DNA from: an uncultured Isoptericola sp.
GTDB taxonomy: Bacteria; Actinomycetota; Actinomycetes; Actinomycetales; Cellulomonadaceae
DNA: 64,000 nt
Direction: 5' to 3'
NCBI GenBank assembly: GCA_947497265.1
Contig: CANMFP010000007.1
Span: forward strand, 62,001-126,000
The notes below the pieces were generated by a model. It did not search any database, was not told the origin of the DNA, and worked only from the letters and a program-made list of their open reading frames with translations. The position numbers and the translations under genes were made by a program. This document shows, one piece after another, positions 1 to 64,000 of the stretch; positions within the stretch are counted from its first letter, which is position 1, and each line of letters starts with the position of its first letter.

Positions 1-779
1 TGGACGCGCCGGCCCCGGGGACGTACGCCGTGCGCGGGACGGGCGCCGGGGGCGAGCTGCTGGCGCTGTGGACGGACGACCTCGCCTCGACGCTGACGCT
101 GGCGGCACCCGGCGGCGCGCAGGTCGAGCTCGTCGACCAGTACGGCGCGCGCCGGCCCCTCGACGTCCCGGCCGACGGCGTCGCGCTGCCCGTCGGCGGG
201 GCGCCCACCTTCGTCGTCGCGCCGGCCGGCACCGGGCTCACGGCCACCGCACCGGAGCCGTACGGCGAGGACGTGCTCGAGGGGCGCACGGTCCAGGCCT
301 CGTCGACCCACGAGGACGCCGACGCCTCCGCCATCACGTCCGGGACGTTCAACGTGCGCGACCCGTGGCGGTCCGGGCGGCTCGCGGACGGCTCCGTCGA
401 CGAGAACCCGACCGTGACGGTCCGTACCGCCGACCCGGTCGAGATCGACCGGATCGCGGTGGCGACGGCCGGCATCCGCTGCTGCACGGCGGGCCTGCGG
501 GACTACACCGTCGAGGTGCGCGACGCGGCAGGAGACTGGCAGGTGGTCGGCGAGGTGACGGGCCAGCTCTTCGACCGGGTGGCGATGCTGCAGCTCGACC
601 CGGTGACCGTCACCGGCGTGCGGGTGTCGGTCCCCATGACCACCGAACGCGAGGTGCCGGTGCTGGACCTCAACTACTCGGGCGTCGTCGGTGGGCCGCA
701 CCCGGCGTTCATGGAGCTCGTCACCGAGAGCGACTACCAGGTCGCGATCAGCGCCGTCCGCGCGTGGGGACCCTCGTGA
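1..779 (+). CDS. C-terminal part of a secreted or surface protein with a discoidin-like domain (5' truncated)
   Basis: The reading frame is open from base 3, so the true start lies outside the window. About 258 residues are visible. The last ~160 look like an F5/8 type C (discoidin, CBM32-like) beta-sandwich: an 'ASSTHEDADAS' segment followed by alternating strands rich in V, T and D, with 'DYTVEVRD' and 'WQVVGEV' typical of that fold. Such modules bind carbohydrate on secreted glycosidases or surface proteins. Two adjacent cysteines (IRCCTAG) sit mid-domain. The gene converges on the glycosyltransferase that follows, with only 2 bp between stops. The enzymatic part, if any, is not in the window, so the overall function is unknown. 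Confidence 0.75.
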   Translation, partial: DAPAPGTYAVRGTGAGGELLALWTDDLASTLTLAAPGGAQVELVDQYGARRPLDVPADGVALPVGGAPTFVVAPAGTGLTATAPEPYGEDVLEGRTVQASSTHEDADASAITSGTFNVRDPWRSGRLADGSVDENPTVTVRTADPVEIDRIAVATAGIRCCTAGLRDYTVEVRDAAGDWQVVGEVTGQLFDRVAMLQLDPVTVTGVRVSVPMTTEREVPVLDLNYSGVVGGPHPAFMELVTESDYQVAISAVRAWGPS

Positions 780-781
780 GG

Positions 782-1831
782 TCAGAGTCCGAGGACCTCG
801 CGCCAGATCACCGCGTGCGCCGCGGCGCTCGCCTCCCACGTGAACTGCCGGGCACGCTCGCGGCCACGGCGGACGCGCTCGGCCGCGCCGTCGCCGTCGA
901 GCGCGTGCACGATCCCGTCGGCGAGGCTCGCCCCGTCCGGCTCCACGAGCGTCCCGGCGTCCCCGCACACCTCGGGCAGGGACGAGCGGTTCGCCGCGAC
1001 GACGTCCACGCCGCAGGCCATCGCCTCCAGCGCGGGCAGGCCGAATCCCTCGTACACCGACGGGACCACCACGACCTCGGCCGAGGCGACGACGCGGGGC
1101 AGCAGGTCGGCGTCGACGAGCCCGGCGAGGTGGGTGCCCGGCAGCGCCCCGAACAGGTCGCTGCGGCGGGCCGACGGCGGTCCGCACAGCACGAGGTCCA
1201 CGTCCGGGTGGGCGGAACGCACCGCGGGCCAGGCGTCGGCCAGGCCGGCGAGATTCTTGCGCCGCGAGGAACCACCGGCGTGCAGCACGTAGCGCCCGGG
1301 CAGGCCGAGGCGATCCCGCTCGGCGGCGGACAACGGCTCCGGGTCGAACCAGCGCGGGTCCACCCCGTTGTGCACCACGTGGACCTCGCCGAGCCCGAGT
1401 CGTTCGGCGACGTCGTCGGCGGCGAACTGCGACGGGGAGACGACGGCGGCGGCCCGGCGGATCTCGGTGGCGGCGAACGGTTCGGGGTCGGACTCGTCGT
1501 CGAACCGCCATGCCACGGTGTCGTGGACGGTCACGACCTCGGGCACCCGCGAGGGGGGCATGGCGAGTCCCATCCGGTGCACGGCCGTGGCGCCGCGGTA
1601 GAGGGTCGCGCCGACGGCCTGCCGCACGGCACCGGGCGCGCGGGTGAGCAGCCATCGCGGCACGCGGACGGTGCCCGGCAGGTCGGCCCGCAGGCCGCGC
1701 GCGATCTCGCGGCGCACCTCGACGTCCCCGCCGAGCGCCGCCTCCGCGCGCGCCGCGACCTCCTCCTCGTACACCTGCTGCCCCATGGGAACGGGGACGG
1801 CGATCGTGCCGAGTACCAGTCGTGTCGTCAC
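782..1831 (-). CDS. GT4-family glycosyltransferase
   Basis: A 349-residue retaining glycosyltransferase of the GT-B fold. The N-terminal half shows 'VTVHDTVAW' and 'VVHNGVDPRWF'. The C-terminal nucleotide-sugar domain has the GT4 E-x7-E motif in 'YEGFGLPALEAMACG'. It likely transfers a sugar from an NDP-sugar to a lipid-linked or growing glycan on the cytoplasmic face. I chose the GTG at 1831 because GGAGG lies 4 nt upstream; the frame stays open further upstream but without a ribosome site. It is divergent from another GT4 gene (start 1969), and the 137-bp spacer presumably holds both promoters. Donor and acceptor cannot be deduced. Confidence 0.88.
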   Translation of the reverse strand: MTTRLVLGTIAVPVPMGQQVYEEEVAARAEAALGGDVEVRREIARGLRADLPGTVRVPRWLLTRAPGAVRQAVGATLYRGATAVHRMGLAMPPSRVPEVVTVHDTVAWRFDDESDPEPFAATEIRRAAAVVSPSQFAADDVAERLGLGEVHVVHNGVDPRWFDPEPLSAAERDRLGLPGRYVLHAGGSSRRKNLAGLADAWPAVRSAHPDVDLVLCGPPSARRSDLFGALPGTHLAGLVDADLLPRVVASAEVVVVPSVYEGFGLPALEAMACGVDVVAANRSSLPEVCGDAGTLVEPDGASLADGIVHALDGDGAAERVRRGRERARQFTWEASAAAHAVIWREVLGL

Positions 1832-1968
1832 AGGACCTCCGTCGACGGTGCGAGCCACCGATTCTGCCTGGCGAGCCGGACCGTTGCACCCATCGATGCT
1901 GTCCGTCGTCGGCCCCCGGAGCGTGTGGCGGACCATGCCGCACGGGCCGCCCACGACGAGGTGAGGGC

Positions 1969-3159
1969 GTGCTGAGCGTCGCGCTGGTGACGAGCTCGTT
2001 CTGGCCGCGGGTCGGCGGCGTCGAGGAGCACGTGCGCCAGGTGGCCCGTGACCTGCACGGACGCGGACACCGGGTCACGGTGTGGGCGGTGGACCAGGGC
2101 GACGACGGGCCGGACCAGATCGACGGCGTGCGGGTGCGGTACCTGCCGTGCCCCATGCCGGCCCGAGATGCCGCGTCCCTCGCACGATTCACCCGCGACG
2201 TCACCCGGGCGGCGCTCGCCTGGCGGGACGCGGTGCGCGCCGACCGCCCGGACGTGCTGCACGTGCACTGCTTCGGGCCCAACGGCCCGTGGGCCGCGGC
2301 GACGGCGCGCCGCACGGGGATCCCGCTGGTCCTGACCTCGCACGGCGAGACGTTCGCCGACGCGAACAGCGTGTTCGACAGGTCCCGGCTGCTCGCCGCC
2401 GCACTGCGCCGGACCGTGTCGCGGGCGATCGCGGTGACCGGCCCGTCCCGCTTCACGCTGGAGGACCTGGAGCGCCGCTTCGGCCTCGCGGCGGGGAGCG
2501 GCATCGTCGTCCCGAACGGCGTCGACCTCCACGAGGCGGGCGACGGTGCGGCCACGGAGGCACCCGCAGGGCTGCCCGGTCGCTACGTGCTGGCGGTGGG
2601 CCGGATGGTCCGCGTCAAGGGGTTCGACCTGTTGCTGGAGGCGTTCTCGCGGCTCGCCGCCGACGAGGCCGGCCTCGGGCTCGTCCTGACGGGCGACGGG
2701 CCGGAGGCTGCGGCGCTCGCGCGACGGGCCGACGATCTGGGGCTGGCGGACCGGGTGGTCCTGCCCGGTCGCCTGGCGCCCGCCGGCGTCGCGGCAGCCA
2801 TGCATGGCGCCGCGGCAGTCGTGGTGCCCAGCCGGTTCGAGTCGTTCGGGATCGTGGTCCTGGAGGCCTGGCGGGCGGGGGTGCCGGTGGTCGCCACCAC
2901 GCGGGGCGGCCCGCCGGAGTTCGTCACCGACGGCGTCGACGGGGTGCTCGTCGACCCCGAGGACGTCCCGGCACTCACCCGTGCTCTGGCGCGGGTGCTC
3001 GGCGACCAGGACGCCGCCGACCGCCTCGGCCGGGCGGGGGCGCGCTCGGTCCGCGACTACACGTGGGGGCGCGTGGTCGACGCCTACCTGGAGCTGTACG
3101 GGTCGGCCGTGCCCGCGGCTACCCACGGTCTCGTGCCCCGGGCAGCCGACCGCGCCTGA
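1969..3159 (+). CDS. GT4-family glycosyltransferase
   Basis: A 396-residue GT-B glycosyltransferase. The N-terminal 'GGVEEHVRQVARDL' is the glycine-rich acceptor-side loop of GT4 enzymes, 'VPNGVDL' marks the domain junction, and 'ESFGIVVLEAWRAG' is the E-x7-E donor-binding motif. It probably takes part in surface polysaccharide or glycolipid assembly with the neighbouring transferases. The GTG at 1969 follows a GAGGTGAGG ribosome site and begins 'LSVALVTSSFWP', a normal GT4 N-terminus; a longer in-frame start at 1822 would run into the divergent gene. Its 3' end overlaps the convergent PAP2 gene by 41 bp. Confidence 0.88.
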   Translation: MLSVALVTSSFWPRVGGVEEHVRQVARDLHGRGHRVTVWAVDQGDDGPDQIDGVRVRYLPCPMPARDAASLARFTRDVTRAALAWRDAVRADRPDVLHVHCFGPNGPWAAATARRTGIPLVLTSHGETFADANSVFDRSRLLAAALRRTVSRAIAVTGPSRFTLEDLERRFGLAAGSGIVVPNGVDLHEAGDGAATEAPAGLPGRYVLAVGRMVRVKGFDLLLEAFSRLAADEAGLGLVLTGDGPEAAALARRADDLGLADRVVLPGRLAPAGVAAAMHGAAAVVVPSRFESFGIVVLEAWRAGVPVVATTRGGPPEFVTDGVDGVLVDPEDVPALTRALARVLGDQDAADRLGRAGARSVRDYTWGRVVDAYLELYGSAVPAATHGLVPRAADRA

Positions 3160-3751
3160 CCGCCCCCGGCCCCAGCACGCCCAGCGCGGTGGCGGTCACG
3201 GCGGCGACGAGCAGGACCGAGCCGACGACGTCGCCGGGCCGGTGGGCGTGGTTGACCACCGACCCGAGGGCCGCGGCGACGACCAGGAACGCTGCGCCGG
3301 TCAGGACCGCGGGGGTGGGTTCGCGCGGCCAGAGCAGGACGACGGCCAGGACGAGTGCGGTGGTGGCCGCGACGTGCGTCGACGGGAACGTGTTGACGTC
3401 CGGCCCGCCGCTCAGCCCCGTGCCCGCCCCCGGGCGGTCCAGCACCTGGCGCAACCCGTACGCGGCCACGGTCGAGACCGCCACGACGAGCAGCGCCGTC
3501 GTGACCGCCGCCCAGCGGCGCCGGACGAGCGCGAGCACGCCGAGCATGACGACGACGGCGGCGAGCAGCAGCGGGAAGACGCGACGCAGCAGCTCCCCGA
3601 CCGGCTCGAACCAGTCGAGACCGACGACGACGCGGAGGCGGAGCCACTCGTCGGCCCCCCGGCCCGGCGCGGTGTGCACGGAGACGAGGTAGACCAGGGC
3701 GCACCCGACGGCGCAGGCAGCACCGGTCAGCAGCAGCGCGCGTCGGCTCAT
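3119..3751 (-). CDS. PAP2-superfamily membrane phosphatase
   Basis: A 210-residue membrane protein with about six hydrophobic segments. PAP2 motifs are visible: 'RQVLDRP' (degenerate first motif, the usual lysine not evident), 'NTFPSTHVAATTA' (PSxH motif with the catalytic histidine) and 'NHAHRPGDVVGS' (His and Asp of the third motif). The family removes phosphate from lipid phosphates such as undecaprenyl diphosphate or phosphatidic acid, which fits a polysaccharide region. ATG 3751 is preferred because GGAG lies 5 nt upstream; an in-frame ATG at 3778 has no ribosome site. The 3' end overlaps the convergent GT4 gene by 41 bp. Confidence 0.85.
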   Translation of the reverse strand: MSRRALLLTGAACAVGCALVYLVSVHTAPGRGADEWLRLRVVVGLDWFEPVGELLRRVFPLLLAAVVVMLGVLALVRRRWAAVTTALLVVAVSTVAAYGLRQVLDRPGAGTGLSGGPDVNTFPSTHVAATTALVLAVVLLWPREPTPAVLTGAAFLVVAAALGSVVNHAHRPGDVVGSVLLVAAVTATALGVLGPGAVRRGRLPGARDRG

Positions 3752-3810
3752 CGGACTCCGATCCCTCGTGACGATCATCCCGTGACCGTCCCGCGGGGCC
3801 GAGGCGCGTC

Positions 3811-3832
3811 CGGGTGAAACTCCGGGTGAACC
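3811..3832. repeat. Two tandem CGGGTGAA motifs in a divergent promoter region
   Basis: CGGGTGAAAC starts at 3811 and CGGGTGAACC at 3823, so the copies are 12 bp apart. They lie between the divergent PAP2 gene (start 3751) and GT4 gene (start 3891). The same ten bases, CGGGTGAAAC, recur at 7742 in another glycosyltransferase promoter region, and close variants occur at 11691 and around 17600 in the lasso cluster. A regulator-binding role is inference. Confidence 0.4.
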
Positions 3833-3890
3833 ACCCGTCCCGGACCACCGGCGCCGGCGCCGCCGCGTCTCCGCCGGATAGCGTGCGAGG

Positions 3891-5069
3891 GTGCACCCCA
3901 CGGTGGCTCACCTCGATCACTCCCGCGCCCACGGCGGCGCCGAGCTGGCGCTGCGCCGCACCGTCCTGGCCGCGGAGGGCTGGACGCCGCAGGTCTTCCT
4001 CCCCGAGCCGCTCGCTGGGCGGCCTGCCGGCGGTGCCGGTGACGCCGAGATGGCGGACGGGCCGTTCGGAGACCTCCTGCACCGAGGCGTCCCCGTCCAT
4101 CTGGCAGGACCTCCGCAGCGGGCCGGGCTGTCCGCAGGGACGGGCGTCACGGGCGGGCTGCGGGGCGCAGCCGGCTTGCTGCGGGTGGCCCGAGCGCTCC
4201 GGGCCGACCCGGCGTTCCGGGGTGCCGCCGTCGTGCACGCCAACACCACGCGCGCCGCGGTCTACGGGGCTCTCGCGGTGGACCGGCGGCGGCAGGCGTT
4301 CGTGGTCCACCTGCGTGACCTCGTCACCGCGGAGGGTATGGGCAGGCTCGCCCACGAGGCGATGCGGCGATGGGTGCTGGGCCGGGCCGACGCCGTCGTC
4401 GCGAACTCTCGCGCCACGCTCGAGTCAGCGCGCCCCTACCTGTCCCCGGGGGTCGAGCAGCTCGTCCTGCAGAGCCCGCTCGGGCTCGAGGACCCGGTGC
4501 CCGCCGGGACCGTCGCGGACGAGGTCCGCACCGTCGGCATGGTCGCCCGGCTCGCGCCGTGGAAGGGGCAGGAGCTGCTGGTGCGGGCCTTCGCCCGGGC
4601 CTTCCCGGCCGGTGACGTCCGGCTGCGGCTCGTCGGTGCCGCCCAGTTCGGCGAGGACGACGACGTCGCGCTGCGCGACCTCGCCGGCCGTCTCGGCGTC
4701 GCCGAGCGGGTCGACCTCGTCGGTCACGTCGAGGACGTGGCGGCCGAGATCCGTCGGCTCGATGTGTGCGTGCAGGCGTCGCTCCGGCCCGAGCCGATGG
4801 GGCAGAACGTGCTCCAGTACCTCGCGCTGGGCCGGCCGACCGTCGTCGCCGGGGCCGGCGGGCCGCTCGAGTGGGTGACCGACGGCGAGAACGGGCTCGT
4901 CTTCACACCGGGCTCGGTCGAGTCGCTCGCTGCTGCGCTCGGCCGGTTGGCCGACGACCACGCCCTGCGGGCGCGCCTGGCGGCCGCCGCTGCCGCGACG
5001 CCCGGCATCGCCTCCGACGCCGAGGTGGCGCGGCGGCTGGGCGAGCTGTTCGGCTCGCTCGGCCGCTGA
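3891..5069 (+). CDS. GT4-like glycosyltransferase with an altered E-x7-E motif
   Basis: A 392-residue GT-B protein. 'RAHGGAELALRRTVL' is the N-terminal glycine-rich loop and 'VARLAPWKGQELLVRAF' starts the donor-binding domain. The usual E-x7-E becomes 'EPMGQNVLQ', so the second glutamate is glutamine; the surrounding block is otherwise GT4-like and the protein looks intact. The GTG at 3891 has no Shine-Dalgarno sequence, but TAGCGT ends 6 nt before it, which fits a leaderless message. The downstream TA pair is on the opposite strand. A role in surface glycan synthesis is inferred from context. Confidence 0.85.
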   Translation: MHPTVAHLDHSRAHGGAELALRRTVLAAEGWTPQVFLPEPLAGRPAGGAGDAEMADGPFGDLLHRGVPVHLAGPPQRAGLSAGTGVTGGLRGAAGLLRVARALRADPAFRGAAVVHANTTRAAVYGALAVDRRRQAFVVHLRDLVTAEGMGRLAHEAMRRWVLGRADAVVANSRATLESARPYLSPGVEQLVLQSPLGLEDPVPAGTVADEVRTVGMVARLAPWKGQELLVRAFARAFPAGDVRLRLVGAAQFGEDDDVALRDLAGRLGVAERVDLVGHVEDVAAEIRRLDVCVQASLRPEPMGQNVLQYLALGRPTVVAGAGGPLEWVTDGENGLVFTPGSVESLAAALGRLADDHALRARLAAAAAATPGIASDAEVARRLGELFGSLGR

Positions 5070-5206
5070 GCGCGCCGAGCGGCCGATGCGGCGCGCCGCC
5101 AGGATCGCGTCAGCCGCTTGGCCCGGGTGTCCGGCACGACGACGAGGCCGTGTCTGAGCAGACCTACCGGCCGGACCGCTGCGGCCGTCCTCGATGCCCA
5201 AGAATT

Positions 5207-5503
5207 TTACCGGTGATAGGCGTCGGCACGGTGGGCGATGCGCACGACGAGCAGCACGTCGTCCTCGGGACGCAGCTCGAACAGCACGCGGTAGTCGCCG
5301 CGCCGCGCCGAGCGCAGTCCCTCGAGCTCACCTCGCAGCGGCTTGCTCATCCGCTCCGGGTTGGTCGGCAGGGTCGCGGTGATGAACTCGACGACAGCGG
5401 TCGCCACCTTGTGGGGTAGACGGATCAGTGCCCGCTCGGCGCCCGGCGAGACCTCGACGCGCCACGGCGCGTCCGCATCGGGTCGCGGGGCGGGCCCGCT
5501 CAC
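5207..5503 (-). CDS. RelE/ParE-family toxin
   Basis: A 98-residue basic protein of RelE/ParE size. It has the early pattern 'WRVEVSPGAERALIRLP', the 'RSARRGDYRVLFEL' strand and a C-terminal 'LVVRIAHRADAYHR', the arrangement of RelE-type mRNA interferases with catalytic basic residues near the end. Family members cleave ribosome-bound mRNA or poison gyrase (ParE); this one looks RelE-like. The GTG start at 5503 overlaps the antitoxin stop as GTGA, so translation is probably coupled. It sits between glycosyltransferase genes on the same strand as the GT2 pair. Confidence 0.87.
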   Translation of the reverse strand: MSGPAPRPDADAPWRVEVSPGAERALIRLPHKVATAVVEFITATLPTNPERMSKPLRGELEGLRSARRGDYRVLFELRPEDDVLLVVRIAHRADAYHR

Positions 5504-5775
5504 CGGTTCGGCAGCCCGAACCGGGCGCGCAGGTCGTCGCCGCCGGAGGTCTCGCCGGCCGCGTATGCCTCGCGTGCGGCGGAGACGTCCTCGCGCACGC
5601 CGGGCTGTGAGGCCCAGAACAGAGACTCGCGCAGCGACTCCAGGTCGTCCTCAGCGATCAGCACCGCCGCGACGCGGCCGTGCTTGGTGATCTTGATGAT
5701 CTCGTGCTCACGGTCCGCCTCGTCGACGAGGGCGGAGAGCTTGTCCTTGGCCTCTCCCATCGGAACTGTCTTCAT
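5500..5775 (-). CDS. Phd/YefM-family antitoxin
   Basis: A 91-residue protein. The N-terminal ~55 residues match the Phd/YefM DNA-binding fold: 'GEAKDKLSALVDEADREHE' then 'IIKITKHGRVAAVLIAEDD'. The polar remainder is the likely toxin-neutralising tail. It is expected to neutralise the downstream RelE-like toxin and repress its own promoter with it. ATG 5775 has no ribosome site, but a -35/-10 pair (TTGTTC, 17 bp, TAAACT) ends 6 nt upstream, so the message is probably leaderless. Gene order antitoxin-toxin is the standard one. Confidence 0.87.
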   Translation of the reverse strand: MKTVPMGEAKDKLSALVDEADREHEIIKITKHGRVAAVLIAEDDLESLRESLFWASQPGVREDVSAAREAYAAGETSGGDDLRARFGLPNR

Positions 5776-5781
5776 GCTGCC

Positions 5782-5810
5782 AGTTTAGCCACAAGTGAGG
5801 CCGTGAACAA
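5782..5810 (-). promoter_or_regulatory. Promoter of the toxin-antitoxin operon
   Basis: On the minus strand TTGTTC (5810-5805) and TAAACT (5787-5782) are separated by exactly 17 bp. The -10 box ends 6 nt before the antitoxin ATG, so transcription would begin at or next to the start codon. Confidence 0.6.
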
Positions 5811-5847
5811 GCCTGAAGTCAGGCCCTCAAGCAAGGTCGTGTCGCTT

Positions 5848-6822
5848 TCATCGCTCTTCGTGAGCCAGCGCCGCCGTCTCCGCGCGGCGGGCGACCGCTC
5901 CGGCCCGCAGCCCGACGACGACGCCGGCCAGCTCGATCGGCGTGCGGACGACGGCGCCGACCAGGCGGCGTGCCGAGTCCTGGGACGGTGTCCGCACGGC
6001 ACGCCCGGCTGCCGAGCGCACCTCTCGGGCGGTGTGCCGCAGGACCGTCACCGGGTAGGCCCGGGTGTGCGACGCCGTCGGGCCGAAGACCCGCACCAAC
6101 ATGGCGGCGTGGTTGCGGCGCGCGACGTAGTGCCAGCGGCGGTCGAACCGGTCGCCCCGGATGCTGTACGGCGCGGAGACGTGCCGCACCACGGCGGCCG
6201 GGTTGAACACCAGCCGGCGCCCGAGGGCCCGCTGGCGCAGCGCGATGTCGGACTCCTCGCACACGCACGGTGCCGGGTAGCCCCCATGGACGCCGCCGAC
6301 GTCGAGGATGGCCTGCCGGCGGAACGACATGTTCGCCCCGAGGAAGTGGTCGACGGCGACCACGCGGCCGGGATCGGCGGTGAAGTTCCCGAGCAGGCGC
6401 CCGTCCGGCAGGAGACGGCCGATCGCGTCGAGGCCCACGCGGTCCTCGCCGGGCGCGCCGTTGACGATGCGGCCACCGACGCCCGTCACGGCCGGGTCGG
6501 CGTAGGGCGCGAGGATCTCGTCGAGCCAGGTCTCGGTGACGTAGGCGTCGTCGTCGACGAACGCGACCACGTCGCCGCGTGCCGCGGTGACGCCGAGGGC
6601 CCGGGACTCGGGCGTCCGGCCGGCACCGAGGTCGTTGCGCAGGTAGATCGCGCCCGGGAAGTCCTCGACGACGGCCCGCGTGGCGCCGTCGGGCGACGCG
6701 TCCACGACCAGTACCTCCACCGGTGCGGTACGCAGCGCGGCGAGGTGCTCGAGGCACTGGCGGACGTGGTCGGGCCGCCGGAAGGTCGGGATGACGACGG
6801 AGGCCGTGAGCTGGTCAGGCAC
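5848..6822 (-). CDS. GT2-family glycosyltransferase
   Basis: A 324-residue GT-A transferase. 'ASVVIPTFRRPDHVRQCLEHL' is the GT2 N-terminal strand and loop, 'VVAFVDDDAYV' carries the metal-binding DxD, and 'PCVCEESDIALRQRALG' holds an ED-type catalytic-base motif followed by an R/Q-rich helix. It probably adds a sugar to a cell-surface glycan. The GTG at 6822 has GGAGG 7 nt upstream and overlaps the preceding transferase by 8 bp, so the two GT2 genes form an operon. The last ~60 residues are basic and may be membrane-associated. Confidence 0.88.
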   Translation of the reverse strand: MPDQLTASVVIPTFRRPDHVRQCLEHLAALRTAPVEVLVVDASPDGATRAVVEDFPGAIYLRNDLGAGRTPESRALGVTAARGDVVAFVDDDAYVTETWLDEILAPYADPAVTGVGGRIVNGAPGEDRVGLDAIGRLLPDGRLLGNFTADPGRVVAVDHFLGANMSFRRQAILDVGGVHGGYPAPCVCEESDIALRQRALGRRLVFNPAAVVRHVSAPYSIRGDRFDRRWHYVARRNHAAMLVRVFGPTASHTRAYPVTVLRHTAREVRSAAGRAVRTPSQDSARRLVGAVVRTPIELAGVVVGLRAGAVARRAETAALAHEER

Positions 6823-7696
6823 GGCGCGCCTCCGGAGCGATCGTGGACAGGCGGAACCACTCGGGGTGGCGCCGCAGCGGTGTGGTCAGCACAGCCCGGC
6901 GAGGTCGGCGTGCTCGGGACGCCCAGCGTCGGTAGACCTCCGGGCGGGAGTACGCCGCCGAGTGGCCGGACCAGCCGAACTTGCGGCGCATGTCCGCGTC
7001 GTCGCGCACCCAGGAGTAGTGCACCACTGCCTCGTCGAGGCCGATCACCTCGTGCACGATCGTGTCGGGGCCGTGGGCCGGGTCGGTATTCCGCGCGCGG
7101 AGGTCGACGCGGTGGTGGATCGCCGCGTCCGCCTGGCGCGCGCACGTCAGTGTGGTTCCGGGGCGGACCGCCAGCGGCCCGGGATAGCCGGCGACAGGCC
7201 GCCAGAACCGGGTCGAGGCCTCCAGGTATCGCCCGCCGCCCGGCGCGTCCCCCACGCGTGCGTAGAGCCACCGGGAGGGATAGTCGAGGGCGGTCGCGCC
7301 GACGTCGTGGGCCTGGCCGATCGCGCCGAAGAAGGTCGCGGGCGCGACCAGGACCTCGTCCGTGTCGAGCTGCAGCACCCAGTCCGCGCCGTCGGAGGCC
7401 TGGTCGAGCGCCGCCTGGCGCTGGTGGGTGTCGTTGTCGAGGGGTTCCTGGTCCGCCCGGTAGTAGTCGCCAGGCACGTACTCGCACTTCCCGGCAACGT
7501 CCAGGCCCTTGATGATCCTGAGGCACTCCTCCACCGGGAGCGGGGTACCGGACCACGAGGTGCTGCTGCGGTCGTAGGACACGACGATGCGGTCCACGCG
7601 GTCGTAGTACGCGCGGACGCTCGCGGCGAGGTAGGCGGGGTCCGCGGCGAGCACGTAGGCGTTCAGGCGGACCGGCGCCGGACGGGCGGGCGGCAC
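6815..7696 (-). CDS. GT2-like glycosyltransferase (GT-A fold)
   Basis: About 293 residues. The N-terminus 'VRLNAYVLAADPAYLAASVRAYYDRVDRIVV', 'WVLQLDTDEVL' (DxD-type metal site) and a late 'VVHYSWVRDDADMRRKFGWSGHS' resemble the GT2/GT92-like proteins often annotated as glycosyltransferase family 2. The GTG at 7696 is chosen because TACGCT ends exactly 6 nt upstream, the leaderless pattern seen repeatedly here; no Shine-Dalgarno sequence exists. The frame stays open far upstream, antisense to mfd, but that extension is low-complexity arginine-rich shadow sequence. It is first in an operon with the next GT2 gene and divergent from mfd. Confidence 0.78.
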   Translation of the reverse strand: MPPARPAPVRLNAYVLAADPAYLAASVRAYYDRVDRIVVSYDRSSTSWSGTPLPVEECLRIIKGLDVAGKCEYVPGDYYRADQEPLDNDTHQRQAALDQASDGADWVLQLDTDEVLVAPATFFGAIGQAHDVGATALDYPSRWLYARVGDAPGGGRYLEASTRFWRPVAGYPGPLAVRPGTTLTCARQADAAIHHRVDLRARNTDPAHGPDTIVHEVIGLDEAVVHYSWVRDDADMRRKFGWSGHSAAYSRPEVYRRWASRARRPRRAVLTTPLRRHPEWFRLSTIAPEARRA

Positions 7697-7741
7697 ACGT
7701 GCAGCGTAGGCGCACCGTGGGGGAACGCAGGCGGGCGCTCG

Positions 7742-7775
7742 CGGGTGAAACCCGGTGATCGGCGAGGGTTCACCC
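7742..7775. repeat. Inverted GGGTGAA/TTCACCC repeat in the GT2-mfd intergenic region
   Basis: CGGGTGAAAC at 7742-7751 faces GGGTTCACCC at 7766-7775, an inverted repeat with 7-8 bp arms. The left half is identical over ten bases to the copy at 3811. It lies between divergent starts at 7696 and 7892 and may be an operator shared with other glycan genes. Confidence 0.4.
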
Positions 7776-7891
7776 CCGGAGCCGTCGCACCCGTATCTGC
7801 CGTGAGTGTCCCGGCGTACCCTGGGACCGTCAGCCCGCACGCCCCGTCCCGGGGTGAGGTGGGCCCGTCGCCGTGCGCCCGAAGGACCTTC

Positions 7892-10800
7892 ATGAACCTC
7901 ACCGGCATCGTTCCTGCTCTGCTCGCCGAACCTGGTGCGGCCGCTGCCCTGGAGGCCGTGCCGCTCGGCGGTGAGGTCGACGTCGTCGGCCCGAAGGGCG
8001 TGCGTGCCCCGCTCGTCGCCGCCGCGGCCGAGAAGCGTCCCCTCGTGGTGGTCACCGCCACCGGGCGCGACGCCGACGAGCTCGCGGCCGCCGTGCGCGC
8101 CTACCTGCCCGACGAGCGGTACGACGACGTCGCGGTCCTGCCGGCGTGGGAGACGCTGCCGCACGAGCGGCTCAGCCCGCGCGCCGACACGGTGGCCAAG
8201 CGGCTCGCGGTGTTCCGGCGGCTGGCGCACCCGGCCGACGAGCCCGGCCAGACCGGTCCGGTCAACGTCCTGATCATGCCGGTGCGCGCGTTGCTGCAGC
8301 CGGTGGTCGACGGCCTCGGCGAGCTCGAGCCGGTGGAGCTGCACACGGGGCAGACGGCGGACCTCACCGACATCGGCGACCGTCTCGTCGCGGCGGCCTA
8401 CACCCGCGTGGACATGGTGGAGCGGCGCGGGGAGTTCGCGGTCCGGGGCGGCATCCTCGACGTCTTCCCGCCCACGGAGGACCACCCGCTGCGCCTCGAG
8501 TTCTGGGGCGACGAGGTCTCGGAGATCCGGTGGTTCTCGGTGGCGGACCAGCGGTCGCTGGAGATCGCCGACCGAGGGCTGTGGGCGCCGCCGTGCCGCG
8601 AGATCCTGCTCACCGACGCGGTGCGTCGGCGGGCGGCGGAGCTGACCGAGCAGCTCCCCGGCGCGATCGACATGCTGGACAGGCTCGCCGCGGGCATCGC
8701 CGTGGAGGGCATGGAGTCCCTGGCGCCGGTGCTGGTGGAGCGGATGGTGCCGGTCCTGGAGCTGGTCAGGTCCGACTCGCTGCTCGTCCTCGACGAGCCG
8801 GAGCGGGTGCGCCGGCGCGCGCACGACCTGGTGGCCACGACGCAGGAGTTCCTCGCGGCGGCCTGGACGGGCGCCGTCGCGGGCGGTGACGCACCGCTCG
8901 ACCTCTCGGCCGCGTCCTTCGCGACCTTCGCCGACACCCGCGAGGTCGCGGCCCGCCGCGGGCTCGGCTGGTGGACGCTCTCGGCCTTCTCGTTGGAGGC
9001 GGCCGGAGCCGAGGCGGACGACGACGGCGTCGCGGCCGCGGTGTCGACCTCGGACGACGACGCGACCACCTTCACGATCGCGGCGCGCGACGTCGAGTCG
9101 TACCGCGGCGACGTCGCGCGTGCCCTGGACGACGTGCAGGGGCTGCAGAAGGCCGGCTGGCGCCTGGTCCTGACCACCGAGGGACCTGGCCCGGCGCAGC
9201 GCATGACCGAGCAGCTCCGCGCCGCGGACACGGCCGCCCGTCTCGTCACCGAGCTGGACGACGTGCCCGAGGGCGGCGTCGTGCACGTGGCGCCCGCACT
9301 GGTGGGCAAGGGGTTCGTGGTCCCGGAGCTGCAGCTCGCGGTGTTCAGCGAGTCGGACCTCACGGGTCGCCAGGGGTCGTCGACCCGGGACATGCGGCGG
9401 ATGCCCTCGCGGCGACGCAACGTCGTCGACCCCCTGCAGCTCACGGCCGGCGACTTCGTGGTGCACGAGCAGCACGGCGTCGGCCGGTTCGTCGAGATGG
9501 TGCAGCGCACCCTCGGCGCGGGCGCGAGCGCCGCGACGCGCGAGTACCTGGTCATCGAGTACGCCTCGTCCAAGCGGGGGCAGCCGGGCGACCGCCTGTT
9601 CGTGCCCACCGACCAGCTCGACCAGGTCACCAAGTACACCGGTGGCGAGTCGCCGAGCCTGTCCAAGATGGGCGGTGCCGACTGGAAGAACACCAAGGCG
9701 CGCGCCCGCAAGCACGTCAAGGAGATCGCGAGCGAGCTCATCCGGCTCTACTCCGCGCGGATGGCCACGCAGGGGCACGCGTTCGGGCCGGACACGCCGT
9801 GGCAGCGCGAGCTGGAGGACGCCTTCGCCTACGTCGAGACCCCCGACCAGCTCGTCACCATCGACGAGGTCAAGGCCGACATGGAGAAGTCGGTGCCGAT
9901 GGACCGCCTGGTGTGCGGCGACGTCGGCTACGGCAAGACGGAGATCGCCCTGCGGGCGGCGTTCAAGGCCGTGCAGGACGGCAAGCAGGTCGCCATCCTG
10001 GTGCCCACCACGCTGCTGGTCCAGCAGCACTTCGACACGTTCTCCGAGCGGTACGCCGGGTTCCCGGTGAACGTGCGGGCGCTGTCGCGCTTCCAGAGCG
10101 CCAAGGAGTCGGCGGAGACGCTCGAAGGCCTCAAGGACGGCACCGTCGACGTGGTCATCGGTACCCACCGCATCATCACGGGGTCGGTGCACTTCAAGGA
10201 CCTCGGCCTGGTGATCATCGACGAGGAGCAGCGGTTCGGCGTCGAGCACAAGGAGACGCTCAAGCAGCTGCGCACCAACGTGGACGTCCTGGCCATGTCG
10301 GCGACGCCGATCCCGCGCACGCTGGAGATGGCGGTGACCGGCATCCGCGAGATGTCCACGCTGGCGACGCCGCCCGAGGAGCGCCACCCCGTCCTGACCT
10401 ACGTCGGCGGGTACGAGGAGCGGCAGATCTCCGCGGCGGTCCGGCGCGAGCTCCTGCGCGAGGGACAGGTCTTCTACGTGCACAACAAGGTCGAGTCCAT
10501 CCAGCGGGCCGCGACGCGGCTGGCCGAGCTCGTACCGGAGGCCCGGATCGGCGTCGCGCACGGCAAGATGAGCGAGCAGCAGCTCGACCAGGTGATCCGC
10601 GCCTTCTGGGAGAAGGAGCTGGACGTGCTGGTCTGCACCACGATCATCGAGACCGGTATGGACATCTCGAACGCGAACACCCTCATCCTCGAGCGTTCCG
10701 ACACTCTCGGGCTGTCGCAGCTCCACCAGCTCCGCGGTCGCGTCGGCCGTGGCCGGGAGCGGGCGTACGCCTACTTCCTCTACCCGCCGGAGCGTCCCCT

Positions 10801-11512
10801 CACCGAGACGGCGCACGACCGGTTGGCCACGATGGCGGCCAACACCGACCTCGGCGCGGGCATGCAGATCGCCATGAAGGACCTCGAGATCCGCGGCGCG
10901 GGCAACCTGCTCGGCGGCGAGCAGTCCGGGCACATCGCCGGCGTCGGGTTCGACCTGTACGTGCGCATGGTGGGGGAGGCCGTGGCGGCGTTCCGCGGCG
11001 ACGCCGAGGCCGAGGCGCCGGAGATGACGATCGAGCTGCCGGTGGACGCCCACCTGCCCGAGACGTACATCGCCACCGAGCGCCTGCGCCTCGAGGCGTA
11101 CAAGAAGATCGCCGCCGCCCAGGACGCGGCCGCGCTCACCGAGGTGCGCGACGAGCTCGTCGACCGGTACGGAGCCCTGCCGGAACCCACGGAGGCCCTG
11201 TTCGAGGTCGCCGAGTTCCGCAACCACGCCCGCCGCGCCGGCCTGGCGGACGTGACCGCTCAGGGCAAGCACATCCGGTTCGCGCCGGTCGACCTGCCCG
11301 AGTCGGCGCAGATGCGGCTCAAGCGGCTCTACCCCGGCACGATCCTCAAGCCCGGCATCCGGGCCGTCCTGGTGCCGTTCCCGACGACGGCGCGGATCGG
11401 CGGCAAGCCGTTGCGCGGCACCGCTCTGCTCACCTGGGCGCGGCAGCTCATCGATGCTGTGATCCTCGGCGAGGTGGCGGCCGCGGCGTCGGTCGGGACC
11501 GCGGCGCGGTAG
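7892..11512 (+). CDS. mfd: Transcription-repair coupling factor Mfd
   Basis: A 1206-residue protein of normal Mfd length. It removes RNA polymerase stalled at DNA lesions and recruits UvrA. The N-terminal third is the UvrB-like module, and the CarD-like RNAP-interaction domain follows near residue 520 ('LTAGDFVVHEQHGVGRF'). The SF2 translocase motor has Walker A 'GDVGYGKTE' (~675), 'IIDEEQRFG' (~774), 'SATPIPRTL' and 'QLRGRVGRG' (~946). The C-terminal TRCF domain is complete. ATG 7892 has AAGGA 6-7 nt upstream. A TACCCT box near 7817 is a plausible -10. The gene appears monocistronic. Confidence 0.97.
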   Translation: MNLTGIVPALLAEPGAAAALEAVPLGGEVDVVGPKGVRAPLVAAAAEKRPLVVVTATGRDADELAAAVRAYLPDERYDDVAVLPAWETLPHERLSPRADTVAKRLAVFRRLAHPADEPGQTGPVNVLIMPVRALLQPVVDGLGELEPVELHTGQTADLTDIGDRLVAAAYTRVDMVERRGEFAVRGGILDVFPPTEDHPLRLEFWGDEVSEIRWFSVADQRSLEIADRGLWAPPCREILLTDAVRRRAAELTEQLPGAIDMLDRLAAGIAVEGMESLAPVLVERMVPVLELVRSDSLLVLDEPERVRRRAHDLVATTQEFLAAAWTGAVAGGDAPLDLSAASFATFADTREVAARRGLGWWTLSAFSLEAAGAEADDDGVAAAVSTSDDDATTFTIAARDVESYRGDVARALDDVQGLQKAGWRLVLTTEGPGPAQRMTEQLRAADTAARLVTELDDVPEGGVVHVAPALVGKGFVVPELQLAVFSESDLTGRQGSSTRDMRRMPSRRRNVVDPLQLTAGDFVVHEQHGVGRFVEMVQRTLGAGASAATREYLVIEYASSKRGQPGDRLFVPTDQLDQVTKYTGGESPSLSKMGGADWKNTKARARKHVKEIASELIRLYSARMATQGHAFGPDTPWQRELEDAFAYVETPDQLVTIDEVKADMEKSVPMDRLVCGDVGYGKTEIALRAAFKAVQDGKQVAILVPTTLLVQQHFDTFSERYAGFPVNVRALSRFQSAKESAETLEGLKDGTVDVVIGTHRIITGSVHFKDLGLVIIDEEQRFGVEHKETLKQLRTNVDVLAMSATPIPRTLEMAVTGIREMSTLATPPEERHPVLTYVGGYEERQISAAVRRELLREGQVFYVHNKVESIQRAATRLAELVPEARIGVAHGKMSEQQLDQVIRAFWEKELDVLVCTTIIETGMDISNANTLILERSDTLGLSQLHQLRGRVGRGRERAYAYFLYPPERPLTETAHDRLATMAANTDLGAGMQIAMKDLEIRGAGNLLGGEQSGHIAGVGFDLYVRMVGEAVAAFRGDAEAEAPEMTIELPVDAHLPETYIATERLRLEAYKKIAAAQDAAALTEVRDELVDRYGALPEPTEALFEVAEFRNHARRAGLADVTAQGKHIRFAPVDLPESAQMRLKRLYPGTILKPGIRAVLVPFPTTARIGGKPLRGTALLTWARQLIDAVILGEVAAAASVGTAAR

Positions 11513-11748
11513 GCGCAGCACGGCCGGCCGACCGCCTCGGGCGACGCCGGCCTCCGGCGAAGGACGCGGCGCTCGCCCGGTCGACGTCGACCCCGGACCG
11601 GCGAGGAACGCCAGGCGGTCGCCCACCGACGCGACCCACAGCAGGACGCTGTGCGGTGAGCCGTCCGGCAGGAGCGACGCCAGGTCGGCTCGGGTGAAAT
11701 CTGCGTCCGCGGTGTCATTGCGGGCCTCCGGCGAGCGATGCTCAGCAG

Positions 11749-12924
11749 GTGGAACTCGTGGAACGGCCCGCAGCGCGGGCGACCGGCTCGGCTCTGCGCC
11801 CACTGGCGCAGCTGCTGCTCGACGCCGCGTTCGACCGGCCGGGCGTCTTCTCCGACGAGCTGGGACGGGTGACGGGCGAAGAGCTGTGGGAAGCAGGCCT
11901 TCTGCACCGGGTCACACCGGCCGTCGCGCGTGCCGTGCGGGGCTGGTCCGAGGTCCCCGAGGCATGGCGGGCACCGCTGGAGGTGGGGCGCAACCGGCAG
12001 ATGCTCCGCCACCTGCGGGCGCTGGAGGACCTCAAGGTCCTCGGCGCGGCCCTGGACCGGGCTGGCATCGCCTGGGTCGTCGTCAAGGGCGCGACCCTCG
12101 CCTCCGTCGTCTGGCCGCACGCCGACATGCGCGAGTACTACGACCTGGACCTGCTCGTGCAGCCCGCGGCGTTCCGGGACGCCGTCGAGATCGTCGAGGC
12201 CGAGGGCGGCCGGCTCCTCGACCGCAACTGGCCGGCGCTGCGGGCGTCGCGACGCGGGGAGCTGGCGATGGTGGGTCGCCACGGCACGCACGTGGACCTG
12301 CACTGGCACCTCGCGGTCGCGCCGTCCGTGCGCCGGGCCTTCGCCCTCGACGTCGACGCGATGCTGGCGCGACGGCGCCACCGTGAGCTCTCGGCCACCT
12401 CGGTGCCGATGCTCGACCCCGAGGACCAGGCGCTGCACGTCGCGGTCCATGCCGCCCAGGCCGGTGCGAACCGGCTGATGTGGCTCGCCGACGCCTACTA
12501 CGCCGCGCAGCAGGTCGACTGGGACGTGCTGTGCGACCGCTCCCGTGCCGCGCGTGCGGAGGTCCCGGTGGCCCTCGTCCTGGACCGGGCGTACCGCGTC
12601 GCCGGGGAGCCAGGAGTGCCGCACTCCGGTTTCGAGCGTGCCGCCGCGGGATCCTGGGGCCGGCTGGCCCGCGCACGCGACGCCCGGCACCCCTTCCCCG
12701 GGCTCCCGGGAGACCCCCGGCTCGGCGGCGCCGTGTACAGCGCCGCGCGAGCGTCGGTCGTCGCCAGCGCAGGCCACCTCGTCGCGCTGCACGCCCGGGC
12801 ACGCCGGGACGGCTGGCGTCATCGGACCGGGCGCGACGTCGCGTGGCCGCTCCAGCAGGACGTGCCCCACGCCGGTGCCCGGGACGCGTACTTCGCCGCC
12901 GCCGCGAGCGGTGAGCGACGGTGA
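11749..12924 (+). CDS. Lasso-cluster nucleotidyltransferase family protein (PF14907-like)
   Basis: A 391-residue protein. The nucleotidyltransferase signature is 'VVVKGATLA' (~111-119) followed by 'MREYYDLDLLV' (~128-138), the K-G...R-x3-D-x-D pattern with two metal-binding aspartates. Family members recur in lasso clusters that also encode an HPr-kinase-like kinase; in the Bacillus pseudomycoidin system such a protein is linked to hexose addition on the phosphorylated C-terminal serine. Here it overlaps the ABC exporter as GTGA and shares the cluster with such a kinase. The GTG at 11749 has a poor ribosome site, so the start is uncertain. A CGGGTGAAAT motif lies upstream at 11691. Confidence 0.82.
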   Translation: MELVERPAARATGSALRPLAQLLLDAAFDRPGVFSDELGRVTGEELWEAGLLHRVTPAVARAVRGWSEVPEAWRAPLEVGRNRQMLRHLRALEDLKVLGAALDRAGIAWVVVKGATLASVVWPHADMREYYDLDLLVQPAAFRDAVEIVEAEGGRLLDRNWPALRASRRGELAMVGRHGTHVDLHWHLAVAPSVRRAFALDVDAMLARRRHRELSATSVPMLDPEDQALHVAVHAAQAGANRLMWLADAYYAAQQVDWDVLCDRSRAARAEVPVALVLDRAYRVAGEPGVPHSGFERAAAGSWGRLARARDARHPFPGLPGDPRLGGAVYSAARASVVASAGHLVALHARARRDGWRHRTGRDVAWPLQQDVPHAGARDAYFAAAASGERR

Positions 12925-14807
12925 GCGCCGTCCGGACCGCCACGGGCGACGGCGAAGCTGGGCGCGGTGGTTCGGTCACCGCCAAGGGACGACGGCTGGT
13001 CGACCTCGTGCGCCGTTCGACCAGGATCGTGTGGCGGTGCAGCCCTGGCCTCTTCATGACGCTCGTGGCACTGCAGGTCACCGCCGCCGTGGCGCTCGCC
13101 CTGCAGGTGCTGGTCGTCGCGCAGGTACTCGAGCGGATCCTGGACCTGCCCGACGCCGGCATCACGCCGGGCCTCGTGTGGTCGGTGGTGGCGCTCGCGA
13201 GTCTCATGGCGCTCGGCTCCGTCGTCACCGTGGCGCAGGGCAGCGTGCGGCGGCTGGTCGGCGAGCTGGTGGCCCGCTCCATGGCCGAGAAGGTGCAGGA
13301 CGTGGCGACCACCGTCCCGCTGCGCAACTTCGAGTCCCCGGAGTACTTCGACAACCTGCAGCGCGTGCGGCAGAGCGCCATGTCCCGGCCGTTCCAGGTC
13401 ACGCAAGGGCTGTTCACCGTGATCGGGGCGCTGGCCGCCTGCCTCGGTGTCGGGGCGGCGCTCGTCTCGCTGTACCCGTGGCTGCTCCCGCTGCTCGCGG
13501 TCGGCGCCGTCCCGGTGCTGCTGACCAGCCGCCGCGAGAGCGCGCTGGAGTTCCGGTTCTCCGTCGACCAGACGACCAACCAGCGCGAGCGCACCTACGT
13601 CAACTACGTGCAGACCAGCCGGGACGAGGCGAAGGAGATCCGGGCCTTCCAGGTGGCGCCCTGGTTGCGCGAACGGTTCCGCGCCCTGTACGACACGTAC
13701 CTCGCGGCGTTGCGCCGGCACCTCGGCCGTCGGCTGCGCCTGTCGGTGCTCGGTCAGACGCTGTCCGGTCTCGTGCTCGTGGCCACGCTGCTGCTCCTGG
13801 TGCTGCTGATCTCTCGTGGCGAGGTCAGCGTCGCCGACGCAGGTGCCGCCATCGTGGGGATCCGCGCCCTGCAGGGGCAGATCCAGGGGCTGGTGGGCGG
13901 CATACAGCAGATCCACGAGTCAGGGCTCTACCTCGACGACCTCGAGGCCTTCTTCCGGCACCACGAGGACGAGGCCTCCACGGTTCCCCGCGCCGTCGAC
14001 GGGATGCCACCGTTCGCGGGGGTCCGGATCGACGGCGCGACCTTCCGGTACCCCGGCGCGTCGGTCGAGGCGCTGACCGACGTGTCGATCGAGGTGGGAC
14101 CGGGGGAGGTGGTCGCCGTCGTCGGGGAGAACGGGTCGGGCAAGACCACAGCGGCGAAGGTGCTGGCCGGGCTGTACGAGCCGGACGACGGCACGGTGCT
14201 CTGGGGTGAGACGCCGTACAGCAAGCTTGCCGAGGACGACCTGCGCAGCCGGGTCGCGGTGATCTTCCAGGACTTCGTCCGCTACGCGTTCTCCGCGGCG
14301 GAGAACATCGCGCTCGACGGTGCCGGGCCCCAGGCCCGCCGTGACCCGCACGGCGCCGAGCAGGTCCGGCAGGCCGCACGAGCCGCCGGGGTGGACGGCG
14401 CCCTGGCCCGCCTGCCGCACGGATATGCCACGCGCCTGTCACGGATGTTCGACGACAGCTCGGACCTGTCCGGCGGGCAGTGGCAGCGGGTCGCCATCGC
14501 CCGCGCGTTCTACCGTGACGCCGACCTGGTCATCCTCGACGAACCGTCGGCGGCGCTGGACCCGCGGGCCGAGCACGCCCTGTTCACCTCGCTGCGGGAG
14601 ACCCTGCGCGGCCGGTCAGCCCTCTTCATCTCGCACCGGTTCGCCACTGTGCGGGGAGCGGACCGGATCTACGTGATGGACTCCGGGCGGGTCGTCGAGT
14701 CCGGTACGCACGCCGAGCTGATGGCCGAGCGCGGACTGTATGCCGAGCTGTTCGACCTTCAGGCCGGGGCGTACTTCCCGGACGGCTGGTCCAGCGCCGC
14801 CCCCTGA
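12921..14807 (+). CDS. ABC transporter (fused membrane and ATPase domains), likely lasso-peptide exporter (D protein)
   Basis: A 628-residue half-transporter. An N-terminal transmembrane domain (about residues 45-345) precedes an ATPase with Walker A 'GENGSGKTT' (~402), Q-loop 'IFQDF', signature 'LSGGQ' (~516), Walker B 'VILDEPSAALD' (~536) and 'SHR' switch histidine. Lasso D proteins export the mature peptide and give immunity. Start GTG 12921 overlaps the nucleotidyltransferase stop by 4 bp, so expression is coupled. The 3' end overlaps the convergent kinase gene by 49 bp. The ~35-residue N-terminal extension is hydrophilic and cytosolic. Confidence 0.88.
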   Translation: MSAVRTATGDGEAGRGGSVTAKGRRLVDLVRRSTRIVWRCSPGLFMTLVALQVTAAVALALQVLVVAQVLERILDLPDAGITPGLVWSVVALASLMALGSVVTVAQGSVRRLVGELVARSMAEKVQDVATTVPLRNFESPEYFDNLQRVRQSAMSRPFQVTQGLFTVIGALAACLGVGAALVSLYPWLLPLLAVGAVPVLLTSRRESALEFRFSVDQTTNQRERTYVNYVQTSRDEAKEIRAFQVAPWLRERFRALYDTYLAALRRHLGRRLRLSVLGQTLSGLVLVATLLLLVLLISRGEVSVADAGAAIVGIRALQGQIQGLVGGIQQIHESGLYLDDLEAFFRHHEDEASTVPRAVDGMPPFAGVRIDGATFRYPGASVEALTDVSIEVGPGEVVAVVGENGSGKTTAAKVLAGLYEPDDGTVLWGETPYSKLAEDDLRSRVAVIFQDFVRYAFSAAENIALDGAGPQARRDPHGAEQVRQAARAAGVDGALARLPHGYATRLSRMFDDSSDLSGGQWQRVAIARAFYRDADLVILDEPSAALDPRAEHALFTSLRETLRGRSALFISHRFATVRGADRIYVMDSGRVVESGTHAELMAERGLYAELFDLQAGAYFPDGWSSAAP

Positions 14808-15733
14808 TCGCCCAGCGCCGCGACTAGCTCGGCTCCCAGGCGCTCGCGGAACGGCGGCCCCCACGGCACCTGGGCGGTGAAGACGGGGACGTTCGCGGCG
14901 AGGGTCGACACCCCGGCGAACTGCGCTGCGGTGACCTGGGGGTCCTGCCAGCCGAGCAGGCGTGGGAACTGCATGAGGGCGAACGCCGCGTCGGCTCCGC
15001 GGACCTGGTCGACCTGGAGCTCGTCAGCGTCCCGCCGGGGGAGCGGGACCACGAGCGCGCGGAGCGGGACGCCGTCGTCGGCCGGACGTCCGGGTGCCAG
15101 CAGGTCGCGTCCGTCGGCGCTGCGGCCCTGGTGCGGGGAGTCCGCACCGAATCTCTCGGTCAGGGTGTCGGCACCCTTGCGCAGGCGCAGCTCGGTGGCG
15201 CCGAGCCGGGCGACCGCGTTGCTCCCGGGGTCGTCGACCCGCAAGACGTCGTCGGTGACGAGCGCTCCACCCTCGGCACACAGCAGCGCCGCCATCGTCG
15301 ACTTGCCCATGCCCGACCGCCCGACGAACCCGACCGCCGCGCCACCGAGCTGGACGGCGCTGGCGTGCAGGACGACGTGCCCGCGCAGGTACAGCTGGAA
15401 TGCCATGAGCGCACCGGAGGCGAGCACCCGTGCCACGCCGGTGTCGGCGCCCTCGACCACGTGCCACGAGACGTCCTCGAGGTTCGGCCCGAGCACGAAG
15501 TCGCAGGTGCCGTGGAACCTGAGCACGTAGCCGTCTGCGGTCCGCGTCGCCGTGTACCAGGGGCGCTCGGGGCTGGCGTAGTGCAGGAGGACCTGACCCG
15601 GGGGATCGTCGAACGTGTGGCTACGGTCCGCCCCGCGCCGCAGCCGGACGCGGCCGTCGGCGGCGACGGTCCCGGTGCGGGAGGGCATCGGGACGTCGCT
15701 GTCGATGGACAGTCCGTAGAGCGTGGTGGTCAT
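14759..15733 (-). CDS. HPr-kinase-like lasso-peptide kinase (K protein)
   Basis: A 324-residue protein with a P-loop 'GFVGRSGMGKSTMAALL' (~135-151), 'HASAVQLGGAAV' just before it and 'ALVTDDVLRVDD' after it, the layout of HPr kinase-fold proteins of RiPP clusters. The paeninodin-type enzymes of this family phosphorylate the C-terminal serine of the lasso precursor, and the precursor here ends in serine. It is last in the A-C-B2-K order; its ATG overlaps the B2 stop as ATGA. It lacks the HPr-binding features of true HprK. Substrate assignment rests on context. Confidence 0.83.
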   Translation of the reverse strand: MTTTLYGLSIDSDVPMPSRTGTVAADGRVRLRRGADRSHTFDDPPGQVLLHYASPERPWYTATRTADGYVLRFHGTCDFVLGPNLEDVSWHVVEGADTGVARVLASGALMAFQLYLRGHVVLHASAVQLGGAAVGFVGRSGMGKSTMAALLCAEGGALVTDDVLRVDDPGSNAVARLGATELRLRKGADTLTERFGADSPHQGRSADGRDLLAPGRPADDGVPLRALVVPLPRRDADELQVDQVRGADAAFALMQFPRLLGWQDPQVTAAQFAGVSTLAANVPVFTAQVPWGPPFRERLGAELVAALGDQGAALDQPSGKYAPA

Positions 15734-16173
15734 GCAGGGCTCCCGATCCGTGTCTGGTCGAACTCCAGGTACATCCACGTCGCGCCCTCGGGGTCGAGGT
15801 CGGCACCGTCGATGCGGAGCCAGGCGTGCGCCCGCAGCTCGGTACCGTCGCGCCGCACACCCAGCACGATCTGCGGGTCGCGGGAACGCAGCGTGCGGCC
15901 CAGCAGCAGGGCCGTGCGCAGGCACGTGCCGTTGACCCAGCGCAGGCGCAGGACGCGCCGGTCGATGCGCAGCGCGCGCAGCTCGCGGGACGTGAGCTGC
16001 GTGGTGTCGAAGGCTGGGCGGGCCGTCGAGCCCGGAGCGCCGCCGAGGCGCAGGCCGAGCAGAGCGGCGGTCCGCCGCAGGCCGAGCGTCCGCAGACCAG
16101 CTTCGGCCACCAGGTAGACCGATGCCGACCGGACTGCTCGCAGCAGGCCGGTGACGCGCCGTCGCGCGTTCAC
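15730..16173 (-). CDS. Lasso peptide B2 protein (transglutaminase-fold leader peptidase)
   Basis: A 147-residue protein of typical split-B2 length. The predicted cysteine-protease triad is C84 in 'VNGTCLRTALLLGR', H116 in 'LRAHAWLRIDG' and an aspartate around 121-126. With the B1 recognition protein it should remove the leader, cutting two residues after the conserved leader threonine. Start GTG 16173 overlaps the cyclase stop (GTGA) and the stop overlaps the kinase start (ATGA), so C, B2 and K are translationally coupled. The basic N-terminal ~35 residues are not part of the catalytic core. Confidence 0.87.
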   Translation of the reverse strand: MNARRRVTGLLRAVRSASVYLVAEAGLRTLGLRRTAALLGLRLGGAPGSTARPAFDTTQLTSRELRALRIDRRVLRLRWVNGTCLRTALLLGRTLRSRDPQIVLGVRRDGTELRAHAWLRIDGADLDPEGATWMYLEFDQTRIGSPA

Positions 16174-17321
16174 GCGGCGCCCTCGGCGGGGCTGCGGACC
16201 TGGCTGGCGAGCCAGGCGGACTGGAGCAGCAGACCGGTGGGGCCGGGTGGACGCTCGCTCGACCATGCCTCCTGCAGGGCCTCGGCGTCGACGAGGTCGT
16301 GCGGCACACCCCTGCCGTCCCAGTTCTGGGCGAACTCCCGGGTGGCCTCGCCGAGGTAGGCGAGGGTGAAGGTCGCCTTGGAGGTGCGCGCGAGGACCGT
16401 GTCCGGGAGGACGTCGCGGAAGACCGCTCGCATGCCGTCGGTGCGCGAGGAGAAACCTGTCGGGTGCCGGTGGGCGACGGCAGCGAGGAAGGTCGGGTCG
16501 AGCAGCGGGTGGGTGACCACCGCGTCGTGCTCGGCGGCCAGCGCGGAGTAGGTCCGGAAGAACTCGGTGACCGATCGCCGGCGCGCGACCCACCGCAGCG
16601 AGCCACCGAAGGCCAGCGGCTCGGCGAGGTCGTCGGCGCACACGCGCTCGGCGAGCTCGCGCCGCGCGTCGGCCCGGAGCCATGGCGTCGTGAACGGCAT
16701 GGCGTGCTGCCGGGAGCGGAGCAGGCCGGGAGCGAGAGACGTCACCGCTGCTCGGCGAGGGCTGCCGGGGGCGAAGGGATGCAGTGCAGCTCGGCGCAGC
16801 GGCCGGATGCGGCGGTCGCCGAAGACCTCGTCGCCTCCCTCCCCGGTGAGGACGGCGCCGCCGGCGCACCGCTCGAGCAGCGGCCAGCGTGCGTGCATGG
16901 TGGCCGGCCAGAGCAGGCCGTGGCGGCGCAGGCTGTCCTGGGCTGCCGGCCCGAGCAGGTCGTTCTCGGTGGTGACGGGCATGCGCCACCAGGCGCGGAG
17001 CCCCAGGTGGCTGACGACGGCGTGCTGCCAGTCGGACTCGTCGGCCTCGGCGATCCCCGGATAGACGAACGTCACCGGGATCGGGTCTGGTGCGCCGGCC
17101 AGGGCGGTGGCTCGGCACGCCGCGGCCAGGACGGCCGAGGAGTCTCGGCCTCCCGAGAACGTGACGAAGATCTGGCGCGTGCCGGCGTGGTGCGCGATGG
17201 CCGCGACGAGGGTGTCGAGGGGAGAGGCCGACGTCCGTCGGCGTGGTGGGGGCTCGACCAGGCCGGGGAGCCACGACCAGGCGATCTCGCGCGGCGTGGG
17301 TCGATGGACGTCGAGAGTCAT
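16170..17321 (-). CDS. Lasso cyclase (C protein), asparagine-synthetase-like, without the N-terminal glutaminase-like domain
   Basis: A 383-residue protein with the ATP-pyrophosphatase signature 'SGGRDSSAV' (56-64) and 'TGEGGDEVFG' (~159-168), the AMP-forming core that activates a side-chain carboxylate and closes the macrolactam ring. Known lasso cyclases such as McjC are about 500-600 residues and have an N-terminal Ntn/glutaminase-like domain; only ~55 residues precede the P-loop here. ATG 17321 has GGAG 6 nt upstream, and only 70 bp separate it from the precursor gene, so no missing domain lies upstream. Later motifs such as 'ARTSKATFTLAYLG' are present, so it looks functional. Confidence 0.87.
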   Translation of the reverse strand: MTLDVHRPTPREIAWSWLPGLVEPPPRRRTSASPLDTLVAAIAHHAGTRQIFVTFSGGRDSSAVLAAACRATALAGAPDPIPVTFVYPGIAEADESDWQHAVVSHLGLRAWWRMPVTTENDLLGPAAQDSLRRHGLLWPATMHARWPLLERCAGGAVLTGEGGDEVFGDRRIRPLRRAALHPFAPGSPRRAAVTSLAPGLLRSRQHAMPFTTPWLRADARRELAERVCADDLAEPLAFGGSLRWVARRRSVTEFFRTYSALAAEHDAVVTHPLLDPTFLAAVAHRHPTGFSSRTDGMRAVFRDVLPDTVLARTSKATFTLAYLGEATREFAQNWDGRGVPHDLVDAEALQEAWSSERPPGPTGLLLQSAWLASQVRSPAEGAA

Positions 17322-17391
17322 GTCGGTCTCCGCGCCGGTCGGCGGCACCCGCGACGGTGCCGCGGGGCCGCCGACGTGCTGCGGGAGAGGG

Positions 17392-17523
17392 TCAGGAGAC
17401 CCCGCCACCGCCGCCGTCCTTGGGGCCGCGGAACAGGTCGCCGTCGTAGTTCAGGGCGAGCTGGCCCTCGAGCGTGACGTCGGCGACCGTGCCGACCTCG
17501 CGGATGCTGGGTGCCTCGTACAT
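17392..17523 (-). CDS. Lasso peptide precursor (A protein), 43 residues
   Basis: Starts 'MYEAPSIREVGTVADVT', an exact match to the lasso leader pattern Y-x2-P-x-(L/I)-x3-G-x5-T. With T17 at leader position -2 the core is residues 19-43, which would start with E19 and use D27 as ninth residue for the ring. If cleavage were one residue later, G20 would be residue 1 and D27 residue 8. Both fit a 8-9-membered macrolactam. The tail holds F31-R32 as possible plugs, a run of five glycines (37-41) and a C-terminal serine, a possible kinase target. AGGAGGT lies 7 nt before ATG 17523. This gene is first in the A-C-B2-K operon. Confidence 0.88.
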   Translation of the reverse strand: MYEAPSIREVGTVADVTLEGQLALNYDGDLFRGPKDGGGGGVS

Positions 17524-17597
17524 GGGAGTACCTCCTGGTTGTCGGTGCCGGACCGTTTCAGTATTCCCAGCACGATCTGGCGATGGCAGGCGGGGCG

Positions 17598-17681
17598 AGG
17601 GTGAAAAGGGCTGGTGAGCGGGTGAATGGCGGGCGCCTGCGGATGAAATCGCTCGATCGGCCGGTGAGGCACTTCCAGCGG
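17598..17681. repeat. Four imperfect 21-bp tandem repeats between precursor and B1 genes
   Basis: GTGAA, GTGAA, ATGAA and GTGAG begin at 17601, 17622, 17643 and 17664, each exactly 21 bp apart, and each follows a G/C triplet (AGG, CGG, CGG, CCG). Twenty-one bp is two helical turns, so all copies face the same side of DNA. The array lies in the 200-bp divergent spacer between the precursor (start 17523) and B1 (start 17724). It is a good candidate for a regulator-binding array; the regulator is not evident in the cluster. Confidence 0.45.
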
Positions 17682-17723
17682 TGGTTTGATGCCTGCGGAC
17701 GACCGCGACGATCGGAGAACACC

Positions 17724-17978
17724 ATGCGGCTGCGGGCAGACGGGTTGACCTGGCAGGAGGTCGACGGCGAGCTGGTGCTCCTCGACCTGAACACCTCGAA
17801 GTACCTGACGACCAACGCGGCCGGCACCCTGCTCGCCCAGACGCTGGCCGACGGCGCGACCGAGGACCAGCTCGTCGGTGCGCTCGTGGACGCCTACGGG
17901 ATCGACGAGTCCGTCGCGCGGGCCGACACCGCGAGCTTCCTCGCGGACCTGCGCGACCAGGACCTGCTGCGCGACTGA
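17724..17978 (+). CDS. PqqD-family lasso B1 protein (RiPP recognition element)
   Basis: An 84-residue PqqD-like protein with 'GLTWQEVDGELVLLDLNTSKYLTTNAAGTLL', the winged-helix RRE that binds the leader peptide (typically the Y-P-L/I-G residues) and presents it to B2. The remaining residues form the usual helical 'ATEDQLVGALVDAYGIDE' part. ATG 17724 has GGAG 7 nt upstream. It is transcribed divergently from the A-C-B2-K operon, whereas B1 most often sits in the same operon. It is followed by a long inverted repeat that could end transcription before the xylanase gene. Confidence 0.88.
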   Translation: MRLRADGLTWQEVDGELVLLDLNTSKYLTTNAAGTLLAQTLADGATEDQLVGALVDAYGIDESVARADTASFLADLRDQDLLRD

Positions 17979-17992
17979 CGTCCCCGACAGAC

Positions 17993-18055
17993 CAACGTGC
18001 GTGCCGGCTCGTGACAACTCCTGCCGGACACCGTGATGAGCCGGCACGCACGTTG
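17993..18055. terminator. Perfect 18-bp inverted repeat after the B1 gene (possible terminator)
   Basis: CAACGTGCGTGCCGGCTC at 17993-18010 is matched exactly in reverse complement at 18038-18055, with a 27-nt loop. It starts 15 bp after the B1 stop. There is no T tract, so it would be a non-canonical terminator or a protein-binding cruciform. Confidence 0.5.
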
Positions 18056-18099
18056 CCCGTACTGATCCGGCGATGAACGCCGGAGGACCGCTGTCGCGG

Positions 18100-18114
18100 T
18101 AGATAACGATTTCG
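18100..18114. promoter_or_regulatory. Candidate operator copy 1 upstream of the xylanase gene
   Basis: TAGATAACGATTTCG lies about 20 bp before a possible -35 box. The same 15-mer with one mismatch recurs inside the coding sequence at 18368-18382. The AT-rich word is conspicuous in this GC-rich region, and LacI-type sugar regulators often use paired sites of this kind; the assignment is inference. Confidence 0.35.
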
Positions 18115-18132
18115 CAGCGGTTCGTTCAGCCA

Positions 18133-18161
18133 TTGACCTTAAATCGGCGCCCCCGTAGCGT
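18133..18161 (+). promoter_or_regulatory. Possible promoter of the xylanase gene
   Basis: TTGACC (18133-18138) and TAGCGT (18156-18161) are separated by 17 bp, about 85 bp before the start codon. The -35 box is near consensus; the -10 is weaker but of the TANNNT type seen throughout this window. Confidence 0.4.
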
Positions 18162-18246
18162 GCCGGATGACGGGGCGCGGCGCGCCCCGCCCGGGGCCGC
18201 GAGCATCGAGGCCGGTGCCCCGGTCGCACATCGCAAGGGAGCGACG

Positions 18247-21200
18247 ATGAGGCTAAGGATCACCAGGACGGTCGCGGGGCTCACCGCGGCCGCGCTGGCG
18301 GCGAGCGGTGCAGCAGGTGCCGCCGTCATGGGAGCGTCAGCAGCGGTGGCGGACGACGCCGTCGTGCTAGAAAACGATTTCGACACGGCGTCGGACCCCT
18401 GGGGCCCACGCGGCCCGGTCGAGCTCGAAATCACCGACGACGCGCGCACCGGCGCCGGCGCCCTCGCGGTGACCGGCCGCACGGGGGAGTGGAACGGCCC
18501 GGCCACCGACGTCAGCGGACTGTTCGCCGAGGACGGCGTGTACCAGGTCGAGGCCTGGGTCAAGCTGCCCGCCGAGGCGCCGGACGCCACCGACCTCCAC
18601 TTCACCGTCCAGGAGACCTCCGCCGACGGCGACGCGTACACCTGGGTCGGTGGAGCGGTCGAGGCCACGGCTGACGAGTGGGTCCAGGTGGGCGGCACGT
18701 ACACGATGCCCGCCGGCCTCACCGACGCCCAGCTCTACCTGGAGGCCGCCCCCGTCGGCGACGTCCACCCCGACTTCCTCGTGGACGACCTGGTGATCAC
18801 CGGCCAGGAGGTCGACAGCAGCCTGCCCGACGGGTTCGTCCCGGGCGGCGCGGTCAGCCCCACCGCCACCCCGGTGTCCGCGGCGCAGCCCGGCACCGCG
18901 GGAGGCCCGGTCGCCGCGCTGACCTTCGACGACGGCCCGAACCCGGGCACCACGCCCGCGCTGCTCGACTTCCTCGCCGAGCACGACCTGCCCGCCACGT
19001 TCTGCGTCATCGGGCAGAACATCGAGGCCGACGGCGGCGCGGAGATCCTGCGCCGGATCGTGGACGAGGGGCACACCCTGTGCAACCACTCCACCGGTTA
19101 CGCCGACATGGGCTCGATGACACCGGAGCAGGCCCAGGCGGACATGATCGCCAACCTCGACATCATCCGTGACGCTCTCGGCGACCCGCAGGCCAAGGTG
19201 CCGTTCTGGCGCGCGCCGAACGGCTCGTGGGGCGCCACCTCCGCCGTCGCCGTGAACCTCGGCATGCAGCCGCTCGCGGTGACGAACACGATCGCCGACT
19301 GGGAGACGCAGGACGAGGCGACGCTGACCGAGAACCTGCGCGCCGCGATGACCGACGGCGAGCTCGTCCTGGTGCATGACGGCGGCGGCGACCGCTCCGG
19401 GTCACTCGCCGCGGTCGAGACCGTGGTCACCGAGCGCCTGGCCGACGGCTGGGAGTTCACGCAGGTGCAGGGCACGCCCCCGGCGTCCGGCGCCGTGCTG
19501 AGCACCGACTTCGAGGACGGCCTGGACGGCTGGGGCCCGCGCACCGGGGACGAGACCGACCCCACCGTGGAGATCACGACGGCGGACGCCGTCTCGGGCG
19601 AGGCCGCCGCGCTGGTCACCGACCGTGACGGGCAGGGCGACGGCATCGGCCGGGACGTCTCGGAGGCGCTGACCTCCGGGGTGCGCTACGAGTTCAGCGC
19701 ACAGGTGCGGTTCGCCGAGGATCAGGAGGCGGACGCCGTCTGGCTGTCGCTGGCCACCACCGCCGACGGCTCGACGTCGTACGCGACGCTCGCGCAGTGG
19801 TCCGGTGTGACGGCGGACGGCTGGACCGAGGTCACCGGCTCCTTCCAGGCCCCGGCGGGCGAGGAGCAGGTCCTCTACCTCGAGACGGACTACAACGGCA
19901 CCAACACGAGCGACATCCTGGTGGACGACGTCGTGGTCGCCGTGCCCGAGCCGGCGGTGGTCCAGGACCTCACGCCGATCAAGGACACCGTGCCGTTCGC
20001 GACGGGCGTGGCGATCGACTCGCGAGAGACCAGCGGGTCGGCCGCAGAGCTGCTCCTGCGGCACTTCAACCAGATCACGGCCGAGAACCACATGAAGCCG
20101 GAGGCCTGGTACGACGACGAAGGCACGTTCCGTCCGCACCCGGAGGCGATCGCGCTGATGGACTTCGCGGCCGAGAACGACCTCGCGATGTACGGCCACG
20201 TGCTGACGTGGCACTCCCAGACGCCGGAATGGTTCTTCACCGACGACGCGGGGGAGCCGCTCACGGACTCCGCCGCCGACCAGCAGGTTCTGCGTGACCG
20301 GCTCCGGGAGCACATCTTCGCCGTCGTCGAGTGGCTGGCCACCTACGGCGAGTTCGGTGCCGACAACCCGGTGAACGCCTTCGACGTGGTCAACGAGGTC
20401 ATCTCTGACGGCGCCACGGACGACGGCCTGCGCCGCAGCGAGTGGTACCGGATCCTCGGCGAGGAGTTCATCGACCTGTCGTTCGAGTACGCCGACGAGG
20501 CCTTCAACGACCTCCACGCCGCCGACGGCGCGGACCGCCCGGTCAAGCTCCTCATCAACGACTACAACACCGAGCAGGGTGGCAAGCAGGACCGTTACGT
20601 CGCCCTCGTCGAGCGCATGCTCGAGCGCGGTGTGCCGCTCGACGGCGTGGGGCACCAGTTCCACGTCTCGCTCGCCACGCCGGTCTCGGCCCTGGAGACC
20701 GCGCTCGAGCGGTTCGAGAGCATGCCGGTCACCCAGGCCGTCACCGAGCTCGACGTCACCATCGGCACCCCCGAGACCGAGGCGAACCTCATCGAGCAGG
20801 GCTACTGGTTCCGGGACGCGTTCCGGATGTTCCGCGACCACGCCGACTCGCTGCACGCCGCCACGGTCTGGGGCCTGACCGACGGCCGTTCCTGGCGTGC
20901 CGACAACGGGGCGCCGCTGGTCTTCGACGATGCCTACCAGGCCAAGCCGGCCTACTTCGGGATCGTCGACGGCGACCTGCCCGTCCAGCAGCGGTCGGCC
21001 AACGTCTTCGCCGGCACCGTGGACCTCGACGGCTCCGCGGCCTCCTCGCCCCGGTGGGACCGCCTGCCGCTGCACGAGATCACCGCGGCCGGCGAGGACG
21101 TCGCCGGGTTCCAGCTGCGCTGGGCCGCCGACCACCTCACCGCCTACGTGTCCGTCACCGACGGTGCGGCCGAGGCGAGCGACGCCGTCACGTTCGACCT

Positions 21201-22299
21201 CGACGGCACGACCGCCGTCGTCGGCCGCGACGGCACAGTGACGGGGGATGCGACCGCCGAGGTCGTCGAGACCGACGCCGGGTACGACGTCGTGGCGCAC
21301 CTGCCGCTCGGCGGCGTCGCCGAGGGAGACACGCTCGCCCTCGACGTCCAGGTGGACGACGGCGGCACGTCCGCCGGGTGGAACACCCCCGGCGCGTACG
21401 GCACGCTCTCGCTGCTCGAGGAGCTGAGCCACGTCGAGGTGGTCGAGGCGCCGGAGGCACCCACGGTGGACGGGGAGGTCGACGAGGTGTGGTCCGCGGC
21501 GAACGCCGTGACCACGGCGAACCGCGTCGAGGGGTCGGACGGTGCCGTGGGGACCTTCCGGACCCTGTGGACGGACGACACGCTGTACGTGCTGGCAGAG
21601 GTGCCGGACCTGGCCGTGGACGTCAGCGGCTCCGACCCCTGGATCCAGGACTCGGTGGAGATCTTCCTCGACGCCGGCAACGCCAAGAGCGGTGCCTACC
21701 GGGCTCAGGACACGCAGATCCGCATCAGCGCGGAGAACGTGGTGTCCTTCGGCACGGGTGACGCGGCAGAGCAGGAGGCCCGGCTGACCTCGGCGGCCAC
21801 GCTGACCGAGGACGGCTACCTCGTCGAAGCCGCGATCGACCTGCTCGACCAGGGCGGTGCGGGGACGTTCCAGGGCCTGGACCTGCAGGTCAACGACGCC
21901 ACCGACGGCGCCCGGACCTCGGTGACCACCTGGGCCGACCCGACCGGCACCGGCTACCAGTACACGCACCGCTGGGGCGTGGCCGAGCTGGTGGCGGCGC
22001 CCGTGCCGCCCGCGCCGGACTGGGAGTCCGGGCAGGTCTACACGGCCGACGACGAGGTGACTCACGACGGCGCCCTGTACCGCGCGTCGTGGTGGACCAC
22101 CGAGGAGCCGGGCAGCTCGCCCTGGGGCTCGTGGCAGGAGATCGCCACGGCGTCGGACGGGACGGCGCAGTGGACCGACTCACGCATCTTCACCGCGGGC
22201 GATGTCGTCGTGCACGACGGCGACCGCTACGAGGCGAAGTGGTGGACCCGCAACCAGGCCCCGGGCGATCGGCACGGGCCCTGGAAGCCCTTGGGCTGA
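18247..22299 (+). CDS. Secreted multidomain xylanase (GH10) with CE4 deacetylase domain and several carbohydrate-binding modules
   Basis: 1350 residues with a signal peptide (cleavage likely after 'SAAVA', residue 35). In order: CBM4/9-like module (~38-195); NodB/CE4 deacetylase (~222-410) with 'TFDDGPNPG', 'RAPNGSWG' and 'LVLVHDGGGD'; a second CBM4/9-like module (~416-568); GH10 xylanase (~572-908) with acid/base E717 in 'DVVNEV' and nucleophile E834 in 'VTELDVT'; a CBM9-like/DOMON region (~915-1058); another CBM9-like module (~1070-1240); two CBM5/12-like modules (~1258-1300, ~1308-1350). It should cut xylan and remove acetyl groups outside the cell. The deacetylase HxxxH site reads 'HSTGY'. 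ATG 18247 follows AGGGAG; a longer frame lacks a signal peptide. Confidence 0.93.
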   Translation: MRLRITRTVAGLTAAALAASGAAGAAVMGASAAVADDAVVLENDFDTASDPWGPRGPVELEITDDARTGAGALAVTGRTGEWNGPATDVSGLFAEDGVYQVEAWVKLPAEAPDATDLHFTVQETSADGDAYTWVGGAVEATADEWVQVGGTYTMPAGLTDAQLYLEAAPVGDVHPDFLVDDLVITGQEVDSSLPDGFVPGGAVSPTATPVSAAQPGTAGGPVAALTFDDGPNPGTTPALLDFLAEHDLPATFCVIGQNIEADGGAEILRRIVDEGHTLCNHSTGYADMGSMTPEQAQADMIANLDIIRDALGDPQAKVPFWRAPNGSWGATSAVAVNLGMQPLAVTNTIADWETQDEATLTENLRAAMTDGELVLVHDGGGDRSGSLAAVETVVTERLADGWEFTQVQGTPPASGAVLSTDFEDGLDGWGPRTGDETDPTVEITTADAVSGEAAALVTDRDGQGDGIGRDVSEALTSGVRYEFSAQVRFAEDQEADAVWLSLATTADGSTSYATLAQWSGVTADGWTEVTGSFQAPAGEEQVLYLETDYNGTNTSDILVDDVVVAVPEPAVVQDLTPIKDTVPFATGVAIDSRETSGSAAELLLRHFNQITAENHMKPEAWYDDEGTFRPHPEAIALMDFAAENDLAMYGHVLTWHSQTPEWFFTDDAGEPLTDSAADQQVLRDRLREHIFAVVEWLATYGEFGADNPVNAFDVVNEVISDGATDDGLRRSEWYRILGEEFIDLSFEYADEAFNDLHAADGADRPVKLLINDYNTEQGGKQDRYVALVERMLERGVPLDGVGHQFHVSLATPVSALETALERFESMPVTQAVTELDVTIGTPETEANLIEQGYWFRDAFRMFRDHADSLHAATVWGLTDGRSWRADNGAPLVFDDAYQAKPAYFGIVDGDLPVQQRSANVFAGTVDLDGSAASSPRWDRLPLHEITAAGEDVAGFQLRWAADHLTAYVSVTDGAAEASDAVTFDLDGTTAVVGRDGTVTGDATAEVVETDAGYDVVAHLPLGGVAEGDTLALDVQVDDGGTSAGWNTPGAYGTLSLLEELSHVEVVEAPEAPTVDGEVDEVWSAANAVTTANRVEGSDGAVGTFRTLWTDDTLYVLAEVPDLAVDVSGSDPWIQDSVEIFLDAGNAKSGAYRAQDTQIRISAENVVSFGTGDAAEQEARLTSAATLTEDGYLVEAAIDLLDQGGAGTFQGLDLQVNDATDGARTSVTTWADPTGTGYQYTHRWGVAELVAAPVPPAPDWESGQVYTADDEVTHDGALYRASWWTTEEPGSSPWGSWQEIATASDGTAQWTDSRIFTAGDVVVHDGDRYEAKWWTRNQAPGDRHGPWKPLG
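18368..18382. promoter_or_regulatory. Candidate operator copy 2 inside the xylanase coding start
   Basis: TAGAAAACGATTTCG differs from the upstream copy (18100-18114) at one base. It falls in codons ~41-46 and forces unusual codons for this gene (CTA, GAA, GAT), which suggests selection on the DNA word itself. Confidence 0.35.
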
Positions 22300-22309
22300 C
22301 CCACCCCGC

Positions 22310-22386
22310 GAGGTAGTACGACTCGCGCCGAGGTAGCAGCGCTCGCGCCGAGGTAGTGCCCGGACGTCCCGTTCGGGCACTACCTC
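22310..22386. terminator. Three 20-bp tandem GAGGTAG repeats ending in a 13-bp hairpin
   Basis: GAGGTAG begins at 22310, 22330 and 22350, with the first two 20-bp units nearly identical (both end CTCGCGCC). The third unit starts a perfect hairpin: GAGGTAGTGCCCG (22350-22362) pairs with 22374-22386 across an 11-nt loop. It lies between the xylanase gene and a convergent gene, so it may terminate from both sides. Confidence 0.55.
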
Positions 22387-22412
22387 CGCGGACGGCGCCG
22401 TCCGGGCCGCGC

Positions 22413-23111
22413 TCAGGCCCCCGGGTCGGGCTCGGGCGCCTGTTCGAGCATGCCCGCGATGCGCTGCTCGAGAGCCTCGGTGGCGGCGTCCGGCAGCACG
22501 AGGATGCCCTCCAGCTCCTTGGTGGCCCGGCGGTAGGCCGACTGCCGCTCCACCTGGGTGGCTCCCTCGTCGTCGGCGAGCGCCAGGAGCTTCTTGGCTC
22601 GGTCGAGCGCCCGGCGCTCCTCGGAGGTGAAGTCGGAGGCCCGACGGCGCTTCGCCTCGCGCTCGGCGATGTCGAAGGTGAGCTGGTACTCGCGGACCGC
22701 CGCGCGGTAGCGCTCGAGCCGCTTCCGGTCGCGCAGCTCCTCCGGGTCGTCGGGCCGGAGGTCGTCGGCGTCGCGGCGGGCGCGGTGGAAGTCCACGGTG
22801 ACCTGCTCGCGCATGTCGGTGATGACGGGGAACTCGAGGCTCTTCACGGCGTCGAGCTCGTACTCGAGCCAACGCTCGTTCGTGCGGTCGTGCTCGGCGA
22901 GCGTCCGGTCGATCTCGCTCGTGAGGGCTTCCTCCGCCTCGGCGGTGGCGAGCTTGTCGGCGTGCTTGAGCCGGTACAGCTCGATCTTGTCGCGGCGGCG
23001 GCGTTCGTCCCACTTCTGGGCGCCCTTGAACCATCCGCCGACGACGCCGCTCAGCGGAAAGACCAGCCACCAGTAGGAGCCGATGAAGTTCCAGAAGCCG
23101 TCCACCGCCAT
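22413..23111 (-). CDS. Membrane-anchored coiled-coil protein of unknown function
   Basis: 232 residues. The N-terminus holds one or two hydrophobic segments ('FWNFIGSYWWLVFPLSGVVG'), followed by a highly charged, helix-rich region (about 35-220) dense in E, R, K and A, typical of extended coiled coil. The tail is acidic and proline-containing. It loosely resembles PspB/phage-shock-like anchors, but I do not recognise a family. ATG 23111 places the hydrophobic segment at the extreme N-terminus; the ribosome site is weak and the frame is open upstream. It is transcribed away from eno and converges on the xylanase gene. Confidence 0.7.
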   Translation of the reverse strand: MAVDGFWNFIGSYWWLVFPLSGVVGGWFKGAQKWDERRRRDKIELYRLKHADKLATAEAEEALTSEIDRTLAEHDRTNERWLEYELDAVKSLEFPVITDMREQVTVDFHRARRDADDLRPDDPEELRDRKRLERYRAAVREYQLTFDIAEREAKRRRASDFTSEERRALDRAKKLLALADDEGATQVERQSAYRRATKELEGILVLPDAATEALEQRIAGMLEQAPEPDPGA

Positions 23112-23247
23112 CACGATAGTGGGTGGGCGCCCGGCGGGTGGCCCACCACGTGGGCGCGGGCGCACCGGTTCCGGGACGGGGCTACGCTGGGGGCGTCAAC
23201 CCTCCATCGTCGCGGGCGTCGGCGGTCCCGGGCGCATGCGTGCCTGA

Positions 23248-24570
<1,323 letters not shown>

Positions 24571-24592
24571 CACACTCGGCCTTCCCAGGCCC

Positions 24593-24635
24593 GACGACGG
24601 CCGGTCATCTCCGCGTGAGGTGACCGGCCGTCGTC
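24593..24635 (+). terminator. Hairpin terminator after eno
   Basis: A 15-bp perfect stem: GACGACGGCCGGTCA (24593-24607) with 24621-24635, 13-nt loop, followed by a C/T-rich stretch. It begins 22 bp after the eno stop. Confidence 0.75.
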
Positions 24636-24654
24636 GTCCCCGCCCGCTGTGGCG

Positions 24655-24734
24655 TTTTACCGATGTCGGTAGTTCGTGTCGAGATCGGCAGTGCGCACTG
24701 CCGATCTCGACACGAACTACCGACATCGGTAAAA
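24655..24734. repeat. Perfect 80-bp palindrome with no loop
   Basis: The 40 bases 24655-24694 are followed directly by their exact reverse complement at 24695-24734. The ends are TTTTACC...GGTAAAA and the centre is GTGCGCAC. It lies between the eno terminator and the FtsB-like gene. An RNA copy would form a 40-bp hairpin with A/T ends resembling a bidirectional terminator; as DNA it could extrude as a cruciform. Confidence 0.9.
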
Positions 24735-24808
24735 GGGGCGAGTGGGGACGCGGTGGCGCGCCGACGGCGGTCGTGGGCGCCCGCCGTCGGGTTCGGCACA
24801 ATCGGGGG

Positions 24809-25483
24809 GTGCCCTCCCGTCGCCCTGCCGCCCCGCGAACCCGCCGACCTGCTTCCCGGCCGGGGACCCGGACGGCGGCGCGTCCGGCGCCGTCCACGGC
24901 CCGCTCGCGGGCGGCGGGTGCGAGCAAGGCCGCACCGTCGAAGAGCAGGAGCGCCCGCCGGCCTGCTGGTCCGGCGCGTGACGACCGGCGCCGCAGCCGG
25001 CTCGGCCTCGTGCTGCCCGAGGTCCTCACCGTCCGGTTGCTCGTGCTGTCCGTGGTGGTGCTGCTGGCGTTCGTGCTGCTGCTGCCGACGGTGCGCGGCG
25101 CCGTGCAGCAGCGTGCCGAGATCGACCGGCTGCAGGCCGAGCTCTCCGCGCACGAGTCGGAGCGCGCGAGGCTGGAGAACGAGCTCGGCCGCTGGGACGA
25201 CCGCTCGTACGTGGTCGAGCAGGCGCGCACCCGGCTGAACTACGTGATGCCGGGCGACACGGTGTGGCGTGTCGTCGACGCGGACGAGGTGGCCGACGGC
25301 GGCACCCCGGCGGGGGACGAGGCGCCGACGGAGCCGGCTCGCCCTGCCGGCCCGACCGGTGCGCCCTGGTACCAGGCGATGTGGGAGTCGGTCCAGGTGA
25401 CCGATGCGCGCGCCACGACGGTCGGTCGTGACGAGGGCGACGGCGTCGACGTGGAACCGGGTGGCACCGACGGGGGAGAATGA
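24809..25483 (+). CDS. FtsB/DivIC-family septum formation initiator
   Basis: A 224-residue bitopic membrane protein. A basic, proline- and serine-rich cytoplasmic N-terminus (~1-60) precedes one transmembrane segment (~70-92, 'VRLLVLSVVVLLAFVLLLP'), a short coiled coil ('EIDRLQAELSAHESERARLENEL') and the DivIC-type segment 'DRSYVVEQARTRLNYVMPGDT'. The family links FtsL and FtsQ in the divisome. The C-terminal acidic tail is typical for actinobacteria. GTG 24809 has no ribosome site but CACAAT ends 6 nt before it, suggesting a leaderless message. DUF501 follows after 4 bp. Confidence 0.87.
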   Translation: MPSRRPAAPRTRRPASRPGTRTAARPAPSTARSRAAGASKAAPSKSRSARRPAGPARDDRRRSRLGLVLPEVLTVRLLVLSVVVLLAFVLLLPTVRGAVQQRAEIDRLQAELSAHESERARLENELGRWDDRSYVVEQARTRLNYVMPGDTVWRVVDADEVADGGTPAGDEAPTEPARPAGPTGAPWYQAMWESVQVTDARATTVGRDEGDGVDVEPGGTDGGE

Positions 25484-25487
25484 CCCC

Positions 25488-26012
25488 GTGACCTCCGAGA
25501 CATCCGCAGACCTCACCGACGACCCGACCGCCGTGACCGACCGCGACCTCGAGGTGCTCGCCGAGCAGCTCGGCCGTGCGCCGCGCGGGGTGGTGGGCAT
25601 CGCCGCCCGCTGCGTGTGCGGGCGCCCCCTGGTGGTGCGTACCGCTCCGCGGCTGCCCGACGGCACGCCGTTCCCGACCACGTACTACCTGACCCATCCG
25701 GGCGCGGTCGCTGCGGCCTCTCGGCTGGAGGCGGACGGCGTCATGCGGGAGATGTCGCAGCGGCTGACGGAGGACGACGAGCTCGCGGCGGCGTACCGGC
25801 GTGCGCACGAGCACTATCTGGCCCGGCGTGCGGAGCTGGGGCACGTCGAGGAGGTCGAGGGCATCTCGGCCGGTGGCATGCCCACGCGCGTCAAGTGTCT
25901 CCACGTGCTCATGGGGCACGCGCTCGCGGCGGGCCCCGGGGTGAACCCGCTGGGTGACGAGGCCCTGGAGCGGGTGCGTGACCAGTGGCGGCCGGACCGG
26001 TGCTCGTGCTGA
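25488..26012 (+). CDS. DUF501 protein
   Basis: 174 residues, matching the DUF501 family of unknown function that sits next to the FtsB-like gene and Ppx in actinobacteria. It has cysteines in 'AARCVCGRPLVV', 'RVKCLHVLMGHALA' and the terminal 'DRCSC', which could bind a metal. 'FPTTYYLTHPGAVAAASRLEADG' is the most characteristic block. The GTG at 25488 has GGGGGAG upstream, and the gene starts 4 bp after the FtsB-like stop, so the pair is co-transcribed. Confidence 0.87.
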   Translation: MTSETSADLTDDPTAVTDRDLEVLAEQLGRAPRGVVGIAARCVCGRPLVVRTAPRLPDGTPFPTTYYLTHPGAVAAASRLEADGVMREMSQRLTEDDELAAAYRRAHEHYLARRAELGHVEEVEGISAGGMPTRVKCLHVLMGHALAAGPGVNPLGDEALERVRDQWRPDRCSC

Positions 26013-26058
26013 TGGTCCCGCCCGGGCGCGTGTCGGCCCCGGATGAGAGGGTGCGGTC

Positions 26059-27015
26059 GTGATGAGCAGCAGCACCCGTGTCGCCGCCGTGGACTGCGGC
26101 ACCAACTCGATCCGTCTCCTGGTCGCCGACGTCGCCGGTGACGGCACGCTCACCGAGCTCGACCGGCGCATGGAGATCGTGCGTCTCGGCCAGGGCGTGG
26201 ACCGCACCGGCGAGCTCGCGCCGGAGGCCCTCGAGCGCACCCTGGCGGCCTCCCGAGGCTACGCCAAGGTGGCCGCCGAGCTCGGGGCGACCCGGGTCCG
26301 GTTCGTGGCGACCTCGGCCACCCGGGACGCGCGCAACCGTGCCGACTTCGCGGACGGCGTCCGTGCCGCGCTCGGGGTCGACCCGGAGGTCGTCTCGGGC
26401 CAGGAGGAGGCGCTGCTGTCCTTCCGCGGCGCCACGAGCGGGTCCGCGAGCGAGCACCCCGGCCCGTACCTCGTGGTGGATCTCGGTGGTGGTTCGACCG
26501 AGCTCGTGCTGGGGACGACGACGCCGGACGCGGCGGTCTCGATGGACGTCGGCTCCGTGCGGCTCACCGAGCGTCACCTGCACTCCGACCCGCCCGGGGC
26601 CGCGGAGACCTCGCGTGCCCGTGCGGACGTGACGTCGGCGCTCGACGCGGCCTCCGCCGTCGTGCCGCTGGGGCGGACGTCGACGCTGGTGGGCCTGGCC
26701 GGTTCGGTGACGTCGGTGACGGCGCACGCGCTGGGGCTCGCCAGCTATCGGCGCGAGGCGATCAACGGCGCGGTGCTGAGCGTGCCCGATGTGCTGGCTG
26801 CCTGCGAGGACCTGCTGGGCCGGACGCGCGCTGAGCGTCTCGCGCTCGGGTTCATGCATCCCGGTCGGGCGGACGTGATCGGCGCCGGGGCTTTGGTGTG
26901 GTCGCAGGTCGTGTCGCGGGTCCGTGACGAGGTCGCGGCGTCGGGCGGCGCGCTGACGCACGTGGTGACCTCCGAGAGCGACATCCTGGACGGCATCGCC
27001 CTCTCCCTCGCCTGA
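26059..27015 (+). CDS. Ppx/GppA-family exopolyphosphatase
   Basis: A 318-residue protein of the actin-like ASKHA fold. 'VAAVDCGTNSIRLLVAD' is the phosphate 1 motif and 'YLVVDLGGGSTELVLG' the phosphate 2 motif. 'VRFVATSATRDARN' and 'GLAGSVTSVTAHAL' complete the pattern. It removes terminal phosphates from polyphosphate or hydrolyses pppGpp. It is the short two-domain form common in actinobacteria. GTG 26059 is followed immediately by ATG, and either may initiate. The 46-bp spacing from DUF501 fits one operon. Confidence 0.9.
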   Translation: MMSSSTRVAAVDCGTNSIRLLVADVAGDGTLTELDRRMEIVRLGQGVDRTGELAPEALERTLAASRGYAKVAAELGATRVRFVATSATRDARNRADFADGVRAALGVDPEVVSGQEEALLSFRGATSGSASEHPGPYLVVDLGGGSTELVLGTTTPDAAVSMDVGSVRLTERHLHSDPPGAAETSRARADVTSALDAASAVVPLGRTSTLVGLAGSVTSVTAHALGLASYRREAINGAVLSVPDVLAACEDLLGRTRAERLALGFMHPGRADVIGAGALVWSQVVSRVRDEVAASGGALTHVVTSESDILDGIALSLA

Positions 27016-27116
27016 CCTCGCCCGACGTCGACTGCTCGCACGTCTCGGCGCGTGGGTAGCCAGTAGTGCGCATCGCGCAGTAGTGTCTGCCGCACAGGAC
27101 CGGACGGGGAGGGACC

Positions 27117-27449
27117 GTGGACACCACACAGCTGCTCAAGGGAGTGCTCGACGCCGCCGTGCTCGCCGTCGTCGAGGCGGAGGACGGCTACGGCTACGAC
27201 GTCGTGCGCAGGCTGCGCTCGCAGGGCCTCGACGACGTGGGGGACGCGTCGGTGTACGGCACGCTGCGCCGCCTGTACGCCGACGGGGCGCTGACCAGCT
27301 ACGTCGTGCCCTCCGCCGCCGGCCCGCACCGCAAGTACTACGGCATCACCACCCACGGGCGGCAGATGCTCGCGATCCAGCGCAAGGAATGGCAGGAGTT
27401 CGCCGCCACCGTCGGCGGAGTCCTCGGGACCAGGAACGAGGCCGCGTGA
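27117..27449 (+). CDS. PadR-family transcriptional regulator
   Basis: A 110-residue PadR protein: 'LLKGVLDAAVLAVVEAEDGYGYDVVRRLRSQG' is the winged-helix N-terminus and 'DASVYGTLRRLYADGALTSY' the recognition helix and turn, followed by 'PHRKYYGITTHGRQML' (wing). It usually represses itself and the gene next to it. GTG 27117 follows GGGAGGGA. The stop overlaps the ATG of the membrane-protein gene by one base, the usual PadR plus membrane partner arrangement. A TGCGC-ATC-GCGCA repeat upstream (27067-27079) could be its site. Confidence 0.88.
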   Translation: MDTTQLLKGVLDAAVLAVVEAEDGYGYDVVRRLRSQGLDDVGDASVYGTLRRLYADGALTSYVVPSAAGPHRKYYGITTHGRQMLAIQRKEWQEFAATVGGVLGTRNEAA

Positions 27450-28783
27450 TGACCACCGACGACACCAGCACGACCCCCGCCCCCGGCGCGATGCTCGCCG
27501 CTCACGTCCGCGGCTACGCCCAGGCCGTCCGGCTGCACGTGGCGGACCTCGGGCCCGAGGTGACCGAGGACCTCACCGGCGGCCTGGAGGCCGATCTCAC
27601 CGAGGCGCTCGCCGACGCCGCACCGGTCGCGGCACGCGCCGGGGACCCGCACGACGACGTGGTGCTCGACCTCACCTCGTACTTCGGCACCGCGGAGGCG
27701 TACGCGACCGAGCTGCGTGCTGCCGCCGGCCTGCCCCCTGCCGGCCCGGCGCGACGGCGGCGTCCCGGCTTGCGCGCCGGGGTCGCCGCGTGGTGGTCGC
27801 GGGCCCGCACGCGGTGGGCCGGTCGGATGGAGCCGCTGACCTCCACCCCGCAGTGGGCCTCGCTGCGCACGCTCGGACGGGAGCTGCGGCCGGTCTGGTG
27901 GGTCGCTCGCGGCTGGCTGATCGGCGCGCTCCTCGTGGCGTGGTTCGCGAACGGTCCGTTCAGCCTCGTGCCGACGCGCGCCGGCCACTTCCTGGTGATG
28001 GCGGGCGCCGCGCTGGTGAGCGTCCAGTGGGCCCGGGGCCGGTGGCTGCCGCGGCAGTGGCTGCCCCGTGCAGGCGTCGCTGCGACGGCCCTCGGCGTCC
28101 TGCTGGTGCCGTTCGCCGCCGCGACGTCGAGCGACGTCGGGCGCACCGACGCCGGGCACGGCGGGGCGACGTACGAGGCCGGCTACCAGGACGCCCTGAA
28201 CCAGCTCCGGTACCAGTCGGAGAGCGTCGCCTACGGCGGCGTGCCCGGAGACGACGGCGTCTGGGTGGACGGGATGCAGGTCTCCAACCTCTTCGCCTTC
28301 GACGCGGACGGCGACCCGATCAAGGGCGTCCAGCTCTACGACGACCGCGGCCGGCCCGTGCGGACAGTCTCCGAGGACGCGACCGCCGAGATGTGGGAGG
28401 TGCCGCAGACGGAAGGGCCCTGGTACTTCCGGCCGGCCACGGCCGCCGACGGCCGCGAGCGGTGGAACGTCTACCCGCTGCGCGCGCTGCCCGAGACGGG
28501 CGTCGAGTGGGGGGACGAGGGCATGGCGCCCGTCGTCGGCGTCCAGCCCGAGACGATGCCCTGGCCCTTCCTCAAGGCACCGGTGACGATCGAGCCCGAC
28601 GGCGCGGCGCCGGACGAGGCGGACGGCGAGACCGCACCGGAGCCGGTGCCGTCGGACGACGCCCCGGAACCTGCCGACGACGCGACGCCGGACGACGGCT
28701 CCTCGCAGGACCCGGCGTCCGGCACCTCCGACGGCCCGAGACCCGCGCCGACGGCGGTGATCGACGCCAGCCCGGAGCGGTGA
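27449..28783 (+). CDS. PadR-linked membrane protein
   Basis: 444 residues. The N-terminal ~90 residues resemble the cytoplasmic HAAS-type segment found in proteins encoded after PadR genes ('EDLTGGLEADLTEALADA'). Three hydrophobic segments follow (~150-232: 'GWLIGALLVAWFANG', 'FLVMAGAALVSVQWA', 'TALGVLLVPFAAAT'). The last ~200 residues form an extracytoplasmic domain with 'QVSNLFAFDADGDPIKGVQLYDDRGRPV', ending in an acidic, proline-rich tail. Function is unknown. Regulation by PadR is inferred from the overlap. Confidence 0.8.
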   Translation: MTTDDTSTTPAPGAMLAAHVRGYAQAVRLHVADLGPEVTEDLTGGLEADLTEALADAAPVAARAGDPHDDVVLDLTSYFGTAEAYATELRAAAGLPPAGPARRRRPGLRAGVAAWWSRARTRWAGRMEPLTSTPQWASLRTLGRELRPVWWVARGWLIGALLVAWFANGPFSLVPTRAGHFLVMAGAALVSVQWARGRWLPRQWLPRAGVAATALGVLLVPFAAATSSDVGRTDAGHGGATYEAGYQDALNQLRYQSESVAYGGVPGDDGVWVDGMQVSNLFAFDADGDPIKGVQLYDDRGRPVRTVSEDATAEMWEVPQTEGPWYFRPATAADGRERWNVYPLRALPETGVEWGDEGMAPVVGVQPETMPWPFLKAPVTIEPDGAAPDEADGETAPEPVPSDDAPEPADDATPDDGSSQDPASGTSDGPRPAPTAVIDASPER

Positions 28784-28841
28784 CGGACCGTACAGCGGAC
28801 CCGCGCGCGAGCGGGACGTAGTCGGTCGTAGACTGGGAGCC

Positions 28842-30293
28842 ATGCCTCAGAACGTTCTGTCGACGGACACCCCTGCCCAGGACGCGGCCGCGCCCACCCC
28901 GCGTCCGCGCAAGGTCCCGCGCGTCGTCGTGCTCGGCGGTGGGTCCGTCGGGCTCTACGTGGCGCGACGGCTCCGCAAGAAGCTCGGGAAGCGGGAGGCG
29001 GCGATCGTCGTCGTCGACCCGCGGCCGTACATGACGTACGCGCCGTTCCTGCCCGAGGCGGGCGCCGGCTCGATCGACGCCCGTGACGTCGTGGCCCCGC
29101 ACCGCATCGCCCTCAAGGGGATCGATGTGCTGCAGGGCAAGGTCTCCCAGATCTCCCACGGCGACAAGAAGATCACCATCCGCCCCGAGGTGGGGCCGGA
29201 CTACGAGGTCTCGTACGACCAGCTCGTCGTGGGTCTCGGGTCGGTCTCGCGCACCCTGCCCATCCCGGGCCTGGCGGAGAACGCCATCGGCTTCAAGAAC
29301 GTGGAGGAGGCCATCGCGGTCCGCAACCACGTGCTGAACCGCATGGACGTCGCCTCCTCGACGTGGGACGCCGACCTGCGCCGCCGGATGCTGACCTTCA
29401 CGTTCGTCGGCGGCGGCTTCGCCGGGATCGAGGCGCTGGGCGAGATCGAGGACATGGCGCGCTACGCGACGCGCAACTACCCGACGATCGAGTCCGAGGA
29501 CCTGCGCTTCGTGATGATCGAGGGCACCGGTCGCATCCTGCCCGAGGTCTCCGAGCCGATGGGCGAGTGGGCTCGTGAGGAGATGAAGAAGCGCGGCATC
29601 GAGTTCCACCTCAACACCTTCCTCAACTCCTGCGAGGACGGCCACGTGGTCACGTCGACGGGCGTCGAGTTCGACTCCGACACCATCGTGTGGACCGCGG
29701 GCGTGAAGGCGAACCCCGTCATCAAGGAGAGCTCGGACCTCCCGGCCGACAGGATGGGTCGCGTGACCGTGCGGGCGACGCTGCAGGTCGAGGACGAGAA
29801 CGGCGAGCTGGTCCCGGACGCCTGGGCCGCCGGTGACTGCGCCGCGGTGCCGGACCTGCTCAACCCCGGCAGCTTCTGCCCGCCGAACGCCCAGCACGCG
29901 ATCCGCGAGGCGAACCAGCTCGCCGACAACATGATCGCGCAGCTCAAGGGCAACGAGCTCGTGGAGTACAAGCACAAGAGCGTGGGCGTCGTGGCGTCGC
30001 TCGGCCTCTACAAGGGCGTCGCCGAGCTGTTCGGATTCCTCAAGCTCAAGGGCCCGCTGGCGTGGCTCGCGCACCGCGGCTACCACGTGATGGCGATGCC
30101 GACGGGCAACCGCAAGCTCCGCATCCTCATCGGGTGGGTCGGCCAGTTCCTCATGGGCCGTGAGATCGTCTCGCTCGGTTCGCTGCACGACCCGCGGGAC
30201 GAGTTCCGCAAGGCGTCGGTGCCGCCGAAGCCGCAGGGCGAGAAGACCGAGCAGAAGGCCGAGTCGTCGGCCGCGCGAGCCGAGAAGGGCTGA
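28842..30293 (+). CDS. ndh: Type II NADH dehydrogenase (NDH-2)
   Basis: A 483-residue FAD-dependent oxidoreductase. The FAD motif 'VVVLGGGSVGLYVARRL' is at ~27-43 and the NADH motif 'FTFVGGGFAGIEALGEI' at ~185-201; 'AAGDCAAVPD' is the second FAD contact. The C-terminal hydrophobic/amphipathic region ('HVMAMPTGNRKLRILIGWVGQFLMG') fits the membrane-anchoring domain. It passes electrons from NADH to menaquinone without pumping protons. ATG 28842 is 7 nt after TAGACT, and there is only a weak ribosome site. The charged C-terminal tail is not conserved. Confidence 0.9.
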   Translation: MPQNVLSTDTPAQDAAAPTPRPRKVPRVVVLGGGSVGLYVARRLRKKLGKREAAIVVVDPRPYMTYAPFLPEAGAGSIDARDVVAPHRIALKGIDVLQGKVSQISHGDKKITIRPEVGPDYEVSYDQLVVGLGSVSRTLPIPGLAENAIGFKNVEEAIAVRNHVLNRMDVASSTWDADLRRRMLTFTFVGGGFAGIEALGEIEDMARYATRNYPTIESEDLRFVMIEGTGRILPEVSEPMGEWAREEMKKRGIEFHLNTFLNSCEDGHVVTSTGVEFDSDTIVWTAGVKANPVIKESSDLPADRMGRVTVRATLQVEDENGELVPDAWAAGDCAAVPDLLNPGSFCPPNAQHAIREANQLADNMIAQLKGNELVEYKHKSVGVVASLGLYKGVAELFGFLKLKGPLAWLAHRGYHVMAMPTGNRKLRILIGWVGQFLMGREIVSLGSLHDPRDEFRKASVPPKPQGEKTEQKAESSAARAEKG

Positions 30294-30314
30294 CGCTCCT
30301 CGTGTGACCCTGGC

Positions 30315-30398
30315 CGGGCGGCTCCGGTCGGCACCTTCCGCTCCGTTCGGTACCTTGAACTGCCGAGCGTGACGGGATGTGCCGACCGGAGCCGCCCG
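30315..30398. repeat. Perfect 19-bp inverted repeat with 46-nt spacer upstream of the tRNA gene
   Basis: CGGGCGGCTCCGGTCGGCA (30315-30333) is repeated exactly in reverse complement at 30380-30398. It starts about 22 bp after the NDH-2 stop and ends 18 bp before the tRNA. It could end NDH-2 transcription or separate it from the tRNA. Confidence 0.7.
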
Positions 30399-30416
30399 TT
30401 CGCGTCTCCGGCACCC

Positions 30417-30490
30417 GCCCCCGTAGCCCAACTGGTAGAGGCAGCCGGCTTAAACCCGGTCCAGTCCCGGTTCGAACCCGGGCGGGGGCA
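30417..30490 (+). tRNA. tRNA with anticodon UAA and a short (type I) variable loop
   Basis: A complete cloverleaf: acceptor GCCCCCG (30417-30423) with CGGGGGC (30483-30489), D stem GCC/GGC, anticodon stem GCCGG/CCGGT around loop CTTAAAC (anticodon UAA at 30450-30452 by transcript order, following T30450 as base 33 or 34), T stem CCCGG/CCGGG with TTCGAAC, discriminator A at 30490. CCA is not encoded. The variable region is only 5 nt (CCAGT), whereas normal tRNA-Leu(UAA) has a long variable arm, so charging with leucine is not assured. Similar short UAA-anticodon tRNAs seem to occur in other actinobacteria. Confidence 0.85.
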
Positions 30491-30517
30491 CCGTGCCCCG
30501 GCGCGCCGGCCGCCGGG

Positions 30518-31387
30518 TCATCGGCTGAGCGCCGTGGCGAGGAAGTCGCGGATCAGTGCGGCGACCTCGTCGAGGTGGGACTCGAGGAGGAAGTGCCCGC
30601 CGGGAAGCAGCTCGATCCGGGCGTCCGGGAGATCACGGGCGAACGCTCTGGCGCCGGCCGGGCCGAAGATCTCGTCCCGCTCGCCCCAGACCGCCAGCAG
30701 CGGCACCTGGGCGGTGCGGAAGTACTCGTGCACCGCGGGGTACAGCGGCGGGTTGGTCGCGTAGTCGCGGAACAGCTGGAGCTGGACCAGGTCGTTGCCC
30801 GGGCGTGAGACCAGGGCGACGTCGTGCTCCCACGTCTCCGGGTCCACGAGGGTGGGGTCCGAGACGCCGTGGAGGTACTGCCACCGGATCACCTCGCGCG
30901 TCAGCGCGACGCGGATGGCGGACTCGGTGTGCTCGTTCTGGTCCTCGGCATAGGCCCAGACGTCCTTCCAGAATCCCTCGACGAAGCCCTCGTCGTAGGC
31001 GTTGCCGTTCTGGCTGATGATCGCGGTGATCGCGGAGGGGTTCTCGAGGGCGAGCCGCCAGCCGATCGGCGCACCGTAGTCCTGGACGTAGATCGCGTAC
31101 CGGGTGATGCCGAGGCCCGCCAGCAGGCTGGACGTGATCCGGGCCAGCGCGTCGAACGAGTAGTCGAACTCGTCGACGCCCGGTGCGTCGGACAGCCCGA
31201 AGCCCAGGTGGTCGGGTGCGACCACGTGGTACTCCTCCGCGAGCTGCGGGATGAGCGTGCGGAACATGTGCGAGCTGGTCGGGTAGCCGTGCAGCAGCAC
31301 GACCGTCGGCGCGTCGGCGGGGCCGGCTTCGCGGTAGAAGATCTGGTGCCCGTCGACCTCGGCGTACCTGTGCTGGATCGTCACCAT
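30518..31387 (-). CDS. Alpha/beta hydrolase (epoxide-hydrolase/haloalkane-dehalogenase-like)
   Basis: 289 residues of the alpha/beta-hydrolase fold. 'VVLLHGYPTSSHMFRTLIPQL' is the oxyanion loop, 'YVQDYGAPIGWRLAL' the nucleophile elbow with Asp instead of Ser, 'VWGERDEIFG' the acid region and 'LPGGHFLLESH' the catalytic histidine. An Asp nucleophile points to epoxide hydrolase or dehalogenase-like chemistry; the substrate is unknown. ATG 31387 has GAGAGGG about 9 nt upstream. It is divergent from the CGNR regulator gene and probably controlled by it through the repeated CTAACC sites in the spacer. Confidence 0.87.
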   Translation of the reverse strand: MVTIQHRYAEVDGHQIFYREAGPADAPTVVLLHGYPTSSHMFRTLIPQLAEEYHVVAPDHLGFGLSDAPGVDEFDYSFDALARITSSLLAGLGITRYAIYVQDYGAPIGWRLALENPSAITAIISQNGNAYDEGFVEGFWKDVWAYAEDQNEHTESAIRVALTREVIRWQYLHGVSDPTLVDPETWEHDVALVSRPGNDLVQLQLFRDYATNPPLYPAVHEYFRTAQVPLLAVWGERDEIFGPAGARAFARDLPDARIELLPGGHFLLESHLDEVAALIRDFLATALSR

Positions 31388-31391
31388 GATT

Positions 31392-31468
31392 CTAACCCTC
31401 TCAATCGATGTGGTCTGGTTATAGGAGCACCTCGATGCTAACCTGTCAATAGCAACTGAGGGGGTTAG
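31392..31468. promoter_or_regulatory. Divergent promoter region with three CTAACC-type sites
   Basis: CTAACCCTCTCAAT (31392-31405) and CTAACCTGTCAAT (31438-31450) are direct repeats; the complement of CTAACCCCCTCAGT lies at 31455-31468. They bracket the promoter region of the hydrolase gene: on the minus strand TTGACA is at 31449-31444 and TATAAC at 31423-31418. The sites are likely bound by the CGNR protein encoded next door. Confidence 0.5.
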
Positions 31469-31470
31469 AG

Positions 31471-31983
31471 GTGGACGTGGTGACGCGGGAGGACGAAGAC
31501 CTGCTGCTGGACCTGCTGAACACGGCACCGGCCGTCGACGGCGAGCGGACCGACCAGCTCGCGGATCCCGACGCGGGTCGTGCCTGGGCCGAGGCGCACG
31601 GTGGTGCTGGTGGTGCGGACGAGGTCGCGACGCTTCGAGCCACGCGCGATGCGATCCAGGAAGTGGTCCGCGGAGCGCCCGCCGCGACGCTGGCGGCGTC
31701 CATCGAGCGGATCACGCTCCGTCCGTCGTGGCGTGACGGTGCGCTCGTCTGGGAGATGCGGACACCTCTCCACGAGCGGCTCTCGGCGCGGGCGCTGCTC
31801 GCGTGGGCGACGATCGACGAACGCTCGCCCGGTCGCCTGCGACCGTGCGAGAACCCGGAGTGCCACCGGTTCTTGCACGACCGCAGCAACGCGAACACTG
31901 CTCGGTGGTGCTCGATGGCGCTCTGCGGCAACCGGTTCAAGGCCCGGCGTCACTACGAGCGCACCCGCACCGGCAAGCGGTAG
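31471..31983 (+). CDS. CGNR zinc-finger protein (ABATE-domain regulator)
   Basis: 170 residues. The C-terminal CGNR zinc finger is clear: 'CENPECHRFLHDRSNANTAR', then 'WCSMALCGNRFKARRHY', with four cysteines for zinc. The N-terminal ~110 residues form the ABATE-type ligand-binding-like domain ('LLNTAPAVDGERTDQLADP'). Such proteins are thought to be stress or small-molecule responsive regulators. GTG 31471 follows GAGGGGG. It is divergent from an alpha/beta hydrolase whose promoter carries repeated CTAACC sites, so regulation of that gene and itself is inferred. Confidence 0.87.
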   Translation: MDVVTREDEDLLLDLLNTAPAVDGERTDQLADPDAGRAWAEAHGGAGGADEVATLRATRDAIQEVVRGAPAATLAASIERITLRPSWRDGALVWEMRTPLHERLSARALLAWATIDERSPGRLRPCENPECHRFLHDRSNANTARWCSMALCGNRFKARRHYERTRTGKR

Positions 31984-32020
31984 CGCCGGGTGCGTGTTCT
32001 GCCCGTGGCAGAACCGGCGC
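31983..32020. terminator. Hairpin after the CGNR gene
   Basis: Inner arms GTTCTGCC (31996-32003) and GGCAGAAC (32007-32014) with a 3-nt loop, and outer arms GCGCCGG (31983-31989) with CCGGCGC (32014-32020 region). It begins at the CGNR stop codon and could terminate that gene. Confidence 0.5.
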
Positions 32021-32075
32021 CCGGACGGCGCGCGCACCCCGCAGGCACGCGCCCGCCCGGAGTAGCGTCGTCGTC

Positions 32076-32444
32076 ATGACGGGCGATGACCGGCACGAGC
32101 CGCTGCTGAGACACCTGGTCGGGGCGATCCTGCGGCGTGCCCGACGGCGGCAGGAACGCACGCTGCAGGAGGTCGCCTCGGCAGCACGCATGTCGACGGC
32201 CTACCTGTCCGAGATCGAACGGGGCCGCAAGGAGCCGTCGTCGGAGGTGCTCGCCGCGGTGTGCCACGCCCTCGACCTGCGCCTGGTCGACCTGGTCGCC
32301 GACGCCCATGCCTCGCTCGCCGCGGCGTCGGAGCCGGTGCGGGTCCTGACCTCGACGACGACGTCGGCCCGGCACGTCCGGGCGGTCGGCGCGCCGGGTA
32401 TCGGCTCGCCGACCACGAGCGACGTGGTGGCCCTCGCCGCCTGA
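32076..32444 (+). CDS. PopR/ClgR-like XRE-family regulator
   Basis: A 122-residue helix-turn-helix protein: 'HLVGAILRRARRRQERTLQEVASAARMSTAYLSEIERGRKEPSSEVLAAVCHALDL' in full matches the ClgR/PopR HTH ('MSTAYLSEIERG' is the recognition-helix block). In Streptomyces ClgR and PopR activate clpP genes and are themselves degraded through a C-terminal Ala-Ala. This protein ends 'VVALAA', an ssrA-like degron, and two clpP genes face it 16 bp downstream. ATG 32076 is 7 nt after TAGCGT with no close ribosome site, so it is probably leaderless. Confidence 0.87.
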   Translation: MTGDDRHEPLLRHLVGAILRRARRRQERTLQEVASAARMSTAYLSEIERGRKEPSSEVLAAVCHALDLRLVDLVADAHASLAAASEPVRVLTSTTTSARHVRAVGAPGIGSPTTSDVVALAA

Positions 32445-32459
32445 CCTCGTCCACGACGC

Positions 32460-33077
32460 TCACGCGGCGAGCCTCCCGGGGTCGTGCTTGCGGGACGTCA
32501 CGACGGCGTCGGCCACGCCGTACTCGACGGCCTCGGCCGCGGTGAGGATCAGATCACGGTCGGTGTCCTGGCGGAGCTGCGCCGCCGACCGGCCGGTGTG
32601 CCGGGCGAGGAGCGTCTCCGTCTCGTCCCGCAGCCGCTGGATCTCCCGCGCCTGGATCGCCAGGTCGGAGACGGTGCCCTGGCTCTGCCCGGACGGCTGG
32701 TGCAGCAGCACGCGGGAGTGCTCGAGCACGGTCCTCTTGCCCGGTGTCCCGGCGGCGAGGAGCACGGCCGCCGCCGACGCCGCTTGGCCCATGCACGTGG
32801 TGGCCACGTCGCAGCGCACGAACTGCATCGTGTCGTAGATCGCCGTCATGGCCGTCGCGGAGCCACCGGGGGAGTTGATGTACAGGTCGATGCCCGTGTC
32901 GGGGGACTCCGACTCCAGGTGCAGCAGCTGGGCCATCACGACGTTGGCGACGCCGTCGTCGACCTCGGTGCCGAGAAAGATGATGCGGTCGCGCAGCAGG
33001 CGGCTGAACACGTCGGAGGCACGCTCGCCGAGCGGGGTGCGCTCGATGACGCTGGGGATGGTGTAGCTCGACATCAC
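32460..33077 (-). CDS. clpP: ClpP-family serine protease (second of a pair)
   Basis: A 205-residue ClpP. It has '[16 protein letters not shown]', '[20 protein letters not shown]', nucleophile Ser in '[16 protein letters not shown]', His in 'VLLHQPSG' and the acid in '[20 protein letters not shown]'. It forms heptameric rings that degrade proteins fed by ClpX or ClpC. The start overlaps the upstream clpP stop by 4 bp (coupled). It lies away from tig/clpX, so it looks like the extra clpP3-clpP4 type pair known in Streptomyces. Its C-terminus 'GRLAA' is unusual. Confidence 0.92.
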
Positions 33078-33700
33078 AGGCCCACCTTCCGGCCCGGAGC
33101 CATGGGTCGGACGTCGTCGACGGACTCGACGACGCGGTCGACGAACCCGTACTCGACGGCCTCGGTCGCCGTGAACCAGCGGTCCCGGTCAGCGTCCTCG
33201 GTGATCTGCGCGAGGGTGCGGCCGGTGTGCTGCGCGGTGAGCTCGGCCATCACCCGCTTGGTGTGCTCGAGGTTCTCGGCCTGGATCGCGATGTCGATCG
33301 CCGTCCCGCCGATGCCGGCCGACGGCTGGTGCATGAGCACCCGGGTGTGCGGCAGGGCGTAGCGCTTGCCGGCCGTGCCCGCGGTGAGGAGGAACTGGCC
33401 CATGCTGGCGGCGAACCCGACGCCGACGGTGACGACGTCGTTCGGCAGCAGGCGCATCGTGTCGTACACGCCGAGCCCGGCGGACACGGAGCCGCCGGGG
33501 GAGTTGACGAACAGGGCGACGTCCGCCGCGGAGTCCTCGGCGGACAGCAGCAGGAGCTGGGCGCAGACGCGGGTGGCGACGGCGTCGTCGATCTCGGTGC
33601 CGATGACGACGATGCGCTGGTGCAGCAGCCGGGTGGCGAGCTGGTCGTCGAACGGTGCGGGGGGCGGCGGGTTCTCCGAGCGGAGCGTGGTGGTGGTCAT
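33074..33700 (-). CDS. clpP: ClpP-family serine protease (first of a pair)
   Basis: A 208-residue ClpP with '[17 protein letters not shown]', '[20 protein letters not shown]', catalytic Ser in '[16 protein letters not shown]', His in '[12 protein letters not shown]' and the acid in '[20 protein letters not shown]'. It has an N-terminal proline-rich extension of about 16 residues that may be processed. It is the promoter-proximal gene of a coupled pair (4-bp overlap) and probably pairs with the second ClpP in a mixed tetradecamer. ATG 33700 has GGAG 2-3 nt upstream. Confidence 0.92.
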
Positions 33701-33748
33701 GGCTCCACCGTGAGCCGCCGGTGCCGCCGGGGGAACGGTGATCTGCCG

Positions 33749-34708
33749 TCAGCGCATCCGCTCCTGGCAGATCGCCGTGCCGCCGCCCGGGTCTGCCGGG
33801 TCGGCGTGATGGCGCCGCGCGGTGGCCGCGGCCGCGCGGACGACGGCGTCGAGCACCTGGCGCACGGCCCGCCGTCGGGCACGGTCCGGCCGCAGCACGG
33901 CCGAGACGTGCCGGTTCGCCGGGATGCCGGTCAGCGCGCGCAGCGTGAGGCGGTCGTCCACAGGCGTGGTGAAGCGGGGAAGGATCGCCAGGCGGTCGCC
34001 GGCCGCCACCAGTGCCTCGACGAGCCGGTTGTCGACGACGCGTTGCCGGACGTCGAGCCGGGTGCCGGTGGCCTGCTCGATGCTCTGCAGGACGGTGTCG
34101 AAGGGGTAGCCGTGCGGCACGCCGATCCACGCGGACTCGGTCACGTCGGTGACGTCGACCGTCGCCCGCGCCGCGAGCGGGTGGGCTGTGGACATGGCGA
34201 CGTCGAGCGGCTCGACGGCCACCGGCACGACGACGAGCCCGTCCGTCCGCACCGGTCGCCGGCTCGTGAAGCTGTGCGCGAGGACGATGTCGTGGTCCGC
34301 CGTCAGGGCGCCGAACTCGGCCTCGGCCACGTCGGCGTCGGTGTAGCGCAGCTCCACGCCGGTGCCGGCCATCGCCCGCTCGACGTCGGGGAGCAGGAAC
34401 GTGGCGGCGCTCGGCAGCGCCGCGAGGGTGACCGTCCCGACGGGTTCGTCGCGGAACGCGTCCCACCGGGCCTGCACCTCGGCGAGCGCCGTGACGACGT
34501 CGACGGCGCTGTCGGCGAGCAGCCGTCCGGCGTCGGTCAGCCGGACACCCCGGCCGGAGGGCTCGACCAGCGCGGCGCCCAGCTCGCGCTGCGCGGTGCG
34601 GAGCTGCTGCGAGACGGCGGACGGCGTGCGGTGCGTCGCGGCCGCGACGGCGGAGACGCTGCCGCGGTCCGCCAGCTCGCGCAGGAGCTCGAGGTGTCGG
34701 ACGTCCAT
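33749..34708 (-). CDS. LysR-family transcriptional regulator
   Basis: A 319-residue LysR protein. The N-terminal winged helix 'HLELLRELADRGSVSAVAAATHRTPSAVSQQLRTAQRELG' is intact and the effector domain (~90-300) follows, with 'AWIGVPHGYPFDTVLQ' typical of that fold. It is divergent from an EamA transporter, which it probably controls. ATG 34708 lies 7 nt from TAGGCT, and a perfect GTAGGC-A-GCCTAC palindrome (34710-34722) overlaps that -10 box, fitting autoregulation. There is no ribosome site, so the message may be leaderless. It is 48 bp upstream of the clpP pair on the same strand. Confidence 0.9.
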   Translation of the reverse strand: MDVRHLELLRELADRGSVSAVAAATHRTPSAVSQQLRTAQRELGAALVEPSGRGVRLTDAGRLLADSAVDVVTALAEVQARWDAFRDEPVGTVTLAALPSAATFLLPDVERAMAGTGVELRYTDADVAEAEFGALTADHDIVLAHSFTSRRPVRTDGLVVVPVAVEPLDVAMSTAHPLAARATVDVTDVTESAWIGVPHGYPFDTVLQSIEQATGTRLDVRQRVVDNRLVEALVAAGDRLAILPRFTTPVDDRLTLRALTGIPANRHVSAVLRPDRARRRAVRQVLDAVVRAAAATARRHHADPADPGGGTAICQERMR

Positions 34709-34780
34709 TGTAGGCAGCCTACCGAGCAGGTGCAGAACATTTCGCTTGTCCTTCATCGAGGCTGGCCGGACGATGGCCGC

Positions 34781-35680
34781 ATGCCGTTCCGACACTGTCT
34801 GCTCGCCGCCTCGGTCGCCGTCATGTGGGGGCTGAACTTCTTGGCCATCGACGCGTCGCTCGGGCACTTCCCGCCGATGTTCCTCGTGGCGCTGCGCTTC
34901 GCGCTGATCGCCGTGCCGACGCTGTTCCTGGTGCCGCGCCCCCGGGTGCCCGTCCGGTGGCTGATCGGCTACGGCGTCGGGTTCGGCATCCTGCAGTTCA
35001 CGTTCCTCTACTGGGGGATGGCCGTCGGGATGCCGGCGGGCCTGGCGTCGCTGGTGCTGCAGGCGTCGGGGCCGTTCACGGTGGTGCTCGGGGCGGCGTT
35101 CCTGCGCGAACGAGTCGGCTCTCGCCAGGTGGTCGGCATCCTCGTCGCCGTCGCGGGCCTCACGGTGGTCGGCTGGCAGCAGGCGCAGACGGCGGCGCTC
35201 CTGCCGTTCCTGCTGACGCTCGCCGGCGCGCTGGGCTGGGCGGTCGGCAACATCTCCAACCGGCAGGCGCGGCCGCAGAACCCGCTGCACCTGACGCTGT
35301 GGATGTCGGTGGTGCCGCCGGTGCCGATGCTGGCGGTCGCGCTGGTGGTCGAGGGGCCGGCCGAGATCCTGAGGTCTGTGACGTCGTTCGACGACCCCGG
35401 CGCCGTCGGGGCGCTCGTCGGGCTCGCCTACACGGTGGTGGTCGGCACGGTCCTGGGCTCCGGGGTCTGGACGTGGCTGATGGCCCGGCACCCCGCCGGG
35501 GTGGTGGCGCCCTTCTCGATGCTGGTTCCCGTGGTGGGGATGACGGCGGCGTGGGTCGTGCTCGGCGAGGTGGTCAGCGTCCCGGAGCTGAGCGGTGCGG
35601 TCCTCGTGGTGGTCGGGGTGCTGTGGGGCGGAGCGCGGCGGCGGGAACGGTTCTCCTCAGGCGCGGTCGTCGCGGGCTGA
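34781..35680 (+). CDS. EamA-family (DMT) transporter
   Basis: 299 residues with ten predicted transmembrane helices in two EamA repeats: 'SVAVMWGLNFLAIDASLGHFPPM' opens the first and 'LAGALGWAVGNISNR' the second. 'LVLQASGPFTVVLGAAFLRERV' is the classic EamA end-of-repeat block. DMT transporters export or import small metabolites such as amino acids. ATG 34781 has only a weak ribosome site; alternative in-frame starts lie far upstream, within the antisense of LysR. It is divergent from the LysR gene, its likely regulator, and overlaps the convergent ArsR-like gene by 24 bp. Confidence 0.9.
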   Translation: MPFRHCLLAASVAVMWGLNFLAIDASLGHFPPMFLVALRFALIAVPTLFLVPRPRVPVRWLIGYGVGFGILQFTFLYWGMAVGMPAGLASLVLQASGPFTVVLGAAFLRERVGSRQVVGILVAVAGLTVVGWQQAQTAALLPFLLTLAGALGWAVGNISNRQARPQNPLHLTLWMSVVPPVPMLAVALVVEGPAEILRSVTSFDDPGAVGALVGLAYTVVVGTVLGSGVWTWLMARHPAGVVAPFSMLVPVVGMTAAWVVLGEVVSVPELSGAVLVVVGVLWGGARRRERFSSGAVVAG

Positions 35681-36310
35681 CGCCCTGCGGTCGAGCGCTG
35701 CGCTCACCACCGGGAACGCGTTGAAGTGGACCTGCACGGGGACTGCGCCGGGCACGTCCTCCTGGTCCTTCAGCGCCGCCAGCTGCTCGTCGATGACGGC
35801 GGTCACCGCGTCGATCATGCGGGCGAGCTGTTCCGCGGTGGCGAACGTGTTGGAGGTCATGAGCGTGACGGAGTCCTTCCACTCCGCGAGCCCGGTCCGT
35901 TCGGTCTCGATGTCCATGGCGTGGAGGAGCTGCCAGATCTTCTCCTGGCGGCCCCGCTCGAACTCGGCGTTCACCAGCGTCTTGGTGGTCCGCAGCCCGG
36001 CGTCGTCCTCGTCCTCCGGGCCGATCGAGAAGCCGCCGGGGGCCGCCTCCCACCAGCGCTCGCGGGCGGTGCCCCGGCCCTCGACCTCGCGGACGAAGTC
36101 GTGCTTGGCGAGCTGTCGCAGGTGGTAGCTGGTCGAGCCGCTCGACTCACCGAGCAGCTCGGCCAGACCGGTGGCCGTGAGGGCTCCGTGCACCTGCAGC
36201 AGGTCGAGGATCCGGACGCGCAGCGGGTGCGAGAGTCCTCGCAGTCGGGTGGCATCCAGCTTCTCGGGTCGCCGAGCCTGCTGGTCCGGGGCCTCGGGGC
36301 GCTCGCTCAT
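35657..36310 (-). CDS. ArsR/HTH_20-type winged-helix regulator
   Basis: 217 residues. The N-terminal domain 'RLRGLSHPLRVRILDLLQVHGALTATGLAELLGESSGSTSYHLRQLAKHDFV' is a complete ArsR-like winged helix with the wing 'REVEGRGTARERWWEAA'. The C-terminal ~120 residues are helical and could bind a ligand or partner. ATG 36310 is preferred because TACCGT ends 7 nt before it (leaderless pattern). It converges on the EamA gene with a 24-bp overlap. Regulated target is not evident; the neighbouring small gene is transcribed in the same direction upstream. Confidence 0.87.
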   Translation of the reverse strand: MSERPEAPDQQARRPEKLDATRLRGLSHPLRVRILDLLQVHGALTATGLAELLGESSGSTSYHLRQLAKHDFVREVEGRGTARERWWEAAPGGFSIGPEDEDDAGLRTTKTLVNAEFERGRQEKIWQLLHAMDIETERTGLAEWKDSVTLMTSNTFATAEQLARMIDAVTAVIDEQLAALKDQEDVPGAVPVQVHFNAFPVVSAALDRRASARDDRA

Positions 36311-36334
36311 GGCCACGACGGTACAGCGAGGCGG

Positions 36335-36580
36335 TCAGCGCAGCCCCAGCGGGTTGGTCTGGGCGGCGTTGTCACGCATGTGCTCGTCCGCGCGGCGCCG
36401 TGCCTCGGCGGCGTGGCGGCGATCCCGGGCGGCAGCGCGTGCGCCGGGCGTGCCCGTGGACGTCGCCGTGCGAGGTGCCGTCGCAGCCCGGGTGGCAGCC
36501 GTCGTTCGAGGCTGACGCTGGAAGATCCGGTCCAGGAGCTGACGGGCGGTTCGGGTAGGGGTGGTCACGGCGATCGGCAT
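36335..36580 (-). CDS. Small basic protein of unknown function
   Basis: 81 residues, strongly basic and rich in R, A and T, with 'TARQLLDRIFQRQPR' near the N-terminus and 'ARDRRHAAEARRRADEHMRDNA' later. No known domain is recognised. ATG 36580 has AGGAG 7 nt upstream and a promoter with TTGCCA, 17 bp and TATGTT lies just before, so it is a real gene rather than a shadow. The promoter overlaps an 8-bp inverted repeat, so it is probably regulated. It is separated by 24 bp from the ArsR-like gene that follows on the same strand. Confidence 0.65.
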   Translation of the reverse strand: MPIAVTTPTRTARQLLDRIFQRQPRTTAATRAATAPRTATSTGTPGARAAARDRRHAAEARRRADEHMRDNAAQTNPLGLR

Positions 36581-36622
36581 GAAGGGCTCCTGGGAGGGCT
36601 GACGAGCTGGCGAACAATCACC

Positions 36623-36664
36623 AACATAGCGCTGCAAAGAGTCCTTGGCAACACTATCTTTGCA
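36623..36664 (-). promoter_or_regulatory. Promoter with overlapping TGCAAAGA/TCTTTGCA inverted repeat
   Basis: On the minus strand TTGCCA (36651-36646) and TATGTT (36628-36623) are separated by 17 bp. TGCAAAGA (36633-36640) and TCTTTGCA (36657-36664) form a perfect 8-bp inverted repeat with 16-nt spacing that spans the -35 box and spacer, the position of a repressor site. Confidence 0.55.
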
Positions 36665-36700
36665 AACGTTCGTCGGGACATTTCTGCGAGCGCGCGAAAC

Positions 36701-36737
36701 GCCCGTGCCCGGCGGCGTGACGCCGTCGGGCACGGGC
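36701..36737. terminator. Hairpin between the small gene and the surface nuclease-like gene
   Basis: GCCCGTGCCCGGCGGCG (36701-36717) pairs with 36721-36737 with one mismatch and a 3-nt loop. It lies 19 bp beyond the stop of the minus-strand surface protein gene and is its likely terminator. Confidence 0.7.
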
Positions 36738-36755
36738 CTGATGACCTGGGATCGG

Positions 36756-39215
36756 TCAGTGACGACGCCGCAGGCGCACTCCTGCCCAGGTCAAGGCCGT
36801 ACCGAACAGGAGGAGCATCGCCGTGAGCGGCAGCAGCACGCCACCGTCGAACCCCGTGCTGACGAGCGCGGGATGGGCCGCCTGGTACGTGGGGCCCTGC
36901 GGGTCACGGTGCGGGGCGTCGCCCGGTGGGACGTCACCGGGGGAGGGGCCGGAGGCGTCGTCGCCGTCTCCGTCTCCGCCTCCGCCTCCGTCGCCGTCGC
37001 CATCGCCGCCTCCGTCACCGTCGCCGCCTCCGTCATCGTCCGACGGCGGGTCGTCGGGGTCGTCCGGGCCGGGATCGGCCGGCTCCTGGAACGTGCCGCC
37101 GCCGAGCCACGCCGTCGGGGTGTCGTCGGTGGCGAGGGTGGTGACCTCGTCCGGGTCCTGGAGCCTCGCCGGGAGCGTGGTGGCCGCGAAGCGTGCGGAG
37201 TCGACGGTGTCGGGGAGCCGCGGGTGCTCCTCCTCGAACCGTTCCGCGGGCATCGACTCGCGGGGGGCCTCGTCGAGGATCACCCCGCCCATGATCTCGA
37301 GGAACCACTCCTGTTCCCCGTGCGTCCACTCGTAGCGGTAGAGGGGCGTCTCCAGGCGCTCCATGTACTCGTCGTAGATCTCCTGGGGGTCCCACTCGGT
37401 GCGCGCGGGCCAGGCGGAGACGTCACCCGAACCGATGACGTCGTGGAACGCTCCGGGCCGTTCGGCGTCGCGGGTCCTGATCCACTCGGCGGCGACCCTC
37501 GCCGTGTACACGCGGCGCAGGTCCGCGTACTCAGGATCGTTGTTCACCGCCTCCTCGAGGATCGGTGCGTACGTGTCCGCGAGGAGCTCGTTGTTCCGGT
37601 CGACGACGTCCTGCGGGGCATCGGCGCAGAGATCCTCGCCGGGGTGCTCGTAGTCGAGCTCGATCGGCTCGATCTGTGCTCGCAAGGGCGCGTCGACGAT
37701 GTACAGGTCGTCGCCGTCCTCGCGGACGGTCGCGGGCTCCGGATCCACCCAGAACCGGTAGGCGTCGTGGCAGACGAGCCCGTCGTCCGTCCGCTCGAGC
37801 GAGTCCCAGAACTCGGAGCCGACCTCGGTCTCCGGGTCCAGCTGCTCGGAGAGGGTGCGCTTGAACGCGAGGTCCGCCTCCAGCAGCACCCGGCCGGCGT
37901 CCGTCGTGGCGAACTGCTCGTCGATGATCGTCTCGGGCTCGTCCGGGTTGAGGTTCACCCAGAACTGGCTCGGATCGAGCGCCAGCCAGGTGAACAGGGC
38001 GTCGGACGACAGGTTGAGCGCGGACTCCCCGCCGAATCCGGGTTCCGCGTCCTCGGGGAGCTCGTCCGCCGCGAAGGAGTAGCCGAAGTCGTCGTTCTCC
38101 GGGTCGTCCGAGATGTACCGCAGCTCCAGCGACGTCCAGTCGACGCCCCCGGGACGGAACCCGCGGAAGCCGCCGAGGCGCCGGCCGTCCTGCCCGAGCC
38201 TCTGGTTGGCCTGACGGATCTGGTTCGCCTCCGCCTGGTCGCGGCCCGACCGGAGGGCGAGGTTCTTGGCCGGTCCGCGGGTCGACCGCTCCGGGCAGGC
38301 CGTCGCCAAGGTGGTGAGCTTCGCGGGGTTCGCCGGGACCGCGCACCGTGGGTTCATCGTGTTGCTCGGCGACTTGGGCGGGTTCGTCGGCACCGCCGTC
38401 GAGCGCATCACGGTGTACCGGATCCCGTACTGCCGCAGCAGTCGGATCTGCCCCGGCTTCGGGTCCTGGCTGAACACGTAGGCGACGCGCCATCCCTGCC
38501 GCTGCAGCGCGCGGTCGGCCCGGAGCTGTTCGAGCTTGAGCTGCGAGCTCCCGGACTTCAGCTCGTAGGCGAGCTTGTGCTTGCGGTTCGCGGCGTCGTA
38601 GCGGCGGTCCTCCCGGACCGAGGTGTCCTCGCACATCCACTCGGCACCGCCGAGCTTGAGCCGTCTGGCGACGTTGCGGTGGAACCCGTCACCGCGGGCG
38701 TCCGCCGACTGGTTCGGGATGTACTGGTTCACCCAGCTCCGCCAGCTGAGCTGTCCGGACCCGTTCTGCAGGTAGTAGTTCCAGCGGCGGACCAGGCGGT
38801 CGTAGGTGCCCACCGGGTGGTTCTTGTAGTCGGTCCCGACCTTCTCGAGCTCCTCGGCCGACGGCGCCTTGCCGTCGTCCGCATACTCGCGCAGCTTCTC
38901 GGCCGGGTTCTCGTACTCGTAGTCGGCGATCCTCTCGGTGTGCCCGTCGGGCAGGCCGCCGTCCGGGCCGGGCAGCTCCGTGAGGTCCGCGATGCCCTCG
39001 ATGCCCTCGATCAGCTCGTCGCACCGCACGTCGAAGCGCGGCGCCGACACCGCCTCCTCGGCCGGGAGCCACGTCGCGGACGCGCCGACGAAGGCGAGGG
39101 ACGCGGTGGTGACCACGGCGACGAGGCGTGCCACGGTACGGCGCCATCGCCGGCCGGCCTCCCTCCGGGCGTGCTCGTCGGCAGCGGCGGGCTGCGGGTG
39201 TACCGGTGAGCGCAC
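36756..39215 (-). CDS. Secreted, probably cell-wall-anchored protein with a PD-(D/E)XK nuclease-like domain
   Basis: 819 residues. A basic N-terminus and hydrophobic segment (~28-50) form a long signal peptide. Residues ~175-270 resemble a restriction-endonuclease-like fold: 'GDGFHRNVARRLKLGG', 'RRYDAANRKHKLAYELKSG' (D207, E218, K220 as the D...ExK triad) and 'RALQRQGWRVAYVF'. The long middle part is acidic and unrecognised. Near the end come a Gly/Asp linker, 'LVSTG' (sortase-like motif), a hydrophobic stretch and 'RLRRRH', the layout of wall-anchored proteins. GTG 39215 has GGAGGAG 7 nt upstream. Nuclease activity is inference from motifs; it could be a DNA-binding or toxin-like surface protein. 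Confidence 0.75.
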   Translation of the reverse strand: MRSPVHPQPAAADEHARREAGRRWRRTVARLVAVVTTASLAFVGASATWLPAEEAVSAPRFDVRCDELIEGIEGIADLTELPGPDGGLPDGHTERIADYEYENPAEKLREYADDGKAPSAEELEKVGTDYKNHPVGTYDRLVRRWNYYLQNGSGQLSWRSWVNQYIPNQSADARGDGFHRNVARRLKLGGAEWMCEDTSVREDRRYDAANRKHKLAYELKSGSSQLKLEQLRADRALQRQGWRVAYVFSQDPKPGQIRLLRQYGIRYTVMRSTAVPTNPPKSPSNTMNPRCAVPANPAKLTTLATACPERSTRGPAKNLALRSGRDQAEANQIRQANQRLGQDGRRLGGFRGFRPGGVDWTSLELRYISDDPENDDFGYSFAADELPEDAEPGFGGESALNLSSDALFTWLALDPSQFWVNLNPDEPETIIDEQFATTDAGRVLLEADLAFKRTLSEQLDPETEVGSEFWDSLERTDDGLVCHDAYRFWVDPEPATVREDGDDLYIVDAPLRAQIEPIELDYEHPGEDLCADAPQDVVDRNNELLADTYAPILEEAVNNDPEYADLRRVYTARVAAEWIRTRDAERPGAFHDVIGSGDVSAWPARTEWDPQEIYDEYMERLETPLYRYEWTHGEQEWFLEIMGGVILDEAPRESMPAERFEEEHPRLPDTVDSARFAATTLPARLQDPDEVTTLATDDTPTAWLGGGTFQEPADPGPDDPDDPPSDDDGGGDGDGGGDGDGDGGGGGDGDGDDASGPSPGDVPPGDAPHRDPQGPTYQAAHPALVSTGFDGGVLLPLTAMLLLFGTALTWAGVRLRRRH

Positions 39216-39240
39216 GACAGACTCCTCCGATCGATCCGGT

Positions 39241-39254
39241 GAGCAACCTTGCTC
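39241..39254. promoter_or_regulatory. GAGCAA-CC-TTGCTC palindrome upstream of the surface nuclease-like gene
   Basis: Perfect 6-bp arms with a 2-nt centre, 26 bp before the GTG 39215 start. Its position fits an operator for that gene; nothing identifies the regulator. Confidence 0.4.
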
Positions 39255-39437
39255 TACCGAGGGCCTCGGGATGACACCGCGAAAAACGTTAGAGGGCATC
39301 GCCAGGGAGTGCAGGCAGCATGAACTTGCATGGACCTGGGGGCACGGACCGGCCGGGAACTCTCGGCGAGTAGGCTCCGTTGTGCAGCCGTACGATGCCG
39401 CCGTCGTGCACCTCCCCTCACCGCCCCAGGAGTGTGT

Positions 39438-42400
39438 GTGTTCCGCCTTGCCCGCTTGTCCCTGGCCAACCGCGCCGTCGTGGCGCTCGCGACGATCGCG
39501 ATCTTCGCGTTCGGCGCGCTGAGCCTGACGTCGTTGAAGCAGGAGCTCATCCCGTCGCTCGAGCTGCCGGCGGGAGCCGTGGTCGCCGTCTACCCCGGCG
39601 CGTCGCCCGAGGTGGTGGAGCAGAACGTCACCGAGCCGCTCGAGGCCGCCGCGCAGACGGTGGAGGGCATCGAGTCGCTCAGCTCGTCGGCGTCCACCGG
39701 CATGTCCATGACCACGGTGGAGTTCGAGTACGGCACCGACATGGACGCAGCGACGCAGCGGCTCACCACGGCCGTCACCCGCACCCAGTCGCAGCTCCCG
39801 GAGGACGTCGAGCCGCAGGTCATCACCGGTTCGCTCGACGACCTGCCCGTCATCCAGCTCGCCGCGGCGGGGTCGGACGACGTCGCCGCCCTCGCGGACG
39901 AGATCGACACGGTGCTCGTGCCCGAGCTGGAGCGGATCGACGACGTGCGTTCGGTGGCGGTCACCGGCGGCCAGGCCGACCAGGTGCTCATCGAGGTCGA
40001 CCCGGCCGAGCTGGCGAAGGACGGCCTCGAGCTGACCCAGGTGACCGACGTCCTGGCGGACTACGGCGTGGTGGTCCCGGCGGGCACCATCACCGAGGAC
40101 GACGCGACCTACTCCCTGCAGGCGGGCACCCGCGTCGAGAGCGTCGAGGACCTCGAGGAGGTCCCGCTCGTCCCGACGCCCACCGACCCCGGTGCGGGCG
40201 ACCCCGGTGCCACCGTGCCGGACGACGCCGCCGACGTGCCGCCGTCGGGCACCGGCACCGAGCCCGGCGCCGACGGCGAGGCGATCCCCGGCCAGGACGA
40301 GCTGTTGCCGGACGCCAACGCGCCCCCGGAGGTGCCGGAGCCTGTGCTGCTCGGCGACGTCGCCGAGATCAGCGTCGCGCCGACCGAGGCCGACTCCTTC
40401 TCCCGGCTGGACGGCGAGCCGTCGCTCGGCATCGCCATCACGAAGACCCCGCAGGGCAACACGGTCGACGTCTCGCACGCCGTCCAGCAGGTCATCGACG
40501 ACAACGCCGCGGAGCTCGAGGACGCCGGCATCAGCACCGCCGTCGTGTTCGACCAGGCGCCCTTCATCGAGGAGTCCATCGAGGGCCTCGCGACCGAGGG
40601 CGGCCTGGGCCTGATCTTCGCGATCCTCATCATCCTGGTGTTCCTGCTGTCGGTGCGCTCGACGCTGGTCTCCGCCGTGTCGATCCCGCTGTCCCTGGCC
40701 ACGGCGTTCCTCGTCATGGACGTCACCGGCTACACGCTGAACATCCTCACGCTCGCCGCGCTGACCATCTCCATCGGCCGCGTGGTCGACGACGCGATCG
40801 TCGTCATCGAGAACATCAAGAGACACCTGTCCTACGGCGAGGACAAGCGCCAGGCGATCCTCACCGCCGTCGGCGAGGTCGCCGGGGCGATCTCCGCCTC
40901 GACCATCTGCACGGTGGCGGTGTTCCTGCCGCTGGGGCTCGTCGCGGGCATGACGGGCGAGCTGTTCCGGCCGTTCGCGTTCACGGTCGCCATCGCGATG
41001 CTCGCCTCGCTGCTCGTGGCGCTGACCATCGTGCCGGTGCTCGCCTACTGGTTCGTCAAGGCGCCCAAGGGCGCCGTCGAGTCGGAGGACGGCGGCGAGG
41101 CGATCCGTGAGGCCGCCGAGGCCAAGGAACGCCGCGGCCTCTGGCAGCGTGCGTACGTCCCGAGCCTCGCCGCGTCGCTGCGCCACCCGTGGGTGTCGCT
41201 GGTCGTCGCCGTCGGCATCCTCGCCGGCACGCTCGCCCTCGTCCCGCGCCTGGAGACGAACTTCATCGGGGACTCCGGCCAGGACACGGTCTCGGTCACC
41301 CAGACCTTCGCCGACACCGCGTCCCTGGAGGCGCAGGACGACGCCGCACGCGACATGGAGGAGGCGCTCGGCGACGTCGAGGGCATCGAGACCGTCCAGA
41401 CCTCGGTGGGCGCCGGGGACGCCGGCGAGGCTGCGTTCTTCGGCGGCGGTTCCACACCGACCGCCACCTTCTCGATCACGCTCGACGAGGCGGCGGACCC
41501 TGTCGCCGTCCAGGCCGACGTCCGCGAGGCGGCCGAGGCGCTGGCCGGCGAGGGCCCGACGACGGAGGTCAGCGTCGCCGGGGGAGACTCCGGCTTCGGC
41601 TCCACCACCATCGACCTGGTGGTGCGTGCGCACGACACCGACGACCTCTCGACCGCGGCCGCCGCGGCGCAGGACGCGGTGACCGGGCTCGACGGCGTCG
41701 CGGAGGTCACGAACGACCTGGCCTCGGCGCAGCCGGTCCTGCAGGTCACGGTGGACCGCGAGGCGGCCGCCGAGGCGGGCCTGACCGAGACCCAGGTGGC
41801 CGGCATCGTCTCCGGCACGATGACCCCGGAGCAGACCGTCGGCGAGGTCGACCTCGGCGACGGTCCGGTGGACGCCGTCGTCGTCACCGGTGAGGCGCCG
41901 CAGTCGGTCGAGGAGGTCGAGGAGATCGAGGTTCCGACCGCCACCGGCACGGTGCCGCTGACGGACGTGGCCTCCGTCGACGAGGTCGAGACGCCGACGT
42001 CGATCAGCCGCGTCGACGGCGAGCGCTCGGCCACGGTGTCGATCACGCCGGAGAGCCAGGACCTCGGCACCCTGAGCACCGAGGTGGTCACCGCCGTCGA
42101 CGGGCTCGACCTGCCGCCGGGCGCCACGGTGGAGATCGGCGGCGTCGCCGCGGACCAGGAGGAGGCCTTCGCCGACCTCGGGCTGGCGCTGCTCGCGGCG
42201 ATCGCGATCGTCTACCTGATCATGGTCGCGACGTTCAAGTCGCTGGTCCAGCCGCTGATCCTGCTGGTCTCCGTGCCGCTGTCCGCGACCGGTGCGCTCG
42301 TCGCGCTGCTCGCCACGGACACGCCGCTCGGCGTGCCCGCGCTGATCGGTGTGCTGATGCTGGTGGGCATCGTGGTGTCGAACGCCATCGTGCTGATCGA

Positions 42401-42770
42401 CCTCATCAACCAGTACCGGCTGCGTGGCCGGTCGCTCGACGAGGCGGTGCGCGAGGGCGCCCGGAAGAGGCTGCGGCCGATCGTCATGACGGCGCTGGCC
42501 ACCATCGGCGCGCTCACGCCCATGGCCATCGGCGTCACCGGCGGTGGTGCGTTCATCTCGCAGCCGCTCGCGCTCGTGGTGATCGGCGGGCTCATCTCCT
42601 CGACCCTGCTCACCCTGCTCATCGTCCCGGTGCTGTATGTGCTGGTCGAGGGTCGCAAGGACCGCAAGGCGGCACGGCGTGAGCGGCGTGCCGAGAAGCG
42701 GAAGAGGAAGCAGAGGGAGAAGCAGGACCGGCGGGCCGCTGCGCAGGCTGCGAAGGCGTCCCGAGAATGA
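39438..42770 (+). CDS. RND-family (AcrB-like) efflux transporter
   Basis: 1110 residues. The N-terminal helix is followed by 'YPGASPEVVEQNVTEPLE', the AcrB-type first porter segment; two large periplasmic-type loops and 12 helices are recognisable, with 'SIGRVVDDAIVVIENIKRHL' (helix 4 acidic relay) and 'VGIVVSNAIVLIDLINQYRLRG' (helix 10-11). A proline/glycine/aspartate-rich insert of about 60 residues (~250-315) lies in the first porter loop. The C-terminus is a lysine/arginine-rich cytoplasmic tail. No membrane-fusion or TolC partner is nearby, as usual in Gram-positives. GTG 39438 has AGGAG 5 nt upstream. Confidence 0.9.
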   Translation: MFRLARLSLANRAVVALATIAIFAFGALSLTSLKQELIPSLELPAGAVVAVYPGASPEVVEQNVTEPLEAAAQTVEGIESLSSSASTGMSMTTVEFEYGTDMDAATQRLTTAVTRTQSQLPEDVEPQVITGSLDDLPVIQLAAAGSDDVAALADEIDTVLVPELERIDDVRSVAVTGGQADQVLIEVDPAELAKDGLELTQVTDVLADYGVVVPAGTITEDDATYSLQAGTRVESVEDLEEVPLVPTPTDPGAGDPGATVPDDAADVPPSGTGTEPGADGEAIPGQDELLPDANAPPEVPEPVLLGDVAEISVAPTEADSFSRLDGEPSLGIAITKTPQGNTVDVSHAVQQVIDDNAAELEDAGISTAVVFDQAPFIEESIEGLATEGGLGLIFAILIILVFLLSVRSTLVSAVSIPLSLATAFLVMDVTGYTLNILTLAALTISIGRVVDDAIVVIENIKRHLSYGEDKRQAILTAVGEVAGAISASTICTVAVFLPLGLVAGMTGELFRPFAFTVAIAMLASLLVALTIVPVLAYWFVKAPKGAVESEDGGEAIREAAEAKERRGLWQRAYVPSLAASLRHPWVSLVVAVGILAGTLALVPRLETNFIGDSGQDTVSVTQTFADTASLEAQDDAARDMEEALGDVEGIETVQTSVGAGDAGEAAFFGGGSTPTATFSITLDEAADPVAVQADVREAAEALAGEGPTTEVSVAGGDSGFGSTTIDLVVRAHDTDDLSTAAAAAQDAVTGLDGVAEVTNDLASAQPVLQVTVDREAAAEAGLTETQVAGIVSGTMTPEQTVGEVDLGDGPVDAVVVTGEAPQSVEEVEEIEVPTATGTVPLTDVASVDEVETPTSISRVDGERSATVSITPESQDLGTLSTEVVTAVDGLDLPPGATVEIGGVAADQEEAFADLGLALLAAIAIVYLIMVATFKSLVQPLILLVSVPLSATGALVALLATDTPLGVPALIGVLMLVGIVVSNAIVLIDLINQYRLRGRSLDEAVREGARKRLRPIVMTALATIGALTPMAIGVTGGGAFISQPLALVVIGGLISSTLLTLLIVPVLYVLVEGRKDRKAARRERRAEKRKRKQREKQDRRAAAQAAKASRE

Positions 42771-42804
42771 CCGGATCTGATTCCGGACGGATCACAGACC
42801 GGTC

Positions 42805-42831
42805 GGGAACGTGTCGGCCGGGTCGTGCGTT
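42805..42831 (+). promoter_or_regulatory. SigR/SigH-type promoter upstream of the Bax-inhibitor-1 gene
   Basis: GGGAAC (42805-42810), 18 bp, GTT (42829-42831). This matches the SigR/SigH thiol-oxidative stress consensus GGAA(T/C)-N18-GTT. The start codon is about 90 bp downstream. Confidence 0.6.
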
Positions 42832-42921
42832 GCCTAGGATGATGTCCACGGCCAGCGACCCGGCCCTACTCGAGCGACGACCCGTCGTCGGGCACCCGGC
42901 AGCCGCGACCAGGAGGAGCCC

Positions 42922-43746
42922 ATGAGCAACCCCGTCTTCTCGAACAGCGCCGTCTTCGGCGAGCCACGTCGCGGTGCCGGAGGTACCGCGACGGCACCGG
43001 GCGGTCCGGCCGGCCAGGCCGGCCGTTTCGGTGCCCAGGCCGCCGACGCCGCGTCGCTGCAGAACATGTACAACGCGCCGTCGGCCTCACCGGTCGACAC
43101 GAAGCGCCTGACCTACACCGACGTCATCATGAAGACGGCCGGGCTCCTCGCGCTGCTCGTGGTGGTCGGCGCCGCGACGTGGGCGATCGCCCCGGGCCTG
43201 TGGATCGTCGGCATGATCGTGGGCCTCGTGCTCGGTCTGGTCAACGCCTTCAAGAAGAACCCGAGCCCGGTGCTCATCACGCTCTACACCGTCGCACAGG
43301 GCGTGTTCCTCGGCGGGATCTCGGCGTTCTTCGAGACGGCCTACAACGGCATCGTGCCGCAGGCGATCCTGGCGACCCTGTCCGTCTTCGCGGCTGCGCT
43401 GGCACTGTTCAGCTCCGGCAAGATCCGGGTGACGCCCAAGTTCACGCGGTTCCTGCTGGTCGGCATGGTCGGCTACCTGGTGTTCTCCCTCGTCAACGTG
43501 GTCCTGACGTGGACCGGCGTGCTCGACGGTTGGGGCATGCGCTCCGGTGGCTGGGGCATCGCGATCGGCATCTTCGCGGTCATCCTCGCGACGATGTCGC
43601 TCATGGTCGACTTCGACTCCATCAAGCGCGGTGTCGAGAACGGCGTCCCGGCGAAGTTCGCCTGGTCGGCGGCCTTCGGCCTGCTGGTCACCCTGATCTG
43701 GCTCTACCTGGAGATCCTGCGCCTGCTCGCGATCTTCCGCGAGTGA
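42922..43746 (+). CDS. Bax inhibitor-1/YccA-family membrane protein
   Basis: 274 residues. A disordered N-terminus (~1-60, Gly/Ala/Pro-rich) leads to seven hydrophobic segments of the BI-1 fold: 'LLALLVVVGAATWAI', 'IVGLVLGLVNAF', 'GVFLGGISAFFE', 'ILATLSVFAAALALF', 'FLLVGMVGYLVFSLVNVV', 'IAIGIFAVILATMSLMVDFDSI' and 'LLVTLIWLYLEILRLLAIF'. The D-F-D near helix 6-7 is the conserved aspartate region. The family is linked to proton or Ca2+ leak and stress. ATG 42922 has AGGAGGAG upstream. A SigR/SigH-type promoter lies before it and a hairpin terminator follows. Confidence 0.92.
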   Translation: MSNPVFSNSAVFGEPRRGAGGTATAPGGPAGQAGRFGAQAADAASLQNMYNAPSASPVDTKRLTYTDVIMKTAGLLALLVVVGAATWAIAPGLWIVGMIVGLVLGLVNAFKKNPSPVLITLYTVAQGVFLGGISAFFETAYNGIVPQAILATLSVFAAALALFSSGKIRVTPKFTRFLLVGMVGYLVFSLVNVVLTWTGVLDGWGMRSGGWGIAIGIFAVILATMSLMVDFDSIKRGVENGVPAKFAWSAAFGLLVTLIWLYLEILRLLAIFRE

Positions 43747-43773
43747 CGACGTCGCGCCACGGCACGACCACGG

Positions 43774-43805
43774 CGGCCGGCCACCCACGAACGGGTGGCC
43801 GGCCG
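43774..43805. terminator. Hairpin terminator after the Bax-inhibitor-1 gene
   Basis: CGGCCGGCCACCC (43774-43786) and its perfect complement (43793-43805), with a 6-nt loop, followed by a T/C-rich stretch. It lies between convergent genes and may serve both. Confidence 0.75.
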
Positions 43806-43827
43806 TCGTCGTCCCGCAGCGCCCGGC

Positions 43828-44490
43828 TCAGCGCGCGGGTGCCAGCCGGACGGCCGCACGCGCCACGAGCAGCATCCCGACCGCCACGCCCACCCCGTGC
43901 GCGATGCGGACCCCGGGCCCAGCCCAGAACTGCGGCAGCAACAGGACGAGGCCGACGGCGAGCGGGATCCCGGCCCAGCGTGGCGATACTCCGGCACGCC
44001 ACAGCGCGACGGCGGTGAGCACGCCGGCCGCCGCGACCAGCAGCAGTCCGAGCCCGAACAGGACGACCGCCGTCGGCTGCTGACGCAGGACGTCGACCTG
44101 ATCGAGTAACGACAGGTCCGCCTCGCGCAGTGCGGCTCGGGCGATGACGCGCAGGCCGAAGGTCTCCGCACCGAAGTACAACGCCGACAGTCCGGCGCCC
44201 GCCCAGGCCGTCACGACCGCCGCGGTGGCCGCGCCCTCGGCGGACGAACGGCCGGCGTGCCGGGCCAGCAGCGCGCGGAGACCGAGCAGCGTCGGCGCCA
44301 GCAGCCCGATGCCGAGGATCCCGCAGAGGTGCGCCGCCACCCAGCGGTCGGAGGCGAACGCCTCGGCGAGCGCCGCCGTCGGCACCGTCTCGTCGGGCCA
44401 GGGGCGCAGGACGGGGAAGAGCAGGAACGCGGCGGCCGCGCCGACGGCGCCGGCCGCGGTCCAGCGCGCGGTCCGGACGACGTCGCTCAC
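43828..44490 (-). CDS. Integral membrane protein, DUF4386-like
   Basis: 220 residues with about six hydrophobic segments ('TAAGAVGAAAAFLLFPVL', 'HLCGILGIGLLAPTLLGLRALL', 'AAVVTAWAGAGLSALYFGAETFGL', 'PTAVVLFGLGLLLVAAAGVLTAVALW', 'AGIPLAVGLVLLLPQFW' and 'GVGVAVGMLLVARAAV'). It resembles uncharacterised membrane proteins of the DUF4386 type; I do not assign a function. GTG 44490 overlaps the TetR stop (GTGA), so it is co-translated with the TetR and the hydrolase, whose TetR may regulate all three. Confidence 0.75.
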   Translation of the reverse strand: MSDVVRTARWTAAGAVGAAAAFLLFPVLRPWPDETVPTAALAEAFASDRWVAAHLCGILGIGLLAPTLLGLRALLARHAGRSSAEGAATAAVVTAWAGAGLSALYFGAETFGLRVIARAALREADLSLLDQVDVLRQQPTAVVLFGLGLLLVAAAGVLTAVALWRAGVSPRWAGIPLAVGLVLLLPQFWAGPGVRIAHGVGVAVGMLLVARAAVRLAPAR

Positions 44491-45083
44491 GGGGAGTCCT
44501 GGTGAGCGAGTGCGGAGATCCCGGCCACGAGCATGTCGACCAGGGCGTCGAAGCTACGGTCCACGCCCTGCGGCATCCGGAAACCGCCCCCGAGCTCGAG
44601 GGTGACGAAGCCGTGCACGGCGGACCGGGCGGCGCGGACGGCGTCGACCACGCCGTCCTCGGGCAGGTCGAAGCCGCGGAGCGTCGCCACCGCGACGGCG
44701 ACGCTCTCGGCGGCTGCCGCGCGGTGCTCGGCGTGCGCCGGGTCGTCGGGGTCCGGCCCCACCTGGGTGGCGACGTACCGTCCTGGGTGCGCGCGGGCGT
44801 AGTGACGCCAGGCGTGCGCCATGGAGCGGACGGCGTCGGGCCCTGCCGTCCCGACGGTCGCGCGGGAGGCGAGGGCGGTGAGCTCGCGGACGGCGCGGAC
44901 GGAGATCTCGCGGCGCAGCTCCGCCAACGAACCGACGTGCTTGTACAGGCTCGGTGTGGCCACGCCGGCCCGCGACGCGACCTGGGCGAGCGTCAGACCG
45001 GAGAACCCGTCCGGGCCGCCGTCGTCGACCACCTCGAGGGCCAGCCCGACGACGGCCTCGCGCGACAGCCCGGCCCTAGCCAT
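44487..45083 (-). CDS. TetR-family regulator
   Basis: 198 residues. The HTH 'LTLAQVASRAGVATPSLYKHVGSLAELRREIS' is clear, with 'VVGLALEVVDDGGPDGFSG' before it. The C-terminal ligand domain contains 'WRHYARAHPGRYV' and 'VHGFVTLELGGGFRMPQ', typical of TetR_C types with WHG-like helices. It likely represses the hydrolase-TetR-membrane operon through the palindrome at 45951-45967. ATG 45083 overlaps the hydrolase end by 8 bp; an upstream extension lacks a ribosome site. Confidence 0.88.
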   Translation of the reverse strand: MARAGLSREAVVGLALEVVDDGGPDGFSGLTLAQVASRAGVATPSLYKHVGSLAELRREISVRAVRELTALASRATVGTAGPDAVRSMAHAWRHYARAHPGRYVATQVGPDPDDPAHAEHRAAAAESVAVAVATLRGFDLPEDGVVDAVRAARSAVHGFVTLELGGGFRMPQGVDRSFDALVDMLVAGISALAHQDSP

Positions 45084-45942
45084 GCCGACCACCCGCCGCG
45101 GGAAGCCCGGCGAGGAATCCGAGCACGGCCGGGACCACGACGTCGGGCGTCTGGTGCTGCGGGTAGTGCCCCGCGTCCGGGACGAGCACGCTGTGCTCCG
45201 ACGGCACACCCAGCGCCTCGCGCACCCAGGCGAGCTCGGCGGCCGGGTCGGTGAAGTCGGGGTCGAGGGCGCCGACGACGGCGAGCGCCGGTGCCTGCAC
45301 CTGCGCCAGACGGCGCTCGACGACGCCGTGGTCGAGCGCCAGGGCGAGGTGCCGGAACGAGCGCAGGCGGTCGGCGTCGGACATCGCGGACCTGACCTGC
45401 GCGACGTGCTCGGTGTGCCGGGGCGAGCGCCGGCCCTTGCTGATCATCGAGTAGTAGCCGGCCCACACGGCGGCGCCCCACGGCCGGGTGAACAGCACGC
45501 GGTAGGCCGCGTGCAGCAGCCGCTGCTTGCCGGGTGAGGTGGTCTCGCGCAGGAACGGGCTGAGCAGCACGAGCCCGCGGACGAGGTCGGGCCGCTCGGC
45601 GGCCGCCCAGGTGGCGGCGGACGCCCCCATCGAGCTGCCCATCAGGACGGCGGGGCCGGCGTCGAGGTGCTCGACGAGCGCCAGCAGGTCGGAGCCTGTG
45701 GCGTCGTCGCCGTGCCGGGTGAAGGTGGTGTCCGCGTCGCCGTGGCCGCGCAGGTCGGCGACCACGACTCGCCAGCCGGCCTCCACCAGGGCCGGGGTGA
45801 CGTCGTCGTACGTGGAACGCAGGTCTCCCATGCCGGGGACGGCGACGAGGAGCGGGCCGCCGCCGTCGGCGGGGGACGTGTCGGTGTAGGTGAGGCGGCC
45901 CTCGGGCCGATCGAGGTGCCGGAGTGCTCGGCTATTGTCCAT
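45076..45942 (-). CDS. Alpha/beta hydrolase
   Basis: 288 residues. 'LLVAVPGMGDLRSTYDDVTPALVEAGWRVV' opens the fold, 'VLMGSSMGASAATWAA' holds the Ser nucleophile (GSSMG), 'VVGALDPDFTDPAAELAW' the acid and 'PDAGHYPQHQ' the catalytic His. It resembles thioesterase or esterase members; the substrate is unknown. ATG 45942 is supported by a strong -35/-10 pair (TTGCTC, 17 bp, TAGCCT) that ends 7 nt before it, and a palindrome inside that promoter is the likely TetR site. It is the first gene of a three-gene operon. Confidence 0.88.
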   Translation of the reverse strand: MDNSRALRHLDRPEGRLTYTDTSPADGGGPLLVAVPGMGDLRSTYDDVTPALVEAGWRVVVADLRGHGDADTTFTRHGDDATGSDLLALVEHLDAGPAVLMGSSMGASAATWAAAERPDLVRGLVLLSPFLRETTSPGKQRLLHAAYRVLFTRPWGAAVWAGYYSMISKGRRSPRHTEHVAQVRSAMSDADRLRSFRHLALALDHGVVERRLAQVQAPALAVVGALDPDFTDPAAELAWVREALGVPSEHSVLVPDAGHYPQHQTPDVVVPAVLGFLAGLPAAGGRHG

Positions 45943-45949
45943 GCCCCTG

Positions 45950-45978
45950 AGGCTAATGGCATTAGCCAAAGAGAGCAA
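45950..45978 (-). promoter_or_regulatory. Promoter with embedded TetR-type operator
   Basis: On the minus strand TTGCTC (45978-45973) and TAGCCT (45955-45950) are 17 bp apart. The perfect palindrome GGCTAATG-G-CATTAGCC (45951-45967) occupies the spacer and -10 box. Repression by the TetR protein of the same operon is the obvious model. Confidence 0.7.
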
Positions 45979-46055
45979 GAGGCGCGGCGCGTGCGATGCG
46001 CCACGATCTCGGCGGGCCGACTACTACCCCGGCTGGCCTGCCACGACCTCGGCGG

Positions 46056-47972
46056 TCAGGCGCCTCGGGGGGTACGGAACGCGCGGTGGTCCGTGGGCTC
46101 CTCCTCGGCCCGGATCACGTGCATGACCGCGTTGATGAGGGCCAGGTGGGTGAACGCCTGCGGGAAGTTGCCGAGGTGCCGGCCGGTGTGCGGGTCGATC
46201 TCCTCGGCGTACAGGTTCAGCGAGGACGCGAAGGACAGCAGGCGCTCGCACAGGGTGCGCGCCTGCTCGATCTCACCGATCTCGCACAGCGCGCTGACGA
46301 GCCAGAACGAGCAGATGGTGAACGTGCCCTCCTCGCCCCGCAGACCGTCGTCGGTCTCCTCGGTCCGGTAGCGCAGCACCAGGCCTTCCTCGGTGAGCTC
46401 GTCGGCGATGGCCAGCACCGTGGCGCGCACACGCTCGTCGTCCGGCGGCAGGAACCGCAGGAGCGGCACCAGCAGCAGCGAGGCGTCGAGCGCGTCGTCG
46501 CCGTAGCGCTGGGTGAAGACGCCGCGCTCGTCGACACCCTTGGCGCAGATGTCGGCATGGATCTCGTCCGCGAGCTTCTGCCACTGCGCGGCGAAGTCCG
46601 GCTCGTCGTAGAGGCGGGCGAGGCGTGCACCACGGTCGAGCGCCACCCAGCACATCAGCTTGGACGACGTGAAGTGCTGCGGCTCGCCACGCACCTCCCA
46701 CATGCCGCGGTCAGGCAGGTGCCAGTGCTTGGCGGCCTGCTCGACCTGGCACTTGAGCACCGGCCACAGGGCCTCCGGGAGCTGCTCCCGGTTGCGCGTG
46801 TGCAGGTAGACCGAGTCGAGCACCGCGCCCCAGACGTCGTGCTGGCGCTGGTCGTAGGCGGCGTTGCCGATCCGCACCGGACTGGCCCCCTCGTAGCCGC
46901 TCAGGTGGGACAGCTCCGACTCGGTGAGCTCTTCCTCGCCGCCCACGCCGTACATGATCTGCAGCTCTTTGTTGTCCTGGCAAACGTCCTGGATGAACGC
47001 GAAGAAGTCGTTCGCCTCGCGGTCCAGGCCCAGGGTGTACAGCCCCCACAGAGCGAACGTCGAGTCCCGGATCCATGCGTAGCGGTAGTCCCAGTTGCGC
47101 TCGCCGCCCGGCGTCTCGGGCAGCGACGTCGTGGCCGCGGCCAGCAGAGCACCTGTCGGCGCGTAGGTCAGGCCCTTGAGGGTCAGCGCCGAGCGCTGCA
47201 GGAAGATCCGCCACGGGTGGTCGGGGAACGAGCCCTGCGTGATCCAGTCGCGCCAGAACTGCTCGGTGCGCCACATCTTCTCCAAGGCCTCGTCCCAGGT
47301 CGCGGGAGCAGGCAGCGAGGACCAGGCGAGCGCCACGAAGTGTGTCTGCCCCTCCTCGAGGCGGGTGCGGGCGTGCGCCCGCTGCCCCTCGAGCCCGAAC
47401 CGGAGGTCGGAGCTGAGGCGCAGGTCCGGGTTCTTGCCGCCCATCCTGGCCACGACCGAGGAGTAGCCGTCGTCCAGGTACTCCCACTCCGGCTCCCCCC
47501 GGGCGTAGTCCGGCTTGGGGGCGCAGACCACCTCGAGGTCGACGGTGCCCGACACACACTTCACGGTGCGCAGCAGGACGTGCTCGGTGTCGTGGTCGGT
47601 GGGCGTGCGCCGGTGCGTCTGCGAGCGCTCCTCGACGTTGTGCCACGGGCCCATGACCATCGCGTCCCGCACCACCAGCCAGCCCGTCGACGTCTGCCAG
47701 GTGGTCTCGAGGATCAGGGTGCCCGGCACGTACCGGCGCGCCACCGGGACGCGGGCGCCGTGCGGCCCCACGCGGAACATGCCCGCTCCCCGGTCGAGGA
47801 TCGACGAGAAGACGCTGGGCGAGTCGGGCCGGGGCAGGCACATCCACTCGATGGCGCCGCTGGGGGCGACCAGTGCGTTGGTCTCGCAGTCGGACAGGAA
47901 CGCGTACTCCGCGATGGAGGGGAAGGAGCTGCGGCCGTCGGTGCGCGGCGTCGGCTGGGCATCGAGCATCAT
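46056..47972 (-). CDS. GH15-family glycoside hydrolase (glucoamylase/trehalase type)
   Basis: 638 residues. The N-terminal beta-sandwich (~1-270) is followed by the (alpha/alpha)6 barrel with 'WRIFLQRSALTLKGLTYAPTGALLAAATTSLPE', 'RNWDYRYAWIRDSTFALWGLYTLG' and 'SLLLVPLLRFLPPDDERV'. This layout matches the actinobacterial GH15 proteins that include trehalases and glucoamylase-like enzymes; there is no signal peptide, so it acts in the cytoplasm. ATG 47972 has CAGTCT 6 nt upstream and no good ribosome site; an adjacent ATG at 47969 is also possible. Substrate (trehalose or alpha-glucan) is not settled by the sequence. Confidence 0.88.
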   Translation of the reverse strand: MMLDAQPTPRTDGRSSFPSIAEYAFLSDCETNALVAPSGAIEWMCLPRPDSPSVFSSILDRGAGMFRVGPHGARVPVARRYVPGTLILETTWQTSTGWLVVRDAMVMGPWHNVEERSQTHRRTPTDHDTEHVLLRTVKCVSGTVDLEVVCAPKPDYARGEPEWEYLDDGYSSVVARMGGKNPDLRLSSDLRFGLEGQRAHARTRLEEGQTHFVALAWSSLPAPATWDEALEKMWRTEQFWRDWITQGSFPDHPWRIFLQRSALTLKGLTYAPTGALLAAATTSLPETPGGERNWDYRYAWIRDSTFALWGLYTLGLDREANDFFAFIQDVCQDNKELQIMYGVGGEEELTESELSHLSGYEGASPVRIGNAAYDQRQHDVWGAVLDSVYLHTRNREQLPEALWPVLKCQVEQAAKHWHLPDRGMWEVRGEPQHFTSSKLMCWVALDRGARLARLYDEPDFAAQWQKLADEIHADICAKGVDERGVFTQRYGDDALDASLLLVPLLRFLPPDDERVRATVLAIADELTEEGLVLRYRTEETDDGLRGEEGTFTICSFWLVSALCEIGEIEQARTLCERLLSFASSLNLYAEEIDPHTGRHLGNFPQAFTHLALINAVMHVIRAEEEPTDHRAFRTPRGA

Positions 47973-48056
47973 GACACCAGACTGCTCTGCCCGGGGGGCC
48001 GGACGCCAGTCCGTGCCCCGTCGGGCCAAGAAGATTCACACACTTGTGACGTGACG

Positions 48057-48083
48057 TGTCGATCCCCGGGTTTCCCGTTCGAC
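48057..48083 (+). promoter_or_regulatory. ECF42-type promoter of the YCII-YCII-sigma operon
   Basis: TGTCGA (48057-48062), 17 bp, CGAC (48080-48083). This matches the motif reported for ECF42 sigma factors (-35 TGTCGA, -10 CGA/TC). It lies 53 bp before the first DGPF/YCII gene, so the sigma factor encoded third in the operon probably transcribes its own operon. Confidence 0.7.
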
Positions 48084-48135
48084 CTGGGGGTGAGAAGGTC
48101 CAGACGGGGCCACCACATCACGGGAGATGAGAAGA

Positions 48136-48564
48136 ATGGCCAAGTACATGCTGATCATGCGCAGCACCGACGAGGCGGAGGCGGCGTTCGCCGACTCCGG
48201 CATCGACTTCGACGAGATGCTCGCGACCATGGGGCGTTTCAACAACGAGATGATCGAGGCCGGCGTGCTGGTGGCCGCCGAAGGGCTCGAGGAGGCCGAC
48301 AAGGGCGTCGTCGTCGACTACTCCACGGACGAGCCGACCGTCACGGACGGGCCGTACGGCGAGACGAAGGAGCTGTTCAACGGCTACTGGATCCTCGACG
48401 TCCCCACCATCGACGACGCCGTCGCGTGGGCGAAGAAGGCGCCGCTGGCAGGCTCGGGCATGAAGTCCGAGATCCGCCGCATCCCCACGATCGACGAGTT
48501 CCCCGCGGACAACGAGTGGATCCAGGCGGAGCGCGCCTGGCGCGAGCGCACCGGCCAGCTCTGA
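48136..48564 (+). CDS. DGPF/YCII-family protein 1
   Basis: 142 residues of the YCII-related (DGPF) fold: 'KYMLIMRSTDEAE', 'EAGVLVAAEGLEEADKG', the motif 'DGPYGETKELFNGYWILDV' and 'AVAWAKKAP'. Such proteins are strongly linked to ECF42 sigma factors; their biochemical role is unsettled. ATG 48136 has GGAGATGAGAAG just upstream; an in-frame ATG nine bases earlier is less likely. It is the first gene of a three-gene operon driven by an ECF42-type promoter. Its paralogue follows after 37 bp. Confidence 0.9.
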   Translation: MAKYMLIMRSTDEAEAAFADSGIDFDEMLATMGRFNNEMIEAGVLVAAEGLEEADKGVVVDYSTDEPTVTDGPYGETKELFNGYWILDVPTIDDAVAWAKKAPLAGSGMKSEIRRIPTIDEFPADNEWIQAERAWRERTGQL

Positions 48565-48601
48565 ACCGCACCACGCCGAGAACGTCTTTCGAGGAGGAAC
48601 C

Positions 48602-49024
48602 ATGCCGAAGTACATGCTGATCATGCGCGGGACCGACGAAGGTCAGGCTGCCTACGAGCAGACGGACTTCAACGAGGTCATCGCCGCCATGGGCCGCTAC
48701 AACGAGTCCATGATGGACGCCGGGGTGCTCTCCGCCGGTGAAGGGCTCTCCGACGCGTCCGAGGGCGCCGTCGTCGACTTCTCCACCGACACCCCGGTGG
48801 TGACGGACGGGCCGTACGGCGAGACGAAGGAGCTGTTCAACGGCTTCTGGATCATCGACGTCTCCACCCGCGACGAGGCGGTCGAGTGGGCCAAGCGCGC
48901 GCCGCTGAGCGGCCCGGGTACGAAGCTCGAGGTCCGCCGGGTGAACGGCGACGAGGACTTCCCGCAGGACAACGAGTGGATCCAGAAGGAGAAGGAGTGG
49001 CGCAAGGACCTCGGGACCGAGTGA
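48602..49024 (+). CDS. DGPF/YCII-family protein 2
   Basis: 140 residues, paralogous to the preceding gene: 'KYMLIMRGTDEGQAAYEQ', 'DAGVLSAGEGLSDASEG', 'DGPYGETKELFNGFWIIDV' and 'EFFPQDNEW'-like 'DEDFPQDNEWIQKEKEW'. ATG 48602 follows GAGGAGGAACC, a strong site. The stop overlaps the GTG of the sigma factor gene (GTGA). Two DGPF proteins in tandem suggest a duplication; they may form mixed oligomers. Confidence 0.9.
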   Translation: MPKYMLIMRGTDEGQAAYEQTDFNEVIAAMGRYNESMMDAGVLSAGEGLSDASEGAVVDFSTDTPVVTDGPYGETKELFNGFWIIDVSTRDEAVEWAKRAPLSGPGTKLEVRRVNGDEDFPQDNEWIQKEKEWRKDLGTE

Positions 49025-50379
49025 GCGCACCGCGCGGGGTGCCCGACGACGGCACCCCGGCTCCGGCGTCCGGTGTCGGGACCGACGGTGCCCCCGACAC
49101 CGGGCGCCGTGCGCTCGAGGCGACCTGGCGCATCGAGTCCGCGCGGATCGTCGGTGCGCTGGCCCGCTACACCGGTGACCTCGCGCTGGCCGAGGACGTG
49201 GCGTCCGAGGCCGTCGCCGAGGCCCTCGTGAGCTGGCCGCGCGACGGGGTGCCCCGCGACTCGACGGCCTGGCTCCTCGCCACCGGGCGCCGTCGGGCCA
49301 TCGATGCGTTCCGCCGTCGGGCCGGCCGCGACGTGCGGTACGCGGCGTTCGCCCGCGACCTGGACGAGGGCGGCGTGCACGCCGGGGCCACGCCGTCGGG
49401 CGACGACGAGCCCGACCTGCTGTGGGACCCCGACCGCATCGAGGACGACAAGCTCACCCTGATCTTCACCTCCTGCCACCCGGTGCTGCCCAAGGAGGCG
49501 CGCGTCGCGCTGACGCTGCGGGTGGTCGGGGGACTGACGAGCGAGGAGATCGCGCGGGCCTTCCTCGTCCCCACCCCGACGATCCAGGCGCGCATCACCC
49601 GGGCGAAGAAGCAGCTCGGCGCGGCCCGGGTCCCGTTCGAGGTGCCGCCCGCGGACGAGCGGCCCGCGCGGCTCGGATCGGTGCTGAACGTGCTGTACGT
49701 GATCTTCACGGAGGGCTCCTCGGCGTCGGGCGGTGGTGACTGGATCCGGACGGACCTCGCCCGGGAGGCGATCCGGCTGGCGCGCGTCCTGTCGCGTCTG
49801 ATGCCCGACGAGCCCGAGGCGGCCGGGCTGCTCGCCCTGCTCGAGCTGACGGCCGCCCGCTTCCCGGCACGCACCGGCCCGGACGGTGAGCCGATCCTCC
49901 TGGCCGACCAGGACCGGCGGCGGTGGGACGCCTCGGCGGTCCGGCGCGGCCGGGCCGCCCTCGCGCGTGCCGAGGCAGCCGGTCGGGGGCTGGGCCCTTA
50001 CGCGCTGCAGGCGGCCATCGCCGAGCAGCACGACGTCGCGGACTCGGTGGACGGCACCAACTGGGCGCGGATCGTCCGGCTGTACGAGGCGCTCGGCCGG
50101 GTGGCGCCGTCGCCCGTGGTGGAGCTCAACCGGGCGGTGGCCGTGTCGATGGCGTCCGGGCCGGAGGCGGCGCTCGAGATCGTGGACGTGCTGGTCGGCT
50201 CCGGCGCGCTGGCCGGGTCCTACCTGCTGCCGAGCGTGCGGGGCGAGCTGCTGTCCCGGCTGGGGCGGCGTGACGAGGCCCGGCGCGAGCTCGAGACCGC
50301 GGCGCAGCGGTGCGGCAACGAGCGCGAGCGCGGCGTGCTGGAGGCCAAGGCCGCCGCCCTGGGCCCGCCGTCAGGCTGA
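49021..50379 (+). CDS. ECF42-type sigma factor with a C-terminal extension
   Basis: 452 residues. The sigma2-like region (~35-100: 'IVGALARYTGDLALAEDVASEAVAEALVSWPRDG', 'RRRAIDAFRR') and sigma4-like region (~150-190: 'VALTLRVVGGLTSEEIARAFLVPTPTIQARITRAKKQL') are followed by a ~250-residue helical extension with TPR-like character. This is the ECF42 arrangement, in which the C-terminal extension controls activity and no anti-sigma factor is present. GTG 49021 overlaps the DGPF stop. An ECF42 promoter (TGTCGA-N17-CGAC) lies upstream of the operon, so autoregulation is likely. Confidence 0.92.
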   Translation: MSAPRGVPDDGTPAPASGVGTDGAPDTGRRALEATWRIESARIVGALARYTGDLALAEDVASEAVAEALVSWPRDGVPRDSTAWLLATGRRRAIDAFRRRAGRDVRYAAFARDLDEGGVHAGATPSGDDEPDLLWDPDRIEDDKLTLIFTSCHPVLPKEARVALTLRVVGGLTSEEIARAFLVPTPTIQARITRAKKQLGAARVPFEVPPADERPARLGSVLNVLYVIFTEGSSASGGGDWIRTDLAREAIRLARVLSRLMPDEPEAAGLLALLELTAARFPARTGPDGEPILLADQDRRRWDASAVRRGRAALARAEAAGRGLGPYALQAAIAEQHDVADSVDGTNWARIVRLYEALGRVAPSPVVELNRAVAVSMASGPEAALEIVDVLVGSGALAGSYLLPSVRGELLSRLGRRDEARRELETAAQRCGNERERGVLEAKAAALGPPSG

Positions 50380-51426
50380 GCTCGTCGCGGCGGCACGTCG
50401 GCGCCGGAGCGTCGGCAGGGTGGCCACCGCGACGCCCGCCAGGGCCAGGGCGCCACCGAGCAGCGCGGCCGGAGCGGGCACCTCCGCGAGGAGTGCCCAC
50501 GACAGCAGGACGACGACGGCCGGCACCGCGTAGGTCGTGGCGGCGGTGCGCCCGGCGCTCGCTCGCGTCAGCACGTACCCCCAGGTGCTGAACGCGATCG
50601 CCGTGGGGAAGACCCCGAGGTAGACGATGCCGAGCACGGTCGACGTCGTTGCCCCGGACACCTGGCTCACCAGGCCCGGCAGGAACGGCAGGGAGGCCAC
50701 CGTGCCGGCGAGGCAGCCCAGCCAGGTCATGGTGAGGGCGTCGACACGGGGCAGCAGCCGCTTCTGGAGCGTCGCGGCGCCCGCGTACAGGACGGCGGAG
50801 ACGAGGCCCAGCACGACGCCGACGGCATCGAACCGGCCCGAGGAGGTCGTGGTGGCGATGACGACGACGCCGGCGAACGCCACGGCGATCCCGACCAGGA
50901 GCCGTCGAGGGAACCCCTCGCCCAGGAGCGCGCCGGCGAGGACGGCGACGAGCATCGGGGCGATGTTCACCAGCAGGGCGGTCGTACCGGCGTCCAGGTG
51001 CTGCTCGGCGGCGTTCAGCGTGAGGTTGTACGCGCCGAACCAGGCCACGCCCCAGACCAGGACGAGGAGCAGCACGCGTCCGCGCGGGACCGCCGTCCGC
51101 CCAGGGCCGGCCGGCACGCCGGTGGTGGCCGGCACGCTCGTGGTGGCAGCGCGGGCGCGTCGGCGGGCGCGCACGACGAGGAGCATCGCCGTCAGCGCGA
51201 CGCTGCCCACGGCGACGCGGCCGAGGGTCAGGGGGCCGGGGTCGACGTCGTGGCCGACGGCGCGGATCGCGACGAAGGCCGAGGCCCAGAGCAGCACGGT
51301 GACGGTCATGGCGGCGGCCGTCAGACGTCCGGCGCGGCGGGTCGTGGCGCTGGGTCCGGTGGCGCGAGGTGCCGTGGCGCGGGGTCCCGTGGCGGGCGCG
51401 GTCGCTGCGGTGCTGCTCGTGGTCAT
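50371..51426 (-). CDS. EamA-family (DMT) transporter
   Basis: 351 residues with ten hydrophobic segments and two EamA repeats ('VLLWASAFVAIRAVGHDVDPGPLTLGRV' and 'GLVSAVLYAGAATLQKRLL'; 'LVNIAPMLVAVLAGALLGEGFP' ends the first). The N-terminal ~30 residues are a T/A/P-rich repeat-like segment ('ATGPRATAPRATGPSAT') outside the membrane. It probably exports small metabolites. ATG 51426 is the first start in the frame with a sensible N-terminus. It is divergent from a LysR gene and overlaps the end of the ECF42 gene by 9 bp. Confidence 0.87.
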   Translation of the reverse strand: MTTSSTAATAPATGPRATAPRATGPSATTRRAGRLTAAAMTVTVLLWASAFVAIRAVGHDVDPGPLTLGRVAVGSVALTAMLLVVRARRRARAATTSVPATTGVPAGPGRTAVPRGRVLLLVLVWGVAWFGAYNLTLNAAEQHLDAGTTALLVNIAPMLVAVLAGALLGEGFPRRLLVGIAVAFAGVVVIATTTSSGRFDAVGVVLGLVSAVLYAGAATLQKRLLPRVDALTMTWLGCLAGTVASLPFLPGLVSQVSGATTSTVLGIVYLGVFPTAIAFSTWGYVLTRASAGRTAATTYAVPAVVVLLSWALLAEVPAPAALLGGALALAGVAVATLPTLRRRRAAATSSA

Positions 51427-51508
51427 GTATCGATGGTGGACCGAGCGAAGGTTCAGCACCAGTCCCGATATCTATCGCATCATTCAGTACCGCTGTATTG
51501 TTTATGGC

Positions 51509-52402
51509 ATGCTGGACGTCCACCGCCTGCGCATCTTCCGCTCCGTCGTGGCGAGCGGCTCCGTGGCCGCGGCCGCCGCCAACCTCGGCTACACGCCGTC
51601 GGCCGTGAGCCAGCACGTCTCCGCCCTGCAGCGCGAGACCGGCCTGCAGCTCGTCGCCCGGCACGGCCGCGGCGTGCGGCCCACCGCGGCCGGCGAGGCG
51701 CTCGCGGCCCAGGCCGACGGGGTCCTCGCGCGGCTCGGCGAGGCCGAGTCGTTCATCGCCGACCTCCGCTCGGGCCGCACCGGACGGCTCTCCATCGCGT
51801 ACTTCGCCTCCGTCGGGGCGGCCTGGCTGCCGCGCGTGGTCAGCACGCTCACCGACAGGTTCCCCGGGCTGCGCCTCGAGCTCGAGCTGCGCGAGGACGT
51901 GCCGACCGACGCTGCGCAGCGCGCCGATCTCCAGGTCGCCGTCGCCCGGCGCGGGTACGAGCCCGGCCAGGGCTTCACGGCGCACCACCTGCTCGACGAC
52001 CCGTACGTCGCCGTCCTGCCGGTGGACCACCCGTTCGCCGGCCGCGACGAGGTCGAGCTGGCCGAGCTCGCCGACGACGCCTGGATCGACAACGACTTCG
52101 CCCGCGGCTGGTGCCGCCGCAACCTCCTCGAGGCCTGCCGTGCGGCCGGGTTCAGCCCGGCGTTCCGCGTCGAGGCGCACGACTACCCGACCGCGCTGGC
52201 CTTCGTCGCGGCCGGGATCGGTATCACCGTGCTCCCCGAGCTCGGCGCCGTGCACCTGCCACCGGGGACGATCGGCGTCCCCGCCGTGCGTCCCACGCCC
52301 TCGCGGACCATCTACGCGGTGGTGCAGGACGCCGTCGCCCACACGCCGCCGGTCCGCGCCGCGGTGGACGTGCTGCGCGAGGTGGCCGGCGACCCCGCGT
52401 AG
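51509..52402 (+). CDS. LysR-family transcriptional regulator
   Basis: 297 residues. 'LDVHRLRIFRSVVASGSVAAAAANLGYTPSAVSQHVSALQRETG' is the LysR winged helix, and the effector domain has 'IAYFASVGAAWLPRVVSTLTDRFPGL' and 'LAFVAAGIGITVLPEL'. It is divergent from the EamA transporter, its likely target. ATG 51509 is 7 nt after TATTGT, which has a TG extension, and has no Shine-Dalgarno sequence, so a leaderless message is likely. The 82-bp spacer is unusually AT-rich for this genome. Confidence 0.9.
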   Translation: MLDVHRLRIFRSVVASGSVAAAAANLGYTPSAVSQHVSALQRETGLQLVARHGRGVRPTAAGEALAAQADGVLARLGEAESFIADLRSGRTGRLSIAYFASVGAAWLPRVVSTLTDRFPGLRLELELREDVPTDAAQRADLQVAVARRGYEPGQGFTAHHLLDDPYVAVLPVDHPFAGRDEVELAELADDAWIDNDFARGWCRRNLLEACRAAGFSPAFRVEAHDYPTALAFVAAGIGITVLPELGAVHLPPGTIGVPAVRPTPSRTIYAVVQDAVAHTPPVRAAVDVLREVAGDPA

Positions 52403-52467
52403 GCTTGACGCGCACCTGCCGCAGGGAGACACGACCCGCGGCTCCCCGAGAACGGATGAGGTATCCC

Positions 52468-52869
52468 GTGACCACGCTCCCCACCGCCACCGGCTCGTTC
52501 GGCGACAAGCCCGAGATCACGTTCCCGGAGGGCGACGCGCCGACCGGTCTGCAGGTGCAGGTCCTCGCCGAGGGCGACGGGCCCGTCGTCGACGCCGGCC
52601 GCACCATCGTCGTGAACTACCTCGGCCAGACCTGGGGCGGCGACGTCTTCGACAACTCCTGGGACCGCGGTCAGACGATCGACTTCCCGATCGGCGTGGG
52701 CGCCGTCATCGGCGGCTGGGACAAGGGCCTCGTGGGCCGCAACGTGGGCGACCGCGTGCTGCTGTCCATCCCGGCCGAGCACGGCTACGGCTCGCGCGGC
52801 GTGCCGCAGGCCGGCATCCCCGGCGGTGCGACGCTGGTCTTCGTCGTCGACGTCGTGGGCGTGCGCTGA
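52468..52869 (+). CDS. FKBP-type peptidyl-prolyl isomerase
   Basis: 133 residues, one FKBP domain: 'ADAPTGLQVQVLAEGDGPVVDAGRTIVVNYLGQTWGGDVFDNSW' in pieces, 'TIDFPIGVGAVIGGWDKGLVGRNVGDRVLLSIPAEHGYG' and 'IPGGATLVFVVDVVGVR' with the active-site FD, VIxGW and GYG positions. It catalyses proline cis-trans isomerisation in folding. There is no signal peptide. GTG 52468 is favoured by GAGG 8 nt upstream; an in-frame ATG at 52456 is also possible. Confidence 0.93.
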   Translation: MTTLPTATGSFGDKPEITFPEGDAPTGLQVQVLAEGDGPVVDAGRTIVVNYLGQTWGGDVFDNSWDRGQTIDFPIGVGAVIGGWDKGLVGRNVGDRVLLSIPAEHGYGSRGVPQAGIPGGATLVFVVDVVGVR

Positions 52870-52951
52870 GCGTTCTTGGTTTCGAGCGCCCCGCTCTTGT
52901 GTGTCCGGCTCAGCCTCGTCCACCACGCGAGGGGTTGGGGGTGTGGAGGGG

Positions 52952-54187
52952 TCAGGGCTTGCGGGAGCGGGTGACCGTGAAGCGGGGGTCCTGGGCCACG
53001 TGCTCCGTGGGGCCGACGGCGCGGGCCAGCGAGCCGCGGTAGCGCAGCTTCGTGTTGAACACGCACCACAGCTCGCCGCCCGGCCGCAGGATCCGGCCCG
53101 CGGTCGCGAACATCCGGTGCGCCGCGTCCGTGCTCACCGCCGCCCGGTCGTGGAACGGCGGGTTGAGCAGCACGAGGTCCGCGCTCGCGTCGGGCAGGTC
53201 GTCGCCCGCGTCGCTCCTCGTCACGGTGCCCTCCACGCCGTTCGCCGCCAGGGTGGCCCGGGCGGAGGCGACCGCCGCCGCCGAGCGGTCGGTGCCGATC
53301 ACCCGGGCGTCCGGGTAGCGGCGACCCAGCACCACCGCGAGCAGCCCGGTGCCGGAGCCGAGGTCGACGGCGTCCCGCACCCGGGAGGCCGCGGGCCAGC
53401 GCCCTGCGGTGCTCAGCAGGAACCGGGTGCCGTGATCGAGCCCTGTGCCGGCGAAGGTGCCCCCGTGCGCGACGACCTCGACGTGCTCGGCCGGGACGGC
53501 GCCGTCGTGCGTGGGGGTGGCCGCCGCCAGCAGCTCGGGATCCGTGAGGCGCTCGCGGGCCGGGTAGAGCGGTGCGGCCGAGCGGGCCTCGGGCCGGGGG
53601 GTCGAGGCGACCAGGGCGCGGGACTTGCTGCGCGCCAGGGTGGCGTGCACGGACTCGAACCGGTCGCCGAGCACGTCGTTCATGGCGCGCGTCATGTGCT
53701 TGATGCGGCCGCCGCCGATGAGCGTGACGTCGTCGGCGGCGTACCGGGCGACGGCCTCCGCGATCTCGGTGAGCTCGCCCAGCGACTTGGGGAGCTGCAG
53801 CAGCACGAGCCGGGCGCCGTCGAGCAGGGTGGGGCCGAGGCCGTCCGACGTTGCGATGCGGCCGTGTACGTCCTCCGGGCCGAGCGCGTCCTGCGACCGG
53901 GAGGCGTTGTGGAGCGTCGCCGTCTCGGAGTCGACCGTGTCGTGGTGGGCGCGGACCGTGTCGGCCCCGAGCGCCAGCGCGCCCAGCGTCAGCGCGCCGA
54001 ACCGGTCACCGATGACGACGACGCCGCGCGGCCCGGCGTCCGCGACGAGCGGTGCCGCCTCGGTCAGCAGAAGACGGTCGGTGGCGTCCACGGCGACGGG
54101 CGCGTCGGGGCGCGTGCCGTCGTCGGGCCACGGGACCAGCCGGTCGAGCAGGGCGGTCAACGACGGGGGAGCGGCGGGGGAGGTCAC
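52952..54187 (-). CDS. RlmG/RsmC-like guanine-N2 methyltransferase
   Basis: 411 residues with two domains. The N-terminal half (~1-200) is the degenerate domain of RlmG/RsmC ('GPRGVVVIGDRFGALTLGAL', 'LVLLQLPKSLGELTEIAEAV'). The C-terminal SAM domain has 'AVDLGSGTGLLAVVLGRRYPDARVIGTDRS' and the catalytic 'LVLLNPPFHD' (NPPF). It probably methylates a guanine in rRNA. GTG 54187 is preferred because TACGGT ends 6 nt before it; ATGs 54211 and 54223 would overlap the divergent gene. Exact rRNA target is not certain. Confidence 0.87.
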   Translation of the reverse strand: MTSPAAPPSLTALLDRLVPWPDDGTRPDAPVAVDATDRLLLTEAAPLVADAGPRGVVVIGDRFGALTLGALALGADTVRAHHDTVDSETATLHNASRSQDALGPEDVHGRIATSDGLGPTLLDGARLVLLQLPKSLGELTEIAEAVARYAADDVTLIGGGRIKHMTRAMNDVLGDRFESVHATLARSKSRALVASTPRPEARSAAPLYPARERLTDPELLAAATPTHDGAVPAEHVEVVAHGGTFAGTGLDHGTRFLLSTAGRWPAASRVRDAVDLGSGTGLLAVVLGRRYPDARVIGTDRSAAAVASARATLAANGVEGTVTRSDAGDDLPDASADLVLLNPPFHDRAAVSTDAAHRMFATAGRILRPGGELWCVFNTKLRYRGSLARAVGPTEHVAQDPRFTVTRSRKP

Positions 54188-54193
54188 GGGACG

Positions 54194-54203
54194 ACCGTAG
54201 TCT
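54194..54203. promoter_or_regulatory. Overlapping divergent -10 boxes
   Basis: TACGGT (minus strand, 54199-54194) serves the methyltransferase start at 54187, and TAGTCT (plus, 54198-54203) serves the start at 54210. The two share two bases and each ends 6 nt before its start codon, so the pair of leaderless genes would share a 22-bp intergenic space. Confidence 0.5.
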
Positions 54204-54209
54204 GGCCGC

Positions 54210-54551
54210 ATGGACGAAGCCACGTCGTCGGACGCCCGGGTGACCGTGACCTACTGCACGCAGTGCCGCTGGTTGATGCGCGCTGCGTGGGTCGCCCAGG
54301 AGCTGCTGCAGACGTTCCGTACGCGGCTCGGCGAGGTCGCGCTCGTGCCGGGGACGGGCGGGGTGTTCCGCGTGGAGCTGGTGCCGTCGTCGGGCGCGGA
54401 GCCGGTGCTGCTCTGGGATCGCAAGGCGGAGGGCGGGTTCCCGGAGATCCCACCGCTCAAGAAGGCGATCCGGGACGCCGTCGCGCCGGATCTGGCGCTG
54501 GGGCACACGGACCGGGTCGCCGGGACGGATCAGGTGCCCGGGGAGGGCTGA
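54210..54551 (+). CDS. SelT/SelW/SelH-like Rdx family protein
   Basis: 113 residues with a thioredoxin-like CxxC (C16, C19) in 'VTVTYCTQCRWLMRAAWVAQELLQTF', the Rdx-type fold seen in SelW/SelT proteins but with cysteine in place of selenocysteine. The middle 'LLWDRKAEGGFPEIPPLKKAIRDAV' is conserved in the bacterial members. It probably acts in redox reactions. ATG 54210 has no ribosome site but TAGTCT ends 6 nt upstream (leaderless). It is divergent from the methyltransferase gene. Confidence 0.87.
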   Translation: MDEATSSDARVTVTYCTQCRWLMRAAWVAQELLQTFRTRLGEVALVPGTGGVFRVELVPSSGAEPVLLWDRKAEGGFPEIPPLKKAIRDAVAPDLALGHTDRVAGTDQVPGEG

Positions 54552-54585
54552 TCTCTGCCGTCCAGATCGCGCCGCGGCCGGCGGA

Positions 54586-54993
54586 TCAGCGGTTCTCGCG
54601 GGCTTCCTTCTTCGCGGCCTGCGCAGCCTCGGCCGCGACCCGCTCCTCCTCGGCACGCACCTTCTCGGCCGTCTCGCGCTCGCGGACCAGCCACTCGGGC
54701 GGGTCTCCGCGCAGCTCGTTGATCTGCTCGGTGGTGAGCGGGTCGGTGATGCCGCCGCGCGCCAGCCCGGCGATCGAGACGCCCAGGCGGCCGGCGACGA
54801 CGGGCCGCGGGTGCGGTCCGTTCCGGCGCAGCTCGGAGAGCCACTCGGGCGGCTGCTCCTCGAGCTTCTCGAGCTCGGCGCGCGTGATCCCGTGCTCCTG
54901 GAACTCCGGCGGCGTGGCGGGCAGGTACACCCCGAGCTTCTTCGCCGCGTTCGTCGGCTTGAGGATCTGCTGGGAGAAGGGGGTTCCGGCCAT
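54586..54993 (-). CDS. DUF5997 family protein
   Basis: 135 residues. 'FSQQILKPTNAAKKLGVYLPATPPEFQEHGITRAEL' is the characteristic N-terminal block, then 'PPEWLSELRRNGPHPRPVVAGRLGVSIAGLARGG' and an alanine/glutamate-rich coiled C-terminus. It matches DUF5997, found in actinobacteria next to a LysR-like effector-domain protein; function unknown. ATG 54993 has TACGCT 6 nt upstream. It is divergent from the LysR-like gene with a 52-bp spacer, whose -10 boxes are TACGCT (minus) and TAACCT (plus). Confidence 0.85.
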   Translation of the reverse strand: MAGTPFSQQILKPTNAAKKLGVYLPATPPEFQEHGITRAELEKLEEQPPEWLSELRRNGPHPRPVVAGRLGVSIAGLARGGITDPLTTEQINELRGDPPEWLVRERETAEKVRAEEERVAAEAAQAAKKEARENR

Positions 54994-55045
54994 GGGGCCA
55001 GCGTAGTCGCCGGTGGGCGGCCGACGCGCCCCGTAACCTGGTCGC

Positions 55046-55981
55046 GTGAGCGACGACACCCGCCCCGCGCCGGGCGACACCGGGGCCGACGACGGCGGTC
55101 CTGGCCCGGAGGAGGGTCCCCGGTTCCGACTGGGCTACGTCCCCGGGGCGACTCCCGGCAAGTGGGCGAGGACCTGGCGGGAGCGGGTCCCTGAGGTCCA
55201 CCTCGAGCTGGTCCAGGTGCAGGCTGCCGACGTCCCGTCCGCCCTGCGCGACGTCGAGGTGGACGCCGCGATCGGCCGCCTGCCCGTCGACAAGGACGTC
55301 TTCCACGCCATCCGGCTGTACGACGAGCTGCCCGTGGTGGTCGTCTCCCGCGACCACCTGCTGGCTGCGACGGAGGACGACGAACGGGTCACGGTCGACG
55401 ACCTGGCCGACGACGTACTGTGGGTGCCCCGCGACGACGTCCTGTTCGGCCCCGTCGACGGCGGCGGTGTCGACCGTCCGGGCCGGCGGCCCGAGGCCTA
55501 CGACGACGGGACCGGCACCCTGGTGGAAACCGAGCCGGGGACCACCGAGGAGGCGGTCGCGTGGGCCGCCGCAGGGTCCGGCGTCGTGGTGGTGCCGATG
55601 TCCCTCGCGCGGCTGCACCACCGCAAGGACGTGGTGACGCGGGTCGTCGAGGGCGTCCCCGACGCGCCCGTGGGGCTGGTGTGGCGGCGGGACGGGCTGG
55701 CCGTCGACGTCGCGGAGCTCGTGGAGGAGATGGTCGGGATCGTCCGCGGCCGGACGGCCAACAGTTCACGGGGCCGAGGTGGGCACGCCGCCGGGGCCGA
55801 GGCCGACGTGAAGGGTGCGGCGAAGTCACGGGCAAGCTCGTCGGGACGCCAGGGCGGCACCGCGAAGGGCGGCTCGGCGAAGGGCGGCTCGGGCCGGGGG
55901 AGCGCGGGGGCGTCGGGCCGCTCGTCGCGCGGCCGGGGTCGCCCGGGCGGCACCGGGCAGGGCCGGCGCCGCAAGCGGTGA
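55046..55981 (+). CDS. LysR-type effector-binding domain protein without the HTH, with a basic AT-hook-like tail
   Basis: 311 residues. About residues 26-240 form a periplasmic-binding-like LysR effector domain ('FRLGYVPGATPGKWARTWRERVPEVHLELVQ' in pieces, 'AAIGRLPVDKDVFHAIRLYDELPVVVVSRDHLLA', 'EEAVAWAAAGSGVVVVPMSLARL'). There is no N-terminal winged helix. The C-terminal ~70 residues are rich in G, S, K and R and end with 'RGRGRPGG' and 'GRRRKR', resembling an AT-hook. It could bind a ligand and DNA, or partner DUF5997. GTG 55046 lies 6 nt after TAACCT, with no ribosome site. Confidence 0.83.
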   Translation: MSDDTRPAPGDTGADDGGPGPEEGPRFRLGYVPGATPGKWARTWRERVPEVHLELVQVQAADVPSALRDVEVDAAIGRLPVDKDVFHAIRLYDELPVVVVSRDHLLAATEDDERVTVDDLADDVLWVPRDDVLFGPVDGGGVDRPGRRPEAYDDGTGTLVETEPGTTEEAVAWAAAGSGVVVVPMSLARLHHRKDVVTRVVEGVPDAPVGLVWRRDGLAVDVAELVEEMVGIVRGRTANSSRGRGGHAAGAEADVKGAAKSRASSSGRQGGTAKGGSAKGGSGRGSAGASGRSSRGRGRPGGTGQGRRRKR

Positions 55982-55983
55982 CC

Positions 55984-56037
55984 GTCGCCGACGGGGAGCA
56001 GGGTCGGGCGTCAGGTCCGGGGCTCCTGGTCGGCGAC
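55984..56037. terminator. Hairpin terminator between LysR-like and ligase genes
   Basis: GTCGCCGAC (55984-55992) with GTCGGCGAC (56029-56037) and inner GGAGC (55995-55999) with GCTCC (56022-56026). It lies between convergent stops. Confidence 0.6.
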
Positions 56038-56045
56038 GCTCCCGG

Positions 56046-57602
56046 CTACGTGCGCAGCGAGCGCACCGTGTCGAGCGTGTCCGCCTCGTCGGCGGTCTTG
56101 TCGTCGCGGTAGCGGACGACCCGCGCGAACCGCAGGGCGACGCCGCCGGGGTAGCGGGGGGACCGCTGCACCCCGTCGAAGGCGATCTCGACGACCTGCT
56201 CGGGGCGCACCCGGACGACGTACCCGTCGGTGGGTCCGTCGGCGAGCTCGGTGAAGCGCTCGGTCTGCCAGGCCAGCATCTGGTCCGTCATCCCCTTGAA
56301 CGTCTTGCCCAGCATCACGAGCTCGCCGGTGGCGGGGTCGCGCGCGCCGAGGTGGATGTTGGACAGCCAGCCCTGGCGGCGGCCGGAGCCCCGCTCGACG
56401 GCGAGCACCACGAGGTCGAGCGTGTGCCGCGGCTTGACCTTGACCCAGGCACCGCCGCGCCGCCCGGCGTCGTACGGGGCGTCGAGCGACTTGAGCACGA
56501 GCCCTTCGTGCCCGCCGGACACCGTGTCGTCGAAGAACGCCTGGACGGCGTCCGGGTCGGCGGACACGAGGCGGGGCGCGACGGCGGAGGGCGGGGCGGC
56601 GCTGTCGAGCGCGGCCAGGCGGTCGGCGGCCGGCGCGTCGAGGAGGTCGGTCCCGTCCAGGTGCAGGACGTCGAAGAAGTAGACGCTCAGCGGCGTCCGC
56701 CCCTGGTGGCTCTCGGCGTCGTGGCTGCCGGTGCGCGCGGCGGTCTCCTGGAAGGCTCGCGGCCGTCCGGTCTCGTCCAGGGCGATGGCCTCGCCGTCGA
56801 GCACGGCCGACTCGATCGCGAGGGAGCGTGCCAGCGCCACGACCTCCGGCAGCCGTTCGGTGACGTCGTCGAGCGAACGGGTGAACACGGCGACGTCGTC
56901 ACCGTCCTTGTGCAGCTGGATGCGGATGCCGTCGAGCTTGGTGTCCGCCGCGACCGCAGCGCCCTCGAACTTCTCGAGCGCGGCGCCGACGTCGGGAGCC
57001 GAGGAGGCGAGCATGGGACGGACGGGGCGGCCCACCTGGAGGCGGAAGGACTCGAGCGCCTCCGTGCCGTCCGTGAGCGCTGCCCGGGCGATCGGCCCGG
57101 AGAGGGCGCTGAACATCGCGGCCCGGCGCACTGCCTTGAGCGGGACGTCCGCCGCGGTGGCGATGGCGTCCAGCAGCAGCGAGTCGAGGGCGCCCTGTCG
57201 TAGCTCGCCGAGCACGAGCCCGGTGAGGAAGCGTTGCTCGTCGGGCGTGGCGCGCGAGTAGAGGTTGGACAGCGCGCCCGCCCGGGCCGCCTGGGAGCCG
57301 GGGCCCTGCAGGTGGGACAGGGCCTCGAGGGCTTCGTCGACCTCGACGGGGGTGAGGCTCGGCGTCCTCGCCGCGGGCGGCGGGTCGCTGAGGGATCGGT
57401 ACCCGACCCCGGTGCGGCGCTGGCGTGCCCGGCCGGACAGGTAGGAGGCCACGACCTCGATCTCGGTGCCTCGCTGCTCGGTCGGCACGTCGTCCCGCTC
57501 TGCCGCGGAGCGCAGGGCCTCGGCCAGCAGCTCGCGCTTGCGCAGGCGGGAGCGTGTCGCGGCGACCGCGGCGTGGGTCTTCACGAGCTCGGCGAGCAGC
57601 AC
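56046..57602 (-). CDS. ATP-dependent DNA ligase
   Basis: 518 residues. The N-terminal DNA-binding domain (~1-190) precedes the adenylation domain with the nucleophile lysine in 'AADTKLDGIRIQLH' (motif I KxDG; ~residue 220) and motif III-IV 'SAVLDGEAIALD', motif V 'EGLVLKSLDAPYDAG' and 'WVKVKPRHTLDLVVLAVERG'. The OB-fold domain follows. It joins DNA ends and is the second, ATP-dependent ligase besides LigA. GTG 57602 is the usual start; the ribosome site is weak. It stands alone, not next to Ku or LigD. Confidence 0.92.
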   Translation of the reverse strand: MLLAELVKTHAAVAATRSRLRKRELLAEALRSAAERDDVPTEQRGTEIEVVASYLSGRARQRRTGVGYRSLSDPPPAARTPSLTPVEVDEALEALSHLQGPGSQAARAGALSNLYSRATPDEQRFLTGLVLGELRQGALDSLLLDAIATAADVPLKAVRRAAMFSALSGPIARAALTDGTEALESFRLQVGRPVRPMLASSAPDVGAALEKFEGAAVAADTKLDGIRIQLHKDGDDVAVFTRSLDDVTERLPEVVALARSLAIESAVLDGEAIALDETGRPRAFQETAARTGSHDAESHQGRTPLSVYFFDVLHLDGTDLLDAPAADRLAALDSAAPPSAVAPRLVSADPDAVQAFFDDTVSGGHEGLVLKSLDAPYDAGRRGGAWVKVKPRHTLDLVVLAVERGSGRRQGWLSNIHLGARDPATGELVMLGKTFKGMTDQMLAWQTERFTELADGPTDGYVVRVRPEQVVEIAFDGVQRSPRYPGGVALRFARVVRYRDDKTADEADTLDTVRSLRT

Positions 57603-57689
57603 CGTCCCATCGTGGCAGCGAGCACCGACACCCGCGAAGCAGTACCTGCTGGCCTGCGGAGGTGCCGGGGGTCCGCGGTGCCGGAGGTG

Positions 57690-58073
57690 CTACTTCGCGG
57701 CGGCTGTGGCGTGCTCGGCGTCGTAACCGGCGCGCGACGCCAGGACGTCGCCGGCGTGGGCGAGGGTCCACCGCTCGATCGCGCGGATCGGCTCGAGGGC
57801 GCCCTGACCGGCGTCGGTGAGGGCGTACTCGACGCGCGGTGGCACCTCCGCGTGGACGGTGCGGGCGACGAGACCGTCGCGCTCGAGGCCGCGGAGGGTC
57901 TGCGTCAGCATCTTCTGGGACACGCCGTCGACACGGTGGGCGAGCGCGGTGAAGCGCAGCGGGCCGCCGTCGAGCGCACCGAGCACCAGCACCGACCACC
58001 GGTCGGCGATGCGGTCCAGGACGGTGCGGCTCGGGCAGCCGCGCTGGTACGGGTCGAACGGGAGCTGGGTCAC
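57690..58073 (-). CDS. HxlR-family regulator
   Basis: 127 residues: 'RGCPSRTVLDRIADRWSVLVLGALDGGPLRFTALAHRVDGVSQKMLTQTLRGLERDGLVART' is the HxlR winged-helix domain with the conserved N-terminal cysteine, followed by 'VPPRVEYALTDAGQGAL'. HxlR proteins respond to aldehydes or redox state; the single cysteine C13 could be the sensor. GTG 58073 has AAGGAGG. It is divergent from an NmrA-like oxidoreductase, the typical HxlR partner, through a spacer with CTCTCC/GGAGAG sites. Confidence 0.9.
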   Translation of the reverse strand: MTQLPFDPYQRGCPSRTVLDRIADRWSVLVLGALDGGPLRFTALAHRVDGVSQKMLTQTLRGLERDGLVARTVHAEVPPRVEYALTDAGQGALEPIRAIERWTLAHAGDVLASRAGYDAEHATAAAK

Positions 58074-58109
58074 GGTTCCTCCTTGCGAACCGCCAGTCTA
58101 CGACTTAAT

Positions 58110-58133
58110 CTCTCCGTTGGAGAGTGACTCTCC
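58110..58133. promoter_or_regulatory. HxlR-type operator array
   Basis: CTCTCC (58110-58115), GGAGAG (58119-58124) and CTCTCC (58128-58133), spaced by 3 bp each, form two overlapping inverted repeats between the divergent HxlR and NmrA-like genes. Confidence 0.55.
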
Positions 58134-58161
58134 GACAGTAACTATCAGAGGAGCACGTCAG

Positions 58162-58806
58162 ATGGCTCGCATCACCGTGATCGGCGGCACCGGCTACGCC
58201 GGCACCCACATCGTCCGGGAGGCCGTCGCGCGCGGTCACCAGGTCCGGTCCGTCAGCCGGTCGGTCCCTGCCGAGCAGGTCGACGGCGCCGAGTACACCG
58301 AGGGCTCCGTGCTCGACGACGCCACGATCGCCGCCGCGCTCGACGGCACAGACGTCGTCGTCGCCTCGGTGTCGCCCCGTGGGGACATGGCCGGGCAGGT
58401 CCGCCCGGCGTACGCGCGCCTCGCCGCCGCGGCCCAGGAGCGCGGCGTGCGCCTCGCCGTCGTCGGCGGTGCCTCGTCGCTGCACGTGGCCGAGGGTGGC
58501 CCGCGACTGCTCGACACCCCGGAGTTCCCGGACGCGTTCAAGGACGAGGCGAGGGAGTTCGCCGACATCCTCGACGACCTGCGCGCCGCGCCTGCCGCGC
58601 TCGACTGGTTCTACCTGAGCCCCGCCTCGACGTTCGGCGCCTACGCTCCCGGCGAGGACACCGGCAGCTACCGCGTCGGCGGCGACGTGCTGCTCACCGA
58701 CGACGCGGGGGACTCCGAGATCTCCGGCGGCGACTTCGCTCGCGCCGTCGTCGACGAGATCGAGGAGCCCGCCCACTGGCGCACCCGGTTCGCCGTGGCG
58801 CACTGA
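58162..58806 (+). CDS. NAD(P)-binding NmrA-like oxidoreductase
   Basis: 214 residues: Rossmann 'ARITVIGGTGYAGTHIVREAVARGHQVRSVSRS' (GGTGYAG at ~8-14), then 'AEYTEGSVLDDATIAAALDGTDVVVASVSP' and 'ALDWFYLSPASTFGAYAPGE'. It is an atypical short-chain dehydrogenase of the NmrA/NAD-dependent epimerase type, perhaps a quinone or aldehyde reductase. ATG 58162 follows AGAGGAG. It is the likely target of the divergent HxlR regulator. Confidence 0.88.
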   Translation: MARITVIGGTGYAGTHIVREAVARGHQVRSVSRSVPAEQVDGAEYTEGSVLDDATIAAALDGTDVVVASVSPRGDMAGQVRPAYARLAAAAQERGVRLAVVGGASSLHVAEGGPRLLDTPEFPDAFKDEAREFADILDDLRAAPAALDWFYLSPASTFGAYAPGEDTGSYRVGGDVLLTDDAGDSEISGGDFARAVVDEIEEPAHWRTRFAVAH

Positions 58807-58844
58807 GCCGTCCGGGCGGGCGCCTCGCGGGAGGGTCGTGCTGC

Positions 58845-59603
58845 TCAGGCCCGCAGGCGGCCCATCGCCCGCACACCGAGCACGATGCCCAGCGCGGCCA
58901 TGGCCAGTGAGACGAGCAGCCCCGACGCGATGCTCGGGTCGGTGAGGTCGCCGGCGAACAGGGCACGCTGGGCGTCCACGGTGTGGGCCATGGGATTGGC
59001 CCGGGACAGGGCGTACAGCCAGTCGGGAGCCACCTGCATCGGCAGCAACGCACCCGAGGTGACGATCAGCGGCGTGTAGATCAGCGTGACGACGCCCCAG
59101 AACGCGTAGGCGTTGCGCAGCCCCACGCCGGCGGCCAGGGACAGGAGCGCCAGCCCGGCCGCGAGGGCGGCGAGCTCGACGGCGGCCAGCAACGCGCCGG
59201 CGACGGGCACCCGCAGGCCCAACGGCGCCGTCACGGCGACGATGACGAGCGCCTGCACCAGGACGGTCGCGATGACGCGCAGGACCCGCCCGGTGAGGAT
59301 CGCGGTGCGGTGGGTGGGGGTGACGAGCAGGCGCTCCAGGGACCCGGCGGCGCGCTCCTCCTGGATCCCCGCCCCGATGAACGCGGCCGTGCTGAACGTC
59401 ATGATGACGAGCATCCCGGGCACGAACCACTGCATGGTGCTCGACGCACTGGCCGGGGCGGCGCCGACCGCCCCGGCCAGCGGCGCGAACAGCAGCAGGA
59501 GGAGCAGCGGGTCGGCGAGCGACTCGACGTACGGCCAGGGGGTGCGCAGCTTGGCGCGCACGTCGCGCTCGAAGAGGGTGGCGGTGTCGCTCAGGGCGGT
59601 CAT
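58845..59603 (-). CDS. ABC-2 type permease (DrrB-like)
   Basis: 252 residues with six hydrophobic segments. 'VESLADPLLLLLLFAPLAGAV', 'WFVPGMLVIMTFSTAAFIGAGIQEERAAGSLERLLVTPTHR' (the conserved ABC-2 E...GSLER block) and 'FWGVVTLIYTPLIVTSGALLPMQVAPDWLYALSRANPMAHTVDAQR' match drug/polysaccharide ABC-2 permeases. It pairs with the ATPase upstream. ATG 59603 has GGGAGA 6 nt upstream. The couple likely exports a hydrophobic compound. Confidence 0.9.
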   Translation of the reverse strand: MTALSDTATLFERDVRAKLRTPWPYVESLADPLLLLLLFAPLAGAVGAAPASASSTMQWFVPGMLVIMTFSTAAFIGAGIQEERAAGSLERLLVTPTHRTAILTGRVLRVIATVLVQALVIVAVTAPLGLRVPVAGALLAAVELAALAAGLALLSLAAGVGLRNAYAFWGVVTLIYTPLIVTSGALLPMQVAPDWLYALSRANPMAHTVDAQRALFAGDLTDPSIASGLLVSLAMAALGIVLGVRAMGRLRA

Positions 59604-59651
59604 GAGGGTCTCCCGTCGGGGGGGCTGGTGGGCAGGTCGACGTGGCGCGGG

Positions 59652-60611
<960 letters not shown>

Positions 60612-60674
60612 CGTCGGTCCTCTCGAGGGATATGCATTACGTGGCGCAACGAAACTAAACGCTAGGATGAGGGC

Positions 60675-61343
60675 ATGTCAACGGCCTTCCCCGAGTCCGC
60701 ACGCGTCGGCCGTCCGCGGGACACCGGGATCGACGACGCGGTGCTCACCGAGACGATCGCGGCACTGGACGACGTCGGGTACACCCGGCTGTCGCTGGGG
60801 GACGTCGCGCGGCGCGCCGGCACGTCCAGGCCGGCCCTCTACCGACGCTGGCCCACACGGCAGCGCCTCGTGCTCGCGGCGCTGGAGCGCCGGATCGGGA
60901 GCGTCGAACCGCCCGACACCACGTGCACGATGTGCGACCTCGCCGAATGCCTCGGCCTCTTCGTCGAGGCGTTCGAGCAGCTACCGCCCGGCGTCCTCGC
61001 GCCGCTGCTGGGAGACACGGCGGACGACGCCGGGCTGCGCGCGGAGTTCATGGCACGGCTCTTCGACCCACCCCGTGAGGCCGTGCGGCGCACGCTGTCC
61101 CGCGCGCGTGACCGCGGCGACCTGCGCGAGGACCTCGACCTGGACCTCGCCGTCGACCTGCTCGGGTCGTTCGTGCACTACCGCGCACTCTTCGGCCACG
61201 CGGCCACGACGCCCATCGAGATCGAGGCAGCGGTGGAGACGATCCTGCAGGGCGTCGCGGCCGACTACGACGCCCTGGTCGCCCACGCGACGGGCAGCGA
61301 CGTCGTGGCGGCGCCGCACGAGCTGCACCCTCGCCCGGAGTGA
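60675..61343 (+). CDS. TetR/AcrR-family regulator
   Basis: 222 residues. The HTH is 'VLTETIAALDDVGYTRLSLGDVARRAGTSRPALYRRWPTRQRLV'. The C-terminal domain carries 'CTMCDLAECLGLFVEAFEQLPPGVLAPLLGDTADDAGLR'. The C-x2-C in the ligand domain (CTMC) is notable. It is divergent from the DrrAB-like ABC transporter, its likely target. ATG 60675 is 6 nt after TAGGAT with no Shine-Dalgarno sequence. The 63-bp spacer is AT-rich and contains an ATGCAT core. Confidence 0.9.
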   Translation: MSTAFPESARVGRPRDTGIDDAVLTETIAALDDVGYTRLSLGDVARRAGTSRPALYRRWPTRQRLVLAALERRIGSVEPPDTTCTMCDLAECLGLFVEAFEQLPPGVLAPLLGDTADDAGLRAEFMARLFDPPREAVRRTLSRARDRGDLREDLDLDLAVDLLGSFVHYRALFGHAATTPIEIEAAVETILQGVAADYDALVAHATGSDVVAAPHELHPRPE

Positions 61344-61365
61344 CGCCGCGCCGCGCCCGCCGGTG

Positions 61366-62034
61366 TCAGGCGGCGTCGGGGAAGGGGACGCCCGTGGTCG
61401 CGTGGCAGCGGTAGCCGTGCGGGTTCTTCGCGTCCGACAGGTACTGCTGGTGGTAGTCCTCGGCGAAGTAGAACGGCCCCGCCTCGGCGGCGGGCCGCAT
61501 GTCGGTGGTGATCGGGTCGTAGCCCTTCGCGGCCAGCACCTCGCCGTACCGCTCGGCGGTGGCCCGTACCGCCTCGGCCTGCTCCGGCGTCGTCCAGTAC
61601 ACGCCCGAGCGGTACTGCGTGCCGACGTCGTTGCCCTGCCGGTAGCCCTGCGTGGGGTCGTGCCGCTCCCAGAAGACCTTGAGCAGCTCCTCCTCGGTCA
61701 CGGCCGACGGGTCGTACGCGACCATCGCCGTCTCGGTGTGCCCCGTGCGGGCCGAGCAGACCTCCTCGTAGGTCGGGTTCGGCGTCGTGCCACCCATGTA
61801 GCCGACGGCGGTGCTCACCACGCCGGGAGTCTGCCAGTAGATCTCCTCGGCGCCCCAGAAGCAGCCCATCGCGAGGTAGAGGACCCGCGTGCCGGGCTCC
61901 CACGGCCCGGTCAGCGACGTGCCGAGCACGGTGTGCGTCCGGGGGGCCGGCAGGATCGGCGACTCGCGGCCGGGCAGAGCGTCCTCGGGGGCCACCATCG
62001 TGGTCTTCGCCGAGTGGCCGAACAGGTTGAACAT
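61366..62034 (-). CDS. msrA: Peptide methionine sulfoxide reductase MsrA
   Basis: 222 residues. The catalytic motif is '[29 protein letters not shown]' with C58, the partner block '[14 protein letters not shown]' and '[26 protein letters not shown]', and resolving cysteine near the end in '[13 protein letters not shown]'. It reduces methionine-S-sulfoxide in proteins. ATG 62034 has AAGGAGG at 7 nt. A SigR/SigH-type promoter (GGAAC-N18-GTT) lies 55 bp upstream, fitting the thiol-stress regulon. Confidence 0.95.
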
Positions 62035-62088
62035 CGCGTCGCCTCCTTGGTGGGTCACGGGGGCGGTCCGCCGACCCCGCACCTGCGC

Positions 62089-62114
62089 AACGACGCGGAG
62101 CCCCCCGGTGTTCC
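62089..62114 (-). promoter_or_regulatory. SigR/SigH-type promoter of msrA
   Basis: On the minus strand GGAAC (62114-62110) is followed by exactly 18 bp and GTT (62091-62089), 55 nt before the msrA ATG. MsrA genes are known SigR/SigH targets. Confidence 0.6.
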
Positions 62115-62135
62115 GCCGTCGTCCCTCCCGTCCTC

Positions 62136-62199
62136 CGCTGTGGGTGCACGACGCGCCGCTGACACGAAGCGCATGTCGGCGTGTCGTGCACCCACAGCG
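62136..62199. repeat. Long inverted repeat between divergent msrA and YdeI-like genes
   Basis: CGCTGTGGGTGCACGAC (62136-62152) is exactly complementary to 62183-62199, and one mismatch extends the arms to 23 bp each. The loop is 18 nt. It sits between the divergent promoters. Confidence 0.7.
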
Positions 62200-62246
62200 C
62201 AGAGAGGGGGGTGCGGGGTGTCGGGGGCTGGGCGTAGCGTCGCAGC

Positions 62247-62858
62247 ATGACGCAACCGGTCGACGTCGACGAGTTCCTGCTGCCCGACGCGGCGGCCTGG
62301 CGTGCGTGGCTCGACGAGCACGAGGACTCCGCGCCCGACGGCGTCTGGCTGGTCCTGGCGCGCAAGGGCCAGGACGCCCCGACCACCCTCACCCGCGCCG
62401 CGGCGCTGGAGGAGGCGCTGTGCAGCGGCTGGATCGACGCGCAGGCGAAGAGCCGTGACGGCGCCACGAGCCTCCAGCGGTACTGCCCGCGACGCCGCCG
62501 CAGCATCTGGTCCGTGCGCAACCGCGAGATCGTCGCGCGGCTGATCGACGAGGGCCGGATGCGCCCGCGTGGCCAGGCGGAGATCGACCGCGCGAAGCAG
62601 GACGGCCGCTGGGAGGCCGCCTACGCCGGGCCGGCCACGATCGAGATGGCCCCCGCGCTCACGGCGGCGCTCGCGGAGAGCCCGCGCGCGACAGCGATGT
62701 GGGAGATCCTCACCTCCCAGAACCGCTTCGCGATCCTGCACCGCCTGACGACGGCGAAGAAGGAGGAGACGAGGGTCCGCAACGCCGCGAAGTTCGTCGC
62801 GATGCTCGAGCGCGGCGAGACGGTCCACCCGCAACGGCGCACCCTCGACACGGACTGA
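62247..62858 (+). CDS. YdeI/OmpD-associated family protein
   Basis: 203 residues: '[36 protein letters not shown]', '[24 protein letters not shown]' and '[32 protein letters not shown]' are the YdeI family blocks. The C-terminal ~60 residues carry the '[35 protein letters not shown]' OmpD-associated motif. Function is unclear. ATG 62247 lies 6 nt after TAGCGT with no Shine-Dalgarno sequence. It is divergent from msrA. Confidence 0.88.
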
Positions 62859-62936
62859 CCGTTCCGCCGTCGGCGAACCCCGGACCTGCCGCGACATCGT
62901 CGCGCAGCGCTGCTTCCGGCCATTTAGTGTGGGTCC

Positions 62937-64000
62937 GTGAACGCCCCTCAGGAGACGTCTGCCAACGGACGTGACATGGTCCCCGCCAGCGTGCGGGGCG
63001 CTGCGGCGTGGTCGTGGCGGCTGCTGATCATCGCTGCCGGTGTCGCCGGCTTCTTCTGGTTGCTCGCCCAGCTCAAGACGATCGCCGTCCCGGTCGCGAT
63101 CGCCCTGCTCATCACCATCCTGCTGCGCCCCCTGCGGCTCACGCTCGAGCGGTGGCACGTGCCCCGCGGGCTGGCCACGGCGCTGTCCATCCTGGGACTC
63201 ATCGCGTTCGTCACGGGCCTGATCGTGATCGCGGGCCAGTCGATCGTCAACGGCTTCCAGGACCTGTGGGACCAGGCTGTGGCGGGTTTCGAGGAGTTCC
63301 TCAGCTGGCTGTCGGACGGACCGCTCGGCCTCGACACGGCCACGCTGAGCGATCTCGGCAGCCAGGCGCAGGACATGGTCGCGGACCAGAGCTCTTCGCT
63401 GATCACCGGCGCGCTCGGCGCCGCCACGACGGTCGGCCACGTGCTGGTCGGCATCATCATCGCGCTCTTCTGCACGATCTTCTTCCTGCAGGACGGCCGG
63501 AGCATCTGGACCTGGGTCGTCAACATCCTGCCGATCGCCGCCCGGGAGAAGGTCCACCAGGCCGGCCGGCGCGGCATGGTCACCCTGTCGTCCTACGTGC
63601 GCACCCAGATCCTGGTGGCCCTGGTCGACGCCCTGGGCATCGGCATCGGCTCCGCGTTCTTCGTCCCGGCACTCGCGATCCCGATCGGCATCCTCGTCTT
63701 CGTCGGCTCGTTCGTCCCGATCCTCGGCGCCATCGTGACCGGCGCGATCGCCTGCGCCGTCGTCCTCGTGGCCGAGGGGTGGGTCGCCGCGGCGATCATG
63801 CTCGGCATCGTGCTGCTGGTCCAGCAGGCGGAGAGCCACATCCTCCAGCCGTTCCTCATGGGCCACGCGGTCTCCCTGCACCCGGTGGCCGTGGTCCTGG
63901 TCGTCGCGGCCGGCAGCCTTGCGGCGGGCCTCATCGGGGCGCTGTTCGCGGTGCCGCTCGCCGCCGTCCTCAACACCGTCATGCAGTACCTGCACGGGCA
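62937..64000 (+). CDS. AI-2E family permease (3' end outside the window)
   Basis: At least 354 residues, open to the window end. Hydrophobic segments with 'FFWLLAQLKTIAVPVAIALLITILLRPLRLTLERWHVPRGLATALSIL', 'VGIIIALFCTIFFLQDGRSIWTWVVNILP', 'RTQILVALVDALGIGIGSAFFVPALAIPIGILVFVGSFVPILGAIVTGA' and 'AVSLHPVAVVLVVAAGSLAAGLIGALFAVPLAAVLNTV' fit the AI-2E/YdiK permease family. GTG 62937 is 6 nt after TAGTGT, with no ribosome site. Transport substrate is unknown; many relatives are not quorum-sensing proteins. Confidence 0.87.
   Translation, partial: MNAPQETSANGRDMVPASVRGAAAWSWRLLIIAAGVAGFFWLLAQLKTIAVPVAIALLITILLRPLRLTLERWHVPRGLATALSILGLIAFVTGLIVIAGQSIVNGFQDLWDQAVAGFEEFLSWLSDGPLGLDTATLSDLGSQAQDMVADQSSSLITGALGAATTVGHVLVGIIIALFCTIFFLQDGRSIWTWVVNILPIAAREKVHQAGRRGMVTLSSYVRTQILVALVDALGIGIGSAFFVPALAIPIGILVFVGSFVPILGAIVTGAIACAVVLVAEGWVAAAIMLGIVLLVQQAESHILQPFLMGHAVSLHPVAVVLVVAAGSLAAGLIGALFAVPLAAVLNTVMQYLHG

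Follow-up and report, generated by a model that had tools for sequence, protein, structure and literature searches.

A probable gene cluster for a phosphorylated lasso peptide in an Isoptericola-type actinobacterium

The window, the whole stretch of 64,000 nucleotides analysed here (contig CANMFP010000007.1, uncultured Isoptericola sp.), carries a seven-gene lasso cluster in an Isoptericola-type genome, as identified from open reading frames and family profiles. The features are as follows.

11749..12924, + strand: N, PF14907 nucleotidyltransferase, 391 aa, GTG start (Pfam, 115.8 bits, cut-off 31.2; alignment; AlphaFold2)
12921..14807, + strand: ABC exporter, permease and ATPase fused (family profile ABC_tran, 105 bits, cut-off 25)
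14759..15733, - strand: K, HPrK-like kinase, 324 aa, with H123, K144, D161 and D162 (motif residues; sub-cut-off match to PF07475, 24.4 bits, curated cut-off 33.3)
15730..16173, - strand: B2, transglutaminase-like leader peptidase, 147 aa (Pfam Transglut_core3, 44.4 bits, cut-off 26; NCBIfam NF033537, 49.1 bits, cut-off 33)
16170..17321, - strand: C, short AsnB-like macrolactam synthetase, 383 aa, without the N-terminal glutaminase-like domain (Pfam Asn_synthase, 55.7 bits, cut-off 21)
17392..17523, - strand: A, precursor, 43 aa plus stop, with AGGAGGT (Shine-Dalgarno-like) directly upstream (leader motif; NCBIfam)
17470..17523, - strand: leader of A, 18 aa, with Y(-17), P(-14), T(-2) and L(-1) (lasso-leader register as in the available part of PMC10368454)
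17395..17469, - strand: core of A, 25 aa, predicted ring Glu1-Asp9, C-terminal Ser25 (register)
17724..17978, + strand: B1, PqqD-like RiPP recognition element (RRE), 84 aa, divergent from A (Pfam PqqD, 54.2 bits, cut-off 23.4; nearest solved chain TbiB1 5v1u)

The initial annotation had placed these genes in two converging transcription units. Three directions were found instead: N and the exporter gene, which overlap by 4 bases, lie on the + strand, A, C, B2 and K on the - strand, and B1 stands alone on the + strand. The frame of K (end at 14759) and the exporter gene (end at 14807) overlap tail to tail. All the products named in that annotation were recovered, including the HPr-kinase-like protein, whose His-Lys-Asp-Asp motif is intact although its Pfam match is below the cut-off. 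That annotation did not remark on the shortness of the cyclase, on Glu as the first core residue or on B1 being divergent from A. A scan of the locus gave 0 promoter-like sites and 1 terminator-like site, versus 0.8 in shuffled sequences.

The leader of A fits the proposed motif Y-x2-P-x-I-x3-G-x5-T exactly (Y2, P5, I7, G11, T17) and is matched by NCBIfam lasso_leader_L3 (26.2 bits, cut-off 19). Y(-17) and T(-2) concur on Glu as core position 1. In six genomes, representing five distinct cores, Glu directly follows T(-2)-L(-1) and Asp9 is invariant; a Glu1-Asp9 ring is therefore predicted. Counted from Glu1, Asp9 falls within the usual lasso range of core positions 7-9, and an acid occupies position 9 for 26 of 26 cyclases in the enclosing branch of the cyclase tree. 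The Glu1 (GAG) and Asp9 (GAC) codons are identical across the six genomes, so synonymous changes give no evidence of selection at these two positions, and the five cores make a small sample.

Trp and Leu are known as first residues of lasso cores. Gly, Cys, Ser and Ala are also known at this position, as is Asn in metanodin, whose Asn1 ring was reported as the first of its kind only in 2025 (available text of PMC12670498). Metanodin, from a soil metagenome, resembles the present case in having an unusual first residue assigned by T(-2); its Asn1 is neutral whereas Glu1 is acidic, and the accessible part of the report mentions no kinase (PMC12670498). Glu1 lies outside the set of known first residues. 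For the window taken by itself, a cut one position further on would produce an ordinary 8-residue ring: B2 would cut after T-L-E, leaving Thr at -3, and Gly1 would join Asp8. Gly is the usual first residue, the window core reads G-x6-D after Glu, and the residue after Glu is also Gly in relative L022 and is Ala in L021. However, it is Gln in L028, L037 and L047; Glu is invariant and the next residue variable (G, A, G, Q, Q, Q), and no reading with Gly1 can apply to all six genomes. The remainder of the branch uses position 9, and every one of 53 distinct cores agrees with the pairing of T(-2) and Y(-17), although the motif had been chosen in a way that favours T at this distance. Judged from the relatives' cores, the Gly1-Asp8 register is unlikely, and Glu1-Asp9 is the register retained below.

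The cyclase belongs to a supported clade of 50 single-domain cyclases. Its SGGxDSS and GEGGDE motifs and Lys315 are intact, and it folds confidently on its own in the predicted structure (pLDDT 93.6), with a loose likeness to beta-lactam synthetase and asparagine synthetase (best TM 0.41-0.47, query-normalised). A PDB search by sequence returned no match for C, N or B2. C fails the curated lasso cyclase model NF033535 (10.4 bits, cut-off 525). As controls, the short cyclases of L120 and L112 scored at most 31.5 bits on NF033535 and NF033561; among three full-length cyclases, L063 passed (338.8, cut-off 300) and L056 (267.6) and L060 (242.4) failed. An HMM of the N-terminal domain, built from full-length cyclases, detected no separate gene for this domain in the window; its matches at the short-cyclase loci L023, L043, L046, L116 and L119 were to other AsnB-like or unrelated frames.

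Other branches of the single-domain clade have the conserved acid at position 10 or 13; in L112 the sole acid is at 10, and in L120 and L121 it is at 13. The position of the acid tracks the cyclase tree, requiring 6 changes versus at least 11 in 300 shuffles. Arg173 of C is peculiar to the Glu1/Gln1 branch (present in 7 of 7, versus 1 of 39 elsewhere); it is only a candidate contact for Glu1 and may reflect plain ancestry. We tentatively consider it possible, rather than likely, that the actinobacterial single-domain clade has relaxed two lasso rules, with acidic-start rings (Glu1-Asp9) in the window's branch and 10- and 13-residue rings elsewhere; the branch would set both ring size and first residue and, where a kinase is present, phosphorylation of the C-terminal Ser would precede threading. 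A literature search, of partial coverage and no proof of absence, found no Glu1 lasso peptide, no lasso ring of 10 or 13 residues and no actinobacterial lasso cluster with both kinase and nucleotidyltransferase.

The kinase retains its four catalytic residues, which are highly conserved across 58 kinases (H 58/58, K 58/58, D161 55/58 with Glu in the other 3, D162 58/58); a PDB sequence search with K gave only weak P-loop matches. Ser25 is the sole Ser/Thr of the core of A. Among kinase-bearing relatives, 44 of 52 distinct cores end in Ser and 5 more in Ser-Arg, compared with 0 of 9 precursors from kinase-lacking loci (Fisher 1.4e-6, relatedness ignored). Most of the compared clusters (L021-L055) were collected by their kinase, so its presence there is built in. 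Starting from the cyclase alone, 17 other genomes were found among 221 of the family, five of them with 53-79% identity; the same gene set recurs around these cyclases, and the cluster is therefore more than a chance assembly. A kinase was found in 16 of the 17, the one miss being on a 4.2 kb contig, which argues that K and N do not belong to families foreign to lasso synthesis. Relatives are common in Actinomycetota and the kinase-nucleotidyltransferase pairing is not rare: the two adjoin B2 in 23 of 52 B2-bearing loci of this phylum.

The locus shares with lasso clusters a YxxP leader with T(-2), an RRE, a B2 peptidase and an AsnB-like cyclase. The product might nevertheless be a phosphorylated peptide that is linear or merely cyclised, resembling the Linear Polyphosphorylated Peptides (LPP) of Bacillota, with C catalysing another ligation. 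LPP clusters share with the window an RRE, an HPrK-like kinase, an NTP transferase and an MsbA-like exporter (available text of PMC13381572), 26 of the 52 Actinomycetota loci encode K, B1 and B2 but no cyclase, and C is short and scores poorly on the lasso model. In contrast with the window, LPP clusters have no cyclase and no B2, and use a signal-peptidase-like enzyme, as far as the accessible part of their description goes (PMC13381572). Here a cyclase with intact motifs is encoded, Asp9 is conserved and the leader peptidase is B2; moreover, the LPP and Bsf kinases target Ser3 (PMC13381572, PMC10368454, in part), a position occupied by Gln in A. A non-lasso product is thus quite improbable.

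Paeninodin, a Bacillota peptide, begins with Ala1 in place of Glu1, and its cyclase, unlike the 383 aa protein C, has the N-terminal domain. The paeninodin cluster (Paenibacillus dendritiformis) nevertheless shares split B1 and B2, a cyclase, an exporter, an HPrK-like kinase with His-Lys-Asp-Asp, and phosphorylation aimed at the precursor's C-terminal Ser (available text of PMC9266682, PMC8498205). K and Ser25 conform to this pattern. The cluster falls outside the narrow paeninodin family (WxxP leader, favoured by paeninodin RREs according to the accessible part of PMC13381572; Bacillota-clade B1): its leader is YxxP, and B1 is closest by sequence to TbiB1 5v1u (E 5.7e-7), ahead of the paeninodin-type 9x90 (1.4e-4) and TfuB1 (1.5e-3). 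The kinase-nucleotidyltransferase pairing is already known from paeninodin, pseudomycoidin and Bsf. The Bsf cluster (Bradymonas sediminis) has the same A, B1, B2, C, D, K, N gene set and differs by Ile(-2) in the leader, against Thr(-2) here (PMC10368454, in part).

The nucleotidyltransferase is of the pseudomycoidin type, a PF14907 protein with its catalytic residues: K113-G114, R128, D132-x-D134 and D183-x-H185 are invariant in 36 of 36 aligned sequences. N could place an NMP on the serine phosphate, or be a phospho-sugar transferase, instead of adding a hexose, an alternative to which we give slightly under an even chance. The nearest solved folds to its AlphaFold2 model (pLDDT 93.0) are MenT1 (E 1.9e-4), LnuA (3.6e-3) and ANT(2'')-Ia (1.1e-2), with a weak likeness (E 0.12) to FKRP, an enzyme that transfers ribitol phosphate from its CDP-activated form. 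On the other side stands PsmN of pseudomycoidin, which we take to be a PF14907 member. Its knock-out ties the family to hexose on phosphate: for pseudomycoidin (Bacillus pseudomycoides), whose kinase and nucleotidyltransferase also lie beside lasso genes, the C-terminal Ser receives a phosphate through K and afterwards, through N, one or two hexoses (PMC9266682, PMC8498205, available text). This hexose was observed with E. coli as the host, and whether N is itself the sugar transferase is left undecided by the reviewers (same sources, in part). Pseudomycoidin differs in phylum, core and cyclase architecture. The suggested link to flanking glycosyltransferase genes found no support: among 10 flanking frames the sole glycosyltransferase, a GT4 at 1822-3159, lies beyond mfd at a distance of about 8.6 kb. 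In L024, L034 and L120, one of 10 neighbour frames tested was a glycosyltransferase, of WbsX type, between cyclase and kinase in L120.

Homology and context (intact K, a sole Ser/Thr at the C-terminus, a Ser ending tied to the kinase) support the earlier proposal of a phospho- and possibly glyco-modified lasso peptide of the paeninodin/pseudomycoidin type; the product is probably phosphorylated at its tail and perhaps also sugar-bearing. We consider it likely (probability about 0.7) that the cluster is complete and encodes a phosphorylated lasso peptide belonging to an actinobacterial branch, and we infer the reactions, their order and the threading from gene content, intact catalytic residues, precursor register and conservation across relatives. 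B1 would hold the YxxPxI leader while K phosphorylates Ser25 on the linear precursor; B2 would then cleave after T(-2)-L(-1), and C would adenylate Asp9 and join it to the alpha-amine of Glu1, the resulting 9-residue ring trapping the tail. The phosphate on Ser25 would receive a sugar or nucleotide moiety from N, and the ABC protein would export the product.

If this is correct, a cyclase of about 380 residues makes a lasso fold without the N-terminal domain of the compared full-length lasso cyclases, and would be a simpler enzyme to study and to engineer; modification by kinase and nucleotidyltransferase would extend to a large actinobacterial group. Glu1 and an acid at 10 or 13 would broaden the rules of core prediction (first residue; acid at 7-9), and since they lie outside the accepted rules, present tools may mis-predict or miss such cores. 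The clade would also allow a direct test of what determines ring size and first residue, because it includes sister enzymes whose predicted rings differ, and the single genome of L027 has two such enzymes.

The predicted product of the window cluster is a lasso peptide with a 9-residue Glu1-Asp9 ring and a phosphorylated C-terminal Ser, perhaps bearing a sugar. Its precursor A reads MYEAPSIREVGTVADVTL / EGQLALNYDGDLFRGPKDGGGGGVS. As excerpted, PMC10368454 places YxxPxL at -17 to -12 of lasso leaders and T at -2, and both rulers make Glu the first core residue of A. Ser25 is the sole Ser/Thr in the core. The window belongs to genome G000 (3.77 Mb, 41 contigs; contig 7, 62001-126000), where the seven cluster genes are flanked by mfd on one side and by a GH10/CBM9/CBM4_9 enzyme on the other:

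frame 6680-11512, mfd, with TRCF domains
frame 18133-22299, large secreted-type polysaccharide-degrading enzyme adjoining B1, with polysaccharide deacetylase, GH10, CBM4_9, CBM9 and CBM5/12 domains

The nucleotidyltransferase (N) and exporter (ABC) genes are on the forward strand, the precursor, cyclase (C), leader peptidase (B2) and kinase (K) genes on the reverse, and the PqqD-like B1 again on the forward; N/ABC, K/B2 and B2/C overlap by 4 bases. N directly adjoins mfd in the window and in loci L021 and L022 alike. In L120 (3070-9379) and L121 the cluster encloses mfd, sited between the cyclase and the nucleotidyltransferase. The source is an Isoptericola-type actinobacterium: the window kinase shares 79% identity with its I. 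halotolerans counterpart, and the cyclase groups with Isoptericola cyclases in the cyclase tree. A lasso cluster of Isoptericola sp. AK164 was flagged by antiSMASH, without detail in the excerpted text (PMC10425560).

Relatives were gathered by searching the cyclase through the whole family (18/221 genomes matched, own genome included); by searching the kinase in genome contigs (35 loci) and throughout the order (matches in 15 of 297 genomes), kinase presence at these loci being biased by the query; and by running the NCBIfam B2 model across the phylum (52 of 396 genomes). The stretches fetched around matches were scanned with purpose-built iterated HMMs. In the cyclase search, the kinase was found in 16 and N in 15 of the 17 other genomes; both were missed in G148 (4.2 kb contig), and N only in G005 (8.9 kb fetched). 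In the B2 survey, a kinase-like gene lay near B2 in 38/52 loci, accompanied by N in 23/52; for some of these kinases the match was confined to the P-loop region. The combination noted by the initial annotation is thus frequent in this phylum.

B1, B2 and kinase-like genes occurred without a recognisable cyclase in 26/52 survey loci (e.g. L064, L065, L066, L068, L092, L104), 17 of them also with N; full-length stretches of 17 kb were available for 14 of the 26, contig ends truncating the rest. These loci are possibly actinobacterial counterparts, using B2 as peptidase, of the Linear Polyphosphorylated Peptides of Bacillota. A conserved small precursor-like protein (YEKPxM...INRFFFxxC...CY...) adjoins B1, B2 and an HPrK-like gene in ten loci (L074:5600-5752(-), L077:11196-11348(+), L075, L076, L081, L082, L084, L085, L089, L096), nine with N; no lasso cyclase was found in the ten. 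In L077 it lies next to a protein with radical SAM and SPASM matches (74.5 and 39.8 bits), and a similar SPASM-like frame is present in 8/10. These loci look like an undescribed radical-SAM RiPP borrowing lasso B1/B2 and the kinase.

Kinases matching at E 1e-60 or better over 60% or more of the model were aligned, leaving 58 sequences once nine duplicates among the loci had been removed. H123, K144 and D162 were conserved in all of these and D161 in 55 (3 Glu). N residues K113-G114, R128, D132, D134, D183 and H185 were unchanged in 36/36 aligned sequences. From candidate frames, 57 precursors were hand-picked, spurious frames excluded, giving 53 distinct cores that end in Ser (45), Ser-Arg (5) or otherwise (3; L080b, L099, L125). 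Cores with a kinase at the locus were Ser-terminal in 44/52 cases, versus 0/9 plausible precursors from 14 kinase-less survey loci (Fisher 1.4e-6, kinship uncorrected). HPrK-like kinases of this type are described, in excerpts of PMC9266682 and PMC8498205, as phosphorylating the C-terminal Ser of the precursor, after which PsmN, the pseudomycoidin nucleotidyltransferase, puts a hexose on the phosphate. The window cluster likely operates like those of paeninodin and pseudomycoidin. It falls outside the paeninodin family if that is taken narrowly as a Bacillota group. In L112, L115, L118, L126 and L127, whose cores end in Ser-Arg and have an acid at 10, the kinase target would have to be the penultimate Ser.

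The cyclase tree (72 rows covering 70% or more of the model, after removal of nine duplicate loci; midpoint root) divides 50 versus 22 rows (support 100/99). In 47/50 of the larger group, the open frame extends less than 150 aa upstream of the synthetase domain, and an N-terminal-domain HMM gave no match in the three exceptions (L021, L022, L124); the extension is 150 aa or more in 19/22 others, the three exceptions being frames cut by the stretch edge. Modelled alone, the window cyclase reached pLDDT 93.6; top Foldseek matches were beta-lactam synthetase and human asparagine synthetase, loosely superposed (rmsd 7.7-9.1). Three short cyclases tested fell far below the cut-offs of curated lasso cyclase models; one of three full-length controls passed, two scoring 242-268 of 300 bits.

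T-L-E was found in six genomes (window, L021, L022, L028, L037, L047; five distinct cores, L028 = L037), followed by G, A, G, Q, Q and Q, respectively, all with Asp9. Their cyclases form a single clade (99/98), next to L031 with Gln1 (100/98), and Glu/Gln at position 1 required 2 changes on the tree versus 5-8 in shuffles. The Glu1 and Asp9 codons are the same in all six and therefore add no evidence; the first 13 core codons of the window and L021 differ by 5 amino-acid and 0 silent changes, so the core varies while Glu1 and Asp9 persist. Lasso peptides with Trp1 and Leu1 are known. A literature search found none with Glu1, and PMC12670498, as excerpted, calls an Asn1 lasso a first and gives known position-1 residues as Gly, Cys, Ser and Ala.

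The ring acid is given as 7-9 by rule in an excerpt of PMC9266682. An acid stood at 9 for 26/26 cyclases of the branch enclosing the Glu1 clade (92/98). A 10-row clade (97/92) had an acid at 10 in 10/10 cores, with none at 7-9 in L112, L115 and L118; an acid at 7 or 8 in the other seven leaves room for an ordinary ring. No lasso ring of 10 was found in a literature search. In a 3-row clade (100/99; L027 first cyclase, L120, L121) and in L122 (cyclase cut), the first non-terminal acid was at 13, with two Cys; position 1 in this group is G, E or L, L120 providing an additional Glu1 core. Acid position required 6 changes on the tree versus 11-17 (mean 15.8) in 300 shuffles, outliers being L124 (10), L099 (13), L049 (11) and L125 (8 and 11). 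L027 (12194-15222), L120, L121 and L122 carry CK(Y/L)GxG(A/S)DN cores, each with its own short cyclase; in L027 two precursors and two cyclases adjoin one another. In Smaragdicoccus (L049:12690-12932(-)), the core is APKPKLGSKQDASNQRLS, with its first acid at position 11.
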